In this document: in pieces, positions 1 to 64,000 of the stretch
How the letters are laid out: each line of letters starts with the position of its first letter
Numbering within the stretch: position 1 is the stretch's first letter
IMG/VR virus record: IMGVR_UViG_3300031754_000003
Span: 1 to 64,000 of that record
DNA: 64,000 nucleotides
Reading direction: 5' to 3' (one strand)
DNA from: a virus
The notes under the pieces: model-generated
What the model was told of the DNA's origin: nothing
The model's database searches: none
What the model saw: the letters and a program-made list of their open reading frames with translations, nothing else
Translations under genes and position numbers: made by a program

Positions 1-2
1 TT

Positions 3-479
3 GATCCAACGTGGCTCCATCGCGCGCAAGATGTGTTCTGGGGCGGCAAACTCATCGGGGGATACCTGTTCGCAACCGGCGACGACCCTAACTCACAGGT
101 GACATTGTTTCTGAGCACGGTTGAGAACGCTCTAGGTACGATGGCGCACCCTCGACTCAAACTCGCCGTGGACTATGAGGCGAACCCAGGGAACCAATGC
201 TCGCAAATGCAGGCTGAGCAGCTTGTTTCCGCGATTCGCCTGGCCACAGGGAAGCGCCCCTTGCTCTACATGGACTATTCCATGTGGCAACAGTCCCAAG
301 GCTCCGCGATCCTGATGGCTTGTGACCTGTGGTTAGCCGAGTACGGACCGATCGCAAAAGCCATATACAAGCTGTGGCAGTTCTCCGAGACCAACAATTT
401 TCCCGGCGTTCCCGGCAAAAGTGACATCAACCAATTCCTTGGCGATCTCCCTTCGCTGACCGCATGGTGGGCAACATGA
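3..479 (+). CDS. GH25-like muramidase (endolysin), 5' truncated by window edge
   Basis: The frame is open from the first bases of the window, so the N-terminus lies outside. The visible 158 residues fit the C-terminal two thirds of a glycoside hydrolase 25 lysozyme, which cleaves the beta-1,4 bond between MurNAc and GlcNAc. Supporting motifs are the acidic pair in LAVDYE (visible residues 55-59), the WLAEYG segment, and the closing LWQF...PG...DINQFLG, where GH25 proteins carry conserved W, D and N residues. The stop codon overlaps the next start (ATGA), and that gene is holin-like, which supports a lysis role. The family call is by motif only. Confidence 0.75.
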   Translation, partial: DPTWLHRAQDVFWGGKLIGGYLFATGDDPNSQVTLFLSTVENALGTMAHPRLKLAVDYEANPGNQCSQMQAEQLVSAIRLATGKRPLLYMDYSMWQQSQGSAILMACDLWLAEYGPIAKAIYKLWQFSETNNFPGVPGKSDINQFLGDLPSLTAWWAT

Positions 480-661
480 ACAAATACGTACAGATGGGCC
501 TTACGGCTTTAGTTAGCTTCATCGTAATCGGCGGCGGCTCATATCTCACAGTGGCTGCTGCGGGCGTGCCGACTACTAATCAGATCGCCGCAGCGATTGT
601 AACTGGCTTGATAGCAGCCGCTAAGGCCGTCCAAGACTTTATGACGACACCTCCGCCATAA
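476..661 (+). CDS. Holin-like small membrane protein
   Basis: 61 residues. Start set at the ATG of the ATGA overlap with the endolysin stop; an upstream ATG in frame at 464 would overlap more. Two hydrophobic segments (about residues 8-30 and 37-52) are separated by a short polar turn, and the protein ends in MTTPPP. This size and topology fit a two-span holin that would release or activate the muramidase at the inner membrane. No specific holin family can be assigned by eye. Confidence 0.6.
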   Translation: MNKYVQMGLTALVSFIVIGGGSYLTVAAAGVPTTNQIAAAIVTGLIAAAKAVQDFMTTPPP

Positions 662-686
662 TAACACCTTCCATGAGGAAAAAGTA

Positions 687-998
687 ATGAATATAAAGCA
701 AATTACTGAGATAACCCAAAGCGTGTTAGGTCATTGTATGCACCACGCAGGTTGTCTGAAATGCATAACCGCGGAAATGTTGCTCGATAGTTTTCATCAA
801 TGCTTAACCGAGCTTTCGGCTGAACAACTTTCCCAAATAACGGCAGCTCTTTTATTAGAATGGGGGCACAATTACGCACCAGACTGCGTGGTTTGTGAGA
901 CCGCGACACGCATGCTTGAAGCTTTCCGGTGGTACGAAAATGGAAACACACGGGTTGTCGTAATTGATGGCGTCAAAATATGTGGTCCTGAAGCATGA
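687..998 (+). CDS. Hypothetical cysteine-rich protein
   Basis: 103 residues with a clear ribosome site (GAGGAAAAAG) upstream. Contains seven cysteines, including CMHHAGCLKC near residues 17-25 and CVVC near 68-71, which could bind a metal. No family recognised. The stop overlaps the next start, so it is in the same transcription unit as the lysis genes. No signal peptide, so probably cytoplasmic. Confidence 0.6.
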   Translation: MNIKQITEITQSVLGHCMHHAGCLKCITAEMLLDSFHQCLTELSAEQLSQITAALLLEWGHNYAPDCVVCETATRMLEAFRWYENGNTRVVVIDGVKICGPEA

Positions 999-1633
999 TT
1001 CGACGCATCGCCATCCCCCTAATGCTGCTCTCTAGCTGTGCAACACCTGTGCCTCCACCTCCCGAGCCGACTTACACCTCCGTGGGGGTTGATATGCAGC
1101 AAGCTGCGATGCTTTCCGGGAATCCGCTGATCACATGGCAGGTGGCTGACGAGAGCGTTCGCGCGGCGTGTTTCGCTTTCCTGAACGGCGCAGCTTCCCA
1201 GCAGACTAGCCTTGCCCTCGGGAGCCTCGGCGTGGGCGCTGTAGGGGCCGGGATGACGCTAGCCTTCCCTCTGGCAGGGTTGGGCGCCTCGCTCGCCCAG
1301 ACCCTCTTGGCGGGGCTTTCTGCGTCAGGCTATGTTCCCACGACGGCCGACGCGATCATGGTCGAGAATTATCTCAACGCATACGAGACCGCTGCTAACG
1401 CGGTACCGCCTACGAGCAACCCCATGGCGGTGAGTTGGGCGGTCGACGAGTGGTACCACTGCTCCCCTGGAGGGATGAAAGAGCTGGAGGCTCAAGCCAA
1501 GATCACGGCACAGATGAGCTTCCAGGTGCCATATCAACCTCTCCTGTTACGAGACGCCCCTATGGCGCCCGCTCCGAGGCGCCCCATCATCAGGGTGAAC
1601 CCGAATCCCGCCCCTCCGATGGTGGGGCCGTGA
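995..1633 (+). CDS. Putative lipoprotein with glycine/alanine-rich hydrophobic segment
   Basis: 212 residues. The N-terminus MIRRIAIPLMLLSSC is a short lipoprotein signal with a plausible lipobox (LSSC, Cys15). A long Gly/Ala/Leu-rich stretch near residues 75-110 could insert in a membrane, and the C-terminus is proline-rich. Start overlaps the upstream stop and the stop overlaps the next GTG start, so translation is probably coupled. Position after endolysin and holin would suit an outer-membrane lysis factor, but it lacks the usual proline-rich small o-spanin layout, so that role is only a guess. Confidence 0.6.
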   Translation: MIRRIAIPLMLLSSCATPVPPPPEPTYTSVGVDMQQAAMLSGNPLITWQVADESVRAACFAFLNGAASQQTSLALGSLGVGAVGAGMTLAFPLAGLGASLAQTLLAGLSASGYVPTTADAIMVENYLNAYETAANAVPPTSNPMAVSWAVDEWYHCSPGGMKELEAQAKITAQMSFQVPYQPLLLRDAPMAPAPRRPIIRVNPNPAPPMVGP

Positions 1634-1872
1634 TCCGAGTGATTGCGCTCTCCTTCCTACTCACCGGATGCATGGAGTATAGTGCTGGGGACTTGGGCCG
1701 CTGCCATGTGGACTCGTTCAACGCATTCTGCGTCGTGAACACACCACCCGGCACGAGTGTATCCACCGGGATGGGCATAGTTCCCGGCGTATCGGCGGCG
1801 GTGGGTGCGGCCGGCACTCTGATGATCGGACAGGGCGCCCTCATCGGTGGTGCCGCTGTCTTGGTGAAATGA
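1630..1872 (+). CDS. Small putative lipoprotein (GTG start)
   Basis: 80 residues read from GTG at 1630, which overlaps the previous stop as GTGA. The N-terminus VIRVIALSFLLTGC is a compact lipoprotein signal with lipobox LTGC. The mature part has three further cysteines and a Gly/Ala-rich hydrophobic C-terminal half (about residues 50-78) that could span or sit on a membrane. Two lipoproteins in tandem next to holin and endolysin may act on the envelope. No family recognised. Confidence 0.55.
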   Translation: MIRVIALSFLLTGCMEYSAGDLGRCHVDSFNAFCVVNTPPGTSVSTGMGIVPGVSAAVGAAGTLMIGQGALIGGAAVLVK

Positions 1873-1879
1873 GGAAAAC

Positions 1880-2056
1880 ATGGACGAACTGCATGCGCGC
1901 GCGAATCGGTTGCGGGTGGAGCGAGGGGAGATCCTGCAGCGTCTGGATCGTGGGGAATATGCGAACTATACCGAGGCCAAGCTCTTGGAAGCCTTGGCAT
2001 TGGATTTGCGAGCAAGGATTCGGCGGCTAGAAGGCGATGTCGACTACCCGTTTTAA
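1880..2056 (+). CDS. Small charged helical protein
   Basis: 58 residues, preceded by GAGGAAAAC. Rich in Arg, Glu and Leu with regular spacing, so predicted almost wholly alpha-helical and perhaps a coiled coil; ends in DVDYPF. It sits 7 bases after the small lipoprotein and 10 bases before the next secreted protein, in the same orientation. Function unknown. Confidence 0.5.
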   Translation: MDELHARANRLRVERGEILQRLDRGEYANYTEAKLLEALALDLRARIRRLEGDVDYPF

Positions 2057-2066
2057 GGAGCACCCG

Positions 2067-2546
2067 ATGCGTTATCTCGCTGTACCCTTCCTCTTCTTAC
2101 CGTTCGGACCAGCACTAGCACAGACAGATTGTTCCCCTTGCCCTTCGACCCATTGCTATTCCCAAACGTTGGGGCAGGGATGCTTCCCGGTTGGGACGTG
2201 CAACGTCAATCCACCTTTTTGTGATGCTGGTAGCCCGCCACCTCCTCCACCCAGCGGAGCGATAAGCTCTGTCATGGTCAGCATAGCCGTGTCGGGTAGC
2301 CCAACATTTACCCTCACGATGATGCCGAACCCGGCTGGCCCACTCTCATGCTCGGCCGCGCCTGGGACTATCGTATCGACAGCATCGACCACGGGTGGCG
2401 ACGGCAAGACTGCGGCGTTGTCCATCACCGGCGATACGGCAAGTTTTACGCTCAACGGCCATAATCTTGTCGTCGGCCCTAGCGGTATCGCGGCGGCTGA
2501 TTGCGGTCGGACTGACGCTGTGACCGTTACCGCGACCCAGCCGTGA
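2067..2546 (+). CDS. Secreted Cys-rich protein with C-terminal beta-sandwich domain
   Basis: 159 residues. Start chosen at ATG 2067, which has AAGGAG just upstream and gives a standard signal peptide (MRYLAVPFLFLPFGPALA, cleavage before QTD). The first 35 mature residues hold six cysteines, probably disulfide-bonded after export. A PPPPPP linker follows, then an Ig-like region of about 90 residues rich in Thr, Ser and Val. Likely periplasmic or extracellular. The same AxA-Q cleavage pattern recurs in several other genes of this phage. Confidence 0.6.
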   Translation: MRYLAVPFLFLPFGPALAQTDCSPCPSTHCYSQTLGQGCFPVGTCNVNPPFCDAGSPPPPPPSGAISSVMVSIAVSGSPTFTLTMMPNPAGPLSCSAAPGTIVSTASTTGGDGKTAALSITGDTASFTLNGHNLVVGPSGIAAADCGRTDAVTVTATQP

Positions 2547-2562
2547 ATTCGGAGATGGAATA

Positions 2563-3405
2563 ATGAAAAAATCTTGGAGTTTCGCCGTCATCCTGTCGCT
2601 AGGGCTATCACATAGTACTTTAGCGCAGACGGTCACCTTATTCGGCAACGCTGTCCCCGCAAATGTATTAGAGAACGATCCCAACGCCGTCACGCTTGGG
2701 ATAAAGTTCTATTCGACGCAGGCAGGCACGGTCTCGGCTTGCCGGATCTATCGCGCACACAAAGATAGCAATGGCTATACCTGTCGGCTTTATACGGCGG
2801 GTGGAACGTTGCTCGGACAGGTCAAATTCCCTAGTGATTCAACGAATTTCCATGCCGGATGGGAGACGGCCGCTTTTGCCTCGCCGATATCGATCCCGGT
2901 GAACACGACCCTAATCGTGGCCTATTACACCTCGAATGGAGATTATGGGGCAACCGAGTTCGGGCTGACGAACGGCGTGACGAGTGGTCCCTTAGTCGCT
3001 CCGGCGAGTGGTGTCAGCGGCGGCAACGGCATCTATACCTATGGCGGAGGCTTTCAGTTTCCGACCTCAACTTATGAGGATAGCAACTATTTCGTGGACG
3101 TTATTTTCACGCCATCAGCGCCACCTCCACCGACCCTTTCTCTGGTGTTTCTACCTGCGAACCCTTCGATCCCGGATGATGCAGCGCCTGGCGCAACGGT
3201 TGCGACTGTTACAGCGAGCTGGAGCGACGGCAGTCCATTTACCGGAACCTACAGCTTCGCGGCTCCCTATGGTAACGACAGCGCTGTCTTTGCGCTCTCC
3301 GCGACCACCGGTTCTAGCGTCAATTTGATCGTAAACCCGACCGGGCCGGGAGTTTCCGGAGATGCAAACACCGTCCAAACGGTCTCTGTGTCGGCAAACC
3401 AATGA
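2563..3405 (+). CDS. Secreted DUF4082-domain protein
   Basis: 280 residues with signal peptide (MKKSWSFAVILSLGLSHSTLA, cleavage before QTV). Residues about 45-185 match the DUF4082 pattern: LGIKFYS, GTVSACRIYRA, a Leu-Tyr-Thr-Ala-Gly repeat, GWETAAFASPISI and VAYYTSNG. DUF4082 is a beta-sandwich often linked to carbohydrate-active or adhesive surface proteins. After a proline linker near residue 186 a second Ig-like domain follows. The ATGA overlap with the next gene ties it to the operon. A phage-encoded exported DUF4082 protein is unusual; the role may be surface binding. Confidence 0.6.
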   Translation: MKKSWSFAVILSLGLSHSTLAQTVTLFGNAVPANVLENDPNAVTLGIKFYSTQAGTVSACRIYRAHKDSNGYTCRLYTAGGTLLGQVKFPSDSTNFHAGWETAAFASPISIPVNTTLIVAYYTSNGDYGATEFGLTNGVTSGPLVAPASGVSGGNGIYTYGGGFQFPTSTYEDSNYFVDVIFTPSAPPPPTLSLVFLPANPSIPDDAAPGATVATVTASWSDGSPFTGTYSFAAPYGNDSAVFALSATTGSSVNLIVNPTGPGVSGDANTVQTVSVSANQ

Positions 3406-3932
3406 TTAGCAGCGAGCAGATGCGGGCTATTTGGACCGATCCTGATTATCGGGAACATTTTTCTCGCCAAACGGCAAAGTCTTGGCGAGATCCTGTGGTA
3501 CGGGCTCGTCGATTAGAGGGAATGAGACGTTCTGCGTCGCGAAAGTCAGCTCGTGTACGATTGGCATGGCAGCAGGGACGATACGCTAACAAGCCTAATC
3601 GAGGCGGCCGTCGTCTTCCTAGCATGACTACATATCAGAGAACCGTGTATGAGAAGGTACGTCGTGGTGGCGTTTCCTATTCAACCGCTCTAAAAATCGC
3701 TACAGCCATTCCAGTTGATGCCGTCCGCCCTCCCCGTGGAGGCTTCAAATACCGCCCCATTGCCGAGTTGGCTCCTGGCGAAACCTGCACTATAGCGCTC
3801 GATGACATGTCTTATGGACACGGCGATCAACGCAGAAATGTGTGTAGAGCCGTTAATCATCGAGCGCGCACTCTTGGCCGAATTTACACGATTCAGACTA
3901 TGCGCGATGGATTCATCGTGACTCGCGTATGA
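3402..3932 (+). CDS. Putative DNA-binding protein with NUMOD-like N-terminus
   Basis: 176 residues, very basic. The first 60 residues contain repeated W-x-DP-x-x-R elements (IWTDPDYREHF, SWRDPVVRARR) that resemble the modular DNA-binding repeats beside phage homing endonucleases (NUMOD type). No HNH or GIY-YIG catalytic motif is visible, so it may be a binding module only. A helix-turn-helix-like stretch lies near residues 75-105. Overlaps both neighbours by 4 bases. Confidence is moderate for the gene and low for function. Confidence 0.55.
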   Translation: MISSEQMRAIWTDPDYREHFSRQTAKSWRDPVVRARRLEGMRRSASRKSARVRLAWQQGRYANKPNRGGRRLPSMTTYQRTVYEKVRRGGVSYSTALKIATAIPVDAVRPPRGGFKYRPIAELAPGETCTIALDDMSYGHGDQRRNVCRAVNHRARTLGRIYTIQTMRDGFIVTRV

Positions 3933-4609
3933 CTCGTCTCGAAAAAATCGCAAAGCTAACGCGCGACGTCACAAGGCTGAGCCGTATGATGAATCATAAG
4001 CCTCCGCATGGTGAACTATCCTCCATCGAACGACAGGAACTTCAGTGCGAAATCGATCGGAAAGTCACCGAGTATCGGCGCGTTTATCGGAATAAGCATG
4101 CTTGGCTCGCCTTCGCGTTGGCTCTAGGCTCCCCCGCCGCTTATGCCGCGAGTCAGAGCGTTCAGCTCGATATCACCGTCCTGCCGTCAGGCTCGGGCGG
4201 CCCTGACATGTTTCAGCAACAATTGCTCAACCTGATCAACACCAGTCGCGCCGGTGGCGGTCTCCCGCCATATACGTTTAGTGCGGTTATGTCCAATGGG
4301 ACGGGTTCCTGTATAGGCTCGATCGGGAATTCGGAGAGCATGGCCCAGATGGGGGCCTTGAATAATCATGACCTGTTCCCAGGCGACGTGTGCGCTACTT
4401 GGTCTAGCGCGGGGGAAAACGAGGGTTGGTGGTCAGGGGTTAGTGAGGCGCAAGCCATCATAAACATACACAATTCAATGATGGCGGAAGGACCAAGCGG
4501 CGGCCACTACCAGAACATCATGAGTTCGTCCTTCACGACCGTAGGGCTTGGTCTGGTGGTAGACCACAACGGCGTGACGTGGCTCACGGAAGATTTCGTA
4601 CAACCCTAG
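3929..4609 (+). CDS. CAP-domain (SCP/PR1-like) protein with N-terminal helical extension and membrane segment
   Basis: 226 residues. Residues 1-56 are charged and helical, 57-74 form a hydrophobic segment ending AAYAA (signal anchor or late signal peptide), and 95-226 form a CAP domain. Family marks: LLNLINTSRAGGG at the start, GALNNHD (His147), GENEGWW (Glu163), GHYQNIM (His193) and the closing VGLGLVVDHNGVTWLTEDF. CAP proteins are exported and bind lipids, peptidoglycan or proteins. No in-frame ATG or GTG lies just before residue 57, so the extension is probably real. It is the last gene of the left rightward block and overlaps a convergent gene. Confidence 0.7.
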   Translation: MTRLEKIAKLTRDVTRLSRMMNHKPPHGELSSIERQELQCEIDRKVTEYRRVYRNKHAWLAFALALGSPAAYAASQSVQLDITVLPSGSGGPDMFQQQLLNLINTSRAGGGLPPYTFSAVMSNGTGSCIGSIGNSESMAQMGALNNHDLFPGDVCATWSSAGENEGWWSGVSEAQAIINIHNSMMAEGPSGGHYQNIMSSSFTTVGLGLVVDHNGVTWLTEDFVQP

Positions 4610-4809
4610 CGCGCGACAAGACGGATTCCGTTTGTCCCGAATGCTAGCGTCTTGGGTTCGCCGCCCACACGCACGTAGCATTCACCCGAAAATTCGTCCG
4701 CGCTGATGATATCGTCGCACGGCACATCACCGGTGCCGTTGAAGTAATCGGCACGCACTATCTTCCAACGCCGCTTCTCCGAGTCAGAGAACCACGATTC
4801 GATTTTCAT
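4606..4809 (-). CDS. Hypothetical protein
   Basis: 67 residues from the ATG at 4809, preferred over the ATG at 4815 because AGGGAA then has normal spacing. Acidic middle (DVPCDDIISADEFSGE) and beta-rich C-terminus. No family recognised. It is the last gene of the leftward early block and overlaps the CAP gene tail by 4 bases. Confidence 0.45.
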   Translation of the reverse strand: MKIESWFSDSEKRRWKIVRADYFNGTGDVPCDDIISADEFSGECYVRVGGEPKTLAFGTNGIRLVAR

Positions 4810-4856
4810 GAGCATTTCCCTACAGATCGAGTTCGCACTCTGGCACTACGGCAGAG

Positions 4857-5120
4857 TCATACATCCCTATGTCGATTATACGGCGGAGCCGCTGGTTTCG
4901 TGGCATGATCTTGGGATGCGATTCCAGTATTAATAGGATCGCTGACATGTTCCCGAACGATTATCCGACCGATCGTATCTCCAATTTCGTTGGAGTGCAG
5001 GATGAGCCCATCCTCATCTCCGAGGATATCGTCTAGAAACCATCGCTTTCCCTCAGGATCATCCCCATGCATTTGCTCAGCGTCGTAATACAACTCTATT
5101 ATCAGAGTTAGGCGATTCAT
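4857..5120 (-). CDS. Hypothetical protein
   Basis: 87 residues with a good ribosome site (GGAGGAG about 9 bases before ATG). N-terminal half starts with a beta strand (MNRLTLIIELYYD) followed by acidic loops; the C-terminus is low in predicted structure. No family recognised. It lies directly downstream, on the minus strand, of the structured region at 5233-5492, so that region could be its leader or an independent RNA. Confidence 0.5.
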   Translation of the reverse strand: MNRLTLIIELYYDAEQMHGDDPEGKRWFLDDILGDEDGLILHSNEIGDTIGRIIVREHVSDPINTGIASQDHATKPAAPPYNRHRDV

Positions 5121-5232
5121 CTTCTTCTCTCCTCCATCCGTTCGCTATCTGGGAAGTTCGCCCTTCTTTCATAAAAACTCATTTTCATTGTCAGCATGTC
5201 TTCTTCTCTTAGACATAATTATAGCCCTTTCC

Positions 5233-5492
5233 GCCTGCCTGATATGCGCCCGCTCCCGGGTAAGGCAGTGACCGTGTCCTTTGGTCATGGTGGCACACAG
5301 AGCCACCAGCGTACTCAGGGATGGACCCGTACCGCTCCTTAGCGGCGAATCCCCCACCTTGTGGGCCGCCTTGGTGCATTTTTTAGGCTGCACCGCGATG
5401 CAGGTTCGGACTCTGGCTGCATCGCCCTTTCACCCTCAAGCCTGAACGCAAGCTCAGGCAGGCCGCTCGTCCTATGGGCCACGGTTCCGAGC
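5233..5492 (-). ncRNA. Candidate structured non-coding RNA (about ten end-to-end hairpins)
   Basis: Perfect inverted repeats follow one another with almost no gap: 5235-5240/5263-5268 (enclosing 5249-5252/5257-5260), 5269-5273/5283-5287, 5288-5294/5302-5308, 5311-5314/5329-5332 with an inner GGG/CCC, 5332-5336/5341-5345, 5353-5357/5361-5365, 5373-5378/5389-5394, 5395-5403/5417-5425, 5440-5445/5454-5459 and 5465-5469/5488-5492. In addition 5233-5242 can pair over all 10 bases with 5454-5463, closing the whole element and competing with the local stems. The minus strand is favoured because its loops and linkers are purine-rich (GGAG, AAGG, AAG, AAAAAA, GAGGGTGAAAGG) and both flanking genes run that way. 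The ORF across it looks like a chance frame. A DNA-level role such as replication origin is the main alternative. Confidence 0.55.
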
Positions 5493-5535
5493 AATTTCGT
5501 ATGCGTTGGAATACAGGCTTTTCCTGGTAGTGGAT

Positions 5536-5721
5536 CTAGACCAAGCCATGCTCACGCAAAGCCGCAAGTTGTGCCATATCTAAGCGACGGGCCATGCGCG
5601 CCTTAACCTTACGCCATGCCGCGGCTTTAGATATCAGCTTGCTACCGCCGTTAGGCGTGTTACCCACCACTCTAATGCGAAAATTTGAACGATGGGATTT
5701 CCGCTTCACACGACGACTCAT
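5536..5721 (-). CDS. Small very basic protein
   Basis: 61 residues, with ribosome site GAGGAGGAAC 4 bases before ATG. More than a quarter of the residues are Arg or Lys (MSRRVKRKSHRSNFRIRV at the start), so nucleic-acid binding is likely. It lies between two regions dense in inverted repeats (5233-5492 and 5756-5900), so it might bind one of those RNAs; this is inference from position only. No family recognised. Confidence 0.55.
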   Translation of the reverse strand: MSRRVKRKSHRSNFRIRVVGNTPNGGSKLISKAAAWRKVKARMARRLDMAQLAALREHGLV

Positions 5722-5755
5722 CTAGTTCCTCCTCGACGGAAGCCGAGACGCTGAA

Positions 5756-5900
5756 GGACACATTACGGGGCTGTCCTCACTGACCGAGCCAGGATCTTGC
5801 GGAATGCTCTCGATCGTGTTATCTGATGATCGAGACCGAAACGTCGACTGGCGCGAACGTATTCGGAAGGCCCGAGTCAGCTAGTTACTGCTCGGGCCTT
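5756..5900. other. Intergenic region with three consecutive stem-loops
   Basis: The 230-base gap upstream of the basic gene holds three inverted repeats: GGACA/TGTCC at 5756-5760/5772-5776, an 8-bp stem at 5808-5815/5828-5835, and a 10-bp stem at 5867-5876/5891-5900. No convincing coding frame. Could be a long structured leader of the 5536-5721 gene, an mRNA-processing site, or a small RNA. Confidence 0.45.
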
Positions 5901-5908
5901 TCTCATTT
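5867..5908 (+). terminator. Candidate rho-independent terminator (plus orientation)
   Basis: Ten-base perfect stem AAGGCCCGAG / CTCGGGCCTT with a 14-base loop, followed on the plus strand by TCTCATTT. On the minus strand the downstream bases are CCGAATACG, which is not a terminator tail. The surrounding genes are all on the minus strand, so it would act on antisense transcripts or be a bidirectional processing hairpin. Confidence 0.5.
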
Positions 5909-5951
5909 ACGACACCTTGAACCGGAACGCAACGCCCCGCGTGAGATCGGC

Positions 5952-7091
5952 TCATTGCGTGCTCTCTCCGAGGTATGGTTGGCTATCCGGAGCGCGAATC
6001 AGCCAAGAGTCACGGACGTTGACCTTCACCAGCTTGCCTTCCGAGAGAAGATGATCGAGCGCACCGACGATATCTCCCCAGGAAACGTGTTGCCATTGTC
6101 GCTGGCTCGCGAGCTTTCCCGGCAGATAATTTGGACTCAAGGGATCAGCGGCAAACTTCCAGCCTAAGACGTCGGTAGCGTGCTTGACGGCCTTTACGAT
6201 TCGCAGCTGTAGATCCAACCTGCCGAGTGAGTCTAGAGGGTCGGGTTCCTCGCTCTCTCGGGGCACGAGAACACCCGAATCGTTCCAATAGAGGCTAATG
6301 CCTCGGCGCTTCAGCGGATGGTTGTAGGGAACATAATTGCCTTTCTCCACTTTCAGCACGAATTCTCCGTCAATATCTTTGCCGTTCTGATCCTTTATGG
6401 CTGAAAGGGATAGCGTGTGGCGAGCCGAATCTTCCCAGCGCTGGATTCCTGAGAAGTAGCTCGATCGATCTTTAGGCGGGTTACATAGCAATACGATGCC
6501 GGCCTGTAGTTCTCTTGCGCGAGAATTGAAAAAACGGATGAACGAATTGACGTGAATTGGGTTGTTGTGATCTCCGGAAAATACATTCTGCGCATTATCT
6601 AGGATAATCAATGTCTTGCGTTCTTCCTGACATCGTTGCTCGATTTGAGCCCATAGAGTCCGCGGTGTACCAGGCCCAAACTTTCTGAAGCAGCTGAAGA
6701 GTTCGAAATTGCCATCATCATTAGTCATTACCGAGACATCTATCAAACTCGGATAGCCGATCTCATAATAATCGCATATCTTTTCTTGGCGAGGCTGCAT
6801 CCTCGCTGCGGGATCTTCGGAATATAGACCGAAGGATTTGCTCTGTTGCACGGGCTGCCCTAGCCACTCCCCGCCAATTGCAGCGGCGGTTTGCAGCATC
6901 TGGCTAAGAAACGTCTTCCCAAACCCCGCTCTCCCCGCCAGGAGCGTCACCATGCCTCGGGGGATCAAGAAAGGTACTATGTCGTCAGCTGGTTCAGGAT
7001 CTACTCCCCACCAATCGATGAGGGAGGTTATCCGTTTATCGACATCTTCTACTGGGGTGGAGGGACGGAGTTTGAGTACGTTATTCGCCAT
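5952..7091 (-). CDS. RepA-like hexameric helicase (RecA-fold ATPase)
   Basis: 379 residues; ribosome site AAAAGGAGAC. RecA/AAA_25-type ATPase: Walker A GRAGFGKT at 53-60, Walker B LIILDNA at 161-167, and a sensor-like VLLCNPPKDRS near 203-213 as in RepA and RepA-like phage helicases. The C-terminal 100 residues look like a winged-helix region (WGDIVGALDHLLSEGKLVKV). Likely unwinds the phage origin and recruits host DNA polymerase III, since no phage polymerase is visible. It is the largest gene of the leftward early block, downstream of ParB-like and nuclease genes. Confidence 0.75.
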   Translation of the reverse strand: MANNVLKLRPSTPVEDVDKRITSLIDWWGVDPEPADDIVPFLIPRGMVTLLAGRAGFGKTFLSQMLQTAAAIGGEWLGQPVQQSKSFGLYSEDPAARMQPRQEKICDYYEIGYPSLIDVSVMTNDDGNFELFSCFRKFGPGTPRTLWAQIEQRCQEERKTLIILDNAQNVFSGDHNNPIHVNSFIRFFNSRARELQAGIVLLCNPPKDRSSYFSGIQRWEDSARHTLSLSAIKDQNGKDIDGEFVLKVEKGNYVPYNHPLKRRGISLYWNDSGVLVPRESEEPDPLDSLGRLDLQLRIVKAVKHATDVLGWKFAADPLSPNYLPGKLASQRQWQHVSWGDIVGALDHLLSEGKLVKVNVRDSWLIRAPDSQPYLGESTQ

Positions 7092-7172
7092 TCTACTCGT
7101 CTCCTTTTAACAGGGCCGTCGCTCTGTAACCGGAAGCCGTTTAACCGAAACGATCCGCCATTCGGCACCCTG

Positions 7173-7367
7173 TCATCTGATTATCCCATTGCAGGCGATG
7201 CATCGCGAGGCGTTGGCGCCGTGCGTCAAAACTGCAGGACGCCCTCTTTTCACCCAACAGCGATCATCATCTGTGCATTCGATCGGGCGCCGCATCTTGC
7301 GCATCGGCAGACCCGCCATCACTAATTCTGGCGGATCAACCGTGAGAGGATGTGGTCGCCTATTCAC
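7173..7367 (-). CDS. Small CxxC protein (GTG start)
   Basis: 64 residues from GTG at 7367, overlapping the upstream stop by 8 bases, which suggests coupled translation. Four cysteines are arranged CTDDDRC...CIAC in the second half and could hold a zinc ion. No family recognised. The 80 bases between its stop and the helicase ribosome site show no clear feature. Confidence 0.45.
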   Translation of the reverse strand: MNRRPHPLTVDPPELVMAGLPMRKMRRPIECTDDDRCWVKRGRPAVLTHGANASRCIACNGIIR

Positions 7368-7701
7368 GAACTGGTGTCGGCTTTTTGGTCAGTTGCGCGC
7401 GAGCCCACCGCTCGATGTCGTCTAACTCGGCCCGATAGATCCGGATGTCCTCAAGCAGATCCATGATGAGTTCCCGGTGGATAAAGTTGAGGGTGTCGTC
7501 ATCAAGGCGCTCGGCGATTCTGAACACGTCTATGATATCGCCGACCCGCTTGCGGACTTCGTATGTCACGATGATGTGAGCCCGCGCCGAACGCGGCTGG
7601 CTCACATGCTTACGAACCGCAGCAGATTCTACCGGAGACGGTTTCTCCTCGCGTTCGCGAATCCAATTTTCGATTTGATCGTCTCGCTGCTCGTCGCTCA
7701 T
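7360..7701 (-). CDS. Hypothetical charged protein
   Basis: 113 residues, highly charged and mostly helical. N-terminal 35 residues look disordered (MSDEQRDDQIENWIREREE). The rest could form two or three helices (DLLEDIRIYRAELDDIERWARAQL). Overlaps its upstream neighbour by 4 bases. No family recognised. Confidence 0.5.
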   Translation of the reverse strand: MSDEQRDDQIENWIREREEKPSPVESAAVRKHVSQPRSARAHIIVTYEVRKRVGDIIDVFRIAERLDDDTLNFIHRELIMDLLEDIRIYRAELDDIERWARAQLTKKPTPVRE

Positions 7702-7943
7702 CGGTCACGCACAGCGAGCAGAACCCAGCCTTTAGTTGCCGGTTCCCAGCGATCGATCTGATATGCGGTGGGTTCCTCGGCGAACAATTCCTCCGCCTTC
7801 TCCCTTGTATCGCACAGCCGAGTGTAAACATGGCGCTCATTCCCCGATGATAGCAACGATGGGAGAACGCCACGAAAGCTCACGCGGTGAATTACGTTGA
7901 CATTCGGCGATAATGGAGTAGATACGTCCTGATTCCTTAGCAC
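7698..7943 (-). CDS. Hypothetical protein (GTG start)
   Basis: 81 residues from GTG at 7943, with GAGAGGAG 5 bases upstream, which decides this start. Mixed alpha/beta; residues 44-75 (TREKAEELFAEEP...WEPATKGWVLLAV) look like a small globular domain. No family recognised. Follows the hairpin at 7962-7996. Confidence 0.5.
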   Translation of the reverse strand: MLRNQDVSTPLSPNVNVIHRVSFRGVLPSLLSSGNERHVYTRLCDTREKAEELFAEEPTAYQIDRWEPATKGWVLLAVRDR

Positions 7944-7961
7944 GGGATCTCCTCTCTGTAG

Positions 7962-7997
7962 GGCCGCCGATGGCCACCTCCATCGGCGGCCTTTTAT
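7962..7997 (+). terminator. Strong rho-independent terminator, antisense to the early block
   Basis: A perfect 12-bp GC-rich stem (7962-7973 with 7980-7991) with a 6-base loop CCACCT is followed by TTTTAT on the plus strand. The T tract overlaps the stop codon of the minus-strand nuclease gene. On the minus strand the hairpin is followed by CTACAG, so it would not terminate that operon. This predicts plus-strand transcription inside a minus-strand operon, or a processing hairpin between two genes. Confidence 0.7.
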
Positions 7998-8815
7998 GTT
8001 ACGAAGCTTATAACCTGTTTAGGCTGGGCACGCCTGCTCCCGTCTTTCAGCGCCATGAGTTGCTCAAACACTGTCCCACGCCCCGTAGGACTGCTTGCAA
8101 GCAACGGAATGGCGCCACAAGAACTTGCGATCTTGAACAGTTCGTTCCATTCGGCGACACCTAAATTACCGCCACGTTTACATTGAATGAATAGCACCTG
8201 ATGTGGTTTGATTGCAATAAGGTCAATAGGCGATTTTGATCCTGGCGACCGAAGAGCGAAGTATCCTATCTTTTTAAGATGGTCTCGGACGCGATATTCC
8301 AGTTGTCGTCCTATCCGATACTTGGTTTGTGAAAATCGCTTAGACTCAATGACGTGCTCCCATTCGTCAGGAAAATGGCGAACCATGCACTTATAGAATC
8401 CGAGCTTATCATACCCTTTGTATCGGCAATATTGCCCTAACTCGCGTGACGATTTCTTAAAATCCTCAAAGATCGGTCTCGCATGCTCTTCGTTAACATA
8501 TTTCCAAACTGAAATAGAAATACGTGTCCTGTTTTTATTCGTGAGGCCAAGTTCACGGGCTTTTTCGCAAACGACCGTCTTGTGGCGCCCGAGATCCTCC
8601 GCAAGATCCTTCAGCTTTCCCGCATCGGCTGCTATGTTGTATTCGATTCGGAGCCTATCTAACTCTCCCTCGGTCCAACGCTTGACATTGATGGCGCCTA
8701 GCTTCGAGAGTCTTTCATGCGCCGACGTGCCGCGCATGCCGAATCGCTCGCCGACCTTATGAACATTCCCCAATTCAGCATAGGCTGCAAGCAATTCCGC
8801 GTTTGTCGCCTTCAT
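7994..8815 (-). CDS. HTH protein fused to Hjc-like PD-(D/E)XK nuclease
   Basis: 273 residues. Residues 7-40 and 47-93 are two helix-turn-helix-like units; the second starts WTEGELDRLRIEYN and ends ELGRHKTVVCEKARELGL, a Myb/GcrA-like pattern. Residues 166-250 resemble archaeal-type Holliday junction resolvases: E173 in RIGRQLEYRV, RSPGSKSPIDLIAI with D198, and the VLFIQCKRGG strand with K213. The usual Glu of E-x-K is Gln211 here. Likely cuts branched DNA during replication or packaging. Sits between a small helical gene and the hairpin at 7962. Confidence 0.65.
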   Translation of the reverse strand: MKATNAELLAAYAELGNVHKVGERFGMRGTSAHERLSKLGAINVKRWTEGELDRLRIEYNIAADAGKLKDLAEDLGRHKTVVCEKARELGLTNKNRTRISISVWKYVNEEHARPIFEDFKKSSRELGQYCRYKGYDKLGFYKCMVRHFPDEWEHVIESKRFSQTKYRIGRQLEYRVRDHLKKIGYFALRSPGSKSPIDLIAIKPHQVLFIQCKRGGNLGVAEWNELFKIASSCGAIPLLASSPTGRGTVFEQLMALKDGSRRAQPKQVISFVT

Positions 8816-8817
8816 TG

Positions 8818-9030
8818 TTACCGCCCCCTACTGAGCTTGATGGGCGCATCGGCAAGGGCAGATATCAAGGTTTGTAGCACCGCTTTCATGCAGGTAATTT
8901 CGTGCCTGGCATGGTGCTCATTCATTCTTCCCGACGTAACACGCGGCGGATATACGCGCTCACGCATTTCTATCTCGCGTTGAACGCATTTGATTTGCGC
9001 GTCAATAGAATAGTGGTCGCTCAGCATCAT
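8818..9030 (-). CDS. Small helical protein
   Basis: 70 residues. Helical, with the central stretch RMNEHHARHEITCMKAVLQTL typical of small conserved phage proteins that sit in replication blocks. Start ATG at 9030 overlaps the stop of the ParB-like gene by 4 bases. Function unknown. Confidence 0.5.
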   Translation of the reverse strand: MMLSDHYSIDAQIKCVQREIEMRERVYPPRVTSGRMNEHHARHEITCMKAVLQTLISALADAPIKLSRGR

Positions 9031-9791
9031 GCGGCTTCCGGCGGATCATCGAAATCATATCCGAGTACCTTAGCCCATCTCCCGATCAATTTACGCTTTG
9101 TGTGATCGGAAAGCGTCTGATTGCCAGCGTGGTTGTCCTCCGCTGCTGCAACCCAAATGTAGTAGGTGTCTTCGGGATCAGCTTTGAGACGGGCGCCGGT
9201 CAATACGATGTACTGTCCCCGAGAATTTGGCTTGGCTTTGGCTTTCGTGGACTTTGTGCCAGGCTTGCGCCCGCGCTGCCTTCTTGGCGTCCCGTCTTTC
9301 CTGAGAGTTCTCTCGATACGATTCGCGGGGAAGACTAGGGGGGCGGAAGGATCAGTCTCCGCTATCTCTCGGCGGACGCTGGCAGCCGTAGCATGACTGC
9401 CGAGCCCGGCTTTCCTCGCCAGTTCACGGTCTGTGATGGTGGGATCGTATTCGACGATCCGCTTGGCCAAGAGCCTACGCTCAGCGAGCGACAAATGCCG
9501 CCGGCGCTCATTAAGGCTCATGGCGTGCCCTAAAGGATCGGTGCCGTCGTATATTTTATACCGTGGCTCAACGCCTTCGGTGACGCAGGCTTCATTCCTG
9601 GAGCGGCCATCGAGGATGTAAAACTTCTTCTCCCCGCCGTTAATGGCATCCTCGTACAACCAAATGTCATGAAGCAAACCCCTTTTCCGAATATCGTTGG
9701 CCAACAAGCGCGCTTCCTCCGATGAGAGTGGAGGAGGAAGCAGCGCTATCGGGTGGGGCTCTAACTGGTCTGGGGGCGGAAGTGTATCCAT
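9027..9791 (-). CDS. ParB-like nuclease-domain protein
   Basis: 254 residues; ribosome site AGGAGC 8 bases before ATG. Residues 10-110 fit the ParB/Srx fold: PHPIALLPPPLSSEEARLLANDIRKRGL, then the conserved LDGRSRNEAC (60-69). Residues 95-140 form an HTH (SLAERRLLAKRI...TDRELARKAGLGSHATAASVRRE). The middle, about 150-195, is basic and probably disordered. Phage ParB-like proteins bind or nick DNA and act in replication control rather than partition; no ParA partner is visible. Confidence 0.7.
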   Translation of the reverse strand: MDTLPPPDQLEPHPIALLPPPLSSEEARLLANDIRKRGLLHDIWLYEDAINGGEKKFYILDGRSRNEACVTEGVEPRYKIYDGTDPLGHAMSLNERRRHLSLAERRLLAKRIVEYDPTITDRELARKAGLGSHATAASVRREIAETDPSAPLVFPANRIERTLRKDGTPRRQRGRKPGTKSTKAKAKPNSRGQYIVLTGARLKADPEDTYYIWVAAAEDNHAGNQTLSDHTKRKLIGRWAKVLGYDFDDPPEAA

Positions 9792-10145
9792 TTAGAGCGC
9801 TCCTGGAGCCTCTGCAGAGCGCGCTGCGGCCCCCCCTAGCGGGGTGGTAATATATTCGCCAAGGGCACGCCGAAGCGCTGCATCGCGCTCTAAACGGGCC
9901 TGGAGCACATCCTGCTTCATCAAACTCTCGCGCGCGTGCCGGCGGACCTCGCTCCTGCTCGCCACGCCAGCCTCGTCAGCTTCAGCGCAGAGTTCTTTGA
10001 GTCGATCGCCGAGAGCTTTCTGCTGTCTCATGATCTCCCCGGCGCGCGCGACATATTGACCGAATGCTTCCGCGTCGATGTCTCCTGTGGGCTCGGCTCC
10101 GTTGCTCGGCCACTCCGAATCGAGATCCTTCTTCCTACGTGCCAT
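9792..10145 (-). CDS. GapR-like (DUF2312-like) nucleoid protein
   Basis: 117 residues from ATG 10145, which has AGGAGAAAG just upstream. Residues 24-100 match the DUF2312/GapR layout: a long amphipathic helix (FGQYVARAGEIMRQQKALGD) continuing RLKELCAEADEAGV, then a basic RSEVRRHARESLM segment and a final helix. GapR of Caulobacter is a homotetramer that clamps overtwisted DNA ahead of forks and RNA polymerase. The phage protein lacks the usual closing rkkd motif and has a longer tail, so it is divergent. It lies directly downstream of the Cro-like gene, suggesting early expression. Confidence 0.55.
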   Translation of the reverse strand: MARRKKDLDSEWPSNGAEPTGDIDAEAFGQYVARAGEIMRQQKALGDRLKELCAEADEAGVASRSEVRRHARESLMKQDVLQARLERDAALRRALGEYITTPLGGAAARSAEAPGAL

Positions 10146-10353
10146 TTGCTTTCTCCTGTGTGTGATGACGCCTCCGCGGAGGACGACGGTCAAACGCTTC
10201 GCGATCAAAAGCAAATCCTTGGGCTAAAGCTTCGTCGACGATCGGCAATCGATACTTCCCCGGCACCCCTCTAATCCGCCACTTCATCAGCGTCCCATGG
10301 GTCACCCCGAGGTTCCTGGCCACGCTTTCTATGAAAGCCCATTGATCTACCAT
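10135..10353 (-). CDS. Cro-like HTH protein, probably leaderless mRNA
   Basis: 72 residues from ATG 10353. Residues 4-28 form a helix-turn-helix (AFIESVARNLGVTHGTLMKW), followed by RIRGVPGKYRLPIVDEAL as in small Cro/YdaS-like regulators. The C-terminus is strongly basic (DRRPPRRRHHTQ). No Shine-Dalgarno sequence precedes the ATG, and the predicted -10 box ends 8 bases before it, so the message may begin at or next to the start codon. It overlaps the GapR-like gene by 11 bases and heads the leftward block. Confidence 0.65.
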   Translation of the reverse strand: MVDQWAFIESVARNLGVTHGTLMKWRIRGVPGKYRLPIVDEALAQGFAFDREAFDRRPPRRRHHTQEKANGT

Positions 10354-10453
10354 GCTCGGCGATATCGGACATTTCGTATTGAGTGTCAAGAACGAGACCC
10401 TTGACATCCGGACAAACCGTCCCTTAATCTGCCCCGAGCGATGGAGGACAGAA
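10354..10453. promoter_or_regulatory. Divergent promoter region between the two early blocks
   Basis: Two perfect TTGACA boxes lie back to back. Plus strand: TTGACA at 10401-10406, 16 bases, then CTTAAT at 10423-10428, driving the recombination block. Minus strand: TTGACA (complement of 10384-10389), 17 bases, then GATATC (10361-10366), driving the Cro-like gene. The two -35 boxes form an inverted repeat TGTCAAG-N9-CTTGACA. The pentamer GGACA occurs three times (10367, 10410, 10446) and may be part of operators. The arrangement is that of a phage early switch. Confidence 0.7.
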
Positions 10454-10762
10454 ATGAGCATTTCATTTACGCAAATCCTGATGCCAGATGGGCGCCAGCT
10501 GCAAACGGAAATTGACATGCCACAAGAGATCGAAACTCTTGCCCATGAATTTATCAGGGCCGGCGGATGGTTTGAGGTTGAAATGCTGGACGATTACCGC
10601 GCGGTGGGCCTGACTGCGTGCTGGGACCGAGAAGATGGCGACAACGATATCGCCATAGAAGTTGTGCCCAACGGCCCCGAAATTGTTAGTGCGGTTGAGC
10701 GAATAGTACGCTTTGCGCATCAGCAGATGAAAGAAGGCGCGTTGGGAAATGTCACCTTATGA
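10454..10762 (+). CDS. Hypothetical protein, first gene of the recombination block
   Basis: 102 residues; start ATG 10454 has GGAGGACAG upstream. The first 20 residues look like two beta strands, and the rest is acidic and mixed (MLDDYRAVGLTACWDREDGDND). No family recognised. Stop overlaps the ERF gene by 4 bases, so it is co-translated with the annealase and could be a recombination accessory protein. Confidence 0.55.
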   Translation: MSISFTQILMPDGRQLQTEIDMPQEIETLAHEFIRAGGWFEVEMLDDYRAVGLTACWDREDGDNDIAIEVVPNGPEIVSAVERIVRFAHQQMKEGALGNVTL

Positions 10763-11634
10763 CAGACGATCTTGAATCCTCAGACCTCGCGTCTGAGGAG
10801 CGGTCTCCGGCGGTCCCATCGCTTCCCCGTGGTGGCCGGATGCCCCCCATGCCGGCCTCCCCGCCGGAGACCGCAAGCATTAATGAAACCTCTGGCATGC
10901 TCGCTCTTATCGAACGCGTCGTGCTTGATCCGGCTGTAGACGTCGAGAAGCTCGAACGATTGCTGGCCGTCCAAGAGCGCATCTTAGACAGGAACGACAA
11001 GCTGGCTTTCAATGCAGCAAAGGGCCGCGTATTGACCGCGCTCGCCGGCATCAAGATCATCAAGAACAAATGGGTGCAATACCCAGTAGAGAAGAACAAT
11101 CCAAGAGCCGGTCTTTACGATGCCTTTAAGTATGCGCCGCTGGAAGAAATCGACAAGGTGCTCGGCCCCTTATTGGCCCGCGAGGAAATGGATCTATCCT
11201 ATTCGGACGAGCCGCAGTCAGACGGTAGGATAATGATCCGCGGCCGGCTAAAGCATCTGCCGGGTGGCCACTATGAAGACTCTTTCATGGCCGCGCCGCT
11301 CGATACCTCGGGCGGCAAAAACAATGTCCAAGCAGTGGGCAGCTCGAATAGCTATCTGCGCCGTTACGTCGCCTGCAACATTTTCAATATAGTTGTGGTT
11401 GGCGATGACGATGACGGTGCGGGCGGCCCGATGACTGAGGAACAGGTCGATGAAATCCTTGAGCTGATCAAAAAAGCCAAGGCACCCAAACGGTTTCTCA
11501 ACTATATGCATTGGCCAGATGTATCTACCGATCAACCGATTCAGGAAATCGTAAAGGCCGCTCCTGCGCGCGATTATCGCAAGGCGCTCAATGCGCTGGA
11601 GGATCTGATAGCCAAGCAGAAGGCGGCTCCATGA
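10759..11634 (+). CDS. erf: ERF-family single-strand annealing recombinase
   Basis: 291 residues. Residues about 60-220 carry ERF superfamily marks: LAFNAAKGRVLTALAGIKIIKN, YAPLEEIDKVLGPLLAREEMDLSYS, LKHLPGGHYEDSF, APLDTSGGKNNVQAVGSSNSYLRRY and IVVVGDDDDG. ERF proteins of P22 type form rings that anneal complementary single strands during circularisation and recombination. The first 45 residues are proline-rich and disordered; the C-terminus is helical. It sits two genes upstream of a YqaJ-type exonuclease, the classical partner. Confidence 0.85.
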   Translation: MTDDLESSDLASEERSPAVPSLPRGGRMPPMPASPPETASINETSGMLALIERVVLDPAVDVEKLERLLAVQERILDRNDKLAFNAAKGRVLTALAGIKIIKNKWVQYPVEKNNPRAGLYDAFKYAPLEEIDKVLGPLLAREEMDLSYSDEPQSDGRIMIRGRLKHLPGGHYEDSFMAAPLDTSGGKNNVQAVGSSNSYLRRYVACNIFNIVVVGDDDDGAGGPMTEEQVDEILELIKKAKAPKRFLNYMHWPDVSTDQPIQEIVKAAPARDYRKALNALEDLIAKQKAAP

Positions 11635-11831
11635 AACCAAAAGAAATGTCAATCACTGTGTCTCGTACAGTCAACCTGGGAAACTTCGAGTCATTGCGAG
11701 TTGAGGCTGGAATGGCGGCATCCGTAGACAATGGTGATGACCTAGAGGATACCCGATCAAAGATCATCGCCGAAATCAGGCGCTCTCTCTCCGCGGCCTA
11801 TAAGGCCAACGTGCCGCCCAAGGAAGGCTAG
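11631..11831 (+). CDS. Small conserved phage recombination-block protein
   Basis: 66 residues from ATG 11631 (ATGA overlap with ERF). The core ITVSRTVNLGNFESLRVEAG followed by an acidic helix is a pattern I recognise from small phage proteins encoded near RecB-like or YqaJ nucleases. Predicted beta hairpin plus helix. Function unknown; its constant company suggests a role with the recombinases. Confidence 0.55.
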   Translation: MKPKEMSITVSRTVNLGNFESLRVEAGMAASVDNGDDLEDTRSKIIAEIRRSLSAAYKANVPPKEG

Positions 11832-11874
11832 ATACTTTTATGACTCCCACGATTGATAGAGAAGGCGAAGAGCA

Positions 11875-12342
11875 ATGGATAACGGAAATAAACATTGTTC
11901 ATTCTGTGGGAAATCGGAATCAGAAGTTTTCTATTTGATCTATGGACCTAAGGTCCATATCTGCGACGAATGTATATTACTCAGCGGTGATATCATTCAA
12001 GAAGCGCGCGATAGAGTAGAGCGTGGTGAGCCGAAGCGAGTGTTCCTTCGCTCCATAGATACGCGTGTGGTGCCGATCATTAAAACCAAAGTCACCACAA
12101 CCACGGAAGTGGAACTGGGGATTGAGACGGCGGCATCATGGTTCTGCGGATTGTCTGACGATGAAATGTCGCAATTCTTTTGTGCGGTTGCAAAACAGAT
12201 GATCGACGCTGCCGGTCCATGCCGCGCTGGTATGATGTGGTTCGCGACGGGGCGCCATTTAGCGATGTGCGAGTGTTCCACAGACGAGGGCAGAGAGATG
12301 ATCCGCGATATCTGGCTAGCGATCGATGCCCCTAATTTATGA
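11875..12342 (+). CDS. ClpX-type C4 zinc-finger protein with phage C-terminal domain
   Basis: 155 residues. Residues 8-33 are a ClpX zinc-binding domain: CSFC...VHICDEC, with Cys8, Cys11, Cys30 and Cys33 spaced as in ClpX. There is no AAA+ motor. Residues 85-155 form a separate domain ([43 protein letters not shown]) like those seen in other phage proteins. In ClpX this finger dimerises and docks adaptors such as SspB, so a free copy could compete with or bridge to ClpXP. Overlaps the YqaJ gene by 17 bases. Confidence 0.75.
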
Positions 12343-13009
12343 GGTAGAGCAGCGATCGGAGGCATGGGATCGCCTTCGCCTCGGTATTCCAACCTCTTCC
12401 TGCTTTGAGAAAATCTACACGCCCGGCGGCAAGCCATCCGCGATGTGGAAACGGTACACCTACCATCTAATCGCCGAGCGGCTGCTACAGCGCGCCGTGG
12501 GCACATACACCTCGCCCGCAATGGAGCGCGGAGTCATCGTCGAGGCTGATGCGGCGGCATGGTACGAGCTTACCGAGGATATTGAGACTCAGAAGATCGG
12601 CTTCATCACGACCGATGACGGTAAGATCGGAGCCAGTCCCGATCGCCTTGTCGGCGACGATGGGCTTCTGGAGATCAAATGCCCCGAGCCCGCCGCACAG
12701 GTTGAGTATCTGCTGACCGGCAAGCTTGACCGCACCTATTACCCTCAGTTGCAGGGTCAGCTCTACGTCAGCGAGAGAGCCTGGGTGGATATCGTGGCGT
12801 GGAGTGACGCTCTGCCGAGCGCGGTGATCAGAGTCGAGCGCGACGAGAAGTACATCGATGGTCTTGCGAAGGAACTCGCACGATTCAATGACGAGATTGA
12901 GCGAGTCATGGGGATGATTCGCACCGTAGCGCCCAAAGCCGGTGAGATGTCTCTGCCGCAACAGACCCTGAAGGCGGCGCTGCGCGCGAGCCTGGAGGGC
13001 GTTCCCTAA
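12326..13009 (+). CDS. YqaJ-type (lambda exonuclease fold) recombinase nuclease
   Basis: 227 residues, a normal length for the family. Motifs: [11 protein letters not shown] (17-26), [15 protein letters not shown] (66-80), GASPDRLVG with Asp106, LLEIKCP with Glu116 and Lys118, and [22 protein letters not shown]. These give the PD-(D/E)XK site for 5'-3' digestion of duplex DNA. It would make the single strands that the ERF protein anneals, forming a Red-like pair for phage end joining and genetic exchange. Confidence 0.85.
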
Positions 13010-13294
13010 ATGACCGCGGGAGTCGTTTGCGAGGTGCGCCAAATCGAAGCGTTATACCCGTGGTTCCGCGCTGAGGATTGGTTCTTCGTGCGCGGACGAG
13101 GGGACGTCGCGATGACGACACTCGATCGCGATACGAAAGACTTTGCGCATCTCATTGGCGAGAAAGTCCTCATCACCTCGACGCCTGACGAGCGATCCGG
13201 CCTATACCACGTGCATGGCGTTGAGAGGTTCGCTCACTCTCCGCCGTGGTATCGAGGCGAGAAGATTGGGCTATGGGTCGAGGTCGTGCCCTAA
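13010..13294 (+). CDS. Hypothetical protein
   Basis: 94 residues starting directly after the YqaJ stop. Predicted mostly beta, with Trp-rich ends (YPWFRAEDWFFVRGRGD, PPWYRGEKIGLWVEVVP). No family recognised. Stop overlaps the next small membrane-protein gene (TAATG). Confidence 0.5.
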   Translation: MTAGVVCEVRQIEALYPWFRAEDWFFVRGRGDVAMTTLDRDTKDFAHLIGEKVLITSTPDERSGLYHVHGVERFAHSPPWYRGEKIGLWVEVVP

Positions 13295-13416
13295 TGAAAG
13301 ACCTTCTCACCTTATTCGGAATAGCCTTTGGAATTATTGCTATATCCCTTGTGATCGTGATCGGGGGGATGACTCTCGTTTACTTCACGATGGAGTTGAG
13401 GGGTTGCGCCCAGTAG
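13294..13416 (+). CDS. Small single-span membrane protein
   Basis: 40 residues from ATG 13294, which overlaps the previous stop as TAATG; the next gene starts on the base after its stop. Residues 6-32 (FGIAFGIIAISLVIVIGGMT...) are continuously hydrophobic, followed by a short polar tail with one Cys. Likely an inner-membrane peptide of unknown role. Confidence 0.55.
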   Translation: MKDLLTLFGIAFGIIAISLVIVIGGMTLVYFTMELRGCAQ

Positions 13417-13770
13417 ATGTGGCCGAATAGGAAATGGCCGAAACATCGTAGCTATGTCAGTTCATTTCCTTGCCAAGTCACCCGGTGCCCCAACAAAGCC
13501 GAGTGCTGCCATCTGCGCACTGCAGCCAACTCTGGAACCGGGCTGAAGCCACACGATTGGTTCACGGTGCCACTGTGCCGGGAGCATCATCTTGAACAGG
13601 AGGGGCGAACCGAATCGTTCTGTCAGAAATATCGAGTTAACCTTTGGGCAATTGCATCAATTCTCGCACATCAGAGCCCAGACTTGGCTATGCGGGCTGC
13701 GATGCGCGAAGCGGAGGAGAGGTTCCCATGGCTAAAGAACCACAGCTACACAGCGAATGGTGGAGGTTAG
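13417..13770 (+). CDS. HNH-like (DUF968-type) protein
   Basis: 117 residues. Contains CQVTRCPNKAECCHLRTAAN, then GTGLKPHDWFTVPLCREHHLEQEG, matching the DUF968/HNH layout with zinc-binding cysteines and the His pair in CREHH. Phage DUF968 proteins act near recombination genes and are thought to nick or bind branched DNA. It overlaps the GcrA gene by 43 bases in another frame. Confidence 0.6.
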   Translation: MWPNRKWPKHRSYVSSFPCQVTRCPNKAECCHLRTAANSGTGLKPHDWFTVPLCREHHLEQEGRTESFCQKYRVNLWAIASILAHQSPDLAMRAAMREAEERFPWLKNHSYTANGGG

Positions 13771-14084
13771 AAAACCGTCTTGCGCGGCTTGAGGAATACC
13801 TCAACGACGGCGTGTCAGCATCAAAAATTGCTCGCCGTTTAGGCACAACCAAAAATGCGGTTATCGGCAAGATCCATCGACTCGGACTTGCCGCGCGAGA
13901 TTGGAAACCCCCGCTGCCGCGCCGGTATGCTTTTAATGAAATTGGCCCTGCGTCGTGCGTGTGGCCTTACGGAAATCCAGATAAACCAGATTTCCATTTC
14001 TGTGGCGCATCTGTCGAGGGGATCAAGCCTTATTGCTCCGAGCATATGGCGATAGCTTGGTACAAACCGAAATTAGCTGTTTAG
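13728..14084 (+). CDS. gcrA: GcrA-like cell-cycle regulator
   Basis: 118 residues from ATG 13728, with GGAGAGG 6 bases before. N-terminal HTH: LEEYLNDGVSASKIARRLG followed by TKNAVIGKIHRLGLAARDW (about 21-59), the GcrA DNA-binding core. C-terminal region: CVWPYG, PDFHFCG and PYCSEHMAIAWYKP (77-114), matching the conserved sigma-interacting end with its Cys/His set. In Caulobacter, GcrA binds sigma-70 RNA polymerase and GANTC sites methylated by CcrM to activate cell-cycle genes. The length is shorter than many host GcrA proteins because the linker is brief. Strong evidence for an alphaproteobacterial host. Confidence 0.85.
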   Translation: MAKEPQLHSEWWRLENRLARLEEYLNDGVSASKIARRLGTTKNAVIGKIHRLGLAARDWKPPLPRRYAFNEIGPASCVWPYGNPDKPDFHFCGASVEGIKPYCSEHMAIAWYKPKLAV

Positions 14085-14171
14085 ATGAATTTCAGTACAG
14101 TCTTAATCATTGCATTTCTATTTGGAGCGGCGCTTGGGCTTTGGTTCTCAGGTCTGCATGTGAATGGATAG
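14085..14171 (+). CDS. Very small membrane peptide
   Basis: 28 residues starting on the base after the GcrA stop. Residues 4-21 are hydrophobic (TVLIIAFLFGAALGLWF) with a short GLHVNG tail. No separate ribosome site, so it would depend on coupling to gcrA. Plausible but short. Confidence 0.4.
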   Translation: MNFSTVLIIAFLFGAALGLWFSGLHVNG

Positions 14172-14177
14172 GCATAG

Positions 14178-14366
14178 ATGATGGTCACCCGAAAGACGAT
14201 CCGAGCCTCAGATCATGAGATCTGGACGGTCACATTCGATGAAGACAACGTCACGTGCGTCGAGAGAACCGAAGTCGTATGGTCGCTCAATCACCCCTCA
14301 GCGAACACGATGATGAACGAACGGATCAAGCGGATCGTTAAACTAGCGTGGCGCTCCAATGGGTGA
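14178..14366 (+). CDS. Hypothetical small protein
   Basis: 62 residues. N-terminal half is beta-like (EIWTVTFDEDNVTCVERTEVVW), C-terminal half helical and basic (MNERIKRIVKLAWRSNG). No family recognised. Same operon as gcrA and the DUF551-like gene. Confidence 0.45.
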   Translation: MMVTRKTIRASDHEIWTVTFDEDNVTCVERTEVVWSLNHPSANTMMNERIKRIVKLAWRSNG

Positions 14367-14378
14367 GGGGAGCCGAAA

Positions 14379-14744
14379 ATGAGTAAACCAAACGAACGCG
14401 ACCGTGAGAAAGCACTCGGCCATCTAACGAGGAGGTGGGGAACTTTCGAGGATAGAATCGAGAGCTTAGCCAGGGCTTTCGCAGCCGAACGCGAGGATGA
14501 CGAATGGCAGCCTATCGAAACGGCGCCGATCAATGAAAGCGTGCTGATATGGCTCCCTCAGTGGGAACATTATGGGCCGGGGATCTATCGCGCTATTCTA
14601 GTAGACATGGGCACTGGTCAACATTGGCACACAACGGCGTGGTCATGTGGCCGCGACTTATCCCCTGGCGATTGGCCCGAACTCTGGATGCCTCTACCGA
14701 AACCCCCGGTCATGCGCCTTCCAGGCGCCGTGCCTGGTAAGTGA
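14379..14744 (+). CDS. DUF551-like protein
   Basis: 121 residues. N-terminal helical part (1-45), then a DUF551-type unit: EWQPIETAPINESVLIWLPQW, a central GIYRAILVDMGTG, and the closing WPELWMPLPKPP. DUF551 is common in phages and has no known activity. Preceded by GAGGGGAGCC. Confidence 0.6.
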   Translation: MSKPNERDREKALGHLTRRWGTFEDRIESLARAFAAEREDDEWQPIETAPINESVLIWLPQWEHYGPGIYRAILVDMGTGQHWHTTAWSCGRDLSPGDWPELWMPLPKPPVMRLPGAVPGK

Positions 14745-14745
14745 G

Positions 14746-15156
14746 ATGTGGACAGGTACCTGGACGGCCACGCTTAATGCAGATGGCACCTACACCATGA
14801 CCGGAGTATGGGAATCGAGCGCCCCGCCGCCGACTCCTCCACCCCCGACAGCCCCATTCCTGGTGAACGGGAGCGCGACACCGGCGCCTGTAGCGGCCGG
14901 CGGCAATATCACTATCACCATTACTGGCGATCTCGGCAATGACTACGTGCGCATCGTTGATCCGAATGGGAGTGAGATACAGCGAACCGCAACCACGGTG
15001 GCGGGTAATAACCAATTTATTATGCCGTTGACCGAGGAGAACATATTTCAGCAACAGTCGCCTGTGCCGCCCGGCGTGTACACGATCGAGTACGATCGGG
15101 GCGGCTCGAACGTGCCGACGCCGATCTCGCAGATCAAGCTCACGGTGACCGGATGA
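14746..15156 (+). CDS. Beta-sandwich protein, possible surface or lysis-region protein
   Basis: 136 residues from ATG 14746, one base after the previous stop. Begins MWTGTWTATLNADGTYTMTG, then a proline-rich linker (residues 26-36) and an Ig-like domain of about 100 residues ending in the beta strand ISQIKLTVTG. No signal peptide. Overlaps the next gene by 4 bases, and the two are likely partners. Confidence 0.55.
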   Translation: MWTGTWTATLNADGTYTMTGVWESSAPPPTPPPPTAPFLVNGSATPAPVAAGGNITITITGDLGNDYVRIVDPNGSEIQRTATTVAGNNQFIMPLTEENIFQQQSPVPPGVYTIEYDRGGSNVPTPISQIKLTVTG

Positions 15157-16388
15157 GCGGCGCCCCTGACTTCTACAGTGCGTCGGGTACCGTCACATTT
15201 GATGAGGCGTACGTGATATTGCCGATGGTGATCAGGATGACCTCGGCAGGCAACATCGTAGTCGGCGAAGCGTGGTACAACATGATGGCGCGGGAGATCG
15301 ATCTCGCCGCCCAGACGGTTCGACGGATCGGCCCAACTGGGAACCTTGCTGAGATCCAGCCAGGGGCGGACAGCTGGGGTTGGATGGACGTGGATGATGT
15401 TGGGGCTTGCGGCCCAGTTGACGACATCGTCCTGTTCAAGATGGACAGCAACCCTGGCTCGGCTGCGACCGCGTGGCGATGGTCGCTCGATGGCACTTAT
15501 AACGGGGTGTTCCCTGGGCAGCAGGGCCACGACTTTCCCTCTGAGGGTCAGCCAGGCGTGGGGCATTACCCCTGGGCCTTTGCCTTCTCGAAGACAGAGT
15601 TCCGCATGCTCTCGGCGGGAAAGGGGATGACCGGGTACACTGGGTGGAGGTACCTTCTCCCTACCGACCCTAACCAGGCTATAGACGACGTGCTCTGGCC
15701 CGAACGGGACTACTCCGCGCCAGTCGCATGGAATAACGGAACATTGCCGTTCTTCCCGTGGCTGCTACGCCCGTCCTTCACCGCACTCTATGGGGACACG
15801 GGACAGCACTGGCTCGGGCAGAATGTCCTACCCATCCTCGATGACATCCCCCGGCTCTACCCGACCGACGCCGAGCTGATCGCGTTCATTCAGAGTGGGT
15901 CAGGGGGCATGGTTCCGCGCCCAGAGCTGTCTATCGACGAGACGGGGGCGCCAGGGCGCGCGCTAGCCTCAGCGATGTACTTCTGTCGGCGGCAAGCCAT
16001 GTCCGGCAGCTTCCCCACGCCGCAGCCCTCATTATTCACGGCCGGCGACGGTTCCGGCGCTGGGATACTGGTAACACCAGGCACCTATGCGCTCGATTGC
16101 ATCCGGCCGCAGATAAGCGGCGTGACGATTACGCGGCAGAGCAACACTAGCATCCGCGTACAGTGGACGACGGATAAGGCGACCATAGGTCTCGTGGCGG
16201 CGGGTACGTCGAATTCGGCTGGTTCCCCCTATCCGTACAATCTATGGTCTCCCTTGGAGACAGGCTTCTCGACGAGCCACGACATCACCATCACCGGGCT
16301 GCCTGACGTCACGCCAATCCACATCAATCTCGTTTCAAAAGACGCATCAGATAACTGGAACTGCATCGCCGATGTTCCGGTGATCTAG
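15153..16388 (+). CDS. Large hypothetical protein with C-terminal fibronectin-III-like domain
   Basis: 411 residues, no signal peptide. Residues 1-330 are Trp/Gly/Pro-rich and lack a recognised family. Residues 330-411 look like a fibronectin type III domain (PQISGVTITRQSNTSIRVQW, THDITITGLPD-like strands, NLVSKDASDNW). Such modules in phages are usually on virion surface proteins. It is odd that it lies in the rightward early-like block, away from the leftward tail genes, just before the convergent tail cluster. Confidence 0.5.
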   Translation: MSGAPDFYSASGTVTFDEAYVILPMVIRMTSAGNIVVGEAWYNMMAREIDLAAQTVRRIGPTGNLAEIQPGADSWGWMDVDDVGACGPVDDIVLFKMDSNPGSAATAWRWSLDGTYNGVFPGQQGHDFPSEGQPGVGHYPWAFAFSKTEFRMLSAGKGMTGYTGWRYLLPTDPNQAIDDVLWPERDYSAPVAWNNGTLPFFPWLLRPSFTALYGDTGQHWLGQNVLPILDDIPRLYPTDAELIAFIQSGSGGMVPRPELSIDETGAPGRALASAMYFCRRQAMSGSFPTPQPSLFTAGDGSGAGILVTPGTYALDCIRPQISGVTITRQSNTSIRVQWTTDKATIGLVAAGTSNSAGSPYPYNLWSPLETGFSTSHDITITGLPDVTPIHINLVSKDASDNWNCIADVPVI

Positions 16389-16393
16389 GGCTC

Positions 16394-16711
16394 ATGGCCA
16401 CTGGAACTCGATACCTCGGAAACCCGTGCAAACGGGGGCACTCTGGCTGGCGCTGGCGCGCAAATGGAACTTGCTGTGATTGCGCGCGCCAGCGTGAGGC
16501 TACCGATGGCGGTCCCGTCTACTGGGCTGCGAAGCGCCGTGCCTGGCGGGATCGGCAGATTGCCCAAGACCCGGATGGGTTCCATGCCCGCGATGCGGCA
16601 AAGTCCCGCGCTTGGTGGCATACGAGCCTCCGTGCAACTGCTGTGGCAGAAAGGCGAGCCGCCAAGCTACGAGACACCTTGAATCTCGTTTACCCGGAGA
16701 GTTTGCGATGA
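16394..16711 (+). CDS. Small zinc-finger protein, endonuclease VII-like finger
   Basis: 105 residues. N-terminal CKRGHSGWRWRANGTCCDCAR (12-32) has the C-x2-GH ... C-x2-C pattern found in the zinc finger of phage recombination endonuclease VII-like proteins. The rest is Arg/Ala-rich and helical (KRRAWRDRQIAQDPD), with no obvious catalytic core, so it may be a short DNA-binding relative. Confidence 0.5.
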   Translation: MATGTRYLGNPCKRGHSGWRWRANGTCCDCARQREATDGGPVYWAAKRRAWRDRQIAQDPDGFHARDAAKSRAWWHTSLRATAVAERRAAKLRDTLNLVYPESLR

Positions 16712-16738
16712 TGTTCCCCTGGTGGCAGGAGCGGTTGA

Positions 16739-16915
16739 GTGAGTGATTATCGGGCATGGGGGCAATGGAACATGCGGGCGGGGGTTCGGGGGGAGATGAC
16801 ATCGAGGGACTGGCGCAATCGGGTCCTGCGACTGCGTTTCCTTGCCAACGCGCGTCGGCGCCTGCTGAGAGCCCTCAAAGCGCGGAGCCGGTCGCGATCA
16901 GACTGCGCCGAGTGA
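16739..16915 (+). CDS. Small Arg-rich protein (GTG start)
   Basis: 58 residues from GTG 16739, read directly. It begins VSDYRAWGQWN and continues as a strongly basic helix (RLRFLANARRRLLRALKARS). A 12-codon frame beginning MMFPWWQERLSE (16708-16746) sits between it and the zinc-finger gene and overlaps its start by 8 bases, as if for coupling. It ends 8 bases before the end of the convergent tail gene. Could be nucleic-acid binding; no family recognised. Confidence 0.4.
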   Translation: MSDYRAWGQWNMRAGVRGEMTSRDWRNRVLRLRFLANARRRLLRALKARSRSRSDCAE

Positions 16916-16922
16916 GCCTCAT

Positions 16923-19286
16923 TTATTTCGGCAGGAGCAGCCTGCGGCGGGTGATGATACCATTCTCCTGGACGGCTTTGCTCATTCTCCATGCCGCCGC
17001 TATTGGCAGCAATGCACCGACACCAAGGAGCGGGAGATTGGGATTTGCGCTAGCTGCCGTCGTTCCATCAAATGCGCCAATGTTGTAGCCAGAGCCCACA
17101 CCGGTCGGTATCGAGTTGCCATAAAAGTCTTGTGGCCCAGGGTTGATCGAAAAAGTAGATAGCAGATCAATCCCCGTTCCTATCAACGGCGAGCCGGAGA
17201 GAAGATGGTAAGCAGTCGGGGCAGGAGGAATATACCCACCAACCGCTCCGCCGCTGCCGGCGCTCGTGAGTTGCGGGTTCCCTGACAAGCCGTGAGCTTC
17301 CTGGGAAGTTCCCGTCCGGATGGCAGCAAGAGTGGAGTACTGTGTGCCTTGCCACTCAAGAAGAAACCCGCCATTAGGGCTGTAATAACAATTACCATCC
17401 AGGACCCACGCATAGCTATCAGCGATAACATTCACACTCGTCTGGGTGTTGTAAAAAATGTTGTTATATACTGACCCACTAACTGCGCCAGACGATTGGT
17501 TTCCATAAAAACAACTAGCCCCAAACGTGCTGTTGTATACTGTATTATTGTAGACCTCGGCGCCACTTGTCGTGCCGCCAGACCCATAAACAAAGCATCC
17601 ATAACTTGGGAAGTTGCCATTCGCTCCGCAGTTCTCTGATATATTGTAGCGAATAACGGCTCCGGTGTTGTTTGCGCCGGCATAAGAAAACGCCATAAGT
17701 CCCGCGCCGACGCATTCATGCGCATAGCAATACTCTATGGTGCAGTTAACGCAGTCACCGTCCAGGTCGAACGCATCGCCATCTGTGCCGCTATTGCTGG
17801 AAATGTTGTACGCCTCGGAAAATTGCATGATGCTGCTGGTTGCATGACCAAATTGGAACCCAGCCGGGCCACTGGCCCCGGTGTTGTTCGCTCCGCAGTC
17901 GTGAGCTAGGCACCGCGTAATCGTCGCGCCGCTTACATTGATCAGCGCAAAGCCGCCGCCGCTCCAATAACCAACGGAAGTTCCGGAAACACCGGGGCAA
18001 TTACTCACCGAACAATCCGAGATCATCGGTGATGCAAAGTTGCGCGTAGTGCTTCCTACAACACCAGTAATATAAATACCGGATGTGGCTTGGTCAGCAA
18101 TGGCAGTGCCGCCGCAACAAGCCGTGACCGTACAATTCGAAATCGTTGGACCGGTGATAGCCACGCTATCGCTAGAGGACGTTACGTAGATACCGCATTG
18201 TCCGAAACCAGAAACTGTTAGCCCGCTTAGGATTATATTCGTACCTGTCCCTACGCCGCCCGTGAAGCTAGACCACACACCATTTTTCCCCGACGTATTA
18301 TCACCAGTTAACGTCAGGTTTTCTATCGTATAGCAGCTGATGTCGACCATCTCTATGCCGTGAGCACCAGACGGTGCGATCGTCGCGTTCCCGGTGCCGT
18401 AGCTGCCAATCGTCAAAATGTTCGTTGCGTTCGGCGGGTTCGAGGAATCGTAATTACTCAATCCAAAGCTCAGCCCCGCGTCCGTAAACGTTTGGCCTCC
18501 GTTAAAAAGGATTTGATCTCCTGACCGGAACATCTGGGAATTGACATGCCCAACAGTCTGCCACGGAGTCGATGTAGAAGTGCCATTGTTACTGTCACTT
18601 CCGGTCAATGACACATAATATGTGGTATCACTGGGAGGCGGGGGAGGCCCGGCTATGCCCAACGCGAATGACCACAGAGTGCCGCCGCTCGGGCTTCCTG
18701 TAGTCGCGGAAACGGCCTGTGTGTTACCTGACGAAGCTACCCACTCTGACAGCCAGGTGCTGCCGACATTTTGCACTTGAGTAAGCCCGGCTCCGGCGGT
18801 CACTCCGCCCGAACCAAGATCAACCGCATACCCTACAGCGAGCGCTGTATTTGACGAAATAATCGATGTCGACAGGGTCGATGCGCTGGTTGCAAAGACA
18901 GCCTGTTGACCCAAGGCCGAGACGCCCCCTGACGGAAATCCTGACCAGGCATCGATAATGACTACCGCAAAGGCTGCCGGACTACCTGCATCATAAATTG
19001 TGCCGGTTATCGTTGACGGCCCGTTGGTGATGGTTTCTGATGAGTAGAACCCCGCCCAATAATAGTTTGCAGCGGACGACGTATTGTACTGGGTGCCTAC
19101 GACAGTGTAATTATTACCCTTGTCGTCCGTTACACTCAGAAGGCGGGACGCTCCTGTATTCGGCCCAACCCAGCCAACGACTCCAGTTACTACCTGTCCC
19201 GAAGCAAGGGCGGAACTAAATGTCGCAGACGGAGTATCCCCACTCTGCCCGCTGTGCGTTGTACCCTGTACCCAAGCATACGTCAT
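16923..19286 (-). CDS. Right-handed beta-helix tail spike-like protein A
   Basis: 787 residues, no signal peptide. Residues 1-210 are a beta-sandwich (GSGGVTAGAGLTQ type strands), a PPPPPS linker lies near 215, and 220-740 form a right-handed beta-helix with repeated NCTVTACCG, GIYIT, IEYCYAHEC and NNTVYNS turns as in polysaccharide-degrading spikes. The last 45 residues end AAAWRMSKAVQENGIITRRRLLLPK and are shared with the next gene. Likely a virion spike or surface depolymerase. Last gene of the long leftward late block. Confidence 0.6.
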   Translation of the reverse strand: MTYAWVQGTTHSGQSGDTPSATFSSALASGQVVTGVVGWVGPNTGASRLLSVTDDKGNNYTVVGTQYNTSSAANYYWAGFYSSETITNGPSTITGTIYDAGSPAAFAVVIIDAWSGFPSGGVSALGQQAVFATSASTLSTSIISSNTALAVGYAVDLGSGGVTAGAGLTQVQNVGSTWLSEWVASSGNTQAVSATTGSPSGGTLWSFALGIAGPPPPPSDTTYYVSLTGSDSNNGTSTSTPWQTVGHVNSQMFRSGDQILFNGGQTFTDAGLSFGLSNYDSSNPPNATNILTIGSYGTGNATIAPSGAHGIEMVDISCYTIENLTLTGDNTSGKNGVWSSFTGGVGTGTNIILSGLTVSGFGQCGIYVTSSSDSVAITGPTISNCTVTACCGGTAIADQATSGIYITGVVGSTTRNFASPMISDCSVSNCPGVSGTSVGYWSGGGFALINVSGATITRCLAHDCGANNTGASGPAGFQFGHATSSIMQFSEAYNISSNSGTDGDAFDLDGDCVNCTIEYCYAHECVGAGLMAFSYAGANNTGAVIRYNISENCGANGNFPSYGCFVYGSGGTTSGAEVYNNTVYNSTFGASCFYGNQSSGAVSGSVYNNIFYNTQTSVNVIADSYAWVLDGNCYYSPNGGFLLEWQGTQYSTLAAIRTGTSQEAHGLSGNPQLTSAGSGGAVGGYIPPAPTAYHLLSGSPLIGTGIDLLSTFSINPGPQDFYGNSIPTGVGSGYNIGAFDGTTAASANPNLPLLGVGALLPIAAAWRMSKAVQENGIITRRRLLLPK

Positions 19287-21983
19287 CTAATAGAACCGGA
19301 GCAGCCTGCGGCGAGTGATCCTAGCGTTTTCCGCAACCGCTTTGCCAAATTTCCACGCGGCTGCCCCAAGTAGAGCAGGACGCCAGCCGATCATGTTCCC
19401 AACGCCCACCTTCGGAACGCCTTGATTACCGGCAGCTCCATAGGCCCCGACAGGGAATCCAGTATTCGATCCTTTTGGAATGCTGTTCCCGTAGTAGTCA
19501 TGAAGACCGGGAGTTATGCTGAACGAGGTAGAAAGGTTGATACCGGCCCCGAACATCGTTGAGCTGGATTGAAGCTTGTATGCAGAAAGAGCGCCAGGGT
19601 TGTAGCCGTTGGTCGTGCCGCCGCCGCCTGGGCTGGTGAGCGCGGGATCGGTCGAGAAACCGCCATTCGCAGTTTCCTGACCGCTATTAGTCTTCCATGT
19701 CGAGAACGTAGTGTAATTGGTCGGCCCCGTCCAATCGGCCGAGAACGTACCACTAGCATAATAATTATTCCCGTCCAGGTGTAATCCTGCCACACTAGGC
19801 GTGCCGGTGAAAGCCACCAACTTATTGGTACCAGTCGTGTAAAAGATGTTGTTACATATACGCCCACTTACGGTATTTGATCCAGATCCACCTATACCAA
19901 GCGCTGGATTTCCGGATGCGTATACCGTGTTATTATAGATGGCTAAACCAGTAGTAGTATTGCTATCTGCCCCCACTAGTATTTCCGGGTTCCCACTAGA
20001 AGACCTTCCGTTATTCTGACTTATACAATACCTAAACGTGATCCCAGAATTAGGAGCATAGCTAGAAAATAATAGAAACCCGTTTCCAGCATTATTATGG
20101 CTATAGCAGTACTGCACGACACAGTTAATAGATGCCTCTACATCGTATCCGTCACCATCGACGGTAAAGGAACCGTTTTTATTAAGATAACTCTCACAAA
20201 ATTGTATCACTCCTCCGCTAACCGCCGCCAGGAAGATACCGACTGGACCCGATATAGAAAATCCTGCGTTTGATCCATTATCGTGTGCAATACAATACTC
20301 AATAAGACACCCACATGAATTGCCATTCGCATCTGTTAATGCAGTGCCAGCAACTTGTTCCGCGAGAATGCCACCACCTGTCCAATCTGAGCTATTCGCT
20401 GCATTACCCGTGTTGTTGTACACAGTGCATCCAGTTATATGGACATTCGTGTTCGCAAATGACCCCGGAAGCCCCTGGATCTTAATCCCGCAGGTTTCAT
20501 TCAGCGCTGACCCGCCGGTGTTATCGTGTGATATACAGCCGCTGATAGTGACACTATCAAACCCCGACGTGGTGCTATTCAACCAAATACCATTGCCGCC
20601 AAACGCGCTGACGGTAAGATTTATCAACTGGAAGAAAGACAGCTGAGAGGCAATGCTATTTGTTATAAGTACCCCATCCGTGGTACTAGTCGCTATCCCT
20701 GGTCCGGTCACTATCAAGTTCTGCAGTACCAGACCCTGGACATTTAATGCGGAAATGCCGTGAGAAGAAGTGCTACTAATCGATATGGTAGCACTACCCG
20801 TGCCGTAGGAGCCGACCGTGAATGGATTGACGTTGGACCATGGAGCCCCGGTTCCGGCATTCGCAGTACCGAGAGCCAGCGCGGTAGTGAAGGTCTGCCC
20901 TCCCTGCAAGGATAGGGTATCACTACCGTTATACGTCTTGGTGAGCGCGAAGGCGAGCGTCGCCCAAGGCCCATTGGTGCCACTGGTGAATGTCGGTGAA
21001 GTCCCATTATTGCTGTCGCTACCAGCCGAGCTATCTACGTAATAATTAACGCCGCTGACGTGTACTGGCGTGTAGGCAATGCGGATGGCGCCCTGAGCGC
21101 CATTACCGCCGGCGCCGCGTGTAGTCGCTGCGCTTCCAGACCCCGCACCGCCGCCTCCATAAAGCCCACCAGCTCCACCGTCGGACCCAGTGGCGATTCC
21201 AGCCGCACCACTACTACCGCCGCCACCCCCGGAGCCATGAGATGCATCCCATTCTGTTCCAGCCCCTCCGGCCCCTCCGGCTGAAGCAAGGCTGGTAGAG
21301 TCACCAAACCCGCCACCACCGCCGCTTCCCGCAGATCCTGGCGCGCCGGCAACGCTAGAGCTACTCGATCCCGCTCCGCCGGGGGCGCCGATTTGATTTA
21401 GGAACGAGATAGAGGCGCCGCCGTTAGCCCCAGTGTTTGTCGCGCTAGTGGCACCATTGGCACCACCTCCATTAGCCCCGCCGCCAGCGCCACCGTTCCC
21501 GGTGGTCGCACCTCCCGTTCCTCCGGGACCGCCAGGACCGGCCGCTCCACCACCACCGGGGCCAGAGGCGCCACTACCCGCAGCGCCTGCGCCGCCCGTG
21601 TAAAGTGTGTCTCCGGTATGCCCTACCCCACCAGCTCCGGGAGTAGCCCCCACGGTGCCTCCGCCGCCGCCAGCCCATACGCTCGCGCCAGCGCCTGTAG
21701 TCCCATTGAACCAGCTATCAGTACCCGCGGTGCCATCAATACCGGTAACCCCAGCAGTGCCGCCAACTCCTGGTGAGCCGATTTGGTAAGTGGCAGTTCC
21801 ACCCGGAGTAAGGGATAGATTATTTTTTTTGGCGTACCCGCCTCCCCCGCCAGAAGAGCCGCCGTTACGTCCTCCACCGCCGCCCGCGATAACCTCTATG
21901 GAGTTGTTCGAGCTATTCCAATCGACAGGAACATTCCAAGTTTGGTTGCTCCCGGTTGGCGAAGTTAAAAATATAACGGTCAT
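19287..21983 (-). CDS. Glycine-rich plus beta-helix tail spike-like protein B
   Basis: 898 residues from ATG 21983, an ATGA overlap with the upstream gene; the in-frame start at 22016 would add 11 residues. Residues 1-20 begin MTVIFLTSPTGSNQTWNVP, 27-290 are a glycine-rich domain (GGGG and GAGG runs) as in phage tail-tip adhesins, and 300-850 form a beta-helix that is clearly paralogous to protein A (DGDGYDVEASINCVVQYCY, NNTVYASGNP). C-terminal residues repeat the ARITRRRLLRFY tail. The two genes are 1 base apart. Confidence 0.6.
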   Translation of the reverse strand: MTVIFLTSPTGSNQTWNVPVDWNSSNNSIEVIAGGGGGRNGGSSGGGGGYAKKNNLSLTPGGTATYQIGSPGVGGTAGVTGIDGTAGTDSWFNGTTGAGASVWAGGGGGTVGATPGAGGVGHTGDTLYTGGAGAAGSGASGPGGGGAAGPGGPGGTGGATTGNGGAGGGANGGGANGATSATNTGANGGASISFLNQIGAPGGAGSSSSSVAGAPGSAGSGGGGGFGDSTSLASAGGAGGAGTEWDASHGSGGGGGSSGAAGIATGSDGGAGGLYGGGGAGSGSAATTRGAGGNGAQGAIRIAYTPVHVSGVNYYVDSSAGSDSNNGTSPTFTSGTNGPWATLAFALTKTYNGSDTLSLQGGQTFTTALALGTANAGTGAPWSNVNPFTVGSYGTGSATISISSTSSHGISALNVQGLVLQNLIVTGPGIATSTTDGVLITNSIASQLSFFQLINLTVSAFGGNGIWLNSTTSGFDSVTISGCISHDNTGGSALNETCGIKIQGLPGSFANTNVHITGCTVYNNTGNAANSSDWTGGGILAEQVAGTALTDANGNSCGCLIEYCIAHDNGSNAGFSISGPVGIFLAAVSGGVIQFCESYLNKNGSFTVDGDGYDVEASINCVVQYCYSHNNAGNGFLLFSSYAPNSGITFRYCISQNNGRSSSGNPEILVGADSNTTTGLAIYNNTVYASGNPALGIGGSGSNTVSGRICNNIFYTTGTNKLVAFTGTPSVAGLHLDGNNYYASGTFSADWTGPTNYTTFSTWKTNSGQETANGGFSTDPALTSPGGGGTTNGYNPGALSAYKLQSSSTMFGAGINLSTSFSITPGLHDYYGNSIPKGSNTGFPVGAYGAAGNQGVPKVGVGNMIGWRPALLGAAAWKFGKAVAENARITRRRLLRFY

Positions 21984-23854
21984 GGAGAACTCCCCAGCAC
22001 ACAGGTGGGCCGCCAAGCGAACAGACCTGACACACCATCACCGGTGTAGGAAGCAACCGGCCCAGTCTCCGCTAATCCTACCGTCATGTCAGCAGATCCG
22101 GCGCCAAGATTGGCCACGCTGATTATGGCTCGCCACCACCCGCTTCCGATATTGTTGGTGCGCTGGACTAAACCCGTAGCCGTGCCACTGGTGCCAAAGT
22201 TAGCCATGGCACCACTCGTGTCTGCAAAAGCGTAAGCGCCACCAGTCGTTCCACCAATAGATATAAGGAGAAGACGTGTCGCTCCAGTTCCTAGCGCTTT
22301 GTAATATACTGCACAGGTGTAGGTTTGGTTATTTGGTATGGGTACGCTGCCATTATCTATCTCGTGGATGCCGTTTGCCGTGTTCTCTATTAATTTAACA
22401 GCGGTCGTCCCACTGTTTGGGTCTGTCTGCCCTCCTGTTGTGGCACTGTTGGTGGCCGTCCATCCGGTAGCGAAGCTATCGCCACCAGGGACAAGATTGA
22501 TCGGCGGGCCGCTCGAATACGAGTTCCCCAATACTACCTGAGTCCCACTCACGGTGTACGGGTAGTATGTCGTAGCACCCGCTGCCGTGTCGGGCGCGGC
22601 TGCTCCGGATGATACCGTGTAGCCCGTACCCCAAGTGATTGTTCCACCGCCGCCCGCGGTGCCCTGCTGAACCTCCATGAAGCCATGCTGCCCGTCGTGC
22701 GCATATACCGGATTGGTGATCGTGCAGGGGACGCATGAAGCCGATAGCACAAAGATATGGTTTGGCGAAAACTGAAAATCTGGCGCATTTGAAGCAACTG
22801 TGGCTCCAGGCAGATCGCTGATGGCTTGTAGGTAATGCGTCTTTTGTGGCCGCTGCCAATCGAGGGACGCCTCTGTCGTCGCATTATCGTAAGCGGCCGT
22901 GGCGCTATCTGCCGGAAAACCCTGATAATCAAGAATGCAATTACTGCAAGAGATCGAGCCGCCACCGCCGTTTGTGTTATCATATGTAGTGTTATAAAGG
23001 ACCGAAACGTCTCGGATAATCACATTGGACATACTGACGTTGTTGGTATTCCAAACTATGGCCGGACTCAAAGATACTGGGCCAGAGCACCTGGCGCTAA
23101 AGATAATCTGGTTACTACCAGACACATGTATACATATAATCTGACTGTTGTTTAAAGCAGTCATTATGTCATCAGTGCCGTCCGCAAAGTAATTAGAGTT
23201 ATTATCTTCGGCGCGCGTATTGGTGAACTGGTTGTTGGTGCAACCAATATCACAATCTATTCCTTGAGGTACCGCTGGCGATTCATAATCGGCGATTTGA
23301 TTGAACCTGCAGTTCACGCCGCAATACACCCCAGGCAAAGATCCCTCTAAGGCAAAGTTTGTTAGATTGATAAATCTGTTGTTCTGTGAACAGCACGACG
23401 CAGGATGGATGTTGACTGTCGTGGCGCAGCCAAAGTTCAGGTCCAGGAATAAGTTGCCGCTCGCCGGGTGGGTCGTCAGATCTAAACAGACGGTAGAGCT
23501 ACCGCCGAAAATAGAAAACCCCCGCAAGACATTGCTATTTCCCAGAATAAAGCACGATGCGCCGGAGCAACTAACCGACGTATTCTGCGTGCCGCTAGAG
23601 CTGTCCCAGCCCGTTCCCACTTGGCTGCCAAGGATCGCACACCCCGGGTATGGGCTCAGATCAATTGCAGATCCCCCCGCGGCAAACCCACCAGGTAGAA
23701 TGAAAATGGCCTTGCCGGTGGCGCACGACGGTAGTGCCGCATTCATCGCCGCCATGTCCGTGGTCGAATTGCCTGTCGGCGTGATGTATTGATAAGGATC
23801 TGTCGCATAGGCAGCCGGTGCGAGCAGCAAGAGGCACACACAAAGGAACTTCAC
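21980..23854 (-). CDS. Secreted beta-helix protein C1 with carbohydrate-binding-like C-terminal domain
   Basis: 624 residues from GTG 23854, chosen because it follows GGGGAAC and places the signal peptide (VKFLCVCLLLLAPAAYA) at the N-terminus. Residues 20-60 hold the repeat TDMAAMNAALPSC...AIFILPGG shared with the next two genes, then a beta-helix to about 330, then the LSASCVPCTITNPVYAHDG module shared with them. The last 150 residues (WTATNSATTGGQTDPNSG) resemble a CBM-like jelly roll absent from the paralogues. Probably exported. Confidence 0.6.
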   Translation of the reverse strand: MKFLCVCLLLLAPAAYATDPYQYITPTGNSTTDMAAMNAALPSCATGKAIFILPGGFAAGGSAIDLSPYPGCAILGSQVGTGWDSSSGTQNTSVSCSGASCFILGNSNVLRGFSIFGGSSTVCLDLTTHPASGNLFLDLNFGCATTVNIHPASCCSQNNRFINLTNFALEGSLPGVYCGVNCRFNQIADYESPAVPQGIDCDIGCTNNQFTNTRAEDNNSNYFADGTDDIMTALNNSQIICIHVSGSNQIIFSARCSGPVSLSPAIVWNTNNVSMSNVIIRDVSVLYNTTYDNTNGGGGSISCSNCILDYQGFPADSATAAYDNATTEASLDWQRPQKTHYLQAISDLPGATVASNAPDFQFSPNHIFVLSASCVPCTITNPVYAHDGQHGFMEVQQGTAGGGGTITWGTGYTVSSGAAAPDTAAGATTYYPYTVSGTQVVLGNSYSSGPPINLVPGGDSFATGWTATNSATTGGQTDPNSGTTAVKLIENTANGIHEIDNGSVPIPNNQTYTCAVYYKALGTGATRLLLISIGGTTGGAYAFADTSGAMANFGTSGTATGLVQRTNNIGSGWWRAIISVANLGAGSADMTVGLAETGPVASYTGDGVSGLFAWRPTCVLGSSP

Positions 23855-23864
23855 AGCCGTTCCC

Positions 23865-25214
23865 CTAATTATGAAATGACGGGCCGAGAACGATCGCATT
23901 TAAATCGGTCCTCACCACCCAGGGGAACCAGGTAGTCTTGTTAGCAGTTGACAGCGGCTGCGCGGTGTTCTGGTAAAAAGTGCCCCATGTAACCGTTCGG
24001 CCACCAGTCGAGTCCTGCGTGAACGCAAAGTATCCTCCCGTTCCATCCGCGAGGATGGTTGGGAATGGTAATGTACAGGGGCATGCAGATGTGAGCGCGA
24101 AAGTTTTGTTATAACCATTTTGGAAATCTGGTACAGCGAATGCTGATCCAGTTAATGTTATTGGTGCATACCCAACCGGATGCGTATATCTTACATAGTC
24201 CATGTCCGCTTCAGCCTGGGTGTTGTTGTAGAGCGGGTCCGTCCCGTTCCATGTGATATCAAGGTTACAATTCGACGAACACCCACCAGAACCGGTCTCC
24301 GCTATGATACCTGATCCGCTCCCGTTGTAGCCCCCGGAACACACGATACCGACCATTTGCACCAGATTCGTGCTTCCAGGAAAATCTACACAGTATTCGT
24401 TGGTTCCCCCATCACCGGCACAACGTATTCCACCGAAATCATACGCCCCAATTTTGATACAGGTTCCCCCATCAACAGACACGTCAGTGACCGGCCCCCC
24501 CGAGCCACCTGACATATCAAGCCCAATGGCGCCATGAGGAACACCGGTGACTGTTATTCTATTCCACGCATTAGAAAAGCCGCCGCCGTAAATACCGGCC
24601 GTAGTAGGCGAGATAACCGTCAAGTCCGAAAAGTACGCGTCCGTGGCATTGTCGTGGGTATACATCCCGTATCCATTATTGAGAAACGTTACGTCCACGA
24701 CCCGCATATTTTGCGCGCAGCAACCTGATGGATTGCCGTAGTTAATCCCTGCTCCGCAATTGCGGAAGATCATATGAGTTATCACCACGCCGCCAGTTGA
24801 ACTCTCCTCGTCGGCGCAATTAGTATTACTAAGTGGTGTACTTCCATTTCCGATGATCGTAAACCCAGTGATCACAGCGCTGGTGTTTAAGCCAAAACAC
24901 GGCACAGTATTGGCCAACCCTGAGCAGTCTACGACTGTGTTCTGCGTTCCAGCTGAGCTTGCCGTGGGACTTCCTGTAACTGGCCCAGATACCGTGCATC
25001 CGGCGGGCATATTGATAGTGAGCACGATCTTGAATGTGCCCTCTCCTAGAAACACGGTCTTTGGGGAGGCGCAGCTGGCAACGGCAGTGATCAGGTTGAT
25101 CGTATCAGTGGCCGGCACGCCGGTCGGCACGATGACATTATAGGGCTCTGTCGCTCTTGCCGGGACGACCGACAGCGCTATCCACATAAGGCTAATTATG
25201 AAACGACGGACCAA
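23865..25214 (-). CDS. Secreted beta-helix protein C2 (TTG start)
   Basis: 449 residues from TTG 25214, preferred since GGGAG lies 6 bases upstream and the product then begins with a standard signal peptide (LVRRFIISLMWIALSVVPARA before TEP); another TTG at 25238 is possible. Body: VFLGEGTFKIVLTINMP, beta-helix with many Cys pairs, DPLYNNTQAEADMDYVRYTHP and a closing C-terminal domain ending IVLGPSFHN. About the same plan as gene C3, so a recent tandem duplication. Cysteine richness fits folding in the periplasm. Confidence 0.6.
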   Translation of the reverse strand: MVRRFIISLMWIALSVVPARATEPYNVIVPTGVPATDTINLITAVASCASPKTVFLGEGTFKIVLTINMPAGCTVSGPVTGSPTASSAGTQNTVVDCSGLANTVPCFGLNTSAVITGFTIIGNGSTPLSNTNCADEESSTGGVVITHMIFRNCGAGINYGNPSGCCAQNMRVVDVTFLNNGYGMYTHDNATDAYFSDLTVISPTTAGIYGGGFSNAWNRITVTGVPHGAIGLDMSGGSGGPVTDVSVDGGTCIKIGAYDFGGIRCAGDGGTNEYCVDFPGSTNLVQMVGIVCSGGYNGSGSGIIAETGSGGCSSNCNLDITWNGTDPLYNNTQAEADMDYVRYTHPVGYAPITLTGSAFAVPDFQNGYNKTFALTSACPCTLPFPTILADGTGGYFAFTQDSTGGRTVTWGTFYQNTAQPLSTANKTTWFPWVVRTDLNAIVLGPSFHN

Positions 25215-26691
25215 GATTGATACTCCCGTTATTGCCAACTGCGGTCCATGGCCACCAGGTTGTCTTGCCGGATGTGTTAAGCGGCGCCGATGTATTCACA
25301 TAGATTCCATTCCAAGTGATGGCGCTGGCTACCGATGGAGTCGGCTGGGTGAACTCAATGTATCCGGTTTGACCATCGTGCACGTAGGGCGGCGCGGGCA
25401 ATGTGCAGGGGCACGATGACGTACCCGTCAGGCTGATATTGAAGCCGTTTTTTAGATCGGGGGCAGCGAACGTGCTGCTCGTTAAAGTCACCGCCGCATA
25501 CCCGATCGGGTGCATGAAGCGCTGCCAGTCGAAGTCCGTCTCGGCCTGGGTCGATCCGTAAAGGGGATCGGTCTGGTTCCACGATACATCGAAGGTGCAG
25601 TTTGTGCATCCTCCGGTAATCCCAGCCTCATGAAAGACGCTCGAACCCGTGCCGCTATACCCGGCGCTGCACAGCATCGCCGCAACCGAGATGGCGGAGG
25701 ATGCGGCCGACTCGAAATCGAGGCAGTAGTTGTTTGCTGAAGCACTCGCGCCGGCGCAGCGCACCGCGCTGACTTGAATATTAGACGCCCCGTTAAACTG
25801 TATACATGAGCCCTGGTCAGCTATCATGTTATTGATGACGTTGCCGGTGCCGAGCATCTTGATCCCGAAGCCGGTCCCGCCTAGCGTCTGCATCGTCAAC
25901 ATCGCGAAATTTGCTTTAGAGCAACCAACGTCGCAGAATATTCCGACCGCTGGCGCAAGCATGGTTACGTTCGTCACCTGGAGGTTGGTGCAGGTGGTAT
26001 GGCACCAGACCGGCGTTCCGACAGCCGCGAAGGTCACATCCATCAGCCGGTCGTTGAGCACCGCTCCGCTCGCCGACCCCACGTTGATCCCGTAGCCACA
26101 GTTCCGCATCACCATATGGAGCAGAGTGTTGCCACCGGTGTTCGTTGCCTCGTTGTCCACGCATACCGTATTCGACCCGGCCGTACTGCCGTTGCCGAGG
26201 ATCGCGAACCCAGTCAACGTATCGCTGTTGCCAAACTTGAAACAGACAGTGGTCGTGCTAAGCCCAGAGCAGTCAACGACCGTGTTCTGGACTCCATTTG
26301 ATCCAACGTACGGTGTTCCACTAATTGAACCAACGATCGTGCAACCGTCATGCCCAGTCAAATCAATAGTGTTACTGATCGTCCACGTGCCTTCAGAGAG
26401 GAATATCGGGTTGGTATTAGTGCATGTAGGAAGCGCGGCGGTAATAGTCGCATCAGTTCTTGGTGCCGCGCCGTTAGGAAGCACATTATACGTAGTCCCC
26501 CCGCCACCTGCCCCACCGCCGCACGCGCCCGATGCAAACCCCGTCAATACGCCGCTGGTATAGGTGGCGCATGATGGCCCCGTGGTGCAATTTGAGCCGC
26601 TACACGAACTTTCCAGAGTGATTGTACCCGTAGTCTGGGCATTAGCCGTCGTGACAAACAACAAACTGAGAATGAGATAAAAGATCAGCAT
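25192..26691 (-). CDS. Secreted beta-helix protein C3
   Basis: 499 residues from ATG 26691; the frame runs further upstream but only this start gives a signal peptide (MLIFYLILSLLFVTTANA, cleavage before QTT). Residues 20-60 are a small Cys module (ITLESSCSGSNCTTGPSCATY) that also occurs as a free gene just upstream. Then the beta-helix with PIFLSEGTWTISNTI, DPLYGSTQAETDFDWQRFMHP and the terminal INLGPSFHN. Three tandem paralogues (C1-C3) suggest receptor or substrate diversification. Confidence 0.6.
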   Translation of the reverse strand: MLIFYLILSLLFVTTANAQTTGTITLESSCSGSNCTTGPSCATYTSGVLTGFASGACGGGAGGGGTTYNVLPNGAAPRTDATITAALPTCTNTNPIFLSEGTWTISNTIDLTGHDGCTIVGSISGTPYVGSNGVQNTVVDCSGLSTTTVCFKFGNSDTLTGFAILGNGSTAGSNTVCVDNEATNTGGNTLLHMVMRNCGYGINVGSASGAVLNDRLMDVTFAAVGTPVWCHTTCTNLQVTNVTMLAPAVGIFCDVGCSKANFAMLTMQTLGGTGFGIKMLGTGNVINNMIADQGSCIQFNGASNIQVSAVRCAGASASANNYCLDFESAASSAISVAAMLCSAGYSGTGSSVFHEAGITGGCTNCTFDVSWNQTDPLYGSTQAETDFDWQRFMHPIGYAAVTLTSSTFAAPDLKNGFNISLTGTSSCPCTLPAPPYVHDGQTGYIEFTQPTPSVASAITWNGIYVNTSAPLNTSGKTTWWPWTAVGNNGSINLGPSFHN

Positions 26692-26915
26692 GGACCCGGA
26701 ACGGTGTTGGTTAAGATGCCGTTCGTGTGAACCAGACACGTTGGCGCTGGGACGCAGTTGGAAGTGTCGCAGGCGCTGACCATCGTGATGTTTATGGTCA
26801 TTCCAGACGGCGCCATATTTCCCCCGCCACCATGAGGGATTCTCGCCACGGCAGAGCCGGCAAGGCCTATGGCAATCAGCGAAAGCCAGAGCCAACGAAT
26901 TAAAATTGTGCCCAT
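26685..26915 (-). CDS. Small secreted Cys protein
   Basis: 76 residues with signal peptide (MGTILIRWLWLSLIAIGLAGSAVA). The mature part ends with ITMVSACDTSNCVPAPTC and a GILTNTVPGPC tail, aligning with the N-terminal Cys module of gene C3 (four Cys in the same spacing). It looks like a detached or ancestral copy of that module. Overlaps its neighbours on both sides. Confidence 0.55.
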   Translation of the reverse strand: MGTILIRWLWLSLIAIGLAGSAVARIPHGGGGNMAPSGMTINITMVSACDTSNCVPAPTCLVHTNGILTNTVPGPC

Positions 26916-27490
26916 ACGATGCTACCGCTAACCTGGGCAGCGGAGCTAACAAGCAGGCATACATTATCAGCCAGCGTTGCCGTCCGTGCGACAATACCCT
27001 GCCCATTGCCAAGTGTTAGCCCGCCATTAGATGCTAGATTCCATCCGGTCGCTGCGGTCGCTCCTCCCGCCATGCCAGCGACGCTAGTTGCACAGGCGCT
27101 GCCAGTCCCTTCAACAAGAGCAATGTTATCAGCCGTGCTCGTGATGAGGTTGATGCTGCAAACGTACGTCTGCTTACCAGAAGTCCCCGTGATGATCTGG
27201 CCGCTTGCTGTGATGCTAATCGGTGTCGAGGTCGTGTTCCCGACCGTGGCTCCGGCACACCCGGCCGTGATCGTAATCTGTCCCGACCCATTTATCCCCA
27301 GCGCGTTAACTCCGGCCGCATCGAGGATTTGATACTGAGGGATGAAGGCTCCGGAACTGCCACCAAAGCAAATCGTTTGTGTGGTGCCTCCGGCATCTTT
27401 AAGGGTCAAAGAAGTGCCGGGGCATGCAGCTACCGCCGCACTGCTGGCAAGAATCCAGATCAGTATCGCAAGAGAGAGAGAGCGTTTCAT
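26900..27490 (-). CDS. Secreted protein with conserved YVCS...VEGTG module
   Basis: 196 residues from ATG 27490 (ATGA overlap with the upstream stop), giving signal peptide MKRSLSLAILIWILASSAAVA. The C-terminal 90 residues (QTYVCSINLITSTADNIALVEGTGSAC, GWNLASNGGLTLGNGQG, DNVCLLVSSAAQVSGSI) are a module also found in the 51087-51935 gene. I recognise this pattern from structural-region proteins of other phages. Probably a beta-sandwich; function unknown. Confidence 0.6.
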   Translation of the reverse strand: MKRSLSLAILIWILASSAAVAACPGTSLTLKDAGGTTQTICFGGSSGAFIPQYQILDAAGVNALGINGSGQITITAGCAGATVGNTTSTPISITASGQIITGTSGKQTYVCSINLITSTADNIALVEGTGSACATSVAGMAGGATAATGWNLASNGGLTLGNGQGIVARTATLADNVCLLVSSAAQVSGSIVWAQF

Positions 27491-27651
27491 CGGACCACCG
27501 CCGTTATGCTGTTGCATATGTTTGTCCAATCAAAGACCAGGTTTGTAGAGCACGACCCGCCGCCGCCGCTCGTGGGTGCCATTGTAAGATTGGCATGCCC
27601 CAAGGCAATGCCGCTGAGGATCGCAGCAACTATGAGAAGCAAGCGTATCAT
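27487..27651 (-). CDS. Very small secreted protein
   Basis: 54 residues read directly; start ATG 27651, stop overlapping the next ATG. Signal peptide MIRLLLIVAAILSGIALGHA, then NLTMAPTSGGGGSCSTNLVF. The NLT-APTS-GGG start of the mature part is shared with the 28591-29562 gene, so this may be a truncated copy of that protein's N-terminal module. Two cysteines remain. Confidence 0.5.
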   Translation of the reverse strand: MIRLLLIVAAILSGIALGHANLTMAPTSGGGGSCSTNLVFDWTNICNSITAVVR

Positions 27652-27652
27652 A

Positions 27653-28597
27653 TTACTGCCATACCTGGATTGATTTGATCACAGTCGTCTGACCGCTACC
27701 GCTTGATACGTTGATACAGTTGTGCTGCGTGAGCGCTTGATTGATCTGATCGCCGGTCGTGAAGTTGACCGTGTTCGGTGTTGTGGGATTGAGTGTTTCG
27801 GGTGTCGAGGTATTCGCAGCAAAGTAGCCAGCGAAGAAGCCGGTCCCGCCATTTTGCGCCGGGGAGACGAGTAGCGTCCCATAGACTTGACCAGCGTGGT
27901 TGCCGCCGCCGCCTTGATCGCGTTGATACGCATGATTGACCTGAGCTGGGGTATTCCAATTCGGGCTAGGTAACCAAGAGACGATGTCAGCTACCCACGA
28001 GCCATCTGCCAGTAGCGATTCAAAGGTATCTATCTCCGTCATGCTGGCCACCCCTGGTGCCGCAGCAGAATAGTATTCGGTCGGTAACATCCATGGGAAC
28101 ACCGGCCACCAACCAGTCCCCCCGGATCTACCTGATGGAGCCGATCCTATCACGGTCTTGATATAGAAAGGCCCGGTGATGGTCGTGCCTATCCACTGCC
28201 CCGCGGTGCCGTTTGTGATGCAACTCGTGAGGTCGATGCCTGGGTTGCTGGTGTCGCTGCCGGTCGTTAAGATCTGGATGCCACCGCCGGCCGCGGCTGT
28301 GTACCAGCTTCCTGGCGTTGGAGGGTCTGTCTGTCCAGCGGTGTTTCCCGAGTAGAGTCCAGGCCATCCGATCCTCCTATAGAGCAAATACCCAGGATTG
28401 CCCGTATTGCTGACGTCTACTTGGCTGATATTATTGAGACAGTAAACCTCGTGTGTGTAGCCCCACGTTACGGCCGGTGCCGGGATCGAGTCGGTACAAG
28501 CCAAGGACGGCGCCCCTCCCCCGCTGAAAACCGTCTTCTCTTGCGCGATGGACGCAATCAGGAGCAAGCAAAGCGCGAGACCGAGTACCCTTAGCAT
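27653..28597 (-). CDS. Secreted GH16-like protein, possible polysaccharide-degrading enzyme
   Basis: 314 residues from ATG 28597, with signal peptide MLRVLGLALCLLLIASIAQ. Residues 105-310 resemble the GH16 jelly roll: GPFYIKTVIG, WWPVFPWMLP, then EIDTFES with the E-x-D-x-x-E catalytic pattern (Glu188, Asp190, Glu193), and a final beta strand TTVIKSIQVWQ. GH16 enzymes cut beta-glucans, agar or carrageenan. Length and the N-terminal region are atypical, so the assignment is by motif and fold pattern. Confidence 0.5.
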   Translation of the reverse strand: MLRVLGLALCLLLIASIAQEKTVFSGGGAPSLACTDSIPAPAVTWGYTHEVYCLNNISQVDVSNTGNPGYLLYRRIGWPGLYSGNTAGQTDPPTPGSWYTAAAGGGIQILTTGSDTSNPGIDLTSCITNGTAGQWIGTTITGPFYIKTVIGSAPSGRSGGTGWWPVFPWMLPTEYYSAAAPGVASMTEIDTFESLLADGSWVADIVSWLPSPNWNTPAQVNHAYQRDQGGGGNHAGQVYGTLLVSPAQNGGTGFFAGYFAANTSTPETLNPTTPNTVNFTTGDQINQALTQHNCINVSSGSGQTTVIKSIQVWQ

Positions 28598-29562
28598 GAA
28601 CCGCGGACTGCCGTTAAATAGGCACACAGCCGATTTGTGATGCCCGTGCCGCTGGCGACGTCGCTGCCCGTGCTGCTGATCTGCGCCGCAGTCAGATGCG
28701 AGCCGAAATGTGCCGCAGCAATCTGGTATGGAGTGCCGCCGTTACCGGCGCCACCAGTGGTGGAAAGGTTGAGAATATAGACGTTATTATTCGCAACTGC
28801 CGCAGGTGAGCCGCCTCCGGTCGCTACGGAACCACCACGCCAATAAGCTGTCAGATTACCTGATCCAGACGCGCGATCACAATCAATTGCACCAAAACTA
28901 TCAGCAGTACCAAACACTGTTCCAGTAAAAGCATTGTTTAGAAAGCACTGCAAATTGCTGCCAGCTGTAAATATTACCACTCCATCAGCGGTGGTGCCGT
29001 CATAACTACCCATCGAAAAATTGACGTTACCCGTCGCCGCCGTCAGACTCCACAGCCCCATATTGGAGTTACCCAAGGCGAAGTGTCCGCCATCGGTCGT
29101 GGGGTTGCATCCCGTATCTAGATACACCGTGGTACTAGATGCTACCCCGGTATACCCGGCATTCGCGGCAAACGCGGGAGAGCCGTGGGCTGTGATAGTG
29201 CAATTACTCGATACTAGATTGAGCGCGGCAACCGCCGTGTTCGTCCCTGTCGCCGTGTCGGTGGCGAGCGTATAAAGACCGTCTAGGTTCGCAAATACGC
29301 CATCGGTCACCAGCCCGCAAATCAGCCTGTCATAGGCGCCTATATGACCGGTGCTTGGAACACTTCCATCAAGCGTCGCCGGCAACGCCCATACGCGCGC
29401 AAAGAACGTCGTCGACTGGGAGCAGCTACCGGTCGGCGCTCCGCCTCCGGGAGACGTCGGCGCGAGAGTGAGATTGGCACGTGCCGTCTCGTGTTCCCCA
29501 AGCGAGGCAAGTCCCGCAGCGACAAAGCCGACAATGACCGCGAGCAGTAAGCATCGCCCCAT
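28591..29562 (-). CDS. Tail-associated protein with N-terminal hydrophobic segment
   Basis: 323 residues. N-terminus MGRCLLLAVIVGFVAAGLASLG is a signal peptide or anchor, followed by NLTLAPTSPGGGAP. Residues 45-320 contain FFARVWALPATLDG, YDRLICGLVTDGVFANLDGLYTLA, AALNLVSS and a concanavalin/LamG-like set of beta strands, a pattern I know from phage tail-region proteins that normally lack a signal peptide. Ends with ITNRLCAYLTAVRGSC. Confidence 0.55.
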   Translation of the reverse strand: MGRCLLLAVIVGFVAAGLASLGEHETARANLTLAPTSPGGGAPTGSCSQSTTFFARVWALPATLDGSVPSTGHIGAYDRLICGLVTDGVFANLDGLYTLATDTATGTNTAVAALNLVSSNCTITAHGSPAFAANAGYTGVASSTTVYLDTGCNPTTDGGHFALGNSNMGLWSLTAATGNVNFSMGSYDGTTADGVVIFTAGSNLQCFLNNAFTGTVFGTADSFGAIDCDRASGSGNLTAYWRGGSVATGGGSPAAVANNNVYILNLSTTGGAGNGGTPYQIAAAHFGSHLTAAQISSTGSDVASGTGITNRLCAYLTAVRGSC

Positions 29563-29568
29563 TAGGGG

Positions 29569-31275
29569 TTACCTAAAGTTAAAGAAGCAGGTACCAGACC
29601 CTGTTGCAGAACTCCCGACCTGCTTCATCCCAACATACGTATTCGTCGCGATTTGCGTCGGCGACGTTGCTAACGTTAGAACCACCTCGGTTCCAGCCGC
29701 CGTAGTCATATCAAACGTGCCGCTTGACGCGATCAAGTTCGTCCCCGCATCTAAGAGCCCAGTATTGGTCTGCTCGAAGAAGCTGAGCGCCGAGGCCGAA
29801 CCTTGGGCTATGTCATTGATACAGCGGATCGAGAGAAGCACTCCTGGTGACAGGAAGACGCCAGCGCGAATCCCGTGCGTCGATAAAGACATATCCTGCC
29901 CGACCGCCCAACTCAGCGCAAATGGTTGGGTCTGTCCTAGTGGAGCGGTAAAAGCCGTGGTGCCGGAGGCGCCAGCAGTCGTCAGGATCGTCGTGAGATT
30001 GTTGGGGATGGTGATCGCCGCCCCCACTGGGCCGCCGTTGATGCCATCGGCTCCATTAGGAGTTAGGGTAGCCGTTACTCCTCGGGTCTCTAGTACCACG
30101 CAACCATTGGTGCTGAGCGTCGTTGCGACAGGCAACGTGATATTAATAGCCGCCGAGGTCAGCACGAATACTTGGCAAGCTCTCCACTCAGATTGGCTGA
30201 CTGCATGCGGCGAGGTTGGGTTAAGGGTCGTTCCTCCGTTCGTCGTACCATCGATGACCCATGCCGATGCCGCCGCATTCGTAGCCAGGCACATCGAGAA
30301 AGCAGTGTTGGGTATCTCGCCCCCGCTCAGTACTAAGAAGCCGCCGACCACCGACTGTATGTTAATCGGTAAGGCTGGTGCTGTTCCGACCGCCAGCGTT
30401 GATGTACTCGTATTTCCGATCGAAGCCGCCCCAATCCCACAAACACGATAATATGCCGCGTTTGCCGAAACCGCGGGGGACGGCGAGGCCATCACATAGA
30501 CATTGGCCGAACTCTGTGTGATCGTGCCAATGGATTGTGTCGCGGTCCCGCCACTAGAGCCATTCGACGCCGCTGTGACGCGCCCTTGCGCATCTAGTGT
30601 TATGTTTGAGTTCGTGAATGAGCCAACGCCCGGCCCCGTGTTTGGCATCGAACAGGTGCCACTGGTGGTGATCGTACCACCGCTTAGGCCAGCGCCACAC
30701 GTAATGGATGTGACCGTACCGCCGGAGCCCGGCGCTCCACCATCGATAGCGTTACCGTTAGCATCATAGACAAGTTGGTGTCCGGCGGTCTTCGTGGCAC
30801 TTGTCGCTGACTGAACCTCCGTCGCACCACTTGTCCCTGATAGCGGCAAGCTCGATGTAATTGTGCTGGCACTACCAGCGATAGGCACTTGCCCGGTGGT
30901 CATACCGCTTAGACCAACGGATGCCCAAGTCCCATCCCCCCGCCAGAATGTCGATGACGATGCCCCGGTACCAGAGTTGAGGTTCCCGACTGGAAGGTTG
31001 CCGGTAATGCCGCCAGCGCCTCCTACAGCAAGATTTGCGGGACCGATCTTGGTTTGAAGATAGGTGACTAGTTGAGAATTGGTGCCGCGCACCATCACCG
31101 TGCCGCTGGCAGGGCAATTAGTCGAATGATCCTGACAAATCCAAAAGGTATCGGCATCGGCCATCGCTGCGGCGCCGGTCGCAGCCCCAAGGTATAAGGT
31201 GCCGGTAGGCGCCTGCCCAAACGCGGACGCCGACACAACAAGCAGACAGAATGCGAGCAATATGCTCTTGCGCAT
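29569..31275 (-). CDS. Secreted tail-fibre-like protein
   Basis: 568 residues with signal peptide [20 protein letters not shown] before QAP. The stretch [20 protein letters not shown] (near residues 99-118) is a phage fibre repeat, repeated in weaker form further on ([20 protein letters not shown]). Low-complexity Thr/Ser/Gly beta repeats fill the middle. The last 130 residues form a compact domain ([17 protein letters not shown] ... FFNFR). Fibre sequence behind a Sec signal is unusual for a podovirus. Confidence 0.6.
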
Positions 31276-31279
31276 GATT

Positions 31280-32089
31280 TCAGTTCCCTAGAGCTAAGCC
31301 GTTGCCTGTTGCCAACGCTTGACCACTTCCTGTTGCAAGGGCGACGGTTCCGCCGCCACCGCCACACGATCCATTCGAAGCTGAGGTGATCTGCCCCGAT
31401 GCGTTCACCGTGATCGTTGGACAGGTGTACGTCCCGGCCGTCACCCCCGTAGCCACAATCGTTGCTGATTGTGAGCCTGATCCTGGTCCCGCTACCACAG
31501 CGCCCGTAAGTTGGGTAATCGCCGCTGAGCCGCACGAGCCCGTGGCTATTGAAGTCACCTGACCAGCAGCGTTCACCGTCGCAGTCGGACAAGTGTAACT
31601 CCCCGGCGTAACCCCAGTCGGCGTAATCGCCGTCGTTACCGAGCCTGGTCCAAGTCCTGTCACCGGCCCTGTTAAGGCGGTGATTCCTGTCGCCGGGAAA
31701 TTAACGCAGACATTAGCTAAGCAGTTGATCGTCTTGTTTGTCAGCGTTTGCTGATCATTTAGGGTAGCGAGAATATTCCCAGGAATGTAGAGCAGAGAGC
31801 TGTCCGATGGACTGGGGGCGACGGGGATGCGCAAGCCCGAGGTTAGAGGAGTGGTTGCGGCCGGTGATGTGTAGACGTAGCTTTCTAATCCCGTGCAACC
31901 CAGCCCCTGCCCAAGCCCCGGTGGGCAACCCTGCACTGGAGCTGCCAGATGAGGCTTCGCCGAGCGCGTAGTCGGCGGTTTCAGAGTAAAGCTAGGCGGA
32001 TGGCGGTGGTTTGTATCCGCAGCGACAGAAGGTAATGCTACACCAAGACCGAGAGCAAAGGCGGTCAGACGTAAGAGGAGCCCTGTCAA
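31280..32089 (-). CDS. Secreted fibre-repeat protein (TTG start, uncertain)
   Basis: 269 residues if started at TTG 32089, which gives signal peptide [24 protein letters not shown] before DTN; the frame is open to 32254 but that part overlaps the upstream gene. Contains fibre repeats [13 protein letters not shown], then twice a unit of about 45 residues ([25 protein letters not shown] and [18 protein letters not shown]-type). C-terminus glycine-rich. Same type as the 29569 gene. Confidence 0.5.
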
Positions 32090-32174
32090 AATCCAGCCCG
32101 CCCTCGCATCGTAATGGCTAGAACAGCCAATTCTTCGCAGAAGACTACCGAAATCTCGACAAAAAATGAAGGGC

Positions 32175-34796
32175 TCATTGTTGAGTGTGAGCGAGGATGC
32201 CTGATGGAGGCCCAGCGCCCCCAAGATACACATGTGGAATTCCCCACGGGACACCGGCGCCAGGCGTATATCCCGTCATCGTTCGCCCCTGTTCTTTTTG
32301 CATTCTGCGGTTCATTCTCTCCCACCAGCCTGGGTGGAGTCCTTCGAAGACATGATAATAAAAGAGGTAATCAGCCGCGCCCTTGAGATAGAAAAGGTTC
32401 TGAAACGGAATATGGCCGATGGCCCATCGCGCTAGTTCCGGCCATACATCGCCTTTTTGGGTGGTGCCAATGCTCTGTAGCCACCTAGTATAGATATCAG
32501 CCAGCGCACCCACATCGCTTGTCACGGGACCACCTAGCGTCTGCGCTTTCGATCCTCCCATACGGTTGGCTTCGCCGAAGAGGAAATCTCCAAAAATACC
32601 GAGACCGCCGCCCTGCGCCAATGCCGCTAACGCTATCTTTGCTGCATCTCCAGGGTTCTGCGGCGTGCGGGGCGGCTGCCCATAGGCGAGGTCACGCGCC
32701 GTCATCCGAAGGTAGCCACCAAGCATCGAGAGCGCCACAACAGCGCCTATGCCGGACGCGGCACGCCCCCAAGTCAGATTGTTATAGATCTCGCGACCGA
32801 TCACTTGGTGCATTGCGGCGATCGGCCATGTCTTGAACTGCATCAGGCTCGATAGCATCTCGTCCTGCCACGAGCCTGGCTTCATGCTTCCTCGGAGCAT
32901 TGCTTGCTCGCGCGGCCCAGCGGTCACAGTCGCGTGGTCAGCCGCATCCTGATAGTACATCGCGAGTTTCTCAGCGAGATCCCGACCTCCAGGTGTCGCA
33001 AGTGCCGCATGGGGAGTCAGATATTCGAGGCCGTTGGGCGCACGAAGATCGGGACCATTGGCCCTCAGCATATCCCATTCTGGCTTGTCGATTCCGTAGC
33101 GCTTGAGCACAGTCTGCAAACTTGGGTGAAGATTCGTGAATTCCTTACCCGCCTGTTGTGCAAGATTGTTCGACAGCATCTCCCGCATACCGGCCTTGGC
33201 GTGACCGAACAGGTAAGGCAATCCCGTCGCTCTCATGAAGCGATTGTGCATCGCGGCGACGTAACCGGGAACATTCCTGCCATGCGCGAACGGATCTGCA
33301 GTGTATCGGGAGACTCCGTCTCCATAAGCACCGAGCGAAGCCAGTCTGGAACGCCTCTCTACATCCGATAGGCCCTCGGGGATCATCCCCTTCACCATCT
33401 TACCGAGCGCCCCCAATGTGCCGATACCGTGTATCCGAGCCTCACTTGGGAAAGTCGCTACCAATGAACCGGCGTGCGTGCCTGCCACAAAGCCGAGGTA
33501 CACCATATCGTAGAAGGCCCGCGCGGTTGAGCCGATACGATGCCACAGATCATTCTCTGGATTGTTCGCCCGTCCGTCGAGCCGCTGCATCAGATTGTCA
33601 AGGCCTGGCCGCACGAATGGCGTGCCCTTTACCTGCGACTGGAATCTGACCACGCCATCAGGATCGCTATCGCGGAACTGCTCCTCGATCCGCCTGATGA
33701 TCAGAGAGAGATTGTTCGCTGGGTTCGTGCCGAAGAAGTGCATCAATGCCGATTGGCGTCCGCCGCGTTCTGCGGCATGGTCAATCAACGAGTACCAATT
33801 GGTGTGCGATCCATAGAGTTGCATGTACTCAGCCCACGCCGAGGCGCTGTTGGGTTGGATTACTCGGCCTTCTGATAGTCGCCGCGCCATATTGCCGCCA
33901 GCAATTTCGTAGCGTCCCGCAGCCGCGGCAGGAAGTGCGCCGCCTGGCGTCAGGCTTTCGCCAGTCCCCATATGGACTCCGGTAAGCTTCGCATTGAAGA
34001 TCGATTGCCAGAAGCGCGTCGTGGCGTCCGCATCACTCTCGCCCTCGCGTGGGACGATCGGATCAATTGGTTTGAACCTGGGCTCAATGACGCTGCGCCA
34101 TCGGCTGAATGCCTCATCGAAATCAGCGGTGGGCTCCATGCCGCGACCGCCGCGGCGCATCAGATCGCGATCGTGTGAGGTCGAAGCGATCCAATCATGA
34201 GCGTCGGCGATCCGCGCCCCCTCACTGTTCTGAGTCACACGGATCGACTCTAGCAGCGGCCGGATGATATCCGCGATGTCCTGGAATGGCTTTGCGGCGG
34301 TCGGATAATCGATCATCAGCCCACGCTTTTGGGCGATCGCGATGGCGATATCGCGGAAGTTCGCCGGATCGGCCGCGGCTTTCAGGAGGCCGGCTTTGTG
34401 AAGTTCGGCGTCAGCTACAGAGATCCACGAATTGTGGCGCGCCCGCCCGAGTGTTGTGACGTTCTCGACAGGGTTCGTCCCAGCCGTCCAATCCATGCGA
34501 GAGAGGATCTGATTGACGCTTCCGGCGATCCCGCCTGTCGTGGCTTCTGTGATCCTCGCCTGCCGCACGGTAGCGTTACGGATCGCATCGATTCGGTTAT
34601 TCGCGGCCCGCTGTTTCATGTCTCGTGCGAGTGACCACGCAGCAGTTACGATCGGATCTTCTACGCCACTGCGCCGTTGCCGCTCGCCACCCTCAGCCGT
34701 CTCTTCGAGTAACGCTCGCGCTTCTTCCTGGCCGATGGAACCGCGCGCCGCGATCCTTGCGATACAAGCAGAGAAATTCGAAATGTTGATGTCCAT
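32175..34796 (-). CDS. Large internal virion (ejection) protein
   Basis: 873 residues, mostly helical, no signal peptide. Long amphipathic helices dominate; a hydrophobic helix near residues 700-720 (GIGAVVALSMLGGYLRM) and amphipathic segments near 440-480 could form the ejection channel. Position next to the transglycosylase protein and the other ejection proteins matches the largest internal core protein of T7-like and BPP-1-like phages. No catalytic motif seen. Confidence 0.65.
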   Translation of the reverse strand: MDINISNFSACIARIAARGSIGQEEARALLEETAEGGERQRRSGVEDPIVTAAWSLARDMKQRAANNRIDAIRNATVRQARITEATTGGIAGSVNQILSRMDWTAGTNPVENVTTLGRARHNSWISVADAELHKAGLLKAAADPANFRDIAIAIAQKRGLMIDYPTAAKPFQDIADIIRPLLESIRVTQNSEGARIADAHDWIASTSHDRDLMRRGGRGMEPTADFDEAFSRWRSVIEPRFKPIDPIVPREGESDADATTRFWQSIFNAKLTGVHMGTGESLTPGGALPAAAAGRYEIAGGNMARRLSEGRVIQPNSASAWAEYMQLYGSHTNWYSLIDHAAERGGRQSALMHFFGTNPANNLSLIIRRIEEQFRDSDPDGVVRFQSQVKGTPFVRPGLDNLMQRLDGRANNPENDLWHRIGSTARAFYDMVYLGFVAGTHAGSLVATFPSEARIHGIGTLGALGKMVKGMIPEGLSDVERRSRLASLGAYGDGVSRYTADPFAHGRNVPGYVAAMHNRFMRATGLPYLFGHAKAGMREMLSNNLAQQAGKEFTNLHPSLQTVLKRYGIDKPEWDMLRANGPDLRAPNGLEYLTPHAALATPGGRDLAEKLAMYYQDAADHATVTAGPREQAMLRGSMKPGSWQDEMLSSLMQFKTWPIAAMHQVIGREIYNNLTWGRAASGIGAVVALSMLGGYLRMTARDLAYGQPPRTPQNPGDAAKIALAALAQGGGLGIFGDFLFGEANRMGGSKAQTLGGPVTSDVGALADIYTRWLQSIGTTQKGDVWPELARWAIGHIPFQNLFYLKGAADYLFYYHVFEGLHPGWWERMNRRMQKEQGRTMTGYTPGAGVPWGIPHVYLGGAGPPSGILAHTQQ

Positions 34797-36148
34797 CAGC
34801 CACCTCCGGCCTTCAGGCAGTTGGCCGCTTCTTGATAAGCACCTTCCATGTCTGTCGCTTTTTGCAATTCGTCCTGTGTCGTAGAGAGTGCCGCGCGCTC
34901 CTCGGGAAGAAGCTGCGTTTGATCAATACCAGCAAGCTCCTGCTCGGCAGCCGCAAGCTCAGGGAATTCGGTAAAGAGAGCAGTTCTTGCGGCTTCTTCC
35001 GGCGATATAGCGGGTTCGGCCTCGGCCATTTCTTTTTCTGCTTCTGGCTGCGCCCATCCCTCCGGCGGCTTTTCCACCTCCGGCACCGCAGGAGGTATCG
35101 GCGTCTTTGCAACATCGTCCTCTGCTACTCTCAGCGTGTCCTGGGCGATGCCTGGCGCATAGCCGGTCTCCGCGAGAGCCTTCTGACGCTCGGCGAATAT
35201 CGGCAACGCGTCGGCGATCGTCGGCGGCAGAAACTCAAACCCCTCGATCGCCTCCGGCGTGCGCAGCTCGCGTCCCTGTGATGCGGCCCATGATGTCACC
35301 GGCGCCGATACTTCCGGCGGCACAGGAATAAACCCCGTGTCAACCGGCTTACCCTCGACGAGTTGGGTAGTCGCGGCACTCATCGCCGCATGCGTTTCGG
35401 TCGCCGGAAGACCGCGCATCCACCGCAGCGCCTCCAGCGGCAAGCCGATCGCGGTAGTGCCCAAGGCTGCCGCTAGCGGCGCTTGAAACAGCGTATCGTA
35501 AAGCGCCTGTCTCAGGCTGTAATCGGGATCAGCCGCAAGTTCCAGTCCCGAGATCGGAGCCTGCATCGTCGCACCAGCCGCGGCGCCAGAGATCCCGCGC
35601 GCAAGACTGCGCCCGAGAAAGCCAGTCAGCCCGAGTCGAGCTGCAATCGCTTCTTCCCCTAGAGCTGGGATGAACATAGTCGAGAGGTTCAGGGGATCGG
35701 CCATTCCCACGCCGATGTCCAACGCCACGTTCGTCGTCCATGCGTGTGCTTGGTTGAAGCGTTCGATCGCGCTATCGGCCGCGATCTTATCGGCTTTCTG
35801 TTGACCGAGAGTGCGCGCCAGGTCTACGGGAATGGGCTTGTCTGACAGTGGTTTGTTATCTGGCGCATATTTCGCCGTCTCGGCTGGCTCAATCATCGGA
35901 GACGGAGGCGCCCGCAGGCTCTGCTCGGTGAGTCCAGCCTCTGGCTCAACGCCGGCCAGAAATGTTCGCATGAGCGTCGCCATCGGATCGTAGGCGGAGG
36001 CTTCGGCCGTCCGCTGGAGTAGCGCTGTCGGTTGATGGAAGAGCAGACCGGACGCAGCCTCGCCCAAAGTCGAAGGTGTCTGCGCGTATTTCTCGGCCGC
36101 CGATGCTTCTGGCTCGTCTTGTAAGGTTGAGAAGAGAAAATCGACCAT
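34796..36148 (-). CDS. Internal virion protein
   Basis: 450 residues. N-terminal half helical with a central hydrophobic region (about 145-240: DIGVGMADPLNLSTMFIPALG, GISGAAAGATMQAPISG), a typical feature of podoviral internal core proteins. C-terminal 150 residues are Glu/Ala-rich and probably disordered or coiled. Lies between the large ejection protein and the transglycosylase gene, each joined by 1 base of overlap. Confidence 0.6.
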   Translation of the reverse strand: MVDFLFSTLQDEPEASAAEKYAQTPSTLGEAASGLLFHQPTALLQRTAEASAYDPMATLMRTFLAGVEPEAGLTEQSLRAPPSPMIEPAETAKYAPDNKPLSDKPIPVDLARTLGQQKADKIAADSAIERFNQAHAWTTNVALDIGVGMADPLNLSTMFIPALGEEAIAARLGLTGFLGRSLARGISGAAAGATMQAPISGLELAADPDYSLRQALYDTLFQAPLAAALGTTAIGLPLEALRWMRGLPATETHAAMSAATTQLVEGKPVDTGFIPVPPEVSAPVTSWAASQGRELRTPEAIEGFEFLPPTIADALPIFAERQKALAETGYAPGIAQDTLRVAEDDVAKTPIPPAVPEVEKPPEGWAQPEAEKEMAEAEPAISPEEAARTALFTEFPELAAAEQELAGIDQTQLLPEERAALSTTQDELQKATDMEGAYQEAANCLKAGGG

Positions 36149-39051
36149 TAGAACGGCGGCACAGGTGGTCCGGTCGGCGTCTCGGATGGAGTTGCCGCAG
36201 GCGCTGGCGTATTGAACGGGATCGAGACGCCCTTGCCATCCTTACCCAATACGCGCCGGCCGCCGTTGTCGATCAATTCGACTCCATCCCTTCCGTTTAC
36301 CCACGTCGGATTCCCCTTGATCGCCTCAATGTAATCGGCCACTGAAGGTGCGCCGGGATGATCGCCGAACCCCGGAGGTACGCGCACGAAATCTGAACTC
36401 AACGTCTCAACCATCGCTGATGCTGCGCGCGTCACATTGTCAAATTGCGCGATAGGCACTCGCGCGCCGCCATTCCCCATGTAGCCATAGAGGCTAGTAA
36501 ATGATCGTGCCGCCTTGTCGACTGCATCGGCTTGGGGAAGTCCTTCGTGGACCATCAGCGAAAATGCCGTTGTGTTCACTGCGTGCAGGAATGAGTCCAT
36601 CTCGGGAGCCGTGGCCCCACCTGTGCGCATCGAGGTCAGGAAGTCCTGCATTCCCGGTCCATTGCGTGTCGATTGAATCACCCCTGACGAGCCGGTCACT
36701 ACTGGTGCTCCGAGGAGTGCTTCCCACACCTGATTACCCTTCTTCGTTTCGTCACCCCGCTCATCGGCAAGCCCCTGGGTCAGCCGCATCGCCATGTGCG
36801 GCTCTATGATCCCCACGGCTTGGAAGGCGGTTGGCATTTTGCCGATGGTCACGAGATCATTCCATACATGCGGCCAGGCCGTGCCGTAACTTTCCTGCAT
36901 CTGCCGCATCTTCTCTGGAGCCTGCGCAGGATCTGCCATCAAGCTTTGTACGATCCCTGGAGCCGCCGTCGTGCTTAGTACATGCTGAGCTGCCGGAGGC
37001 ACCTGCAAACGATCCTCCTCCTCAAGGAGCGCCGAGGCGTACCGTTCGAATGCGGTCGGCTGGCCAGCAGAGCGTTCCTGAGCAGCGGAAGCCGCAGGCT
37101 CGTTGCTCGCCATCTGTCGCAACCGCTCAATCTCTGGATTAGCTCCGGACAGATATCCAGCAGGATCGGCACCGAGCGCCTTGAAATGCTGGTCGGACGC
37201 CTTGTCAAAGGCATCGGCCATGCGCTTCATCCTGATGTACTCACCGGGCGGCGCGTTCGCGAGTTGCGCGTGGTTTGCGGCTTGCTGTGTTAGTGCGTCA
37301 GAGAGTGACATGCCTTGCACCGCCGTCTTCTGCTGGCCCACGGCTTTCGCATCGGCAAGGAGGTCGATTGCGGTCTCGGCCTGATCGCTAGGTAACAGCG
37401 AACGGATCTGATTCTCGTCATAAGGAAAATCGCGGCCGTCCTCCAGCATAGGAATGCCGTTGCGGATCGATTGCTTGAGTTGCGCGCGGCTTGATGAAGT
37501 CGCCTGTTCCCAATGGGAGTAGAGCCGATTTACTTCTGTGTAGGCATGGGCATAGGCGTTATCCGACAAACCTTCCGGAATGCGGGCGATCAGTTCCTCG
37601 CGCGTCGGCGCATTAGCTAAGGCTGGCGGTTGCCCGGCGGATGCCAGCTGCGCGCCGGGGACGCGTGGCGCGGCCGTATCTGGAGCGCCGCCAGTGGAGA
37701 ACCGCGATTCAACGCGAGCGTATCGTTGTTCCCAATTTTGAACGAACTGCGATGCAGGAGCGTTCGGATCACCAGCATTGTTACTTATGTTGACCGGCGG
37801 CACGAGTTGGCCCGCAGGCGTATTCGGATTATTGATCAGTTTCGTTGCGCCGCTGACGCCTTGCTGATGCGCAAGATATATCTCCGCATTCGTCGGCTCG
37901 CGCCCAAGGGATGTCGCTAGGTTTTGCTTAACCGTGGCTAACGTAGCCACTCCCTGCTTCACCTGGTCATCTAGCGATCCGATGCTCTCACGGGAACCGC
38001 CCGCAGCCGCGCGTTCATCTGGCCCGAGCTGGAAGATGCCTTGATGGCTCGGGGAGATCTTATTTTCGGCAGCAGATCCGTGACCGCTCTCAATCGCTGC
38101 GGTGGCGTTGGCCAGCTTCGGATCAACGCCACCAGCCTGAGCCGCTTCCGATACCTGCTGCGGCGTGACCAATCCATGCGCTGGCGGTCCTACTGAGCCA
38201 CCTCCAAGCCCGCCCCATGCTTGGAGCGCTGCGGCACGACCAGTGGCTTTATCATCGGCGGCATTCATCCGTCTACTGAAAGATTCAAAATTCCTGCCCG
38301 TCGATAATACAGCGAGATTGTCATGGAAAAGTTTCGCTGCCGCAGCCTGGGACTCGGGCGTATTACGACCCTCTAATGCGTTGATACGAGCCTCGGTAAT
38401 ATTGATCAAATTTTCGCGCTGTTCCCTATTAACTGCATCTGCATTGCCAGAAAGCCCTTGTAACTGTAATCGCTTGAAACTTCCTGCATTAGCTCTGCCT
38501 AATGCAAGATCTGCCGCGTCTTGATTTTCGGGTCGTAATGCAGCGTCCGCGATTGATTGCGCAATTTGATCGCCATTGGTTTGAATGCCCCACGCCTGAG
38601 ATTCCCTGTCGTAGTGCTGCCCGATCTCCTGTTCGATGCGCGACTGGTAATATCGCGCTTCATTGTTGAACGCGATTTGGCTACGGCTTGTGTAAAGTTG
38701 TCCTGCGTGCTGCTCGGTGATCTCCCTGATCCGATCTAGTGTCGGCTGCTTAGCCTCCATGGCAGCTTGTCCGTGTAATCCATACAAGCCAACGGCTTCG
38801 GGTGAGCCGGGAGCGGCAGATGAATCTCCGAACAGGAGTTTATTTGTCTCCTGCCGCCAAGATGTCACCGCCTGTTGTGCGGCGATCTCGCTATAGACAT
38901 CGCTAGCCTGTAGAGCTTTCTGCCCGAGTTGCTCGCCAGCCTGCGCAACCTGTGCCCCAAATGCTCCAGGAGGTGCCTGGATGCGGAGATAATCTTCCGG
39001 CGGGGCACCCGCCGGCTGTACGTCCGGAACGCCCGTGTAAGGGACGCGCAT
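36148..39051 (-). CDS. Internal virion protein with lytic transglycosylase domain
   Basis: 967 residues. Residues about 295-410 form an SLT-type domain: TAAIESGHGS with catalytic Glu321, HQGIFQLG near 337-343, and AEIYLAHQQGVSGATKLI near 389-406. The rest is helical (1-290 and 480-967). Such virion transglycosylases open peptidoglycan during DNA injection. The domain is internal rather than N-terminal as in T7 gp16. Flanked by other ejection proteins. Confidence 0.8.
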   Translation of the reverse strand: MRVPYTGVPDVQPAGAPPEDYLRIQAPPGAFGAQVAQAGEQLGQKALQASDVYSEIAAQQAVTSWRQETNKLLFGDSSAAPGSPEAVGLYGLHGQAAMEAKQPTLDRIREITEQHAGQLYTSRSQIAFNNEARYYQSRIEQEIGQHYDRESQAWGIQTNGDQIAQSIADAALRPENQDAADLALGRANAGSFKRLQLQGLSGNADAVNREQRENLINITEARINALEGRNTPESQAAAAKLFHDNLAVLSTGRNFESFSRRMNAADDKATGRAAALQAWGGLGGGSVGPPAHGLVTPQQVSEAAQAGGVDPKLANATAAIESGHGSAAENKISPSHQGIFQLGPDERAAAGGSRESIGSLDDQVKQGVATLATVKQNLATSLGREPTNAEIYLAHQQGVSGATKLINNPNTPAGQLVPPVNISNNAGDPNAPASQFVQNWEQRYARVESRFSTGGAPDTAAPRVPGAQLASAGQPPALANAPTREELIARIPEGLSDNAYAHAYTEVNRLYSHWEQATSSSRAQLKQSIRNGIPMLEDGRDFPYDENQIRSLLPSDQAETAIDLLADAKAVGQQKTAVQGMSLSDALTQQAANHAQLANAPPGEYIRMKRMADAFDKASDQHFKALGADPAGYLSGANPEIERLRQMASNEPAASAAQERSAGQPTAFERYASALLEEEDRLQVPPAAQHVLSTTAAPGIVQSLMADPAQAPEKMRQMQESYGTAWPHVWNDLVTIGKMPTAFQAVGIIEPHMAMRLTQGLADERGDETKKGNQVWEALLGAPVVTGSSGVIQSTRNGPGMQDFLTSMRTGGATAPEMDSFLHAVNTTAFSLMVHEGLPQADAVDKAARSFTSLYGYMGNGGARVPIAQFDNVTRAASAMVETLSSDFVRVPPGFGDHPGAPSVADYIEAIKGNPTWVNGRDGVELIDNGGRRVLGKDGKGVSIPFNTPAPAATPSETPTGPPVPPF

Positions 39052-39609
39052 CTAGAAATCGGGGAGTGAATTCAGCGTGGCGGCCGATGGACCACTGCTG
39101 CCACTAGTCCCGACGCCAAGCGCCGACGCGCCCGTCAAGAGACTCCCCATGCCTTTTAAGAACCCAGCCTGAATGTCTTGCCCAGCTTCTGCGGTCTTGA
39201 GTTGTGATTCCGCCTGATAGCTTGTCGCCTGCGTCCTATACCCATAGGCCTGCAAGGCTGCGCGCTGCCGAACCGTCTCGACATCCTCTTGACCGATCTC
39301 GGCTTGGCTTATCCTTACATCCGCGGCGGACCCGCTATTGACGTTGATGTTACCGGCCGCGATACCAGCCGTCACACCCTGCGCCTGCTGTCGCTCTCTG
39401 AGTCCCTGGATGAATGACTGCTGCTGCCCCGCAGCCGTTGCGTAATTCGCGTTTTGCCGAGCAATCGTCGCATTATTGGCCGCGACTTGAGCCTCATAAG
39501 ATGCTTGTTTTGATGCGGCAATGCCGCTGCTGACTCCGCTGAGCGCGCTTATCGCTGCGCCGCCGATCGCCAAAAATGGCGCAGCCGCAGCCACAAACCC
39601 CACATTCAC
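39052..39609 (-). CDS. Internal virion protein, T7 gp14-like
   Basis: 185 residues. Hydrophobic N-terminus (MNVGFVAAAAPFLAIGGAAIS), then Ala/Gln-rich helices with AANNATIARQNANYATAAGQQ and NINVNSGSAADVRISQAEIG, the pattern of the small internal virion protein that forms the outer-membrane pore of T7-like phages. C-terminus Gly/Ser-rich. The hydrophobic start is taken as an insertion segment, not a cleaved signal peptide. Confidence 0.65.
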   Translation of the reverse strand: MNVGFVAAAAPFLAIGGAAISALSGVSSGIAASKQASYEAQVAANNATIARQNANYATAAGQQQSFIQGLRERQQAQGVTAGIAAGNINVNSGSAADVRISQAEIGQEDVETVRQRAALQAYGYRTQATSYQAESQLKTAEAGQDIQAGFLKGMGSLLTGASALGVGTSGSSGPSAATLNSLPDF

Positions 39610-40049
39610 TCCTTTCCTATGCTCATACGACGATACCAGCCATTGCCGATTTTACACGGCTCTCCTGCAATTCGGAAGCCCAGCATCGTATAGAGTCGGA
39701 GAGCCTTGTGATGTGTCTCACCCACATCAACGATCAGCGAGCTTCGTATCCTCAGCCGCTCCCGGATTTGCTGATGCGCGGCTCGCACGAATGCGAGGGG
39801 AGCGCGCTCTACCGCCGCCGTCGTGAACATCCAAAGACGCCCCACGTCGTCAAGCAATTGGCTCTCGTCTCCACCGCACGCCGCTACATCTCCATCGATC
39901 AACATCGTCATCGGCTTATAGGATCGGCACCAAAGAGCGATAAGCGCATGGCGCGGCGCCCAACCGCAGGATTCCAACTCGGCGCGATCCTCGGGTTGCA
40001 TATCCCGCGCAAGAGCTCGAAGGTGCGCTAAGGTGCATGGAAGGATCAC
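39606..40049 (-). CDS. GNAT-like acyltransferase (DUF2833-type)
   Basis: 147 residues. The layout of T7 gp13-type DUF2833 proteins: an N-terminal helix (LAHLRALARDMQPEDRAELE), strands MTMLIDGDVAACGG and GRLWMFTT, and the final SLIVDVGETHHKALRLYTMLGFRIAG, a GNAT motif B-like end. Lies between nozzle and internal virion protein genes, as in T7-like genomes. Activity not proven for this family. Confidence 0.65.
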   Translation of the reverse strand: MILPCTLAHLRALARDMQPEDRAELESCGWAPRHALIALWCRSYKPMTMLIDGDVAACGGDESQLLDDVGRLWMFTTAAVERAPLAFVRAAHQQIRERLRIRSSLIVDVGETHHKALRLYTMLGFRIAGEPCKIGNGWYRRMSIGKE

Positions 40050-43000
40050 GCCCGACGAGCCTGCGGTGGTTGATCCTGTCGCTGTCTCGGCTGAATTGTA
40101 GCTTCCGGGAGATCCCCTTCAAGCAGCTCAGGCACAAATGCCAACACTTGCAGAGGTTGAGGTAACGTCTGCTGGGCCGCAACCTGACCCGGCTTTTGCC
40201 AGGCGCTCGGAATAACAACCCGCATATCGCCTGTGAACAACGGCTGTACCATCATGGGTGTGGGGTTCATAAACGTTCCTGGACTCGGATAAGTCGGCGC
40301 TAACTGCGACTTCGGAATGCTCGCGAGGTTCGTCCATGTCGCGAATGTCGGCGGGGGAGCTTGCGCCGATGCATCAACCTGATTGGCTCCAGCCTGCATC
40401 GGCCCCGAAGTCTCGACTCGCACCGTGACCGCATTGACTGCTTTGCGCCGCCCTTGGATCGTCGGCTGGCCGGCATCGAGATAGACGCTCTGTACTTGCG
40501 CGGTGAAGCCCAAACCGAGTTTCACATTCGACGCAGGGAAAGGGAGATGGACAACCAGATTTTGGTTTATCGTTAGCGGGCCGATCGGAATCCCATCGGC
40601 GAGCCCAACAACCTGTTTCCCCTCAAAATCGAACGGCAGCGGGCCAACGCTCGTTAGCTGCGGCGCCAACGTCCAGTTTCCCGCCATCTGCCACATCGGC
40701 GTTCCGTTAGGGTCGTCCGGGATAATCTGCTGACACGGATAGACCCACACTCCAGAGAGGGCTTGCGAGCTGACGTAGCCGGTGATCGCCGCGATCCCGC
40801 CGCCGAACCGCAGCGTCGACCCTATATCGCCGGGATTGAATACCGCCGCGGTTGCTGTAAAAATGACCGAGCCACCGCTTGTTGAGGCAAAGAGTGTTGC
40901 GTTGGGCTCCGGCAATACCGTCGCTACACCACAATCCACACACCACGGATCTTCGCTCGACTCCCAGAGACGATTATCCATCCGCTCGATAAAGTAGCGT
41001 GTGCCACCTCGCGCGACCGGCCGCTCAACGCAGAGATAAAGAGCGTCTATCGGCAGTTCCGTTGTTGAGCAGAGCGCTCGTACAGCGCCTTGTGTCGTAT
41101 GCTTAGCCCATGCGGCGACTTCCTGCTCTTCAAGGAACGTCATCGACAACAACACACCGTCATCTCGGACAGCCCAATAGAGATAATTGGGCTTCCGACA
41201 CCATGCCGTATCTACGATTTGATGGTTCTGAGTCAGGTGCGATGATTGCCAGATTGTGTCGTTACCCGTGTAAAGATTGAACCAAATCTGGTAGGAGTAT
41301 TTACGTAAGGTTGAGTTGTCAGGTTCCCATGCGAGCATGTTCCAATTGATGCGCTCAGGACGCAATGTGCTACTCGATCCATAACTCGATTGCGGCAACG
41401 CCTGTGCTGAGGTCGGCGTCAACGGCTGGGGGTTGAGTGCCGAGGCTCCCGAGGCTTGAACGGTCTGGATCGACGATCCGGTGAACGTGACCAAGCCGCC
41501 AGGCATTTCTAGCATCCACTGCACCCCGTTCACCTGCTCGGACCAGGGCGTTATCGTCAGCGCATCCGCATCCCCTACCGGGATCGATACGTCAAAATTG
41601 TTGAATGCCCCAGGCTGTGACCCCCACATCGTATCGGGCTCATTGAGGCTGTCTGCAAATATCCTTCGTTGCTGGAAATAGTTCACAACCGAAGGATTGG
41701 TGCCGGTCTGCGGGCCGATCTTTAGAATGCCCGTAGCGCTGGTGCCATCTCCAAAAAACGAAATGGTATCGCCCGGTGAATAATTTCCTCCAGGATTGCT
41801 GATGAATCCCGCGACGATTTGATTACTGGTGTTGATAATCGGCTGGATTACAGCACCTGAACCTGTCGATGTATTAATAACGGCATTCGCGACCGTCCAA
41901 TCGTTTGATGAGCTAGTGATTATCAGGGACAAAATCTGTCCGTGCGCAAAAGGATTCCGATGCTGCGGAGGAGAGATCGAAAAGTCTGCCGTGATATTGC
42001 TATCAACGAATTGCGTACCTAGCGACTCCCCAATCAATCCGAATAGAGAACCGATAGGAACCGGCAACGCGTTAGACGAATTGCCGGTGTTATATGAGGG
42101 CGGGGCGCGATAAATTTTAAATTGAACGCTTCCAAGGCTAGCCCAGTTGATGACATTCGATCCGGCTGTTTCTGCGATATCAACACCATCGGTGATGTTT
42201 AATGGGACGCCGGTGTTGCTCTCCTCTCCCGTTGTCGGATCAATCGACGTAACGTTGTACGCATAGGCGCAAGGAAGCGTTGGCGGAGATAAACTGGAGT
42301 TTGGCCCGACTGTCGCATTCCCATAGAGCCCGAATGGCGTAGGCGCCGTCGTCCCGATCGCGAGCGGCGCGAATGACCAATTCGTCGTTCCAGACCGCGA
42401 GAGGTTTTGCGGCACATATTCCGTGCCGGTTATCTGATTGACACAGCAAAATGTCATCACATCGGCCGACTGCGCCCATTTCAAATACTGCAGATCGGTC
42501 ATATGCAAGCCAGCAGACGCGGCGAAAGGTGTCGCGAAAGTGTAGATTCGAGCCGCCGTGCCGCCCCCTGTGTAAGCTGTGAAAGCCGTCGAGTCGACGG
42601 ATATCCCGTCGAGGTCGGTGATCGTAAAATGCGTCGCAGTCGGGCTTGGCCCAACGATGTAAGTGTTCCCATTCAGAAGTGTCATGCCGCCGATCCCGGC
42701 CAATGCCACCCAATCTCCTGCAGCAAAGTCGTTGGCTGCCGTGATCTGTGCGGGGTTTGATTGACTTATCGCGGTAATGGTTACGGGGGCTTCAGTGACA
42801 TACGCACCATTTGTGATGATCCGACCATAGAAGTTGCCAAATTCTAGGCAATAATTCTGAAGCAAGCTGAAATTGAAATTCACCAGCCGCGGCGGTGGAT
42901 CGCCTTCGAGGGGTGTCTGCCGCGACATCCCCACGAAAGCGGTACCAGCACGAGAATAGGCTCCCCCTCGGAAATTCACATAGCAGTTGCGTAATGTCGC

Positions 43001-43096
43001 GGCGGCCGAATGCCATTTCGCGAGATCAACCCTACCCCAGAGGGACGGAGAAATTTCTCCCCAACTAAACGCCGGATCGATGAGAGGGACGCTCAC
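40046..43096 (-). CDS. Tail nozzle/stabilisation protein with FCCH-like insertion
   Basis: 1016 residues. N-terminus SVPLIDPAFSWGEISPSLWGRVDLAKW and RNCYVNFRGGAYSRAGTAFVG is the standard start of the podoviral tail stabilisation/nozzle family. Residues about 103-165 (ITAISQSNPAQITAANDFAAG, GMTLLNGNTYIVG) match the FCCH-like domain often inserted there. Further marks: FFGDGTSATG, QQRRIFADSLNEPDTMWGSQPG. C-terminal 250 residues beta-rich. Forms the distal tail tube end. Confidence 0.8.
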   Translation of the reverse strand: MSVPLIDPAFSWGEISPSLWGRVDLAKWHSAAATLRNCYVNFRGGAYSRAGTAFVGMSRQTPLEGDPPPRLVNFNFSLLQNYCLEFGNFYGRIITNGAYVTEAPVTITAISQSNPAQITAANDFAAGDWVALAGIGGMTLLNGNTYIVGPSPTATHFTITDLDGISVDSTAFTAYTGGGTAARIYTFATPFAASAGLHMTDLQYLKWAQSADVMTFCCVNQITGTEYVPQNLSRSGTTNWSFAPLAIGTTAPTPFGLYGNATVGPNSSLSPPTLPCAYAYNVTSIDPTTGEESNTGVPLNITDGVDIAETAGSNVINWASLGSVQFKIYRAPPSYNTGNSSNALPVPIGSLFGLIGESLGTQFVDSNITADFSISPPQHRNPFAHGQILSLIITSSSNDWTVANAVINTSTGSGAVIQPIINTSNQIVAGFISNPGGNYSPGDTISFFGDGTSATGILKIGPQTGTNPSVVNYFQQRRIFADSLNEPDTMWGSQPGAFNNFDVSIPVGDADALTITPWSEQVNGVQWMLEMPGGLVTFTGSSIQTVQASGASALNPQPLTPTSAQALPQSSYGSSSTLRPERINWNMLAWEPDNSTLRKYSYQIWFNLYTGNDTIWQSSHLTQNHQIVDTAWCRKPNYLYWAVRDDGVLLSMTFLEEQEVAAWAKHTTQGAVRALCSTTELPIDALYLCVERPVARGGTRYFIERMDNRLWESSEDPWCVDCGVATVLPEPNATLFASTSGGSVIFTATAAVFNPGDIGSTLRFGGGIAAITGYVSSQALSGVWVYPCQQIIPDDPNGTPMWQMAGNWTLAPQLTSVGPLPFDFEGKQVVGLADGIPIGPLTINQNLVVHLPFPASNVKLGLGFTAQVQSVYLDAGQPTIQGRRKAVNAVTVRVETSGPMQAGANQVDASAQAPPPTFATWTNLASIPKSQLAPTYPSPGTFMNPTPMMVQPLFTGDMRVVIPSAWQKPGQVAAQQTLPQPLQVLAFVPELLEGDLPEATIQPRQRQDQPPQARRA

Positions 43097-43099
43097 GAT

Positions 43100-44032
43100 C
43101 TAATAGACGCCGCCGCCTTGGCCGCCATAGCCAAAAGCTCCGTCCTCCCAGCCTAGCGCGAAATAACCGGCTCCCGAGCCATATCCCCCGCCCCAGCCGC
43201 CGTACCCATAGGCAGTGCGAGCCCTTAGCCAACTAGCCTCGTAGCTGGCAGTCTGCAGGAACCCGACTTCGTTGGCTGACGCCATCCGCGCCTTGCCGAT
43301 AGCTAGTTCCGCCAGCGCTGTGCGTTGAGCAACGATGCCGGCGCGTTCCTTAGGGTCTGGGATTACGGTTGGAGCAAAGCGTATAGCAAGGACATCAACC
43401 ATCGCTTGCGAGAAAAGCTCGTCCCAAGTCTCAATCTCCAATGCAAGCCGGGTATAGACCAGCCACGCATCGAAAACGTCCGTCAGGATAATTCTCCTGG
43501 TATTCGGGCCAACTCCTTCGATGTCATCGAGATCGGGGATCTGATCCCATTGCTGCACTCCGATCTCTGTAGGGAATTGATCCGTTGATGACGACAGGAA
43601 CCGCGCGGGCGTCTCCTCATGCCAATGAGACGATGAGATGTTATCCGCGAACGGTGGAACCGGCGATTGGGTCAACGGAGGCGGAATAGTTAAATTCCCT
43701 GGAGGAAATCCTGGCGCGCTTTGCCGGTTCCAAGGCACCCAGCGTGGCCTCACACAATCGATGGGCCAAGCATAGGAAAACCGCCAAGGAGGTTCGACTA
43801 GCCCCGCACCAGGGAAGTCAGGAACTTGATTGAGACGATCCCCGAGCAATTGCATCTTGCTGCGCTTGCGGGCGAACGACCAATGAGACATCCGAAGGAG
43901 TTGCCGCAACGTCTCCCCGTACCAACGCCGGGCGAGTTCGCTCTCCGTGGTCCCATCTTCGAATGAACCGATGATCTTTCCTTGGCCGAGTTCATCCAAC
44001 GCACGGTTCACCACGTCCGAAGGGAGCCTCAT
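43100..44032 (-). CDS. Head-tail adaptor / tail tubular protein A-like 1
   Basis: 310 residues. N-terminus PSDVVNRALDELGQGKIIGSFEDGTTES and the LLRMSHWSFARKR segment define the gp11-like tail tubular A family. Longer than its two neighbours because of a proline-rich insertion (about 85-135) and a Gly/Tyr-rich tail (GYGGWGGGYGSGAGYFALG). First of three tandem paralogues downstream of the fibre-like gene. Confidence 0.75.
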   Translation of the reverse strand: MRLPSDVVNRALDELGQGKIIGSFEDGTTESELARRWYGETLRQLLRMSHWSFARKRSKMQLLGDRLNQVPDFPGAGLVEPPWRFSYAWPIDCVRPRWVPWNRQSAPGFPPGNLTIPPPLTQSPVPPFADNISSSHWHEETPARFLSSSTDQFPTEIGVQQWDQIPDLDDIEGVGPNTRRIILTDVFDAWLVYTRLALEIETWDELFSQAMVDVLAIRFAPTVIPDPKERAGIVAQRTALAELAIGKARMASANEVGFLQTASYEASWLRARTAYGYGGWGGGYGSGAGYFALGWEDGAFGYGGQGGGVY

Positions 44033-44734
44033 CTATCCCCTCCGCTTGTCTGCCATCGCAGCATCAACAGCGCTCTCTTGCGCCGCTGACTTCATCAAGT
44101 CGAGATTTTGCGAGAGCGGTACAGCGAGCTTTTCTTTGAGTGACGTGATCAAAACCCGCAAAAATGAGACATTCCATTGGGATGGATCAATAACCTGTGC
44201 GAGGTAGATCGCGATTGCATTGCGCACATTCGCTAGGATCACCTTCGTCCCGGAGGCCAACGGGCCGCCCGAGCCACCGATCAATATGTTGTCTGCGCCC
44301 GTGAGTATCTGGCCACCGCCCGTCAGGATCTCACCACCGCCACCTAATGTGAAATCATTATCGATCCGCCATAGGGCTGGCTTCGGATCACGGTTCGGCA
44401 GCAGGAAAGGTTGCGGCACGATCGCACGCAATTCTAATGCGTCCGATGGATAGCCGTACTCATAGAGCCAACCTGGCGGAGGATAGGTGGAGTTCCATGG
44501 AGTCTGCGGATTGTATCCACCTGGCGGCGGTGGACCTTTGAGAAGCGTCAGCGCAATTGAGCGCCTAGCGAAATCCCAATCCATCGAGCGGAGGAGTTCA
44601 TCCCTGGTCTCGCCGTAGACTTCGAGGAAAGCCTTTGAAGCCTCGGAGCCGTCGTATGCTGAACCAATCCGGCGACGAACCCCCAACTCGCGGAGCACTT
44701 GGTTCCAGATATCTTCGACGCTCGGGACGGGCAT
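44033..44734 (-). CDS. Head-tail adaptor / tail tubular protein A-like 2
   Basis: 233 residues. Same family signature: VEDIWNQVLRELGVRRRIGSAYDGSEAS, then ELLRSMDWDFARRSIALTL. Central region includes four TGG-type turns (GGGGEILTGGGQILTGADN), then a helical C-terminus. Adjacent to paralogue 1 with no gap and overlapping paralogue 3 by 1 base. Confidence 0.75.
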   Translation of the reverse strand: MPVPSVEDIWNQVLRELGVRRRIGSAYDGSEASKAFLEVYGETRDELLRSMDWDFARRSIALTLLKGPPPPGGYNPQTPWNSTYPPPGWLYEYGYPSDALELRAIVPQPFLLPNRDPKPALWRIDNDFTLGGGGEILTGGGQILTGADNILIGGSGGPLASGTKVILANVRNAIAIYLAQVIDPSQWNVSFLRVLITSLKEKLAVPLSQNLDLMKSAAQESAVDAAMADKRRG

Positions 44735-45309
44735 TACACACTCCGCGCCACGCTTTCGTCACTCAGTTCCGCTAGCTGTTCATAGCGAGCCGCAGTCTCT
44801 AGCAACTCCTTAGCATAGTCCGGACGCCCGGCAAGCGCCATGGCTAGCGGGTTGGCGAGCTGACGCACGACCGATTGTTCAAACACCGCGTCCCATTCAT
44901 TCTCCGTTACCAACGATGTCGTGTAGACAAGCTCGGCGTTCGCCTGATTGGTCGCGATCAATTTCCCAGGATTCGCGAAGTAGACGAGACCGCGGATCGG
45001 GTAAGGATCGAAGATATTATACCGACCGGATGGCGCTATCTGCCTCGCCCAGACGCAATCTCCGGGATAAACGTAAGCGTAGATCCACGGAGGCGGCACG
45101 GACGCGGGGGATACAGTAAGCGCTACCGTAAAGCGCGCGAAATCTGGATTATTCTGGCGCAGCAACAACTGCACGGTCGGAGTGTAGAGAACAGTCGCTG
45201 CATTCGCCGCAGGCGGGAACGCCGATGTTCCGTCGCCAAACGCCTCGATCTGGGTCTGGGAACCTATGAACTCCAGCGCTTGGTTAAACACGTCAATGGA
45301 TGAGGTCAT
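44734..45309 (-). CDS. Head-tail adaptor / tail tubular protein A-like 3
   Basis: 191 residues, close to the usual length of T7 gp11. Marks: SIDVFNQALEFIGSQTQIEAFGDGTSA, VQLLLRQNNPDFARFTVAL, WIYAYVYPGDCVWARQI, and the VYTTSLVTENEWDAVFEQSVVRQLA helix. Likely the canonical adaptor ring between portal and nozzle. Confidence 0.75.
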   Translation of the reverse strand: MTSSIDVFNQALEFIGSQTQIEAFGDGTSAFPPAANAATVLYTPTVQLLLRQNNPDFARFTVALTVSPASVPPPWIYAYVYPGDCVWARQIAPSGRYNIFDPYPIRGLVYFANPGKLIATNQANAELVYTTSLVTENEWDAVFEQSVVRQLANPLAMALAGRPDYAKELLETAARYEQLAELSDESVARSV

Positions 45310-47487
45310 CTAACGGCATGACCAAAGCGTGCTCAATCCCTGACATTCGATAAACTGGCTAAGACCAAAAGAGGTCGGGACCGCAGCGATATTCCCGCCG
45401 GTGACAAAGGCAGCACCACCGCCATTGACAAATCGCAGAACACGTCCCGGCCATATACTACCGATAGTCGAGACCGGCGTAGCGCCGGATAGAGTGACCA
45501 ATGGTGAAAATCCAGGATCGATAGAGGCCGCTGCCGTCAAAGGCAATGACCTAGTGTCAATGTTGAAATTATTGACAAATATCGCTATCGCAGCGGGGCT
45601 CGCCCCCTGTATCGTCGTGTTTGGATAATCGACAAAATGATTCCCCTGCACATTCAACTCTACATCCTTCGAATTATTCACAAAGTCTGTCAACACTGTG
45701 CTGACGGCGGTATCACAAGTGCCGCCTATCGTATTATTGAGGATGTCATGCCGGCCCATCCCGCCAGATTCTATCTCATATGCGGCGTATACACCCGGCG
45801 ATTCAAAGCTGGCCCCGCAATCGAAGCCATTTATATATCTAACGTCGACTACATTTGCCCCGACATCTACGCCGATTGCTCCAGATAATTCCATCCGGTG
45901 TCCGTCGAATGCAATGTGTCCCACATTGCCGCTGCCGGCCGTATTGAGTAGTTCCACTCCAACAGCCGGATTGAACACCGATACGCCGGGAGTACGACCA
46001 TATCTGCCGCCGATCTGCCCAATCGAGCCTGTCCAGGTGTGGTCAAAAACAAGCTGCCCAATTTGGGCGCTAGAGGAAGTGGGGTTTATATAAATCCCAT
46101 AGAAGTTGACGGTATCAAACGCGGCATGCGTTATCCAGCCGCCGTCCACGACTTGGCCGGCCCCTGGATCGACCATGAACCCGACGTCCATATATAGCGC
46201 TTCCACGTTATCGCCGATGTAAGCGCCCCCCTCGTTTAGCAATTCGAAACCGGCTGTTCCGATATTCACGGTGCCGTTGGAAGACGGTCCTGCAGCAGCC
46301 TGAGCACCGATAGCTATATTAGAGAGCATTGCATCGATAGAAACGGCCCCAGGGCCAATTCTCACCAATCGGCAATTCGGTTGCAGCGCAGGGTTGGTGA
46401 TACGCCAGTCTCGATAAGTATTCGTATTTCCGTTCTCGTCCAATGCGTGGCACGCGTTGAGAATCACAAGGCGAGTGAGAACGGTTTGCTCGGCATTGTC
46501 GACGATCGCTGTCCCAGATGTCGCATTGCTGCCGCTCGTTCCTGGCGAGACCGAGAAATTATCAAATTTACTCCCATTTGCTCCCGTATTTATGGTCAGC
46601 ATCGTAGGATTAGCCGAACAGGCCACGAAACCGCCATCGGCTGGGCCATTATCTGAGCCGCTCGCCGAGCCTTGCACAGTTATCGGGAAATTAAAAGTCA
46701 ATGCGGTTATACAATATTCGTGCGATCCAAGGATAACTTTGCCAGGATTGGAATTTAGCATTGCCGTAAAGGCCGCGTTATCATTGGTCACGCCATCGCC
46801 GACCGCTCCCCATACTCCCGGAAAGACGCCTTCCGGGGGGATATGCAATAACCAACAACCCCCGCCCGATGCCTTTACTTGGGAGCCGTTATCACCATTG
46901 CCGCCGTTCAACGAACATGTGCCAGAAGAGTAATTATAGATCGCGGCCCCGCTATCGCCTGGAATCGTGAAGCCCTCACGATAGACGACCGAGGCTCCTG
47001 CCGTGCTCTCCAAAAGGAGAGCGGCGTTATTTGGAACCGCAGGTAGCCCCGTAACCGTAGCCCCAACGCATTGCGATACGATTCCGTTGATATCGCATTG
47101 TAATGGGAGTGGCGCCGCGCCCCCGAAAGCGTTGTAAGACAACAAACCGCCGCCCAAAGCGTTAGCATCGAAACTCAGCGCATGATAGCCATTTGTGCTA
47201 TTTATCGGTGCGTCAAGTAAGCTTACGTGTGTGCCGAATGGGCCGCTCCCAGGATCATGATTGACCTGTAGCAATTCGCTAAGCCCGGCTCCGGTCTGCG
47301 TTCCTGAAGCGCTAAGTCCGCTCGCAAACCCGCTATCCACGACGGCAGCGAAGCCCTGCCCTGGGCCAAGCTGGTACATCGGCACATGACCGCCGATCGC
47401 TGGTCCGGCTTGCAGCACGCTCTGCGCCCATGCCGGGGTATGGAGCAAAACTCCGACCAGTAGAGCCAAGGGCAATCTGATCTTCAT
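45310..47487 (-). CDS. Secreted fibre/beta-helix protein within the tail module
   Basis: 725 residues from ATG 47487; the upstream extension lacks coding character. Signal peptide MKIRLPLALLVGVLLHTPAWA before QSV. Next comes HVPMYQLGPGQGFAAVVDSG and the segment around GLSELLQVNHDPG...YHALSFDANALGGGLLSYN, a conserved N-terminal domain I know from phage proteins in this gene position. Residues 230-700 form a beta-helix (VWGAVGDGVTNDNAAFTAML, then NDNTN-type turns), as in tail spikes. A spike gene with a Sec signal placed among virion genes is notable. Confidence 0.65.
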   Translation of the reverse strand: MKIRLPLALLVGVLLHTPAWAQSVLQAGPAIGGHVPMYQLGPGQGFAAVVDSGFASGLSASGTQTGAGLSELLQVNHDPGSGPFGTHVSLLDAPINSTNGYHALSFDANALGGGLLSYNAFGGAAPLPLQCDINGIVSQCVGATVTGLPAVPNNAALLLESTAGASVVYREGFTIPGDSGAAIYNYSSGTCSLNGGNGDNGSQVKASGGGCWLLHIPPEGVFPGVWGAVGDGVTNDNAAFTAMLNSNPGKVILGSHEYCITALTFNFPITVQGSASGSDNGPADGGFVACSANPTMLTINTGANGSKFDNFSVSPGTSGSNATSGTAIVDNAEQTVLTRLVILNACHALDENGNTNTYRDWRITNPALQPNCRLVRIGPGAVSIDAMLSNIAIGAQAAAGPSSNGTVNIGTAGFELLNEGGAYIGDNVEALYMDVGFMVDPGAGQVVDGGWITHAAFDTVNFYGIYINPTSSSAQIGQLVFDHTWTGSIGQIGGRYGRTPGVSVFNPAVGVELLNTAGSGNVGHIAFDGHRMELSGAIGVDVGANVVDVRYINGFDCGASFESPGVYAAYEIESGGMGRHDILNNTIGGTCDTAVSTVLTDFVNNSKDVELNVQGNHFVDYPNTTIQGASPAAIAIFVNNFNIDTRSLPLTAAASIDPGFSPLVTLSGATPVSTIGSIWPGRVLRFVNGGGAAFVTGGNIAAVPTSFGLSQFIECQGLSTLWSCR

Positions 47488-47491
47488 CTGC

Positions 47492-47941
47492 TCAGTCCCA
47501 GGAAATTGCGCAGATACCGCCCACAGGCACGGCCGATAAGACGACGCCAACTTTAAATGGCCAATCGAGTGGGAAGATTTTGCCCGCAAGATTATCGGCT
47601 GCGTTATACGGCAACGTCCATACAAGGTTAGCCGACGATACCGCCCCGGTTGTCGAACAGTCATTGAGCGTAAATGCCCCAGATGTTCCGCCTGGGGCGT
47701 TGACGATAACCCTACGTACTCGTCCTGGCCCAGCTTTGATGACGACGGCGGTCGAGAGATTCAGTGATGAATTGACGCCGCCAGCCTCGGTTGCGAGGTT
47801 GCCGAGCCCATCCGTGGTAGCTAGACCGCCCGTGGCATCAGTCAGGATGACGTTCGGGATTAGCGCGCCTGTGCCGGTGACGGTCTCCACGAGCGATTGC
47901 GGCGTGGCGTTCGCATCGGTAATCCTGAGCGTACCCTGCAT
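47492..47941 (-). CDS. Hypothetical beta-rich structural-region protein
   Basis: 149 residues, no signal peptide. Beta-rich, with RVRRVIVNAPGGTSGAFTLND and WTLPYNAADNLAGKIFPLDWPFKVGVVLSAVP, a pattern common in small phage head or tail proteins. The closing GGICAISWD strand suggests a jelly-roll. Its stop is 4 bases before the fibre gene start. Confidence 0.55.
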   Translation of the reverse strand: MQGTLRITDANATPQSLVETVTGTGALIPNVILTDATGGLATTDGLGNLATEAGGVNSSLNLSTAVVIKAGPGRVRRVIVNAPGGTSGAFTLNDCSTTGAVSSANLVWTLPYNAADNLAGKIFPLDWPFKVGVVLSAVPVGGICAISWD

Positions 47942-48109
47942 TTAGGTTTCCGGAAGAAACCGATAGGGCCAGCCTGCAAACAAGGCGGCGAAAAATAACG
48001 CGGGCGAGCCGAGACCAGCGCTGATAGGTGGAGAGGGCGGCGCCGGACGGAACGGGTTCTGCCAGGAAATCGCGTTCTCAGGGCGCGGCGTGATGCCCCC
48101 TCGGTTCAT
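47942..48109 (-). CDS. Small proline-rich protein with possible membrane segment
   Basis: 55 residues, read directly; ATG 48109 overlaps the upstream stop as ATGA and the stop abuts the next gene start. N-terminal half Pro-rich (PFRPAPPSPPISAGLG), C-terminal half hydrophobic (SPALFFAALFAGWPYRFLP). Function unknown. Confidence 0.5.
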   Translation of the reverse strand: MNRGGITPRPENAISWQNPFRPAPPSPPISAGLGSPALFFAALFAGWPYRFLPET

Positions 48110-48282
48110 TTCCGACGTCTCTTATCAGGAACTTCCTCAACCTCAACAGGTCGAGGGCGCTCCCAGCCTGATGGTGACAAACCGGGGATATAGGCGGGGT
48201 TACCGCCGCCATTGATCCGTTCGATATGCGTCGCCCGCGGATGGTTGCTATCAAGTTCCTTGTGAAAGACCGCCTCAGCCAT
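48106..48282 (-). CDS. Hypothetical small charged protein
   Basis: 58 residues from ATG 48282 inside the upstream gene end. Begins MAEAVFHKELDSNHPRATHI and ends in a basic VPDKRRRK tail. Little structure expected. Part of a string of tightly overlapping small genes in the head-tail region. Confidence 0.5.
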   Translation of the reverse strand: MAEAVFHKELDSNHPRATHIERINGGGNPAYIPGLSPSGWERPRPVEVEEVPDKRRRK

Positions 48283-48775
48283 AGCGTCGGGTCTCCTGAC
48301 TCTCGTCCTCAACATCCATTTCGATGATCTGCAGGCGCACAGTGTCGCCACCCCATTGAGGGCTGTCTGTGCTCTCAACACGAGCCGTGCCGATCAAATG
48401 GATCGTATCTCCCTTCTCGCAGTCATCATCGAGATCCAGCTTTTCGCAATCTCCGTCACACAGGCGGATCGCTACCGGCCGATCGAGCGATACGAATTCT
48501 CCATCGGGACCGGCCATTTCTCTCAACTCAACCTCGATCCGCACATTCTCGCGGTCTCGGTAGACGCCGATCGCCGTCCCCATCGCGCCGAAGTGTAATG
48601 TCGCGTCAGGCTTTGGCTCGCCTTCGCAGATCTTGCTGAGATCGTCTTTATCGATCGAGAAGCTCAGGCCCTCCGGATAATCCGGGACATCTGGCGGAGC
48701 GCCCATCCCGAGCATCCGATCGATCTTCTCCTCGTCGTCGTACTCCATCGACTGATGTTTACGCAGGGCCTGCAC
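48275..48775 (-). CDS. Capsid staple-like protein
   Basis: 166 residues from GTG 48775 (AGAGGG upstream); ATG 48748 is an alternative. The layout resembles phage capsid staple/stabilising proteins: YPEGLSFSIDKDDLSKI in the N-terminal part and KGDTIHLIGTARVESTDSPQ...VRLQIIEMDVED at the C-terminus, a beta-rich end. The middle has an acidic DGDCEKLDLDDDCEKGD loop. Assignment is by sequence pattern only. Confidence 0.5.
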   Translation of the reverse strand: MQALRKHQSMEYDDEEKIDRMLGMGAPPDVPDYPEGLSFSIDKDDLSKICEGEPKPDATLHFGAMGTAIGVYRDRENVRIEVELREMAGPDGEFVSLDRPVAIRLCDGDCEKLDLDDDCEKGDTIHLIGTARVESTDSPQWGGDTVRLQIIEMDVEDESQETRRYG

Positions 48776-49091
48776 CGCCGCCCTCTCCAGGTTCTGCCGA
48801 GGCGTTCTCAGCGGCCATCGGCTGATCCCCGCCCATTTCCGACATATGGCGCCGGTTCATCGCCTCCATGCGTTCCATCTGCCGTTTGTGAAGCGCGTCG
48901 TGCTCGCCGCGGTGTTGACCGTGCAGATCCATGCGCTCGCGGCGCTGTGTTCTGAATTCGGTCTCCCGCTCGTCCGCGTGCCGGCCTTCCATCTCTTTGT
49001 GACCGCCTTCGCCATCACCGCGCTTCTCGCCAGAATCGCGCTCTTCGCGCTTGGCATAACGGCGTTCCGAACCAGTCTTTTCCTCAGCCAT
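48759..49091 (-). CDS. Highly charged coiled-coil-like protein
   Basis: 110 residues from ATG 49091 (TGATG overlap). Very rich in Glu, Arg, Lys and His (EERDSGEKRGDGEGGHKEM), with Met-rich helical heptad-like parts (ALHKRQMERMEAMNRRHMSEM). Could be a small scaffold or head-assembly helper. No family recognised. Confidence 0.5.
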   Translation of the reverse strand: MAEEKTGSERRYAKREERDSGEKRGDGEGGHKEMEGRHADERETEFRTQRRERMDLHGQHRGEHDALHKRQMERMEAMNRRHMSEMGGDQPMAAENASAEPGEGGGAGPA

Positions 49092-49309
49092 CACTTGCTC
49101 TTTCGGTTGTAACGCCGCTCGACTCCGCCGTGGTGCCAGCCTTCCATCGTTTGAGCGCGGATCGCATCGCGGCGGATCTCGGGATTACTCGAATGAGCGG
49201 CAGCCGCGAGCCGATCTTGCGGGATCTTCTCATCTTCAGAGATCCCTAACTCCCGGTGTAATTTACCCCGCTCTCCTCCGGGATTCCATTTGTGGCGACG
49301 TTCGGCCAT
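49091..49309 (-). CDS. Hypothetical small protein
   Basis: 72 residues from ATG 49309; a longer TTG-initiated form from 49369 overlaps the upstream gene. Polar and helical (RGKLHRELGISEDEKIPQDRL, HSSNPEIRRDAIRAQTMEGW). Resembles small phage proteins of the DUF-type found near capsid genes, but no certain family. Confidence 0.5.
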   Translation of the reverse strand: MAERRHKWNPGGERGKLHRELGISEDEKIPQDRLAAAAHSSNPEIRRDAIRAQTMEGWHHGGVERRYNRKSK

Positions 49310-49328
49310 CGCTGGTTTCCGAGCTTGA

Positions 49329-49649
49329 TCAATCAGGGTCAGCACGTTGGGCAGGCTTTGTTGACTCAACTAGTTCGTAACTTCTGAGAAACAGGGTCGC
49401 CGAAGTCACCATCTGCGTGCCGTCCGCCAGGATCACGAGATAATCCCCCTTGTCCACGTCCCCGGAGCGAGCAACCGTGGCTGGCACGGTATGGGGAAGA
49501 AAGCCTTCGAGGATCAAAAGAGACCCACCCGTAGGCTCCGGTTTCGCATCTTCGATCTTGACCGCGCCAACGGTCCATGTGGCTCGATAACGAGGAAGCT
49601 CCGCAAGTGGATCATCGACCTGTACATCATCAACCTTGGATTTGCTCAT
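49329..49649 (-). CDS. Hypothetical protein
   Basis: 106 residues. Beta-rich middle: ATWTVGAVKIED, GSLLILEGFLPHTVPATVARSG, GDYLVILADGTQMVTSATLFLRSYEL. The domain looks like a small beta-barrel. No family recognised. Same string of small head-tail genes. Confidence 0.5.
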   Translation of the reverse strand: MSKSKVDDVQVDDPLAELPRYRATWTVGAVKIEDAKPEPTGGSLLILEGFLPHTVPATVARSGDVDKGDYLVILADGTQMVTSATLFLRSYELVESTKPAQRADPD

Positions 49650-49655
49650 AGCAGA

Positions 49656-49868
49656 TCACCCAACTCCTTGACGTTCATTTCGGTCGCGATAGCGTCGGCT
49701 TGCCTTCTCGTCGCTGCGCTTCTCCGCATCAGAGAGAAGCTGTGTTCCGGTATCGGCTTTATTGAATTCTTTTGCTACGGATTGCGAGATCTTGTTCCGC
49801 TTGGCAAACGCCGGATCATGAGCTGCCGCCGCCATAAAGCGTGCTTGTTTTTCACTACTACTCGGCAT
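49656..49868 (-). CDS. Conserved small phage protein (KQARFMAAAAH type)
   Basis: 70 residues from ATG 49868. The N-terminus PSSSEKQARFMAAAAHDPAF and the ISQSVAKEFNKAD stretch match a family of small basic proteins widespread in phages of proteobacteria. The C-terminus is charged (EKRSDEKASRRYRDRNERQ). Function unknown. Confidence 0.6.
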   Translation of the reverse strand: MPSSSEKQARFMAAAAHDPAFAKRNKISQSVAKEFNKADTGTQLLSDAEKRSDEKASRRYRDRNERQGVG

Positions 49869-50079
49869 CTCCGCTCTCCCGTGCGATAAGCTCATCGGCT
49901 TTGCGCACGAGATCCTCGCCGAGAGCCCGCGCGGCGGTCGGGGTAAGCACTACAAACTCATCCATACGCCGCCGCCAGATGACGAGTCGAATAACCATCC
50001 CATCAAACTGCGCCTCGGCATGATCCTCATAATAGCTGGCCCCTTTTGGGGGCGCTCCACTCACTGGAGTCGATACCAT
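49858..50079 (-). CDS. Hypothetical protein
   Basis: 73 residues from ATG 50079, just inside the previous gene's end. Beta strand pair (AQFDGMVIRLVIWRRRMDEFVVL) then a helix (TPTAARALGEDLVRKADELIA). No family recognised. Overlaps both neighbours slightly. Confidence 0.5.
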   Translation of the reverse strand: MVSTPVSGAPPKGASYYEDHAEAQFDGMVIRLVIWRRRMDEFVVLTPTAARALGEDLVRKADELIARESGDAE

Positions 50080-50549
50080 GTGCTTGTCAGCGAGATGTAG
50101 CGCCAGCAATAGGAGGTCCCCGCCACCGTGGCTGCGACCGCCGTCCCAACGAGCGACTGCCCGGTGTTGGCCGATACGGTCAAGGTGGTCACGACTCCAC
50201 TATCAAGGAGACAGAATTCCTGCCCACTCCCCGGATTGGCAGGCATCGTGACCGTGCCCGTCGCAAGCGGCGTGGTCGCAGGGTTCAGGAAAAGCAGCGA
50301 TGTAGTGTTGAGCGGAGTGATCGAGAACCCGGTCACCGGGACCGCGTCCTGCTCGTTCAGCATAGCGCCAATCTGTCCTGGATTCACAAACGGCTGCGCT
50401 GCTGACGGCGCCCCACCTGGTACGATCGGCACGAGATCGGTCTGGGTCACCTTTCCGGGATTGGATGCCGGCGGGTTGAGTTGGGCAAAAGCCGGGCCGG
50501 CGAGCATCAGTGCGAATGCTCCCATAGCGGCTATTTTACGGAATTGCAT
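50061..50549 (-). CDS. Secreted beta-rich protein
   Basis: 162 residues with signal peptide MQFRKIAAMGAFALMLAGPAFA before QLN. Mature part: a Pro-rich start (LNPPASNPGKVTQTDLVPIV), PGQIGAMLNEQ, then an eight-strand-like region (ATGTVTMPANPGSGQEFCLLDSG, SYCWRYISLTSTWYRL). The same N-terminal motif (TDLVPIVPGGAPSA...FVNPGQI) appears in other phage structural-region proteins. First of three adjacent secreted genes. Confidence 0.55.
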   Translation of the reverse strand: MQFRKIAAMGAFALMLAGPAFAQLNPPASNPGKVTQTDLVPIVPGGAPSAAQPFVNPGQIGAMLNEQDAVPVTGFSITPLNTTSLLFLNPATTPLATGTVTMPANPGSGQEFCLLDSGVVTTLTVSANTGQSLVGTAVAATVAGTSYCWRYISLTSTWYRLQ

Positions 50550-50569
50550 AGTAGGACTCCAAAGAAGGT

Positions 50570-51076
50570 TCAGTTAGGGTTCGACGGGCCTCCGTAAAGC
50601 GGCTTGCAATAAATCCGAACATCTACTGTAGCCCCGCTTTGGCTGGTTCCGACGTTGAAATACACTTGGCTGAGGTTGAATGCCTCGGTGGTCGCCGCGA
50701 CGGTTGGCGAATAGGCACTGCCGGCAGCGTTGAGTGCGGCGGCCGTCAACGTCGAGAGCACACCGTTGGCAACAACCGTAACACCCGTGGCACCTGCGGC
50801 GGTGAAAATCCCGGCCGCAGCCGAGCTGAGGGAGACGTTGGCGTTCGCGTAGATGACCTTGTCGATATAGTAGCTGCCACCGCCATTCAGGACGCTTGGT
50901 GCCGAGATCGGAATGATCTTATCGCCCGTGGCCGCGAGGCTCACCCCAAAAGCTTGGCCACATTGTACGCTACCCGGCGCATAGGCTTGCCAAGGTGTCG
51001 TCTGGAATTGAAATTGGGTTTGCGCCTCGGCCGCTATGGGGAGCAAGAGGGCAAACAAGAAAATGCGGTGTTTCAC
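50570..51076 (-). CDS. Secreted beta-rich protein
   Basis: 168 residues with signal peptide MKHRIFLFALLLPIAAEA before QTQ. Mature region rich in Ala, Gly, Ser and aromatic residues (WQAYAPGSVQCGQAFGVSLAA, YYIDKVIYANANVSLSSAAAG). One Cys pair possible (Cys39, Cys159). No family recognised. Lies between two other exported proteins near capsid genes. Confidence 0.55.
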   Translation of the reverse strand: MKHRIFLFALLLPIAAEAQTQFQFQTTPWQAYAPGSVQCGQAFGVSLAATGDKIIPISAPSVLNGGGSYYIDKVIYANANVSLSSAAAGIFTAAGATGVTVVANGVLSTLTAAALNAAGSAYSPTVAATTEAFNLSQVYFNVGTSQSGATVDVRIYCKPLYGGPSNPN

Positions 51077-51086
51077 CTGAAGCCTT

Positions 51087-51935
51087 TCATTGCTGCACGT
51101 AGGTCAAATTCCCCGCCAGCGCCGCGGTGCCAGATTGAAGAAGACAGATACCATTTGCCGCCGTCGCCGTCACGCCGACAGTCCCGGCTCCGTTCCCGTA
51201 AGCCATACCCCCGTTCGCCGCATAACTCTCGCCGCTCGCCGCTGTGGTTGAGCCCCAGACGGCTGCCTCATTCGCTGTCGTACACGCCGCTCCGGTTCCT
51301 TCGATCAAGCTAACTACCGCCGCCGTGGCCGCGAGCACATGATAAGAGCAGACATAGACTTTCTTGCTTGCGCTTCCGGCGACGAGTTGCGTATTCCCCG
51401 AACTGGTCGCGATCGCCACGTTAGTCTTAGCCGCACTCGTACATGGATCACTCGTCGTGACCGCAACCGTACCGCCCGTCTGTTGCATCGGCGAGCCGAG
51501 CGTGGTGTTGATCGTCGTTAGCGCAGTGTTTCCGGTCGTCTGCAGTGTGCTCGTAGCGGCTAATGCCGGGAGCGGAAGTGAGGTAGCCGAAATCGGAAAG
51601 ACCGCCCCCGTGCCAGGCTGGACATACCAGGAATCGGCCGCAGCGTCGGTGCCTTTAGCCCCCTGAGCTACGGTACCGACCGTGATCGTTCCGCTGAAAG
51701 TCGCGCCGGTGCAGAGGTTGCCATTCACGTCTTCCGTAAGCGGCGCTTGGGTTAGGGCCGTGTATGGCCATTGCCCAGATGAATATGGGGCAGTCCCGCA
51801 TGACGTGACGACGATGGCAGTCGAAAAAGGCGTAGTTATTGTTTGCGCCGATTGTACCGAAATGCTCGCAACAATGCCGGCAGTGACAACCGCCGCCGCT
51901 ATAGCCGGGATTGCGCGAGAGAACCTCAATATCAA
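51087..51935 (-). CDS. Secreted protein with YVCS...VEGTG-type module
   Basis: 282 residues. N-terminus MILRFSRAIPAIAAAVVTAGIVASI is a signal peptide ending VQSA-Q. The middle (NTALTTINTTLGSPMQQTGG) looks like a spacer. The last 90 residues (KVYVCSYHVLAATAAVVSLIEGTGAAC, GMAYGNGAGTVGV, NGICLLQSGTAALAGNL) align with the module of the 26900-27490 gene. The two may share a partner or fold. Confidence 0.6.
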   Translation of the reverse strand: MILRFSRAIPAIAAAVVTAGIVASISVQSAQTITTPFSTAIVVTSCGTAPYSSGQWPYTALTQAPLTEDVNGNLCTGATFSGTITVGTVAQGAKGTDAAADSWYVQPGTGAVFPISATSLPLPALAATSTLQTTGNTALTTINTTLGSPMQQTGGTVAVTTSDPCTSAAKTNVAIATSSGNTQLVAGSASKKVYVCSYHVLAATAAVVSLIEGTGAACTTANEAAVWGSTTAASGESYAANGGMAYGNGAGTVGVTATAANGICLLQSGTAALAGNLTYVQQ

Positions 51936-52747
51936 TCGATCCGATACGGCTGCGCCGATGTGGCGATCTCATGCGCAGCCTGAGGCGGGGAGCGCGGATC
52001 GAACTTACGTTCCTCGGGAGGATCGGCAACAATCTGCACCGGCGAGTTTTCGGGCAAGCCCGCCCTCTGGAATGGTGTAGTTCCCGGAATCTGCCCGCGC
52101 TGCCGCCGCTCTATTTCGGCCTCATAGACTCGCTCGGCAATCCCTTGTTGCGGACCTCCGATCCATTGCATGAATGCTCGATGAACAGCAGTCGCGGCTT
52201 TCGTCAGCGGCTGCATATGCTCGTTTGGATAGAGAAAAGTGACGATTTCGCTGCCCGGCCGATATTCGATCTCTCCCGCGAACAACGGCTGCCCTACCAA
52301 GCGATACCGCAATTCATCGCCATCTCTGCGGGCTTTATCGATCAACGCCTGCATATCAACAAACCCTTGCGCGCGCCGGTCTATTTCATCAGCGGGTAAA
52401 GGTTTGTGATAGCCCGGCAATTGCGCCGCGTGAACCGATGTAGAGCGTTCGATTGCCGTGACTAACGCCATCATGGTGGCATTGTTCGGATCAGGAGGTG
52501 CCGCGCCTAGTTCAGCCAGACGCTTGCGCACCGCAGCCTCAACCAGCGCCTCAATTTGAGGGCCGATCTCATTATCTTGTTGCCCGATGCCGAGATCTGC
52601 GTCCGAAGGCTCTTCAGGCAATCCACCGGTGGCGTTTTCTTCGGCGCGATCGCGCTCCACCACCCCATCACGTGCCAATTCTGGAGGTGGAGAGGCGGGC
52701 CGAAGCGGGCCGAGACGAATTTCGGATTGAACCATCCTACCCGCCAT
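51932..52747 (-). CDS. Hypothetical structural-region protein
   Basis: 271 residues; an ATG at 52735 is an alternative start. N-terminal 60 residues Pro/Glu-rich and likely disordered. Central helices (IEALVEAAVRKRLAELGAAPP, NATMMALVTAIERSTSVHAA) and a conserved-looking LVGQPLFAGEIEYRPGSEIVTFLYPNE, as in small phage head proteins of BPP-1 relatives. No signal peptide. Confidence 0.5.
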   Translation of the reverse strand: MAGRMVQSEIRLGPLRPASPPPELARDGVVERDRAEENATGGLPEEPSDADLGIGQQDNEIGPQIEALVEAAVRKRLAELGAAPPDPNNATMMALVTAIERSTSVHAAQLPGYHKPLPADEIDRRAQGFVDMQALIDKARRDGDELRYRLVGQPLFAGEIEYRPGSEIVTFLYPNEHMQPLTKAATAVHRAFMQWIGGPQQGIAERVYEAEIERRQRGQIPGTTPFQRAGLPENSPVQIVADPPEERKFDPRSPPQAAHEIATSAQPYRID

Positions 52748-52752
52748 CAGGC

Positions 52753-53304
52753 TCAGTAGCTCGCGGGATAGGTCGGAGTATCATCCAACCCGGTCGCTAT
52801 ACCCGCATATGCGATCGTGCCCGCAGTGAAGGTGTTCACAACCAAATAATTGAGCCGGAAAAACCGCGGAAGGTTTTGACCCGGCGCGCGTGGTGGGATC
52901 GTGAACTCGGCAATCTTTTGTGTTTGAAGATTGCCTGTGAGCGCTCCAGCGAGCTGAGCGACGGTCAAGGCGCCGGTCTCGGCAATCGTCGTCCAGGCGT
53001 TCGGGCTATAGGGTGGAGTCCCGCTTACGCCGCTATCGATCGATTCCTGCAATTGGACATTCAGCGTGGCGCCCGAACCAGCGAACGCCGTGCCGATGAT
53101 GCACATGATCTTCGGCGGGCTTACCCCGTCGCCGATGCCGATATCCTCGCCAAACACCGCGTTTGAAACCCCAAACCAGTTCGGCGGCGCATTGCCGACA
53201 CCAACGCCAGCAAAATCGATGATGCCAGTTGATGGGGCGCCTGGCGCCGCAATGGCAAGGCTTTGATTGCTCGAAAGTGTGAGCTGGCTGTCGAGTATAG
53301 CCAT
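52753..53304 (-). CDS. Bbp16-like capsid cement/decoration protein
   Basis: 183 residues. Matches the Bbp16 layout: MAILDSQLTLSSNQSLAIAAPG, IIDFAGVGVGN, IGTAFAGSGATLNVQLQES, a long hydrophobic strand IAEFTIPPRAPGQNLPRFFRLNYLVVN and TAGTIAYAGIATGLDD. In Bordetella phage BPP-1, Bbp16 decorates and stabilises the capsid. It starts one base after the capsid gene stop, as expected. Confidence 0.65.
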   Translation of the reverse strand: MAILDSQLTLSSNQSLAIAAPGAPSTGIIDFAGVGVGNAPPNWFGVSNAVFGEDIGIGDGVSPPKIMCIIGTAFAGSGATLNVQLQESIDSGVSGTPPYSPNAWTTIAETGALTVAQLAGALTGNLQTQKIAEFTIPPRAPGQNLPRFFRLNYLVVNTFTAGTIAYAGIATGLDDTPTYPASY

Positions 53305-54363
53305 TTAGACAACCCTCGCTTCCGTTGAAAGCATCTTGTCGACGACACGTAGAGGTACACCGTTGATATCTGTCACCGGGCCGCCGGCATAGTCGCGGGG
53401 GCCAAGCAGGACGTTTCTGTCACGGATCGCTTGGATATCCATGTACCCGCGCACAGTGCGGTTTGCGTAAAACGCCGGCCGCACGACGAGACCCGCTTCG
53501 GCTCGCGCATCTGTTTCGGTGATGCCGCTGATATTGCGCGCCATCTTGGGCAAACGCAGGACCATTTTACGCATGGTCGCGTAAATGTCCGCCGCATTCG
53601 GGCCACCCAGACCGGCGTTCGTCACGTCGAGGTTACAGTACCGGCATCCCCACCGCCAATCCTCGACGCACAATCCCGCTTCCTGCCGGAACCACGTGAC
53701 GACTGCTCGATAGGGATTGCCTAGCGAGTCGTAAGCGAGCTGCACATAATCGAGCGGCTCAACCGTCAAACCAGCTTTGGCGCCCTTCGGGAAAACGCCG
53801 TACATCGACCTGGGGGACCAACCGGCAAGGAACAGCGAAGCGTTGGATGTTCCCACGCCTCCGCCGTCGAAAACATTTGCCGCGACCGGGGAATTCGCCG
53901 GGTTCACGGTATTATAGAATGCCGTGAAAAATCCCGAGAACGACGCTGGGTTGGCCGGCTGATTGCCGTAAAAGAATTGCCCGGCGATGTTCTGCGCCAT
54001 GCCTTCGAGAATGCCGTTGTCTTCCTGGTAACGCATCCGGTTCTGCTCGCGGGAGCCCCCAGCCATTTCCAAGAGTTTGCGGTCAATAGTCGAGTTCTCT
54101 TCAAGCATCCCGGTGTTGACCCGGCCCTGCGCAGTAGTGGTCTTCGCCATCGGCACGCCTTGCCCGATGAAACGCCACCATCCCTGCGGAATCGAGGTTC
54201 GCACGGTAAAGACGTGGCCCGTATTAGTGTTGCCTTCTTTCCATACGAGATCATCGTAAATCTCGTCCGCCATGGATAGAAGCTCAGCAATCTCGGCCGC
54301 CTCCCCACTCGGGTCGGTGCGTCGGGCTAGGTCGATCAGACTAAGTTGCGAACCAGTCGCCAT
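53305..54363 (-). CDS. Major capsid protein, BPP-1-type
   Basis: 352 residues. Compatible with a HK97-fold capsid subunit of the BPP-1 kind: IAELLSMADEIYDDLVWKEGN, the long N-terminal arm, SREQNRMRYQEDNGILEGMAQ, FYGNQPANPASFSGF, then GTSNASLFLAGW and the P-domain-like C-terminus. Preceded by GGAG and by an 83-base gap with short hairpins. Genes for cement, scaffold and portal follow in standard order. Confidence 0.8.
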   Translation of the reverse strand: MATGSQLSLIDLARRTDPSGEAAEIAELLSMADEIYDDLVWKEGNTNTGHVFTVRTSIPQGWWRFIGQGVPMAKTTTAQGRVNTGMLEENSTIDRKLLEMAGGSREQNRMRYQEDNGILEGMAQNIAGQFFYGNQPANPASFSGFFTAFYNTVNPANSPVAANVFDGGGVGTSNASLFLAGWSPRSMYGVFPKGAKAGLTVEPLDYVQLAYDSLGNPYRAVVTWFRQEAGLCVEDWRWGCRYCNLDVTNAGLGGPNAADIYATMRKMVLRLPKMARNISGITETDARAEAGLVVRPAFYANRTVRGYMDIQAIRDRNVLLGPRDYAGGPVTDINGVPLRVVDKMLSTEARVV

Positions 54364-54446
54364 CTAGTAGGGCTCCATCTAGGGAGAGCGGCGTCTCGCG
54401 ACGCTGCCGGAAAGCCGTTGCCCAAGCGGCAATCTATGTGGGCTGT

Positions 54447-55322
54447 CTACTCTCTTCCTATACCGTAACGCCGATCGGCTGGGTGCAAAGGGTCCATCAC
54501 CGGAGTCGGGGTTGGCCGCGGACCAGGTCGGGCTTCGCGAAGCGGGTTGCGGAAATCAGCAAGCGCGCGTTGGATCGCCGGGCGGTCGGCAAAACCCTCG
54601 GCCTGTAAGGTAGCCTCCAATCGCTCGAAGCGGCTGATCGCGTTATAAAGTAGCCTGATCGCCGCCGGGTGATTACCCGTACCCGACGAGAGAAGCATTT
54701 CTCTCGTCTCTTGTGCCTGTTCTGGCGTCCCGCCGAAGAGATCGATTGCCCGACGCGCGTCATGGAGAACGGTTTCGAAGCGGTTTTCCCATTCGGGTTC
54801 TTTTTCCGACTGTTCTTTCCAAGCGTTGACCGTATTCGCAAAAACATCGAATTGCCGTTGAACGAGGCTCTGTTCGAGATTGCGAGCATAGTTGGTTGCA
54901 GCTTCGCCGTAAAGATCAACCAGGCTTTGCGCTTTTTCAGGCGCCAAGCGTAATTCATTCGCGGTTTGGGTGAACCTAGCAAGTAGAGGATCGTCTGCCG
55001 GGACATTAAGTCCCTTGGCAAACTTTAAATCATAGGTGATCGATTCGGGAGTAGGTGCTGGTGCTGCTTCCGGTTCAGCTTCGGGTATTGCTTCAGGTTC
55101 TGGTGCTGCTTCCGGTGGTTTCCCAAGAAGATCGCCGGTCGCTTTCGTCGGCTCGAATGGGACTGCGGGAGCGACCGGTGGCTCAGATGGTGTAACAGAC
55201 TCCGCGGGTGGCTCGGTAGGAGAAATGACCGGCTGTTCCACAGATGGCACAACAGGAGTAACAACCGGAGGCTCTACGGGAGCAGGCGTCTCTGGGACAG
55301 CTTCGGGATGGGCTTCGGACAT
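54447..55322 (-). CDS. Scaffold protein
   Basis: 291 residues. N-terminal 100 residues are Pro/Glu/Val-rich and disordered (PVEPPVVTPVVPSVEQPV). The rest is helical (EKAQSLVDLYGEAATNYARNLEQ, FANTVNAWKEQSEKEPEWENRF), a layout seen in many podoviral scaffolds. Lies between portal-side genes and the capsid gene, as expected. Short basic C-terminus. Confidence 0.7.
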   Translation of the reverse strand: MSEAHPEAVPETPAPVEPPVVTPVVPSVEQPVISPTEPPAESVTPSEPPVAPAVPFEPTKATGDLLGKPPEAAPEPEAIPEAEPEAAPAPTPESITYDLKFAKGLNVPADDPLLARFTQTANELRLAPEKAQSLVDLYGEAATNYARNLEQSLVQRQFDVFANTVNAWKEQSEKEPEWENRFETVLHDARRAIDLFGGTPEQAQETREMLLSSGTGNHPAAIRLLYNAISRFERLEATLQAEGFADRPAIQRALADFRNPLREARPGPRPTPTPVMDPLHPADRRYGIGRE

Positions 55323-55672
55323 TATTTATTCCGGCGCATTGCTGAGGCTAATTCGGGGGAGGCTTCATCCAACTCCGCCCAAATCCGCCATCCCGCTTTA
55401 GAGAGACCGCTAAGAAATGCCGTCGCTATCTGATCGGGATGTCCCGTTGGCGTTGTCGCCGATTGCATCGGCCCAAAAACATTCCAGTCGCGCATCAACT
55501 CCATAATCCATTCGCGCCCGTCAGGATCGCTAAGTAGACGGACCAGGAAATTCTCGCGCCGAACGCGGCGAATTTCAACGTCTTTCTTTTGTTCATCATC
55601 CTGCGTGCGATCGGAGCCATCGAAATCGCGTACCCGATTAGCATCATCCTCTCGCGGAGAAGCGCTATTCAA
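55322..55672 (-). CDS. Hypothetical head-region protein
   Basis: 116 residues. Charged N-terminus (SPREDDANRVRDFDGSDRTQDDEQKKD), then REWIMELMRDWNVFGPMQSATTP and a helical end. This resembles the small Bbp-type protein of unknown role that follows the portal gene in BPP-1-like phages. ATGA overlaps on both sides. Confidence 0.5.
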   Translation of the reverse strand: MNSASPREDDANRVRDFDGSDRTQDDEQKKDVEIRRVRRENFLVRLLSDPDGREWIMELMRDWNVFGPMQSATTPTGHPDQIATAFLSGLSKAGWRIWAELDEASPELASAMRRNK

Positions 55673-56085
55673 TGGATTATTCGCTTCGGTTCAAACCACG
55701 GACTGATGTCGCCAGGGAGGATGAATTTCTCGATTCCACGACCCGTTGGACGCTCGGCCAGATTCATCAGCCGGCGAAAGCCGATTCTATAGATATACGC
55801 TAGATCCCCGAATTCTTCCCAGCGCTCACCAAGATAGAGTCGCGCCATCACCTTGAGGGCTTTGGCATAAAGGCTCCCTAACCTCAACCACCTGGCGTCA
55901 TCGCCGCGCCAGTGGAACATCTGCCGGCAAGTGCCCTCCAATTCCTTGTTTGCTTGAACCAATTTTGCGTAAACGGCCCCCCTTGGTGCGGGCTCAACGG
56001 CGTTCATCTTCAGCGTTTCGCAGCACTCTTCCGCCACCCTCAACGCGTCCAGGTGTTTGGTAATAAATTCGGGCTCCCGGCTCAT
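55669..56085 (-). CDS. Hypothetical head-region protein
   Basis: 138 residues, helical (KHLDALRVAEECCETLKMNAVE, YAKLVQANKELEGTCRQMFHW, WLRLGSLYAKALKVMARLYLGERWEEF). Could be a small assembly helper. No family recognised. Overlaps neighbours by 4 bases. Confidence 0.5.
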   Translation of the reverse strand: MSREPEFITKHLDALRVAEECCETLKMNAVEPAPRGAVYAKLVQANKELEGTCRQMFHWRGDDARWLRLGSLYAKALKVMARLYLGERWEEFGDLAYIYRIGFRRLMNLAERPTGRGIEKFILPGDISPWFEPKRIIH

Positions 56086-56336
56086 GTTTGAATTGCTGGT
56101 TCCAGAATGACAGCCTGAAATATTCCTCCCGGATAGCCCAAATAGACGCGTGCCCCGCGATCGCTTTGCAGATAAGGGTCAACCCAATTGTCATAACCCC
56201 GCTTTGAGTCCATTTCCTTTATATACCCTGTCCACGCCTCTATAGCGGCACTCTCGGAGCGGAACCAAAGCACAACCTTATGATTCACCCCATGGAACAT
56301 TATTGTCAGGGAATAGGGCACGTCTATCGGCATCAT
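56082..56336 (-). CDS. Hypothetical small protein
   Basis: 84 residues beginning MMPIDVPYSLTIMFHGVNHK. Mixed alpha/beta (VVLWFRSESAAIEAWTGYIKEMD, then YLGYPGGIFQAVILE). Overlaps the portal stop by 4 bases. No family recognised. Confidence 0.5.
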   Translation of the reverse strand: MMPIDVPYSLTIMFHGVNHKVVLWFRSESAAIEAWTGYIKEMDSKRGYDNWVDPYLQSDRGARVYLGYPGGIFQAVILEPAIQT

Positions 56337-58126
56337 GCTCCTCCTTGTTGCCCGCCACCTACCAAGGCGCCGAGCGCGTTATTCGGTGCGATTTGTGTCT
56401 CCGAAAGTCCCTTGGCCGCCCCGACGCCGGCCATCGCGAGTTGCGCGGCTTGTGCCTGTTGCGCCTGTTGAGCCATTTGGGCTTGGAGTTTCTTGACCAT
56501 CGCCGGCGCCCGCACGATGCGCGCCGGCACACCTAATAGTGTCGCCATTTCACGTACCGATTCATCCGGATCGAGATTGAGATGCGCGGTAGGAGCCAAT
56601 GGGTTCACGTTCTCGGCGAACGCCCACGCCCTGGTAATTGCCGCAGTCGCCGCGGCGCGTTGCGCCATCGTCAGCATCGAGATGAAATCGATTTTGAGAG
56701 GGGTGCGGCGCAGGCTCTCCGGTACGGGTTTGATCCATCCGGCTCGGTGCATGATCGCCAATTGCCTGCGGATGCGCCCCCGAATCGCCTCGTAGACACG
56801 GCCGATCACCGGCCCGAGCTGCATTAATTGTTCGGCCTTCAACGCATCGATCTCGGTCGCGGTGACGTTGCCACGCACTTCCTGCCGGAGCATCTCGATC
56901 GCGCGGAACAACGGGTTATAGAAAATGGTCTCTATGCGTTGTCGGATCTGTACGAGGTTTTCCGTGATCGGCGCCACGGCCGCCGCGGGGGGCTCATAGA
57001 TCGGATAGGCCAAAGGTTTCCCGGTCGCCGTGTTGACCCAAGTGATCCCATCCGGCCGGGTCGAGGTCGGTTGATTTTGCAGCTGGATATCGAACGCCAT
57101 CGATGGCCGGGCGATCTTCTCGATCAATTCCGCCTGACGTGCCGTCTCTAGTTGTAGTTGGATCGTAGCCCCGAGCGCATCGGAACCTGGTCCTCTATAA
57201 TACGGATCGTTGCTGACGCGATGCCATCCCATATTACTAAAAGGTATCTCGCGGAACCCCGCCTCCGAGAGCGGCCCGTCGCCAGCCTTTCCTCGAAGCC
57301 AGAAGATTTCGCGCCAGGTAAACCCCCCTTTGACAACCCCCACTTCTTGACCCGCCGGCCCGCGCACTGGGAAGTTTGGCTCGATCGCGTGCCCGATAAT
57401 GAATTCATTCTCTAAGGCGCCACCCTTCTGCGCCCACATCCGGCGGATCTCATCAGGGCATTTCTCGATCCCAAAGCGCTCGACAATTTGCCCAACTGTC
57501 AAGCGGAACTCGGCATACAACACCAAATCGGAGAAGTCGAAGCCGACACCCAAAAAATACTCTCCAGCGCAGTAGTTTACGCAGTGAAGCCCGTTGGCGT
57601 CATGCTCGTAATCAATCGTTACCCCGTTGCCGAAGAACACCAAATCTTCATAGGCGACAGCTAGACTCTCGTAGAAATTCGAGTGCGCCTGCAGATAGCG
57701 AAGAGCATCAGCCGTGTCGTCGAGCCATTGCTGGCCAGCTTGATCGATTTCGATATTTGGCATCGCTGGCCCTAGGCTCACCCACGGGCGATCAGGGTCC
57801 GTCAACCCTGACATCATGCCCGCAGCGCAGACCCGCCCGGCAATAGTTGCCGTTTCATCAACGATCAGATTATCCTTACGCAACCCTCGATCAAATGTAT
57901 TGGCAGTGATGAAAGCATGCCATCGATAGGGTAACTCATAGCGCGCGATTTCGCCCTGCGCCTCCCACCACGATAGGCGCCAGGTATAGAACGCCGCGAT
58001 CCGCGATTCGAGATGCTGATATAGGACATTCCAATTCTCGTTCGGGACCGGCCTACGTGGAGGAGGATCGGCCGGGGTTAAGGCTAAGAGTGACGGCGAT
58101 GCCCGTTGATAAAACGGCTCAGCCAT
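56333..58126 (-). CDS. Podovirus-type portal (head-tail connector)
   Basis: 597 residues, the usual size of the Head-tail_con family. N-terminal region FYTWRLSWWEAQGEIARYELPYR, then GLRKDNLIVDETATIAGRV, the clip/stem part, and the C-terminal MLRQEVRGNVTATEIDALKAEQLMQLGPVIGRV with the barrel helices. Forms the dodecameric ring through which DNA enters and leaves. C-terminus is Gln/Ala-rich (KKLQAQMAQQAQQAQAAQLA). Confidence 0.85.
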   Translation of the reverse strand: MAEPFYQRASPSLLALTPADPPPRRPVPNENWNVLYQHLESRIAAFYTWRLSWWEAQGEIARYELPYRWHAFITANTFDRGLRKDNLIVDETATIAGRVCAAGMMSGLTDPDRPWVSLGPAMPNIEIDQAGQQWLDDTADALRYLQAHSNFYESLAVAYEDLVFFGNGVTIDYEHDANGLHCVNYCAGEYFLGVGFDFSDLVLYAEFRLTVGQIVERFGIEKCPDEIRRMWAQKGGALENEFIIGHAIEPNFPVRGPAGQEVGVVKGGFTWREIFWLRGKAGDGPLSEAGFREIPFSNMGWHRVSNDPYYRGPGSDALGATIQLQLETARQAELIEKIARPSMAFDIQLQNQPTSTRPDGITWVNTATGKPLAYPIYEPPAAAVAPITENLVQIRQRIETIFYNPLFRAIEMLRQEVRGNVTATEIDALKAEQLMQLGPVIGRVYEAIRGRIRRQLAIMHRAGWIKPVPESLRRTPLKIDFISMLTMAQRAAATAAITRAWAFAENVNPLAPTAHLNLDPDESVREMATLLGVPARIVRAPAMVKKLQAQMAQQAQQAQAAQLAMAGVGAAKGLSETQIAPNNALGALVGGGQQGGA

Positions 58127-58351
58127 TCACTGGCCCGTCAATGCTTTCCCGGCCGTCGTCGGAGTAGCGGCACCCTGGCCGCTGGTCAGGAGCGTCTGAT
58201 TGAACCCAGCACCGGCAGCCGCGGTCATCGCCGCTTGCGATGCGGCTCCGGCAGCTCCCACCGTCGCCGTGCTGGGTGAGGGAGGAGAGGGAGGTGGAGG
58301 AGGCGGGGGAGGAGCAGCTATGCTGGGACCGCCGCCAAATATCGCCCCTAT
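58127..58351 (-). CDS. Small proline-rich head protein with apparent ATA start
   Basis: 74 residues if translation begins at ATA 58351, which follows GGGGAGG with 5-base spacing and gives MGAIFGGGPSIAAPPPPPPP, the standard N-terminus of a small phage protein encoded next to the portal. The C-terminus (FNQTLLTSGQGAATPTTAGKALTGQ) fits that family too. No ATG, GTG or TTG exists in frame at the right place. The stop is adjacent to the portal ATG. Either a real non-canonical start or a point mutation/sequence error. Confidence 0.55.
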   Translation of the reverse strand: MGAIFGGGPSIAAPPPPPPPPSPPSPSTATVGAAGAASQAAMTAAAGAGFNQTLLTSGQGAATPTTAGKALTGQ

Positions 58352-58521
58352 GACCGCCTCCCCATCAGATTAAGAACCCCCGATACGCGTTCCATTTTAG
58401 CTAATTTCTGTTTTACCCCAGGAGGAAACTGAAATAGAGACCCATCCGCTCGGCGCCATACCGTAGGACCAATCTTGACCCACCCATCTTCCTCGGGATC
58501 GATCTCACGAATGACAATCAA
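58348..58521 (-). CDS. Small conserved protein (TTG start)
   Basis: 57 residues from TTG 58521, which overlaps the terminase stop as TTGA. Starts LIVIREIDPEEDGWVKIGPTV and continues VWRRADGSLFQFPPG, a beta-rich small domain common after large terminase genes. Ends MGRRS. Coupled to terminase and to the ATA-start gene, overlapping it by 4 bases. Confidence 0.55.
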   Translation of the reverse strand: MIVIREIDPEEDGWVKIGPTVWRRADGSLFQFPPGVKQKLAKMERVSGVLNLMGRRS

Positions 58522-60113
58522 TGCATCGTCCTCTGGCGGAAGGGATCATAATCTCTCTGCCGCGCGATACCCCGATAGGAGCCAAACGGATCATAGCTTT
58601 GTTGCGGCGGGAGAACGGATTGCTGCTCTTGGGGCTTCGGCCAAACCACTCTTAGGCTCGGGTCGGTGATGCGCGAAAGCATATCCAAGAGATCGTCATG
58701 CAACGAGACGGGGAATGCCCGATACTCATCGAGCAATTGAGCCAAGACATCGACCGGACGGCCTTCGTAATCGATCCTCGCTATTCTCTCGGGGAGAACG
58801 AATCTTCCAGCTTCGAAGAGCGGGACTAATCGGCGAATTCGATCGGGTTTCGAATGGTCGGTCGGCATCCACGCAAGTTCGGTGATCTCGAAACGATACG
58901 CTTCGTCAGCCATCCGCTCCTTATAATACTCGATGTCGGCCTGCATACCGTATTTCTCGTATCCTACCCCGTTCGGTTTCCATTTCCGATGCAAGGCAAA
59001 CAGCGCGTCGCCACGCTCTTTCAGATTGAGCCGGTCGCGGATCGCGTCAAGTAAATAGTAGTTTGCGTCCTCGCCCAACCCGACAACTCCCATCGCCGTG
59101 TAGTCGCTCGTCGCTTTCTTCGCACTCGCCGGATCGACCAAAATATATTTCGTCATCCGGCTAAAGCTCGCGTCCCGTCCGGCGCGGTAATACCGCAGCC
59201 ACTCGTCGCGGAAGCCTTGGGTTCTATCGGCGGTTGGATCTAGAAGCATCTGTGACGCGAAAGTGTATGGGCCTTGCGATCTACGGCGCTCCGCCACCCG
59301 TTCCCTCGTCCATAGGACTGGCTCACCTTCAGCCGTGCCTTCTTTCGTCACAGGATGGCGCCGCTCGATCGCAGCGCCCCTTTCGAGGATCAACCGATAG
59401 GTATCGTTCAAATTCCATCGCGTGCCGATGTAACGTGATACCCCATTCTCGGTGCCGAGATTGAGTGAAGCTTCCCATGCCTCGTTCGTCTTCGGGATCA
59501 TTCCATGCGTAACCGTATCCCGGGTCACGACATCATCATAAATCATTATCTGAAAATGCTTGGACGTTGGCTGAGCATCCACGAGCCCCCACGCCTCAAT
59601 TGAACTCTCTTTGGGATTGCCCCGGCGACGCAGAATGATCCCCTCCTCCTCCGACCATTTCGGCGCCTCCTGGGATGGATTGCGCCAAATGATATCGGGG
59701 AAGAGCGACCTTAGAAGCTCGTTCGTCTCAAACTCGCGCTTGATCTGCCGTAAGAACGCCTTCGCAGTCGGCCGGTTGAACGAGAAAATCCCGATCGTCA
59801 CTTCCGGGTCATGCAGAATATCGAAGATCGTCAGCGCGAAAGTGATAATGGTCGATTTGTAGTGCTCTCGCGCCCAGAGATCGAGATAGCCGTTAGGAGC
59901 AGCCTGCACTTCTCTACACCGGGCGAAAATCCAGTCCCGGTTCGCGTCGCCCCGATCCAAAACCCCCACAAGAAGAAAGAAGAGATCCGCGAGAGCGAGT
60001 TGACGCTGCGCTTCCAACAAACGCTGGACTCTGTCCTCGCCCTTCGCGGCCTCCTCCATAATCTCCGCGTAAGCGGAGATCGCCGCCTCACGAGTCGGAG
60101 GTAGGCGCATCAA
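58518..60113 (-). CDS. terL: Terminase large subunit
   Basis: 531 residues; start at 60113 or the next Met. ATPase: LWAREHYKST (80-88) as Walker A-like motif and IMIYDDVV (189-196) as Walker B, with the T-x-W-N coupling region IGTRWNLNDTY. Nuclease: ILVDPAS...SDYTA near residues 320-345 and SLHDDLLDMLSRI near 470. Translocates and cuts concatemer DNA during packaging. Adjacent to the small subunit gene with 26 bases of overlap. Confidence 0.85.
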   Translation of the reverse strand: MMRLPPTREAAISAYAEIMEEAAKGEDRVQRLLEAQRQLALADLFFLLVGVLDRGDANRDWIFARCREVQAAPNGYLDLWAREHYKSTIITFALTIFDILHDPEVTIGIFSFNRPTAKAFLRQIKREFETNELLRSLFPDIIWRNPSQEAPKWSEEEGIILRRRGNPKESSIEAWGLVDAQPTSKHFQIMIYDDVVTRDTVTHGMIPKTNEAWEASLNLGTENGVSRYIGTRWNLNDTYRLILERGAAIERRHPVTKEGTAEGEPVLWTRERVAERRRSQGPYTFASQMLLDPTADRTQGFRDEWLRYYRAGRDASFSRMTKYILVDPASAKKATSDYTAMGVVGLGEDANYYLLDAIRDRLNLKERGDALFALHRKWKPNGVGYEKYGMQADIEYYKERMADEAYRFEITELAWMPTDHSKPDRIRRLVPLFEAGRFVLPERIARIDYEGRPVDVLAQLLDEYRAFPVSLHDDLLDMLSRITDPSLRVVWPKPQEQQSVLPPQQSYDPFGSYRGIARQRDYDPFRQRTMH

Positions 60114-60576
60114 TCAGTTTGAACCGGGCCTCGATCATCTGCGCCATCTGATCCCGTCTTAAAGAGTGTTCGACGCGGATCGGATTGTCCTTGTCACCGG
60201 AAATCCTCCACACGTCGCGCCAATTCTCGGGATCTCGGTTCTTCAGCCAAAAAATACACGCCACCGTCTCCGGAGGAAGATGCTCCACATAATCAACGAC
60301 CACGGGACCATCCTTCGATGGCACCACTTTCTGAGTCTGATGGCTGTAGCCGGTTGCCCGCGCCCACAACCGGCTCTCCACAATCTTCGTAGACTCAGCC
60401 CTGCTCAACTTCAGCGCAGCCGCAAACTCCGGGTAACGGACCTTCCAATGACCAATCGTCTTATCCGTAACCCCGAAGAACTGTCCCAATTCAGCGTCCG
60501 TCGCCCCCAGGATCTGACGGATCTTCCGAGCCTGCTCCGGGAATTCCGGTTTGTAAACTTTCTCCGTCTTCGGCAT
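60088..60576 (-). CDS. terS: Terminase small subunit
   Basis: 162 residues from ATG 60576. HTH at about 27-55: QILGATDAELGQFFGVTDKT and GHWKVRYPEFAAAL, typical of DNA-recognising small subunits. Then a helical/beta oligomerisation part (ESRLWARATGYSHQTQKVV) and C-terminal helix. Overlaps the large subunit, in the usual order. The longer frame upstream is an overlap with the previous gene. Confidence 0.75.
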   Translation of the reverse strand: MPKTEKVYKPEFPEQARKIRQILGATDAELGQFFGVTDKTIGHWKVRYPEFAAALKLSRAESTKIVESRLWARATGYSHQTQKVVPSKDGPVVVDYVEHLPPETVACIFWLKNRDPENWRDVWRISGDKDNPIRVEHSLRRDQMAQMIEARFKLIDAPTSDS

Positions 60577-61088
60577 TACGGACCAGTGATCGTCGCCCCT
60601 TGGGGATTGAAGTCGCCAGTCTCCGCTACCGGAACCGGAACCACCGTCACCACCATCGGCGCCACCTGCGCCGGGCCAACATCCGGCGGCGCGCTCGTCC
60701 CCGTATAAGTGCAATTCGCCGCCGCCGTCGTTACCGAAACCCCATGGCAATGCCAAGTTATAAGGTCGGCATCCAAAGTGATCGTAACCGCCGGGCTGTC
60801 ACTCACCACAGCCCCATCTTGAGGCGGAGTCGTTTCGCTAAACGACAGCGTACCCGTCGCCGTTTGACCAACTTCCAATTCTAAAACACTCACCGTAACC
60901 TCCATCGGAACGGATTTCACAAGACCCGCCGGCGGGTTGAACATCCCAACCGACGGCGCCGCCACCAATTGCTGTAATGTCGCGTCAATCGCCGCTAGCT
61001 TCTGAAGGATCTGCTGTACTACCGAACTTATCGTCGCAGCCGAGATCTCCAAGGCCGCATCACGCACGCTCACAGCAAAAGACGGCAT
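60576..61088 (-). CDS. Small hypothetical protein with coiled-coil N-terminus and Ig-like C-terminus
   Basis: 170 residues from ATG 61088; ATG 61094 is also possible. Residues 5-45 are amphipathic (ALEISAATISSVVQQILQKL). Residues 62-165 form a beta-sandwich (VTVSVLELEVGQTATGTLSFS, VTITLDADLITWHCHGVSVT), related in style to the DUF-type Ig domains of phage surface proteins. Lies just upstream of terS, overlapping by 1 base. Confidence 0.5.
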   Translation of the reverse strand: MPSFAVSVRDAALEISAATISSVVQQILQKLAAIDATLQQLVAAPSVGMFNPPAGLVKSVPMEVTVSVLELEVGQTATGTLSFSETTPPQDGAVVSDSPAVTITLDADLITWHCHGVSVTTAAANCTYTGTSAPPDVGPAQVAPMVVTVVPVPVAETGDFNPQGATITGP

Positions 61089-61116
61089 ACCCATCTCGTA
61101 CCACGAGATCACTCTA

Positions 61117-61458
61117 CTAACAAGGTTTCGGTTTCGGAATGATCCCCTCCGGAGTCGCAATCGCCGGCGCCTTCCCACTCCCGCTGCACCGATCGCAAAA
61201 CTTCGGCCATGGCTCCGCAGGCACCCTCCCCAACCCCTTGCAGTCCGGACACTCGATCTGCAACTCTACGTGCCTCACTACTCCCTCCCTAAGAAAAGCG
61301 CCCCCCGGCGGCGTGGAGAGACTTATCTCCCTCAGGGGGCGCACCAGCAGACCATCCGCTGGATACAAATCCAAAACCTCCGCCGTCGAATTGCTCGGCA
61401 TCCCCCATATCACCTTGATCACCCTTCGTCCCTCGCTCGGTAAGCCTGCTGCCGACAT
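61117..61458 (-). CDS. DnaJ-type zinc-finger protein
   Basis: 113 residues from ATG 61458 inside the previous gene; an in-frame start at 61512 would be longer. C-terminal part has CPDCKGLGRVP and CDRCSGSGK (CxxCxGxG pairs, as in DnaJ). The N-terminal part (VIKVIWGMPSNSTAEVLDLYP) is a small mixed domain. Could recruit a host chaperone or bind nucleic acid. Start uncertain. Confidence 0.5.
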   Translation of the reverse strand: MSAAGLPSEGRRVIKVIWGMPSNSTAEVLDLYPADGLLVRPLREISLSTPPGGAFLREGVVRHVELQIECPDCKGLGRVPAEPWPKFCDRCSGSGKAPAIATPEGIIPKPKPC

Positions 61459-61844
61459 GCGTCCGAGCAATACACCGCTCGTGGGTGCCTCGGCACAAAC
61501 CCAACTCCACACCTAGCACAATTCCGCTCGGCAGGTTGCGTGACAGACTCATCAGGTTGCGTGACAGACTCATCAGGTTGCGTGACAGACTCGGCAGGTT
61601 GCGTGACACGACCAGGTTCGTCACGAACCCTCACCACCCCCGCGAGCCGCGCCGCAGCCCGTAGCTCATCACAGCATTCGATCACCGGAACCCCGCCGCG
61701 CATCACCGTCTTCGGCCGCGGTAGCTTCCCATCCCTGATCCTACACCCCCATTCGCACGAACAATCCCACCACCCGTTCCCTACCCCTCCGCAGAACAAA
61801 CACCGCGATACCTCCGCCCCATGAATCCCGCCAAAATGCGCCAA
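61419..61844 (-). CDS. Zinc-finger protein with internal 7-residue repeats (TTG start)
   Basis: 141 residues from TTG 61844. N-terminal CLFCGGVGNGWWDCSCEWGC (15-34) and C-terminal CARCGVGFVPRHPRAVYCSD (near 110-129) are both Cys-rich fingers; the second looks like a small C4 finger of phage regulators. Between them lies a run of four copies of S-V-T-Q-P-x-E, encoded by a 21-base tandem repeat at 61532-61612. First (upstream-most) gene before terminase genes. Confidence 0.55.
   Translation of the reverse strand: MAHFGGIHGAEVSRCLFCGGVGNGWWDCSCEWGCRIRDGKLPRPKTVMRGGVPVIECCDELRAAARLAGVVRVRDEPGRVTQPAESVTQPDESVTQPDESVTQPAERNCARCGVGFVPRHPRAVYCSDACRQQAYRARDEG
61532..61612. repeat. 21-base tandem repeat, about four copies
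   Basis: Unit CAGGTTGCGTGACAGACTCA plus T. Copies at 61532-61552, 61553-61573, 61574-61594 and a partial at 61595-61612, almost identical. It lies in frame inside the zinc-finger gene (7 residues per unit) and so does not disrupt coding. Copy number could vary between relatives. Not CRISPR: there are no spacers. Confidence 0.85.
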
Positions 61845-62089
61845 TTCCTAAGCCTTTCTACCCAAACCACATACACTAACCAAAACCTAACACCGCTCCG
61901 CAAAATCCCCAAAAATTTTCAAAAATCTGAGTCGCGACACACAGGCGGGGGACGTCGATGGAGCGGGAGAGCCCACGATTGCCCCCTCCCCCCGGCACTC
62001 CGCCCTCGCGGCCAAAAACTAGGGACAGGCTAGAGACAATTTGGCCATCTCGCCACCTACGTGCTTGATATCGCTCGCTAAGGAACAGA
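61845..62089. other. Intergenic region, possible packaging site
   Basis: 245 bases without a convincing gene. It has an AT-rich part (CCCCAAAAATTTTCAAAAAT) and a G/C-skewed part (CCCCCTCCCCCCGGCACTCC). Position upstream of terminase genes would suit a pac or cos site, but no defined motif or repeat was found. Confidence 0.25.
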
Positions 62090-62446
62090 TTACGTGTCTG
62101 TTAGGCTTGATGCGCGCGTTTTCGTTTGCCGCTGCGCCCTGGTTTGTGTGTCCCTCTCCTCTTTCTTTATGTGTCGGCGTTTTTGGCATGCGTTTGTATC
62201 TGGCTCAGAGTCTCTTAGCGTTAGGGGGTAGGTGTTATGCTCATTTGGGCGGATTTTCGCTTCGGCTTGCATTTGGCGCATGGTCTCGCGGTCCTTGGCT
62301 TTGAGGATGAGCATGTGCGCTTGTTTGAGTGAGACGCATCCATCGCCATCGAGGCGTTCGATGCGCGCGGCTATGTCTGATAGCGTGTATCCTTGGCGTT
62401 GCAGATCAAGCGCATAGTCTTGACGCTCTTGGTGTATCTGTTTCAT
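62090..62446 (-). CDS. HTH-like regulatory protein
   Basis: 118 residues from ATG 62446 (ATGA overlap with the upstream gene). Residues 8-50 include a helix-turn-helix-like ALDLQRQGYTLSDIAARIERL, then a second helix SLKQAHMLILKAKDRETMRQM. The C-terminal half is basic and disordered (KKEERDTQTRAQRQTKTRA). Might be a DNA-binding regulator co-expressed with the next gene. Confidence 0.5.
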   Translation of the reverse strand: MKQIHQERQDYALDLQRQGYTLSDIAARIERLDGDGCVSLKQAHMLILKAKDRETMRQMQAEAKIRPNEHNTYPLTLRDSEPDTNACQKRRHIKKEERDTQTRAQRQTKTRASSLTDT

Positions 62447-62655
62447 TCTTCCGAGCATTGTTTCACCGCGAGTTCGACGACGTGGGGGAATTGGCAGATG
62501 GTCGCGAGTAGCACGTTTGCGGCTCGATCGGGCTTTCGTGAGCCGCGTTCCCATTGCGCGTAGGTGATCGTGATCAGACCGAATTTTCGGGCGAATTTAG
62601 CCTGAGATAAACGCATCTCTCGACGCTTGATATGAGCTGCTTCGATCGGCTCCAT
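62443..62655 (-). CDS. XRE-type HTH repressor
   Basis: 70 residues, a short XRE regulator: MRLSQAKFARKFGLITITYAQWERGSRKP (residues 14-42) is a clear HTH_3 core. The C-terminal LLATICQFPHVVELAV helix could dimerise. Heads a minus-strand pair with the HTH-like gene and faces the plus-strand early genes across a regulatory region. Confidence 0.7.
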   Translation of the reverse strand: MEPIEAAHIKRREMRLSQAKFARKFGLITITYAQWERGSRKPDRAANVLLATICQFPHVVELAVKQCSEE

Positions 62656-62957
62656 AAAGGCTGAGATAGCGCGTCGAAACCGCTATTCAACGGCACAATT
62701 TAGGGCTGTTTTGAGCACGATTCGGGAACATGCAGCAATTTGGCTCAGGGAATACGCGGGAGAACGTAGGATTCGTTCTCCGTGAGGTTCCCATAGGATT
62801 ATTTCTGATTGCGTTACGGACAAAGCGTCCTTATGTTCATGGTCGAGGGCGAGACGCGATCGCCAAACTGAATCGGGAAGGCCAGCAACCCAATGCAAAT
62901 GGCACTTAGGGTAGCGCCGTATGAGTCGGCGCCTGACGAGCTTAGGAGCGAAACCCT
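62656..62957. promoter_or_regulatory. Divergent regulatory region next to the XRE gene
   Basis: About 300 bases with no firm gene. An 8-bp inverted repeat (62759-62766 with 62774-62781) and a GGAC/GTCC repeat lie within it and may be operators. Plus strand: TTGCGT-N17-TATGTT is a possible promoter for the 62958 block. Minus strand: TTGAAT-N16-TATCTC is possible for the XRE gene. A 22-residue frame at 62893-62961 ends on the next start and could be a leader peptide. Promoter matches are weak. Confidence 0.4.
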
Positions 62958-63065
62958 ATGAACGATATTGCCTTCTACAGCAGCATCCTAGGACCGATGC
63001 TTATTATGATGGCGATCAGCGTTTATCGCGTCGTTCGCGACGCTCGATCGCGCATATGCACCTGA
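62958..63065 (+). CDS. Small membrane protein
   Basis: 35 residues from ATG 62958, with TAGGAGCG 10 bases upstream. Hydrophobic span IAFYSSILGPMLIMMAISVY, then a basic tail RVVRDARSRICT. First of the rightward block at the right end. Function unknown. Confidence 0.5.
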   Translation: MNDIAFYSSILGPMLIMMAISVYRVVRDARSRICT

Positions 63066-63076
63066 GGGAGTGGAAC

Positions 63077-63343
63077 ATGGTTGATACTACAACTGAAATC
63101 ACATTCGATGATGGCGATGCGCTCTGCGAAAACGTCTGGATTAACGGACATCTTATCGGCCGCATTTGGACTGATGGCGAGGGATGCGGCTATCAAGCCC
63201 GCGCAACGTCGAATATCTCCGGCTATTGGACGTCTATGACAACCGCATTTGAAACACGGACTAGCGCGTTACGTGCGCTCACGGCACAAGCTCGATTCGA
63301 GCGCGAACCGTATTTGCTCAGTGATGAAACCTATGAATTGTAA
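63077..63343 (+). CDS. Hypothetical protein
   Basis: 88 residues from ATG 63077, with GGGAGTGG upstream. Beta-rich, with VWINGHLIGRIWTDGEGCGYQARA and GYWTSMTTAFETRTSALRALTAQA, suggesting a small alpha+beta fold. No family recognised. Part of the right-end early block. Confidence 0.5.
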   Translation: MVDTTTEITFDDGDALCENVWINGHLIGRIWTDGEGCGYQARATSNISGYWTSMTTAFETRTSALRALTAQARFEREPYLLSDETYEL

Positions 63344-63391
63344 TCCCCTCATTCTTCGGTCGTAACCCATTCATTCAGAGAGGCAAATCAA

Positions 63392-63547
63392 ATGACGAGT
63401 GCAGGCGGTATTCCACAAGGTCGACCAAAATCACACAAGCTTTACGATCGTTCTGCCATAGGCAACGGTAGCGATGGCTTAGCGTCGCTTGGCGGAGGAG
63501 TTATAGCGGCGCTTGCTTTCCTAATCCTTTTCGCCTTAGCGCTTTAA
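63392..63547 (+). CDS. Small protein with C-terminal membrane segment
   Basis: 51 residues from ATG 63392. Polar N-terminus (MTSAGGIPQGRPKSHKLY) then a hydrophobic C-terminus (GVIAALAFLILFALAL), as in tail-anchored peptides. The stop TAA overlaps the possible ATT start of the next frame by one base. Confidence 0.5.
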   Translation: MTSAGGIPQGRPKSHKLYDRSAIGNGSDGLASLGGGVIAALAFLILFALAL

Positions 63548-63741
63548 TTCGGAAGGGCGAACAAGCCAGGCGAACCTATGAGGTATGGAAGCTAGATATT
63601 TCTGCTCCACATTCCTGCGTCTATTACGAAGGTTCGTGGTGCAATTTCTGGACATCCCCAGGACTATGGGATGATAGCGGCATGCCAACACATGCTATGA
63701 CGCTGACAGCAGAACTGCGTCGTCGCGGTCTAAATCGATAA
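63547..63741 (+). CDS. Hypothetical protein with possible ATT start
   Basis: 64 residues if started at ATT 63547, overlapping the previous stop as TAATT where TAATG would be expected. The sequence is coding in character (TYEVWKLDISAPHSCVYYEG, then WTSPGLWDDSGMPTHAMTL). No ATG, GTG or TTG occurs upstream in this frame; ATG 63690 would give only the last 17 residues. Either a real non-canonical start, a sequence error, or a decaying gene. Confidence 0.4.
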   Translation: MRKGEQARRTYEVWKLDISAPHSCVYYEGSWCNFWTSPGLWDDSGMPTHAMTLTAELRRRGLNR

Positions 63742-63768
63742 CCCCTAGCATTCGGGAGCGGAACCCAA

Positions 63769-64000
63769 ATGACAGACAAAATCACCTATGGCTTGCAGAT
63801 TTACACCAGGTATTCTCACGGCTGCCATCATGTGAGCGCGATGGTCATGCGTCGCGAGCATTCGGGTGATAGGCAGGATCAGCCGCTTGGCATATCGTCC
63901 GATGATCAATATCGCGCGTATCGGGATAACGAGCCGAAACACCTAGTTGGTCTTCAAATGCAGGGTCTCGGGATGGATGGGTTTGTCAGCGCAGAATATG
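63769..64000 (+). CDS. Hypothetical protein, 3' end cut by window edge
   Basis: At least 77 residues from ATG 63769; GGGAGCGG lies upstream. Begins MTDKITYGLQIYTRYSHGCH with mixed polar composition. The stop is outside the window. No family recognised. It continues the rightward block, so this block runs on beyond the window. Confidence 0.45.
   Translation, partial: MTDKITYGLQIYTRYSHGCHHVSAMVMRREHSGDRQDQPLGISSDDQYRAYRDNEPKHLVGLQMQGLGMDGFVSAEY

Follow-up and report, generated by a model that had tools for sequence, protein, structure and literature searches.

Positions 5229-5464 of the phage genome analyzed here form a real, non-random and orphan structured element, whose minus strand may encode a structured non-coding RNA derived from an early transcript, a reading to which we give even chances. 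It builds on computed features, namely the density of hairpins, their fold, a definiteness of that fold seen on the minus strand only, a position in a non-coding gap and collinear flanking genes. The initial annotation, made from the letters alone, had pointed out a dense array of end-to-end hairpins at 5233-5492 as a candidate structured phage RNA. That the element goes beyond chance, and that its minus strand makes the better RNA, both stood up to analysis; the choice of an RNA over an element of a DNA origin came out moderately supported.

The window, that is, the whole 64,000-nt stretch of DNA that was analyzed, represents most of IMG/VR record IMGVR_UViG_3300031754_000003 (69,825 bases). 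The record is classed as linear in IMG/VR. Window 1-156 recurs at the other end of the record (69670-69825) with a single mismatch over the 156 nt, and this overlap makes it probable that the genome is complete and circularly closed. It is that of a tailed phage, with a terminase large subunit of conventional type (58518-60113, phrog_38), a portal of the head-tail adaptor family (56333-58126) and a major head protein (53305-54363). The element sits in a 415-nt non-coding gap (5121-5535) of an early minus-strand operon. As first noted, the flanking genes are collinear with the minus-strand element: both neighboring ORFs lie on that strand, and each has a clear Shine-Dalgarno sequence. The genes that matter for what follows are these:

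4857-5120, minus strand: small ORF of 87 aa, downstream of the element, with GGAGGAG ahead of its ATG
5536-5721, minus strand: small basic ORF of 61 aa, upstream of the element, with AGGAGG ahead of its ATG
5952-7091, minus strand: gene for a RepA-like AAA_25 helicase, in the same operon (Pfam AAA_25, E 1.7e-17)

The helicase shares 30% identity with RepA of Wolbachia phage WO. The 61-aa ORF had no family match and no match in the phage search, and the 87-aa ORF had a single weak phage match (E 8e-4). In the direction of transcription, the 87-aa ORF and then one of 69 aa follow the gap. The element begins ~490 nt beyond the helicase stop codon, with the 61-aa ORF in between, and ends 108 nt ahead of the next Shine-Dalgarno ATG. 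Neither a sigma-70 promoter nor an intrinsic terminator was found at the element.

The inverted repeats with stated coordinates that were checked all proved exact. This holds for the long-range 10-bp inverted repeat 5233-5242/5454-5463, for the local repeats 5235-5240/5263-5268 and 5440-5445/5454-5459, and for the end-to-end abutments at 5268/5269, 5287/5288 and 5394/5395. Further exact inverted repeats were found at 5269-5273/5283-5287, 5288-5294/5302-5308, 5332-5336/5341-5345, 5353-5357/5361-5365, 5373-5378/5389-5394 and 5395-5403/5417-5425. Hairpins were then counted if perfect and non-overlapping, with a stem of at least 5 bp and a loop of 3-13. For 5229-5464, this gave seven hairpins within 5269-5459, comprising 86 stem bases. 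Shuffles of the 236-nt element had a mean of 2.1 stems and 23 stem bases, and the observed stem-base count was reached by none of 2,000, which confirmed that the dense array is real. Its hairpin density was also the top value among all 236-nt windows of the 64 kb, the runner-up having 66 stem bases. These figures bear on the possibility that the array arose by chance or is a remnant, that is, a degenerate cluster of palindromes derived from a mobile element or repeat and devoid of present function. The lack of a homologue in anything searched would fit such a source, as would the internal repeats of the element, of which there are two, both partial, of 11 and 16 nt; seven perfect stems in 236 nt do not, as perfect stems are short-lived without selection. 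We therefore hold chance or a remnant to be very improbable.

Folded as minus-strand RNA, 5229-5464 had a minimum free energy (MFE) of -117.2 kcal/mol (z -4.45), and none of 200 shuffles was as stable; the plus-strand RNA of the 236-nt element reached z -2.77. For the full 260-nt span, the excess of folding energy over shuffles was borne out on the minus strand (z -3.8), but amounted to only z -1.6 on the plus strand. In dinucleotide-corrected folding energy, the minus-strand element ranked first of ~6,400 windows from both strands, in a comparison for which its boundaries were chosen and the remaining windows were placed on a 20-nt grid. Positional entropy and ensemble diversity of the minus strand lay below those of all 400 shuffles (diversity 13 vs 56 in shuffles), whereas the definiteness of the plus-strand ensemble was ordinary, with 158 of 400 shuffles at or below it. 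Stability and definiteness thus both exceed those of dinucleotide shuffles, as generally asked of a structured RNA.

The predicted architecture, all on the minus strand, is as follows:

5229-5464, minus strand: core element, predicted multi-branched RNA of 76-77 base pairs (MFE and ensemble)
5454-5463 (5' strand) with 5233-5242 (3' strand), minus strand: P1, 10 bp, perfect inverted repeat, probability ~1.0
5430-5450 (5' strands) with 5245-5262 (3' strands), minus strand: P2-P4, of 7, 4 and 5 bp, including four G-U pairs
5395-5425, minus strand: P5, hairpin of 9 bp with a 13-nt loop (perfect repeat, pair probabilities)
5373-5394, minus strand: P6, hairpin of 6 bp, flush with P5
5366-5371 (5' strand) with 5263-5268, minus strand: P7, 6 bp, pair probability ~0.9
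5353-5365, minus strand: P8, hairpin of 5 bp with an AAG loop
5323-5352, minus strand: P9, hairpin of 12 bp with a bulge and an AAGG loop (pair probabilities)
5288-5308, minus strand: P10, hairpin of 7 bp with a 7-nt loop
5269-5287, minus strand: P11, hairpin of 5 bp with a 9-nt loop, flush with P10 and P7
5465-5492, minus strand: upstream hairpin beyond the closed element and inside the 260-nt span; it folds separately, and the core is independent of it

P1-P4 are predicted to form a broken closing helix of 26 bp. The pair probabilities of P2-P4 range from 0.68 to 1.0, and as a continuous helix they are missing from the plus strand. A four-way junction is predicted between P4, P5, P6 and P7, with P5/P6 and P7/P4 as flush pairs. 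P7, flush with P4, would close a five-way junction of P7-P11, in which only P9 and P10 are set apart, by a 14-nt single strand, and the other helices are flush. The fold has six flush helix junctions against 2.5 in shuffles, of which 16 in 400 reached six; the folding energy model used gives flush helices no explicit coaxial bonus. A loop-loop complementarity between CAGA of P5 and UCUG of P10 was judged likely to be due to chance and left uncounted.

For the candidate RNA, we infer transcription, processing, action in trans and a partner. Its source would be the transcript of the early minus-strand operon, in which it lies between two small protein genes. The P1-P4 closing helix would shield it from exonucleases and would offer RNases a cutting place to free it. 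With its four-way and five-way junctions and mostly flush helices, the RNA would adopt the shape of a compact particle acting in trans, whose presumed partner, bound in early infection or in replication, is a protein of the phage or of the host. More tentatively, the element could represent a new class of phage RNA, ~236 nt long, built of stacked four- and five-way junctions and encoded next to the replication helicase, that serves replication initiation or host takeover, e.g., as an RNA-based origin or as part of a replication RNP; this extension we regard as doubtful.

The initial annotation had also suggested a conformational switch between P1 and a local hairpin at 5440-5459. This was not upheld: P1 forms with a probability of ~1.0 and forcing the local hairpin costs 13.7 kcal/mol, whereas a riboswitch would have two conformations of similar energy. 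Since the 5' part folded alone does form the local hairpin, the latter may exist briefly, as a co-transcriptional intermediate. The same energy penalty speaks against a cis-acting role, in which the array would be a leader or a processing/stability element of the early mRNA, tuning the 87-aa and 69-aa genes relative to the upstream helicase in the manner of the intercistronic hairpins of polycistronic phage mRNAs. The collinearity with the operon, the distance of 108 nt to the next Shine-Dalgarno ATG and the lack of a promoter of its own suit this role. However, the fold stops short of the downstream ribosome site, there is no competing terminator, and a 236-nt double-junction fold exceeds the needs of an intercistronic hairpin. 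On balance, we consider a cis-acting element unlikely.

Coding was assessed by codon use. Frame 5169-5393, named in the initial annotation, has no Shine-Dalgarno sequence and a codon score below zero, and the remaining frames of the stretch scored below zero too, apart from a 56-aa frame at 5209-5379 on the minus strand. The latter has gene-like codon use (0.113 bits per codon, inside the range of known genes), but it has no Shine-Dalgarno sequence, and the score is unreliable at such a length, the 61-aa ORF with its strong Shine-Dalgarno scoring -0.17. That a small protein is encoded here and the hairpins are incidental is thus hardly credible.

A more serious question is raised by DNA. Folding of the 236-nt element as single-stranded DNA gave z -3.9 for the minus strand and z -4.4 for the plus strand, both unusually stable because palindromes fold on either strand. 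For this reason, the stems alone do not show RNA to be the active form. Moreover, neither a family A nor a family B DNA polymerase was found in the record; the phage therefore probably relies on the replisome of its host and requires an origin, which makes an origin role of the hairpin array the main rival. Under this explanation, the array would be part of a replication origin, where DNA that is single-stranded or under negative supercoiling forms hairpins for the loading of a primase or of the RepA-like helicase. The position downstream of the helicase gene agrees with it, as does the stability of the single-stranded DNA, and we leave it a modest chance of being correct.

We compared 51 loci (L237-L287) with distant relatives of the AAA_25 helicase (best 29% identity), scoring as iteron-like any 400 nt with four or more copies of one 8-mer. 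The 400 nt that begin at the helicase stop codon hold such an array in 24/46 loci of distant relatives; at nearly all other offsets within several kilobases, the same criterion picked out 0-3 loci. The word differs from phage to phage, as illustrated by the arrays at L263:4489-4674 and L247:4537-4699. These arrays, placed directly past RepA-like AAA_25 genes, are probably replication origins of the iteron kind. Present in about half of these distant phages, they offer a simple predictor of origins. Some of the relatives show strong hairpins past the gene, which adds to the case for an origin, but hairpin density at the corresponding position is only slightly raised. The region of the window itself is without iteron-like repeats, its largest 8-mer count being 2. 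Furthermore, the 61-aa ORF with its Shine-Dalgarno sequence separates the array from the helicase gene, and a definite fold is confined to the minus strand. In L263 and L247, the strong folds that follow the helicase gene were traced to iteron-like direct and inverted repeats and not to a related RNA.

A perfect 10-bp GC-rich palindrome, AAGGCCCGAG/CTCGGGCCTT, lies at 5867-5900, between the helicase gene and the array. Followed by TTTCTCATTT on the plus strand, it looks like a terminator for plus-strand transcription, yet it lies inside a minus-strand operon. On the minus strand, folding of the 230 nt around it (5722-5951) gave z -2.7.

In a further comparison, the Watson-Crick stems were retained while the remaining bases were permuted. 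The energy gap between minus and plus strands was then equalled in 5 of 400 permutations and the ensemble diversity of the minus strand in 15 of 400; the minus strand had no extra stability beyond that of its stems (152/400). Of the bases left unpaired on the minus strand, 67% are purines, in agreement with the purine richness reported at the outset. Collectively, ensemble definiteness, stems-fixed asymmetry and purine bias favor a minus-strand RNA with moderate strength. Counted against it were the lack of a homologue, of a promoter and of a terminator in our searches, the stability of single-stranded DNA of both strands and the lack of gain beyond the stems.

The search for known RNA classes agreed with the initial view that the element is not a tRNA, tmRNA, RNase P or group I/II intron. 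Rfam gave no gathering-level match in the window and, over 4800-5900, none even with E relaxed to 10; with all families of Rfam 15, including GOLLD, ROOL, OLE and pRNA, the element did not reach the gathering threshold, and ARAGORN found no tRNA or tmRNA gene in the window. Blastn in distant mode against phage and plasmid collections returned nothing relevant to the element. The IMG/VR relatives taken shared 51-64% identity in TerL or 35-54% in MCP. A DNA search of 46 TerL-related records gave no match to the element. A covariance model of the element, R1, found no relative in the TerL-, MCP- and helicase-related records (~125 including the window's own), although R1 is a single-sequence model that distant homologues could escape, so this negative is weak evidence of absence. 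R1 was likewise silent for relatives of the AAA helicase, the best of which reaches 29% identity along most of its length, both in their loci and in the whole records. Exact loop and junction patterns searched in viral and genome contig collections yielded no match confirmed by R1. Of the full relatives, G051 (67 kb) is the closest; it has only structural genes in common with this phage and does not share the early module.

Other candidates were set aside. At 5826-5850, the CUGAUGA ... GAAA of a hammerhead ribozyme is present, but, as read by eye, stem II is unpaired, and Rfam was silent. A retron msr-msd was rejected, as no reverse transcriptase was seen among the scanned proteins, and so was a CsrB-type sponge, the GGA count (by hand) matching the expectation from composition.

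To our knowledge, few structured RNAs are known in dsDNA phages, and most of them have no assigned function. Phi29-type pRNA is a compact junction RNA with a terminal closing helix; it is shorter than the candidate RNA, has a three-way junction and is tied to phi29-type packaging ATPases, whereas the phage studied here has the conventional terminase large subunit phrog_38. GOLLD and ROOL are ornate RNAs of phages and prophages, ~660 to >800 nt long, often located near tRNA islands, and they form cages (PMC12286853). The candidate resembles them as a phage-encoded, non-coding multi-junction RNA of unsettled function (PMC12286853). In contrast with them, it has 236 nt, no tRNA nearby and no match to an Rfam model.

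Replication systems offer other likenesses. Extrachromosomal mycobacteriophage prophages have RNA-based origins, which adjoin parABS and come without repA (PMC7157519). In those phages, which may start replication with RNA, a transcribed non-coding region lies in the replication or partition neighborhood (PMC7157519), a setting similar to that of the candidate. The present element, in contrast, adjoins a RepA-like helicase gene, and its transcription is only presumed. Hairpins in single-stranded DNA make up the ssi sites of RSF1010. In the archaeal plasmid pRN1, a sequence downstream of the replication gene is part of the minimal replicon (PMC4234260). The element differs from both in its seven hairpins, its long-range closing helix and its definite fold on one strand only. 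If transcribed, it would constitute a new fold unrelated to any Rfam family, and the phage encoding it has a RepA-like helicase but lacks DNA polymerases of families A and B. It would then be a tangible starting point for finding out whether RNA serves replication or takeover in such phages.

Elsewhere in the window, seven large minus-strand ORFs (323-909 aa) at 16923-29562 had no PHROG match, and several of their starts are signal-peptide-like. An early gene of only 155 aa (11875-12342) encodes a ClpX-type C4 zinc finger (E 2.2e-15) without the ATPase part of ClpX. Last, a plus-strand gene at 3929-4609 carries a CAP (cysteine-rich secretory protein) domain (E 6.9e-5), which is unusual for a phage.

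Follow-up and report, generated by a model that had tools for sequence, protein, structure and literature searches.

Assembly of tailed phages is taught as a wholly cytoplasmic process, and fibres of the T7 gp17 type as well as tailspikes of the Sf6/HK620 type have no signal peptide, both their synthesis and their mounting taking place in the cytoplasm. Among described phages, the records of Bcep781 gp49 and its Bcep43 homolog bear the note 'possible tail fiber; possible signal peptide domain', and the one annotated tail fibre of Bradyrhizobium phage ppBdUSDA122-1 (OP596612), WAX24263, carries a signal, as does the product of the adjoining gene. The endolysin Lys44 of phage fOg44 is described as a late phage protein that is Sec-exported and cleaved (PMC6116005). 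A literature search found no account of exported tail fibres as a class. In a soil phage analyzed here, tail-fibre-like proteins seem to cross the inner membrane and to be disulfide-locked before joining the virus. The window, the whole stretch of 64,000 nucleotides that was analyzed, comes from an IMG/VR record of podovirus type that is 69.8 kb long.

Signal calling and extent of the run

Signals were called using our own n/h/c-region rule with the -3,-1 criterion at a cutoff of at least 6, which is rule-based and not SignalP. As a control, 50 kb of E. coli K-12 with annotated starts was used, in which 0 of 31 cytoplasmic, 4 of 4 periplasmic or outer-membrane and 2 of 11 inner-membrane proteins were called; shuffled N-termini were called in 119 of 7000 cases. 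In the window, the rule called 17 of 70 chosen genes versus 4 of 236 other ORFs of at least 60 aa (Fisher 7e-9), and 19 of 85 ORF-genes were called in the whole record. Among the 17 window calls, 464-661 is a holin-like membrane protein and 51932 is probably a false call. The gene at 51087 was missed by the rule because it has a TTG start with no Shine-Dalgarno sequence.

A sequence-only reading of this DNA had proposed ten consecutive signal-bearing genes; nine were counted here, on the minus strand from 31280-32254 through 21980-23899, located in the fibre slot (21980-32254) of the late structural run. Its description of hydrophobic, signal-like N-termini held for all nine, each of which starts with an n/h/c-region Sec/SPI-like signal, above chance, and the six signals that it listed outside the block (45310, 50061, 50570, 51087, 2067 and 2563) were all seen. 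By our own rule, these N-termini conformed to the -3,-1 pattern, and Gln occupied position +1 in 9 of 15 signal proteins (by eye). The start codons of 31280 (TTG 32089) and 23865 (TTG 25214) are uncertain. Two lipoproteins had also been claimed: the one at 995-1633 (plus strand, MIRRIAIPLMLLSS|C) is the sole clear lipoprotein in the window, and the second clear one lies outside it, at 65070-65402 of the record.

Genes of the block

The run lies just downstream of the phrog_684 internal virion protein (32175-34796, minus strand), which has no signal. The first gene after it, encoding a predicted exported fibre-like protein (31280-32089, minus strand, from the uncertain TTG), has a signal of 25 residues and 8 mature Cys, contains a fibre repeat twice, in a form with a Cys pair (GSYTC..GSCG), and matches PHROG 38058 tail fiber (E 4.5e-6). 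A second putative exported fibre-like protein follows on the same strand, as do all further block genes, at 29569-31275; its signal runs up to AFG|Q, and it has 10 mature Cys and a 20-residue motif. The next two predicted exported proteins are 28591-29562 (signal MGRCLLLAVIVGFVAAGLASLGEHETARA|N; 8 mature Cys and 1 more inside the signal) and 27653-28597 (signal MLRVLGLALCLLLIASIA|Q; 4 mature Cys); the latter, which has no Pfam match, contains EIDTFE, which by eye we take to be a GH16-like motif. The protein at 26900-27490, a paralog of 51087, reads MKRSLSLAILIWILASSAAVAA|C and may be an SPI substrate or a lipoprotein, its cleavage context VAA|C being ambiguous in this respect. A small, putatively exported Cys-rich protein (26685-26915; ..LAGSAVA|R; 4 mature Cys) resembles the N-terminus of 25192.

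The last three genes would encode an exported beta-rich spike/lyase-like protein (25192-26691; signal MLIFYLILSLLFVTTANA|Q; 22 mature Cys) and two exported beta-helix-like proteins, namely, 23865-25214 (..SVVPARA|T; 16 mature Cys), a 43% paralog of 25192, and 21980-23899 (..LLLLAPAAYA|T; 20 mature Cys), a 32% paralog of 23865. The structure model of 23865 (pLDDT 61) gave weak matches of lyase, epimerase and tailspike type, and tblastn of 23865 against phages gave no match. The PHROG and Pfam searches returned no match for 21980, 23865, 25192, 26685, 26900, 27653 and 28591, detected no known attachment domain in the nine block genes and no lysozyme or amidase domain in their products or in 45310; a GH25 domain sits in 33-479, a gene with no signal call. 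The term 'tail-like' used in the sequence-only reading is borne out by where the block lies, by what 31280 and 45310 match and by the 29569 motif.

Signal genes elsewhere in the window

Outside the block, a predicted exported fibre (45310-47487, minus strand) carries the signal MKIRLPLALLVGVLLHTPAWA|Q followed by the domain VLQxGxxxxGHxPMY and has 12 mature Cys; it is a homolog of Bcep781 gp49 (28% over 610 columns). Also on the minus strand are two small putative exported proteins with 2 mature Cys each, 50061-50549 (..LAGPAFA|Q), whose homologs in two relatives (G004, G005) have signals, and 50570-51076 (..LPIAAEA|Q), which has a homolog with a signal in G007. They are followed by 51087-51935 (..SVQSA|Q from a TTG start; 6 mature Cys), probably exported as well, with signal-bearing homologs in G003 and G004. 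On the plus strand, a Cys-rich protein at 2067-2546 (MRYLAVPFLFLPFGPALA|Q; 8 mature Cys) and a DUF4082 protein at 2563-3405 (..SHSTLA|Q; 2 mature Cys) are likewise predicted to be exported. A number of the record's signal genes, namely 2067, 2563 and 65070-68027, lie well away from the fibre slot.

The signal genes as a whole could belong to lysogenic conversion, in which prophage-expressed proteins would alter the host envelope or host relations with plants or competitors. Several carriers (L244, L245, L246 and OP596612) are prophages or lie within bacterial contigs, and CAP-domain, DUF4082 and Tat-signal genes resemble cargo. However, most genes for putatively exported proteins share a strand with the capsid-tail run and lie within it or beside it, and their domains are of phage-fibre types, which makes this explanation improbable.

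Cysteine content, parity and the paired motif

The disulfide-type Cys richness noted from the sequence was borne out, as mature Cys averaged 2.8% in 16 signal proteins and 1.3% in 43 other genes (p=1.6e-4). Two signal-less genes, a paralogous beta-helix/glycine-rich fibre-like pair at 16923-22016 on the minus strand (16923-19286 and 19287-22016), are also Cys-rich, with 17 and 11-12 Cys; these are candidates for ordinary fibres. Given this pair, Cys content is weak as a stand-alone argument, and parity was used instead.

An even number of mature Cys was found in 15 of 15 window signal proteins, one of which is ambiguous. In other phages, the number was even in 58 of 73 signal genes, leaving 15 exceptions, versus 579 of 972 signal-less genes. 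A second set, which leaves out six truncated or signal-less fragments, had 2 exceptions in 21, one of which (L238) turns even if cleavage is placed earlier (by eye). Where the number of Cys within the signal is odd, the mature part was even in 15 of 16 cases, and cleavage is therefore indicated.

A common phage-fibre motif exists in a two-cysteine form, and paired cysteines are found in the predicted mature chain. In one procedure applied to all available contexts with a visible N-terminus, contig-edge contexts being left out, all 26 fibre contexts that have the first Cys also have the second. A signal was called in 23 of these 26 at a cutoff of at least 6 and in 25 at 5.5 or above, and up to 26 have one by eye; among 116 contexts with no Cys, the corresponding numbers were 8 and 11 (p<1e-15). 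A 27th first-Cys context (L247) is by eye a FliI-like ATPase and was rejected as a chance match. In a smaller sample of seven signal fibres, the Cys pair was present in two and absent in five, and one signal fibre (L020) has no Cys whatever. The Cys-pair form of a second fibre motif had no IMG/VR match with the pattern used and was seen in 31280 and, by eye, its G007 homolog only, too few to test.

Signals in relatives

The phrog_684 gene (32175) served as the anchor for finding relatives. Scanning IMG/VR with one protein at a time (25192, 32175 or the 45310 N-terminus) gave none; an alignment-based search (A1) did find them, and a second alignment (A2) had no match among genome contigs. Signals proved to be shared, with 2-14 calls per record in six relatives, and across 80 phrog_684 relatives a signal was found in 0 of 356 upstream, virion-side genes versus 14 of 205 downstream genes. 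Export of so many tail-type proteins is odd, as the sequence-only reading held, but this phage is not alone in it. G002, which is nearest by its capsid (71%) among the relatives, has just 4 calls and the L066 record 2; thus, the putative exported set is not essential to the lineage. Phages with such signals come mainly from environmental contigs, with proteobacterial hosts where known.

The VLQxGxxxxGHxPMY domain is directly preceded by a signal in all 7 IMG/VR loci whose N-terminus is visible, and an eighth locus is cut at AQSS. In a fibre N-domain family, 13 of 14 full-length matches were called and the 14th (L222) has a signal by eye; the number of Cys is 2 or 0, never 1. Among named phages, homologs of this domain comprised the query phage itself plus two weak matches only. 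Divergent homologs thus keep their signals. The homologs of 50570 and 51087 that were first scored as signal-less have one further down the frame (by eye), and the G001 homolog of 29569 was scored as having none.

That the N-termini are not working signals, but hydrophobic by chance, read from a wrong start codon or used as membrane anchors, fits the weak TTG starts of 31280, 51087 and 23865 and calls that are rule-based only. This reading is very improbable given the even Cys numbers left after removal of odd-Cys signals (15 of 16), the link between Cys pair and signal, and the signals kept in divergent homologs. On the basis of Cys parity, the Cys-pair/signal link and signal conservation in relatives, there is strong support for regarding the products of the block and the other signal genes as proteins that a tailed phage exports; export, cleavage and disulfide formation themselves are highly probable.

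Possible virion mounting or release

A T7-type tail-attachment domain was found with no signal in 72 of 74 ORFs. In two proteins (L012 and L235), one of them from a phage of the window's clade, the predicted signal cleavage falls exactly at the first residue of this domain; L012 is 50% identical to the signal-less L014 over 340 columns. Among the functions offered by the sequence-only reading, joining virions in the periplasm or after lysis is best supported, by this placement and by the fibre of the Bradyrhizobium siphophage.

Alternatively, the exported, disulfide-bonded proteins may never join virions and instead be effectors of the infected cell, either soluble or bound to a surface. They could be exopolysaccharide-clearing lyases or block receptors against superinfection or re-adsorption of progeny to debris. 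The many protein species (19 of 85 ORF-genes called), the weak lyase/epimerase/tailspike-type matches of 23865 and a GH16 enzyme near the corresponding slot of L066 agree with such roles, and 16923 and 19287 could supply the virion fibres. However, two signal proteins have the T7-type attachment domain at the mature N-terminus, the only annotated fibre of OP596612, with a Collar domain, is signal-bearing, and the exported genes sit in the late structural run. Effectors in any of these roles, including surface coating, superinfection block or free depolymerase, were considered less likely, and mounting of at least some exported proteins on the virion has a slightly better than even chance. Dilution after lysis would lower the efficiency of mounting, and the signal-less 16923 and 19287 could be the real virion fibres.

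The overall model of Sec-exported fibres and spikes with periplasmic disulfides, mounted at lysis, is one that we favour by a narrow measure. Fibre, spike and polysaccharide-lyase-type proteins would be expressed late and exported by the host Sec machinery, signal peptidase I would cut off the signals, and the mature proteins would fold and form disulfides in the periplasm. Lysis would then remove the inner-membrane barrier and let them bind virions via ordinary fibre attachment domains. As a matter of speculation, the phage probably gains very stable Cys-rich beta-structures that fold oxidatively, or else a way to hold proteins that are sticky or lytic out of the cytoplasm. More tentatively, and with somewhat less than an even chance, a class of tailed phages may complete virions outside the cytoplasm through Sec, cleavage, periplasmic disulfides and holin/endolysin-timed mounting.

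If true, tailed-phage assembly would gain a periplasmic stage from the export and disulfide bonding of fibres, and the Sec and Dsb proteins of the host would count among the factors of phage assembly. This would also explain why recombinant fibres of this type may fail in a reducing cytoplasm, and a signal with an even Cys number would be a sequence rule for receptor-binding proteins in unannotated soil phages.

Comparison with known systems

T7 gp17-type fibres and Sf6/HK620-type tailspikes share with the block the gene position after an internal virion protein and a predicted beta-rich architecture, and the T7 gp17 type is further matched by the attachment domain of L012 and L235. Lys44 of fOg44 differs in being a muralytic lysis enzyme, not a fibre. 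Bcep781 gp49, like 45310, has a signal (MKKNKHVLFGVLLTACGLPAFA|Q), also readable as a lipobox (LTA|C), but Bcep781 has a single signal gene and no exported run; its other fibre candidates, gp31 and gp65, have no signal note. Of the Bradyrhizobium phages checked, three of four have fibre candidates with no signal. OP596612 resembles the window phage in that WAX24263 has the Cys-pair motif, 18 mature Cys and a Collar domain. It differs as a siphophage with two exported fibre-type genes versus fifteen predicted exported proteins in the window phage, and it was observed as siphophage particles. As a culturable phage of B. diazoefficiens USDA 122, it opens the model to direct testing.

Signal-bearing genes in the fibre slot

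The IMG/VR record comprises 69,825 bases, of which the window represents positions 1-64000. Its minus-strand late run, with genes named by their left coordinate, contains the terminase (58518), a portal-type adaptor (56333), the major head protein (53305), tail protein genes (44033 and 40046), an acetyltransferase-like internal virion protein (39606), a transglycosylase-like protein (36148), and the phrog_684 virion protein (32175). In Tr60_Ab31 and HTVC024P, which show the same gene order, a tail-fibre gene immediately follows phrog_684; in Vibrio 1.182.O, this slot holds a coiled-coil gene, and in vB_EcoM_APEC the annotated fibre lies three genes beyond phrog_684. The slot in the window is occupied by nine consecutive signal-bearing genes; the run of tail-like genes with signals proposed by the sequence-only reading is present, with nine members in succession instead of ten.

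Signals were called using a rule-based predictor, which was checked on E. coli proteins at annotated starts and called 0/31 cytoplasmic, 4/4 periplasmic or outer-membrane, and 2/11 inner-membrane proteins. Calls were obtained for 17 of 70 chosen window genes versus 4 of 236 other ORFs, and 15 Sec/SPI proteins and one lipoprotein were accepted by hand. Two lipoproteins had been claimed; a second clear one was found outside the window, where it and three Sec-type genes adjoin a 373 aa gene with a twin-arginine-like signal (MTITRRRLITGAVAVGAIPPTAALA ahead of the predicted cleavage, then Q; L002:3006-4127, record 66906-68027). Across the full length of the record, calls were obtained for 19 of 85 ORF-genes.

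The mature 23865 protein of the block was modelled with AlphaFold2 from three sequences, which gave a beta-rich model of low confidence (pLDDT 61). Foldseek matched this model weakly to alginate epimerase/lyase, the Sf6, HK620, and Dettilon tailspikes, and pectate-lyase-type phage proteins; such fold matches may be used as a lead only.

Several other window genes were also noted. A GH25 lysozyme (33-479; PF01183, 1.8e-12) and, next after it, a holin-like membrane protein of 65 aa (464-661) are probably encoded by lysis genes. The CAP-domain protein at 3929-4609 (PF00188) has an internal hydrophobic, signal-like stretch behind a charged 60-residue leader, and two signal-less paralogs (16923-22016) have a basic ITRRRLL ending common to both C-termini. 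The 76 aa Cys-rich protein at 26685-26915 is similar to the start of the mature chain encoded by the adjoining gene 25192-26691, and the two may share a small Cys domain.

Signals in related phages

Relatives were found by alignment of phrog_684 proteins. Among the best 80 of 581 IMG/VR loci, signals were called in 0/356 genes upstream of this anchor versus 14/205 downstream, 17 loci having no downstream gene. Six relatives read as whole records gave 5 (G001), 4 (G002), 10 (G003), 14 (G004), 10 (G005), and 2 (G007) calls; seven signal genes form one run in G003, while G004 has five consecutively, one scoring only 5.6, and a further one in the fibre slot. Clade homologs of 45310, 50061, 50570, 51087/26900, and 31280 all bear signals; the sole homolog read without one was the G001 match of 29569. 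In the opposite direction, 19287, which has no signal, matches a G003 protein that bears one. The trait is a lineage property, but a variable one, and signals are few in G002, the closest relative by capsid.

G002 also contains, at 45967-50952, three separate stretches that match the window major head protein at 71, 37, and 33% identity and may be copies of the capsid gene. In another relative, a GH16 enzyme without signal (L066:14565-15614; PF00722, 3.6e-5) lies near the fibre slot.

Cysteines and attachment domains

In 29569, cysteines stand on both sides of G-[TA]-G-L-[ST]-G-G-x-I-T, a motif found in many phage fibres (20-residue stretch). A prospective IMG/VR scan requiring the first cysteine returned 33 loci, with the second cysteine in 33/33 and a called signal in 30/33; two uncalled genes end at a contig edge, and the third (L222) has an evident signal. 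When all compared contexts were collapsed by one procedure to distinct ones with a visible N-terminus, those with the first cysteine (n=27; L247 is not a fibre) had the second in 26 and a signal in 23-25, versus 1 and 8-11 of the 116 without it (p below 1e-15 for signal). Of six pattern matches in GTDB genome contigs, three were fibres, from a Hyphomicrobiales MAG, Devosia, and Nevskia, and each of these bore a signal.

After predicted cleavage, cysteine number was even in 15/15 window SPI proteins (14/14 without 26900, a possible lipoprotein) versus 16/29 of the remaining window genes that have two or more cysteines (p 0.0015; kinship among loci was removed only in part, and all parity p values overstate case independence). 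In the other phages compared, 58/73 signal genes versus 579/972 signal-less genes were even (p 7e-4). Where the signal itself holds an odd number, the mature part was even in 15/16 (p 0.003 against a 0.596 background); therefore, selection seems to act on the mature protein, minus the signal.

An HMM for the N-terminal domain of T7-type fibres matched 74 ORFs in the compared loci. Of these, 72 lack a signal ahead of the domain, and their domain generally begins directly after the first residue; in L012 and L235, a signal is present and its predicted cleavage falls precisely where the domain begins. Both L012 and L014, which has no signal, belong to the window's clade; over 340 columns they share 50% identity, with L012 residue 22 aligned to L014 residue 2. 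PHROG matches over the L012 N-domain included families annotated as tail spike, tail fiber, and tail protein, and the name T7-type is taken in part from them; the Pfam T7 domain was matched only weakly, and by an L013 protein. It follows that an ordinary virion fibre has gained or lost a signal ahead of an attachment domain that is itself intact. Signals also nearly always accompany two further N-domains, VLQxGxxxxGHxPMY and the AEQSS.. type seen in OP596612.

Proposed export and known systems

The reading common to the cysteine-pair, parity, and attachment-domain tests is that signal fibres would be exported, their signals cleaved, and disulfides formed. The exported fibres would then be mounted on virions, as suggested by attachment domains, gene position, and Bradyrhizobium phage OP596612. 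In other phages, fibres can attach to finished particles outside cells (T4 fibres, P22 tailspikes in vitro). The sole annotated tail fibre of OP596612 has a signal, 18 mature cysteines, the cysteine-pair motif, and a Collar domain. According to PMC10127595, siphophage particles are released spontaneously by B. diazoefficiens USDA 122, the source of OP596612; the three other phages of that paper that were compared have fibre candidates lacking signals. The main alternative is that these proteins act unattached to virions, either in the envelope or beyond it. Since no known attachment domain was seen in the window block proteins, and 16923 and 19287 are fibre candidates without signals, the window fits mounting and free action alike.

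A literature search, with subscription journals mostly outside its reach, found no paper describing exported tail fibres as a class. Already known are secreted endolysins and individual annotated cases, such as Bcep781 gp49, whose record notes a 'possible signal peptide domain'.
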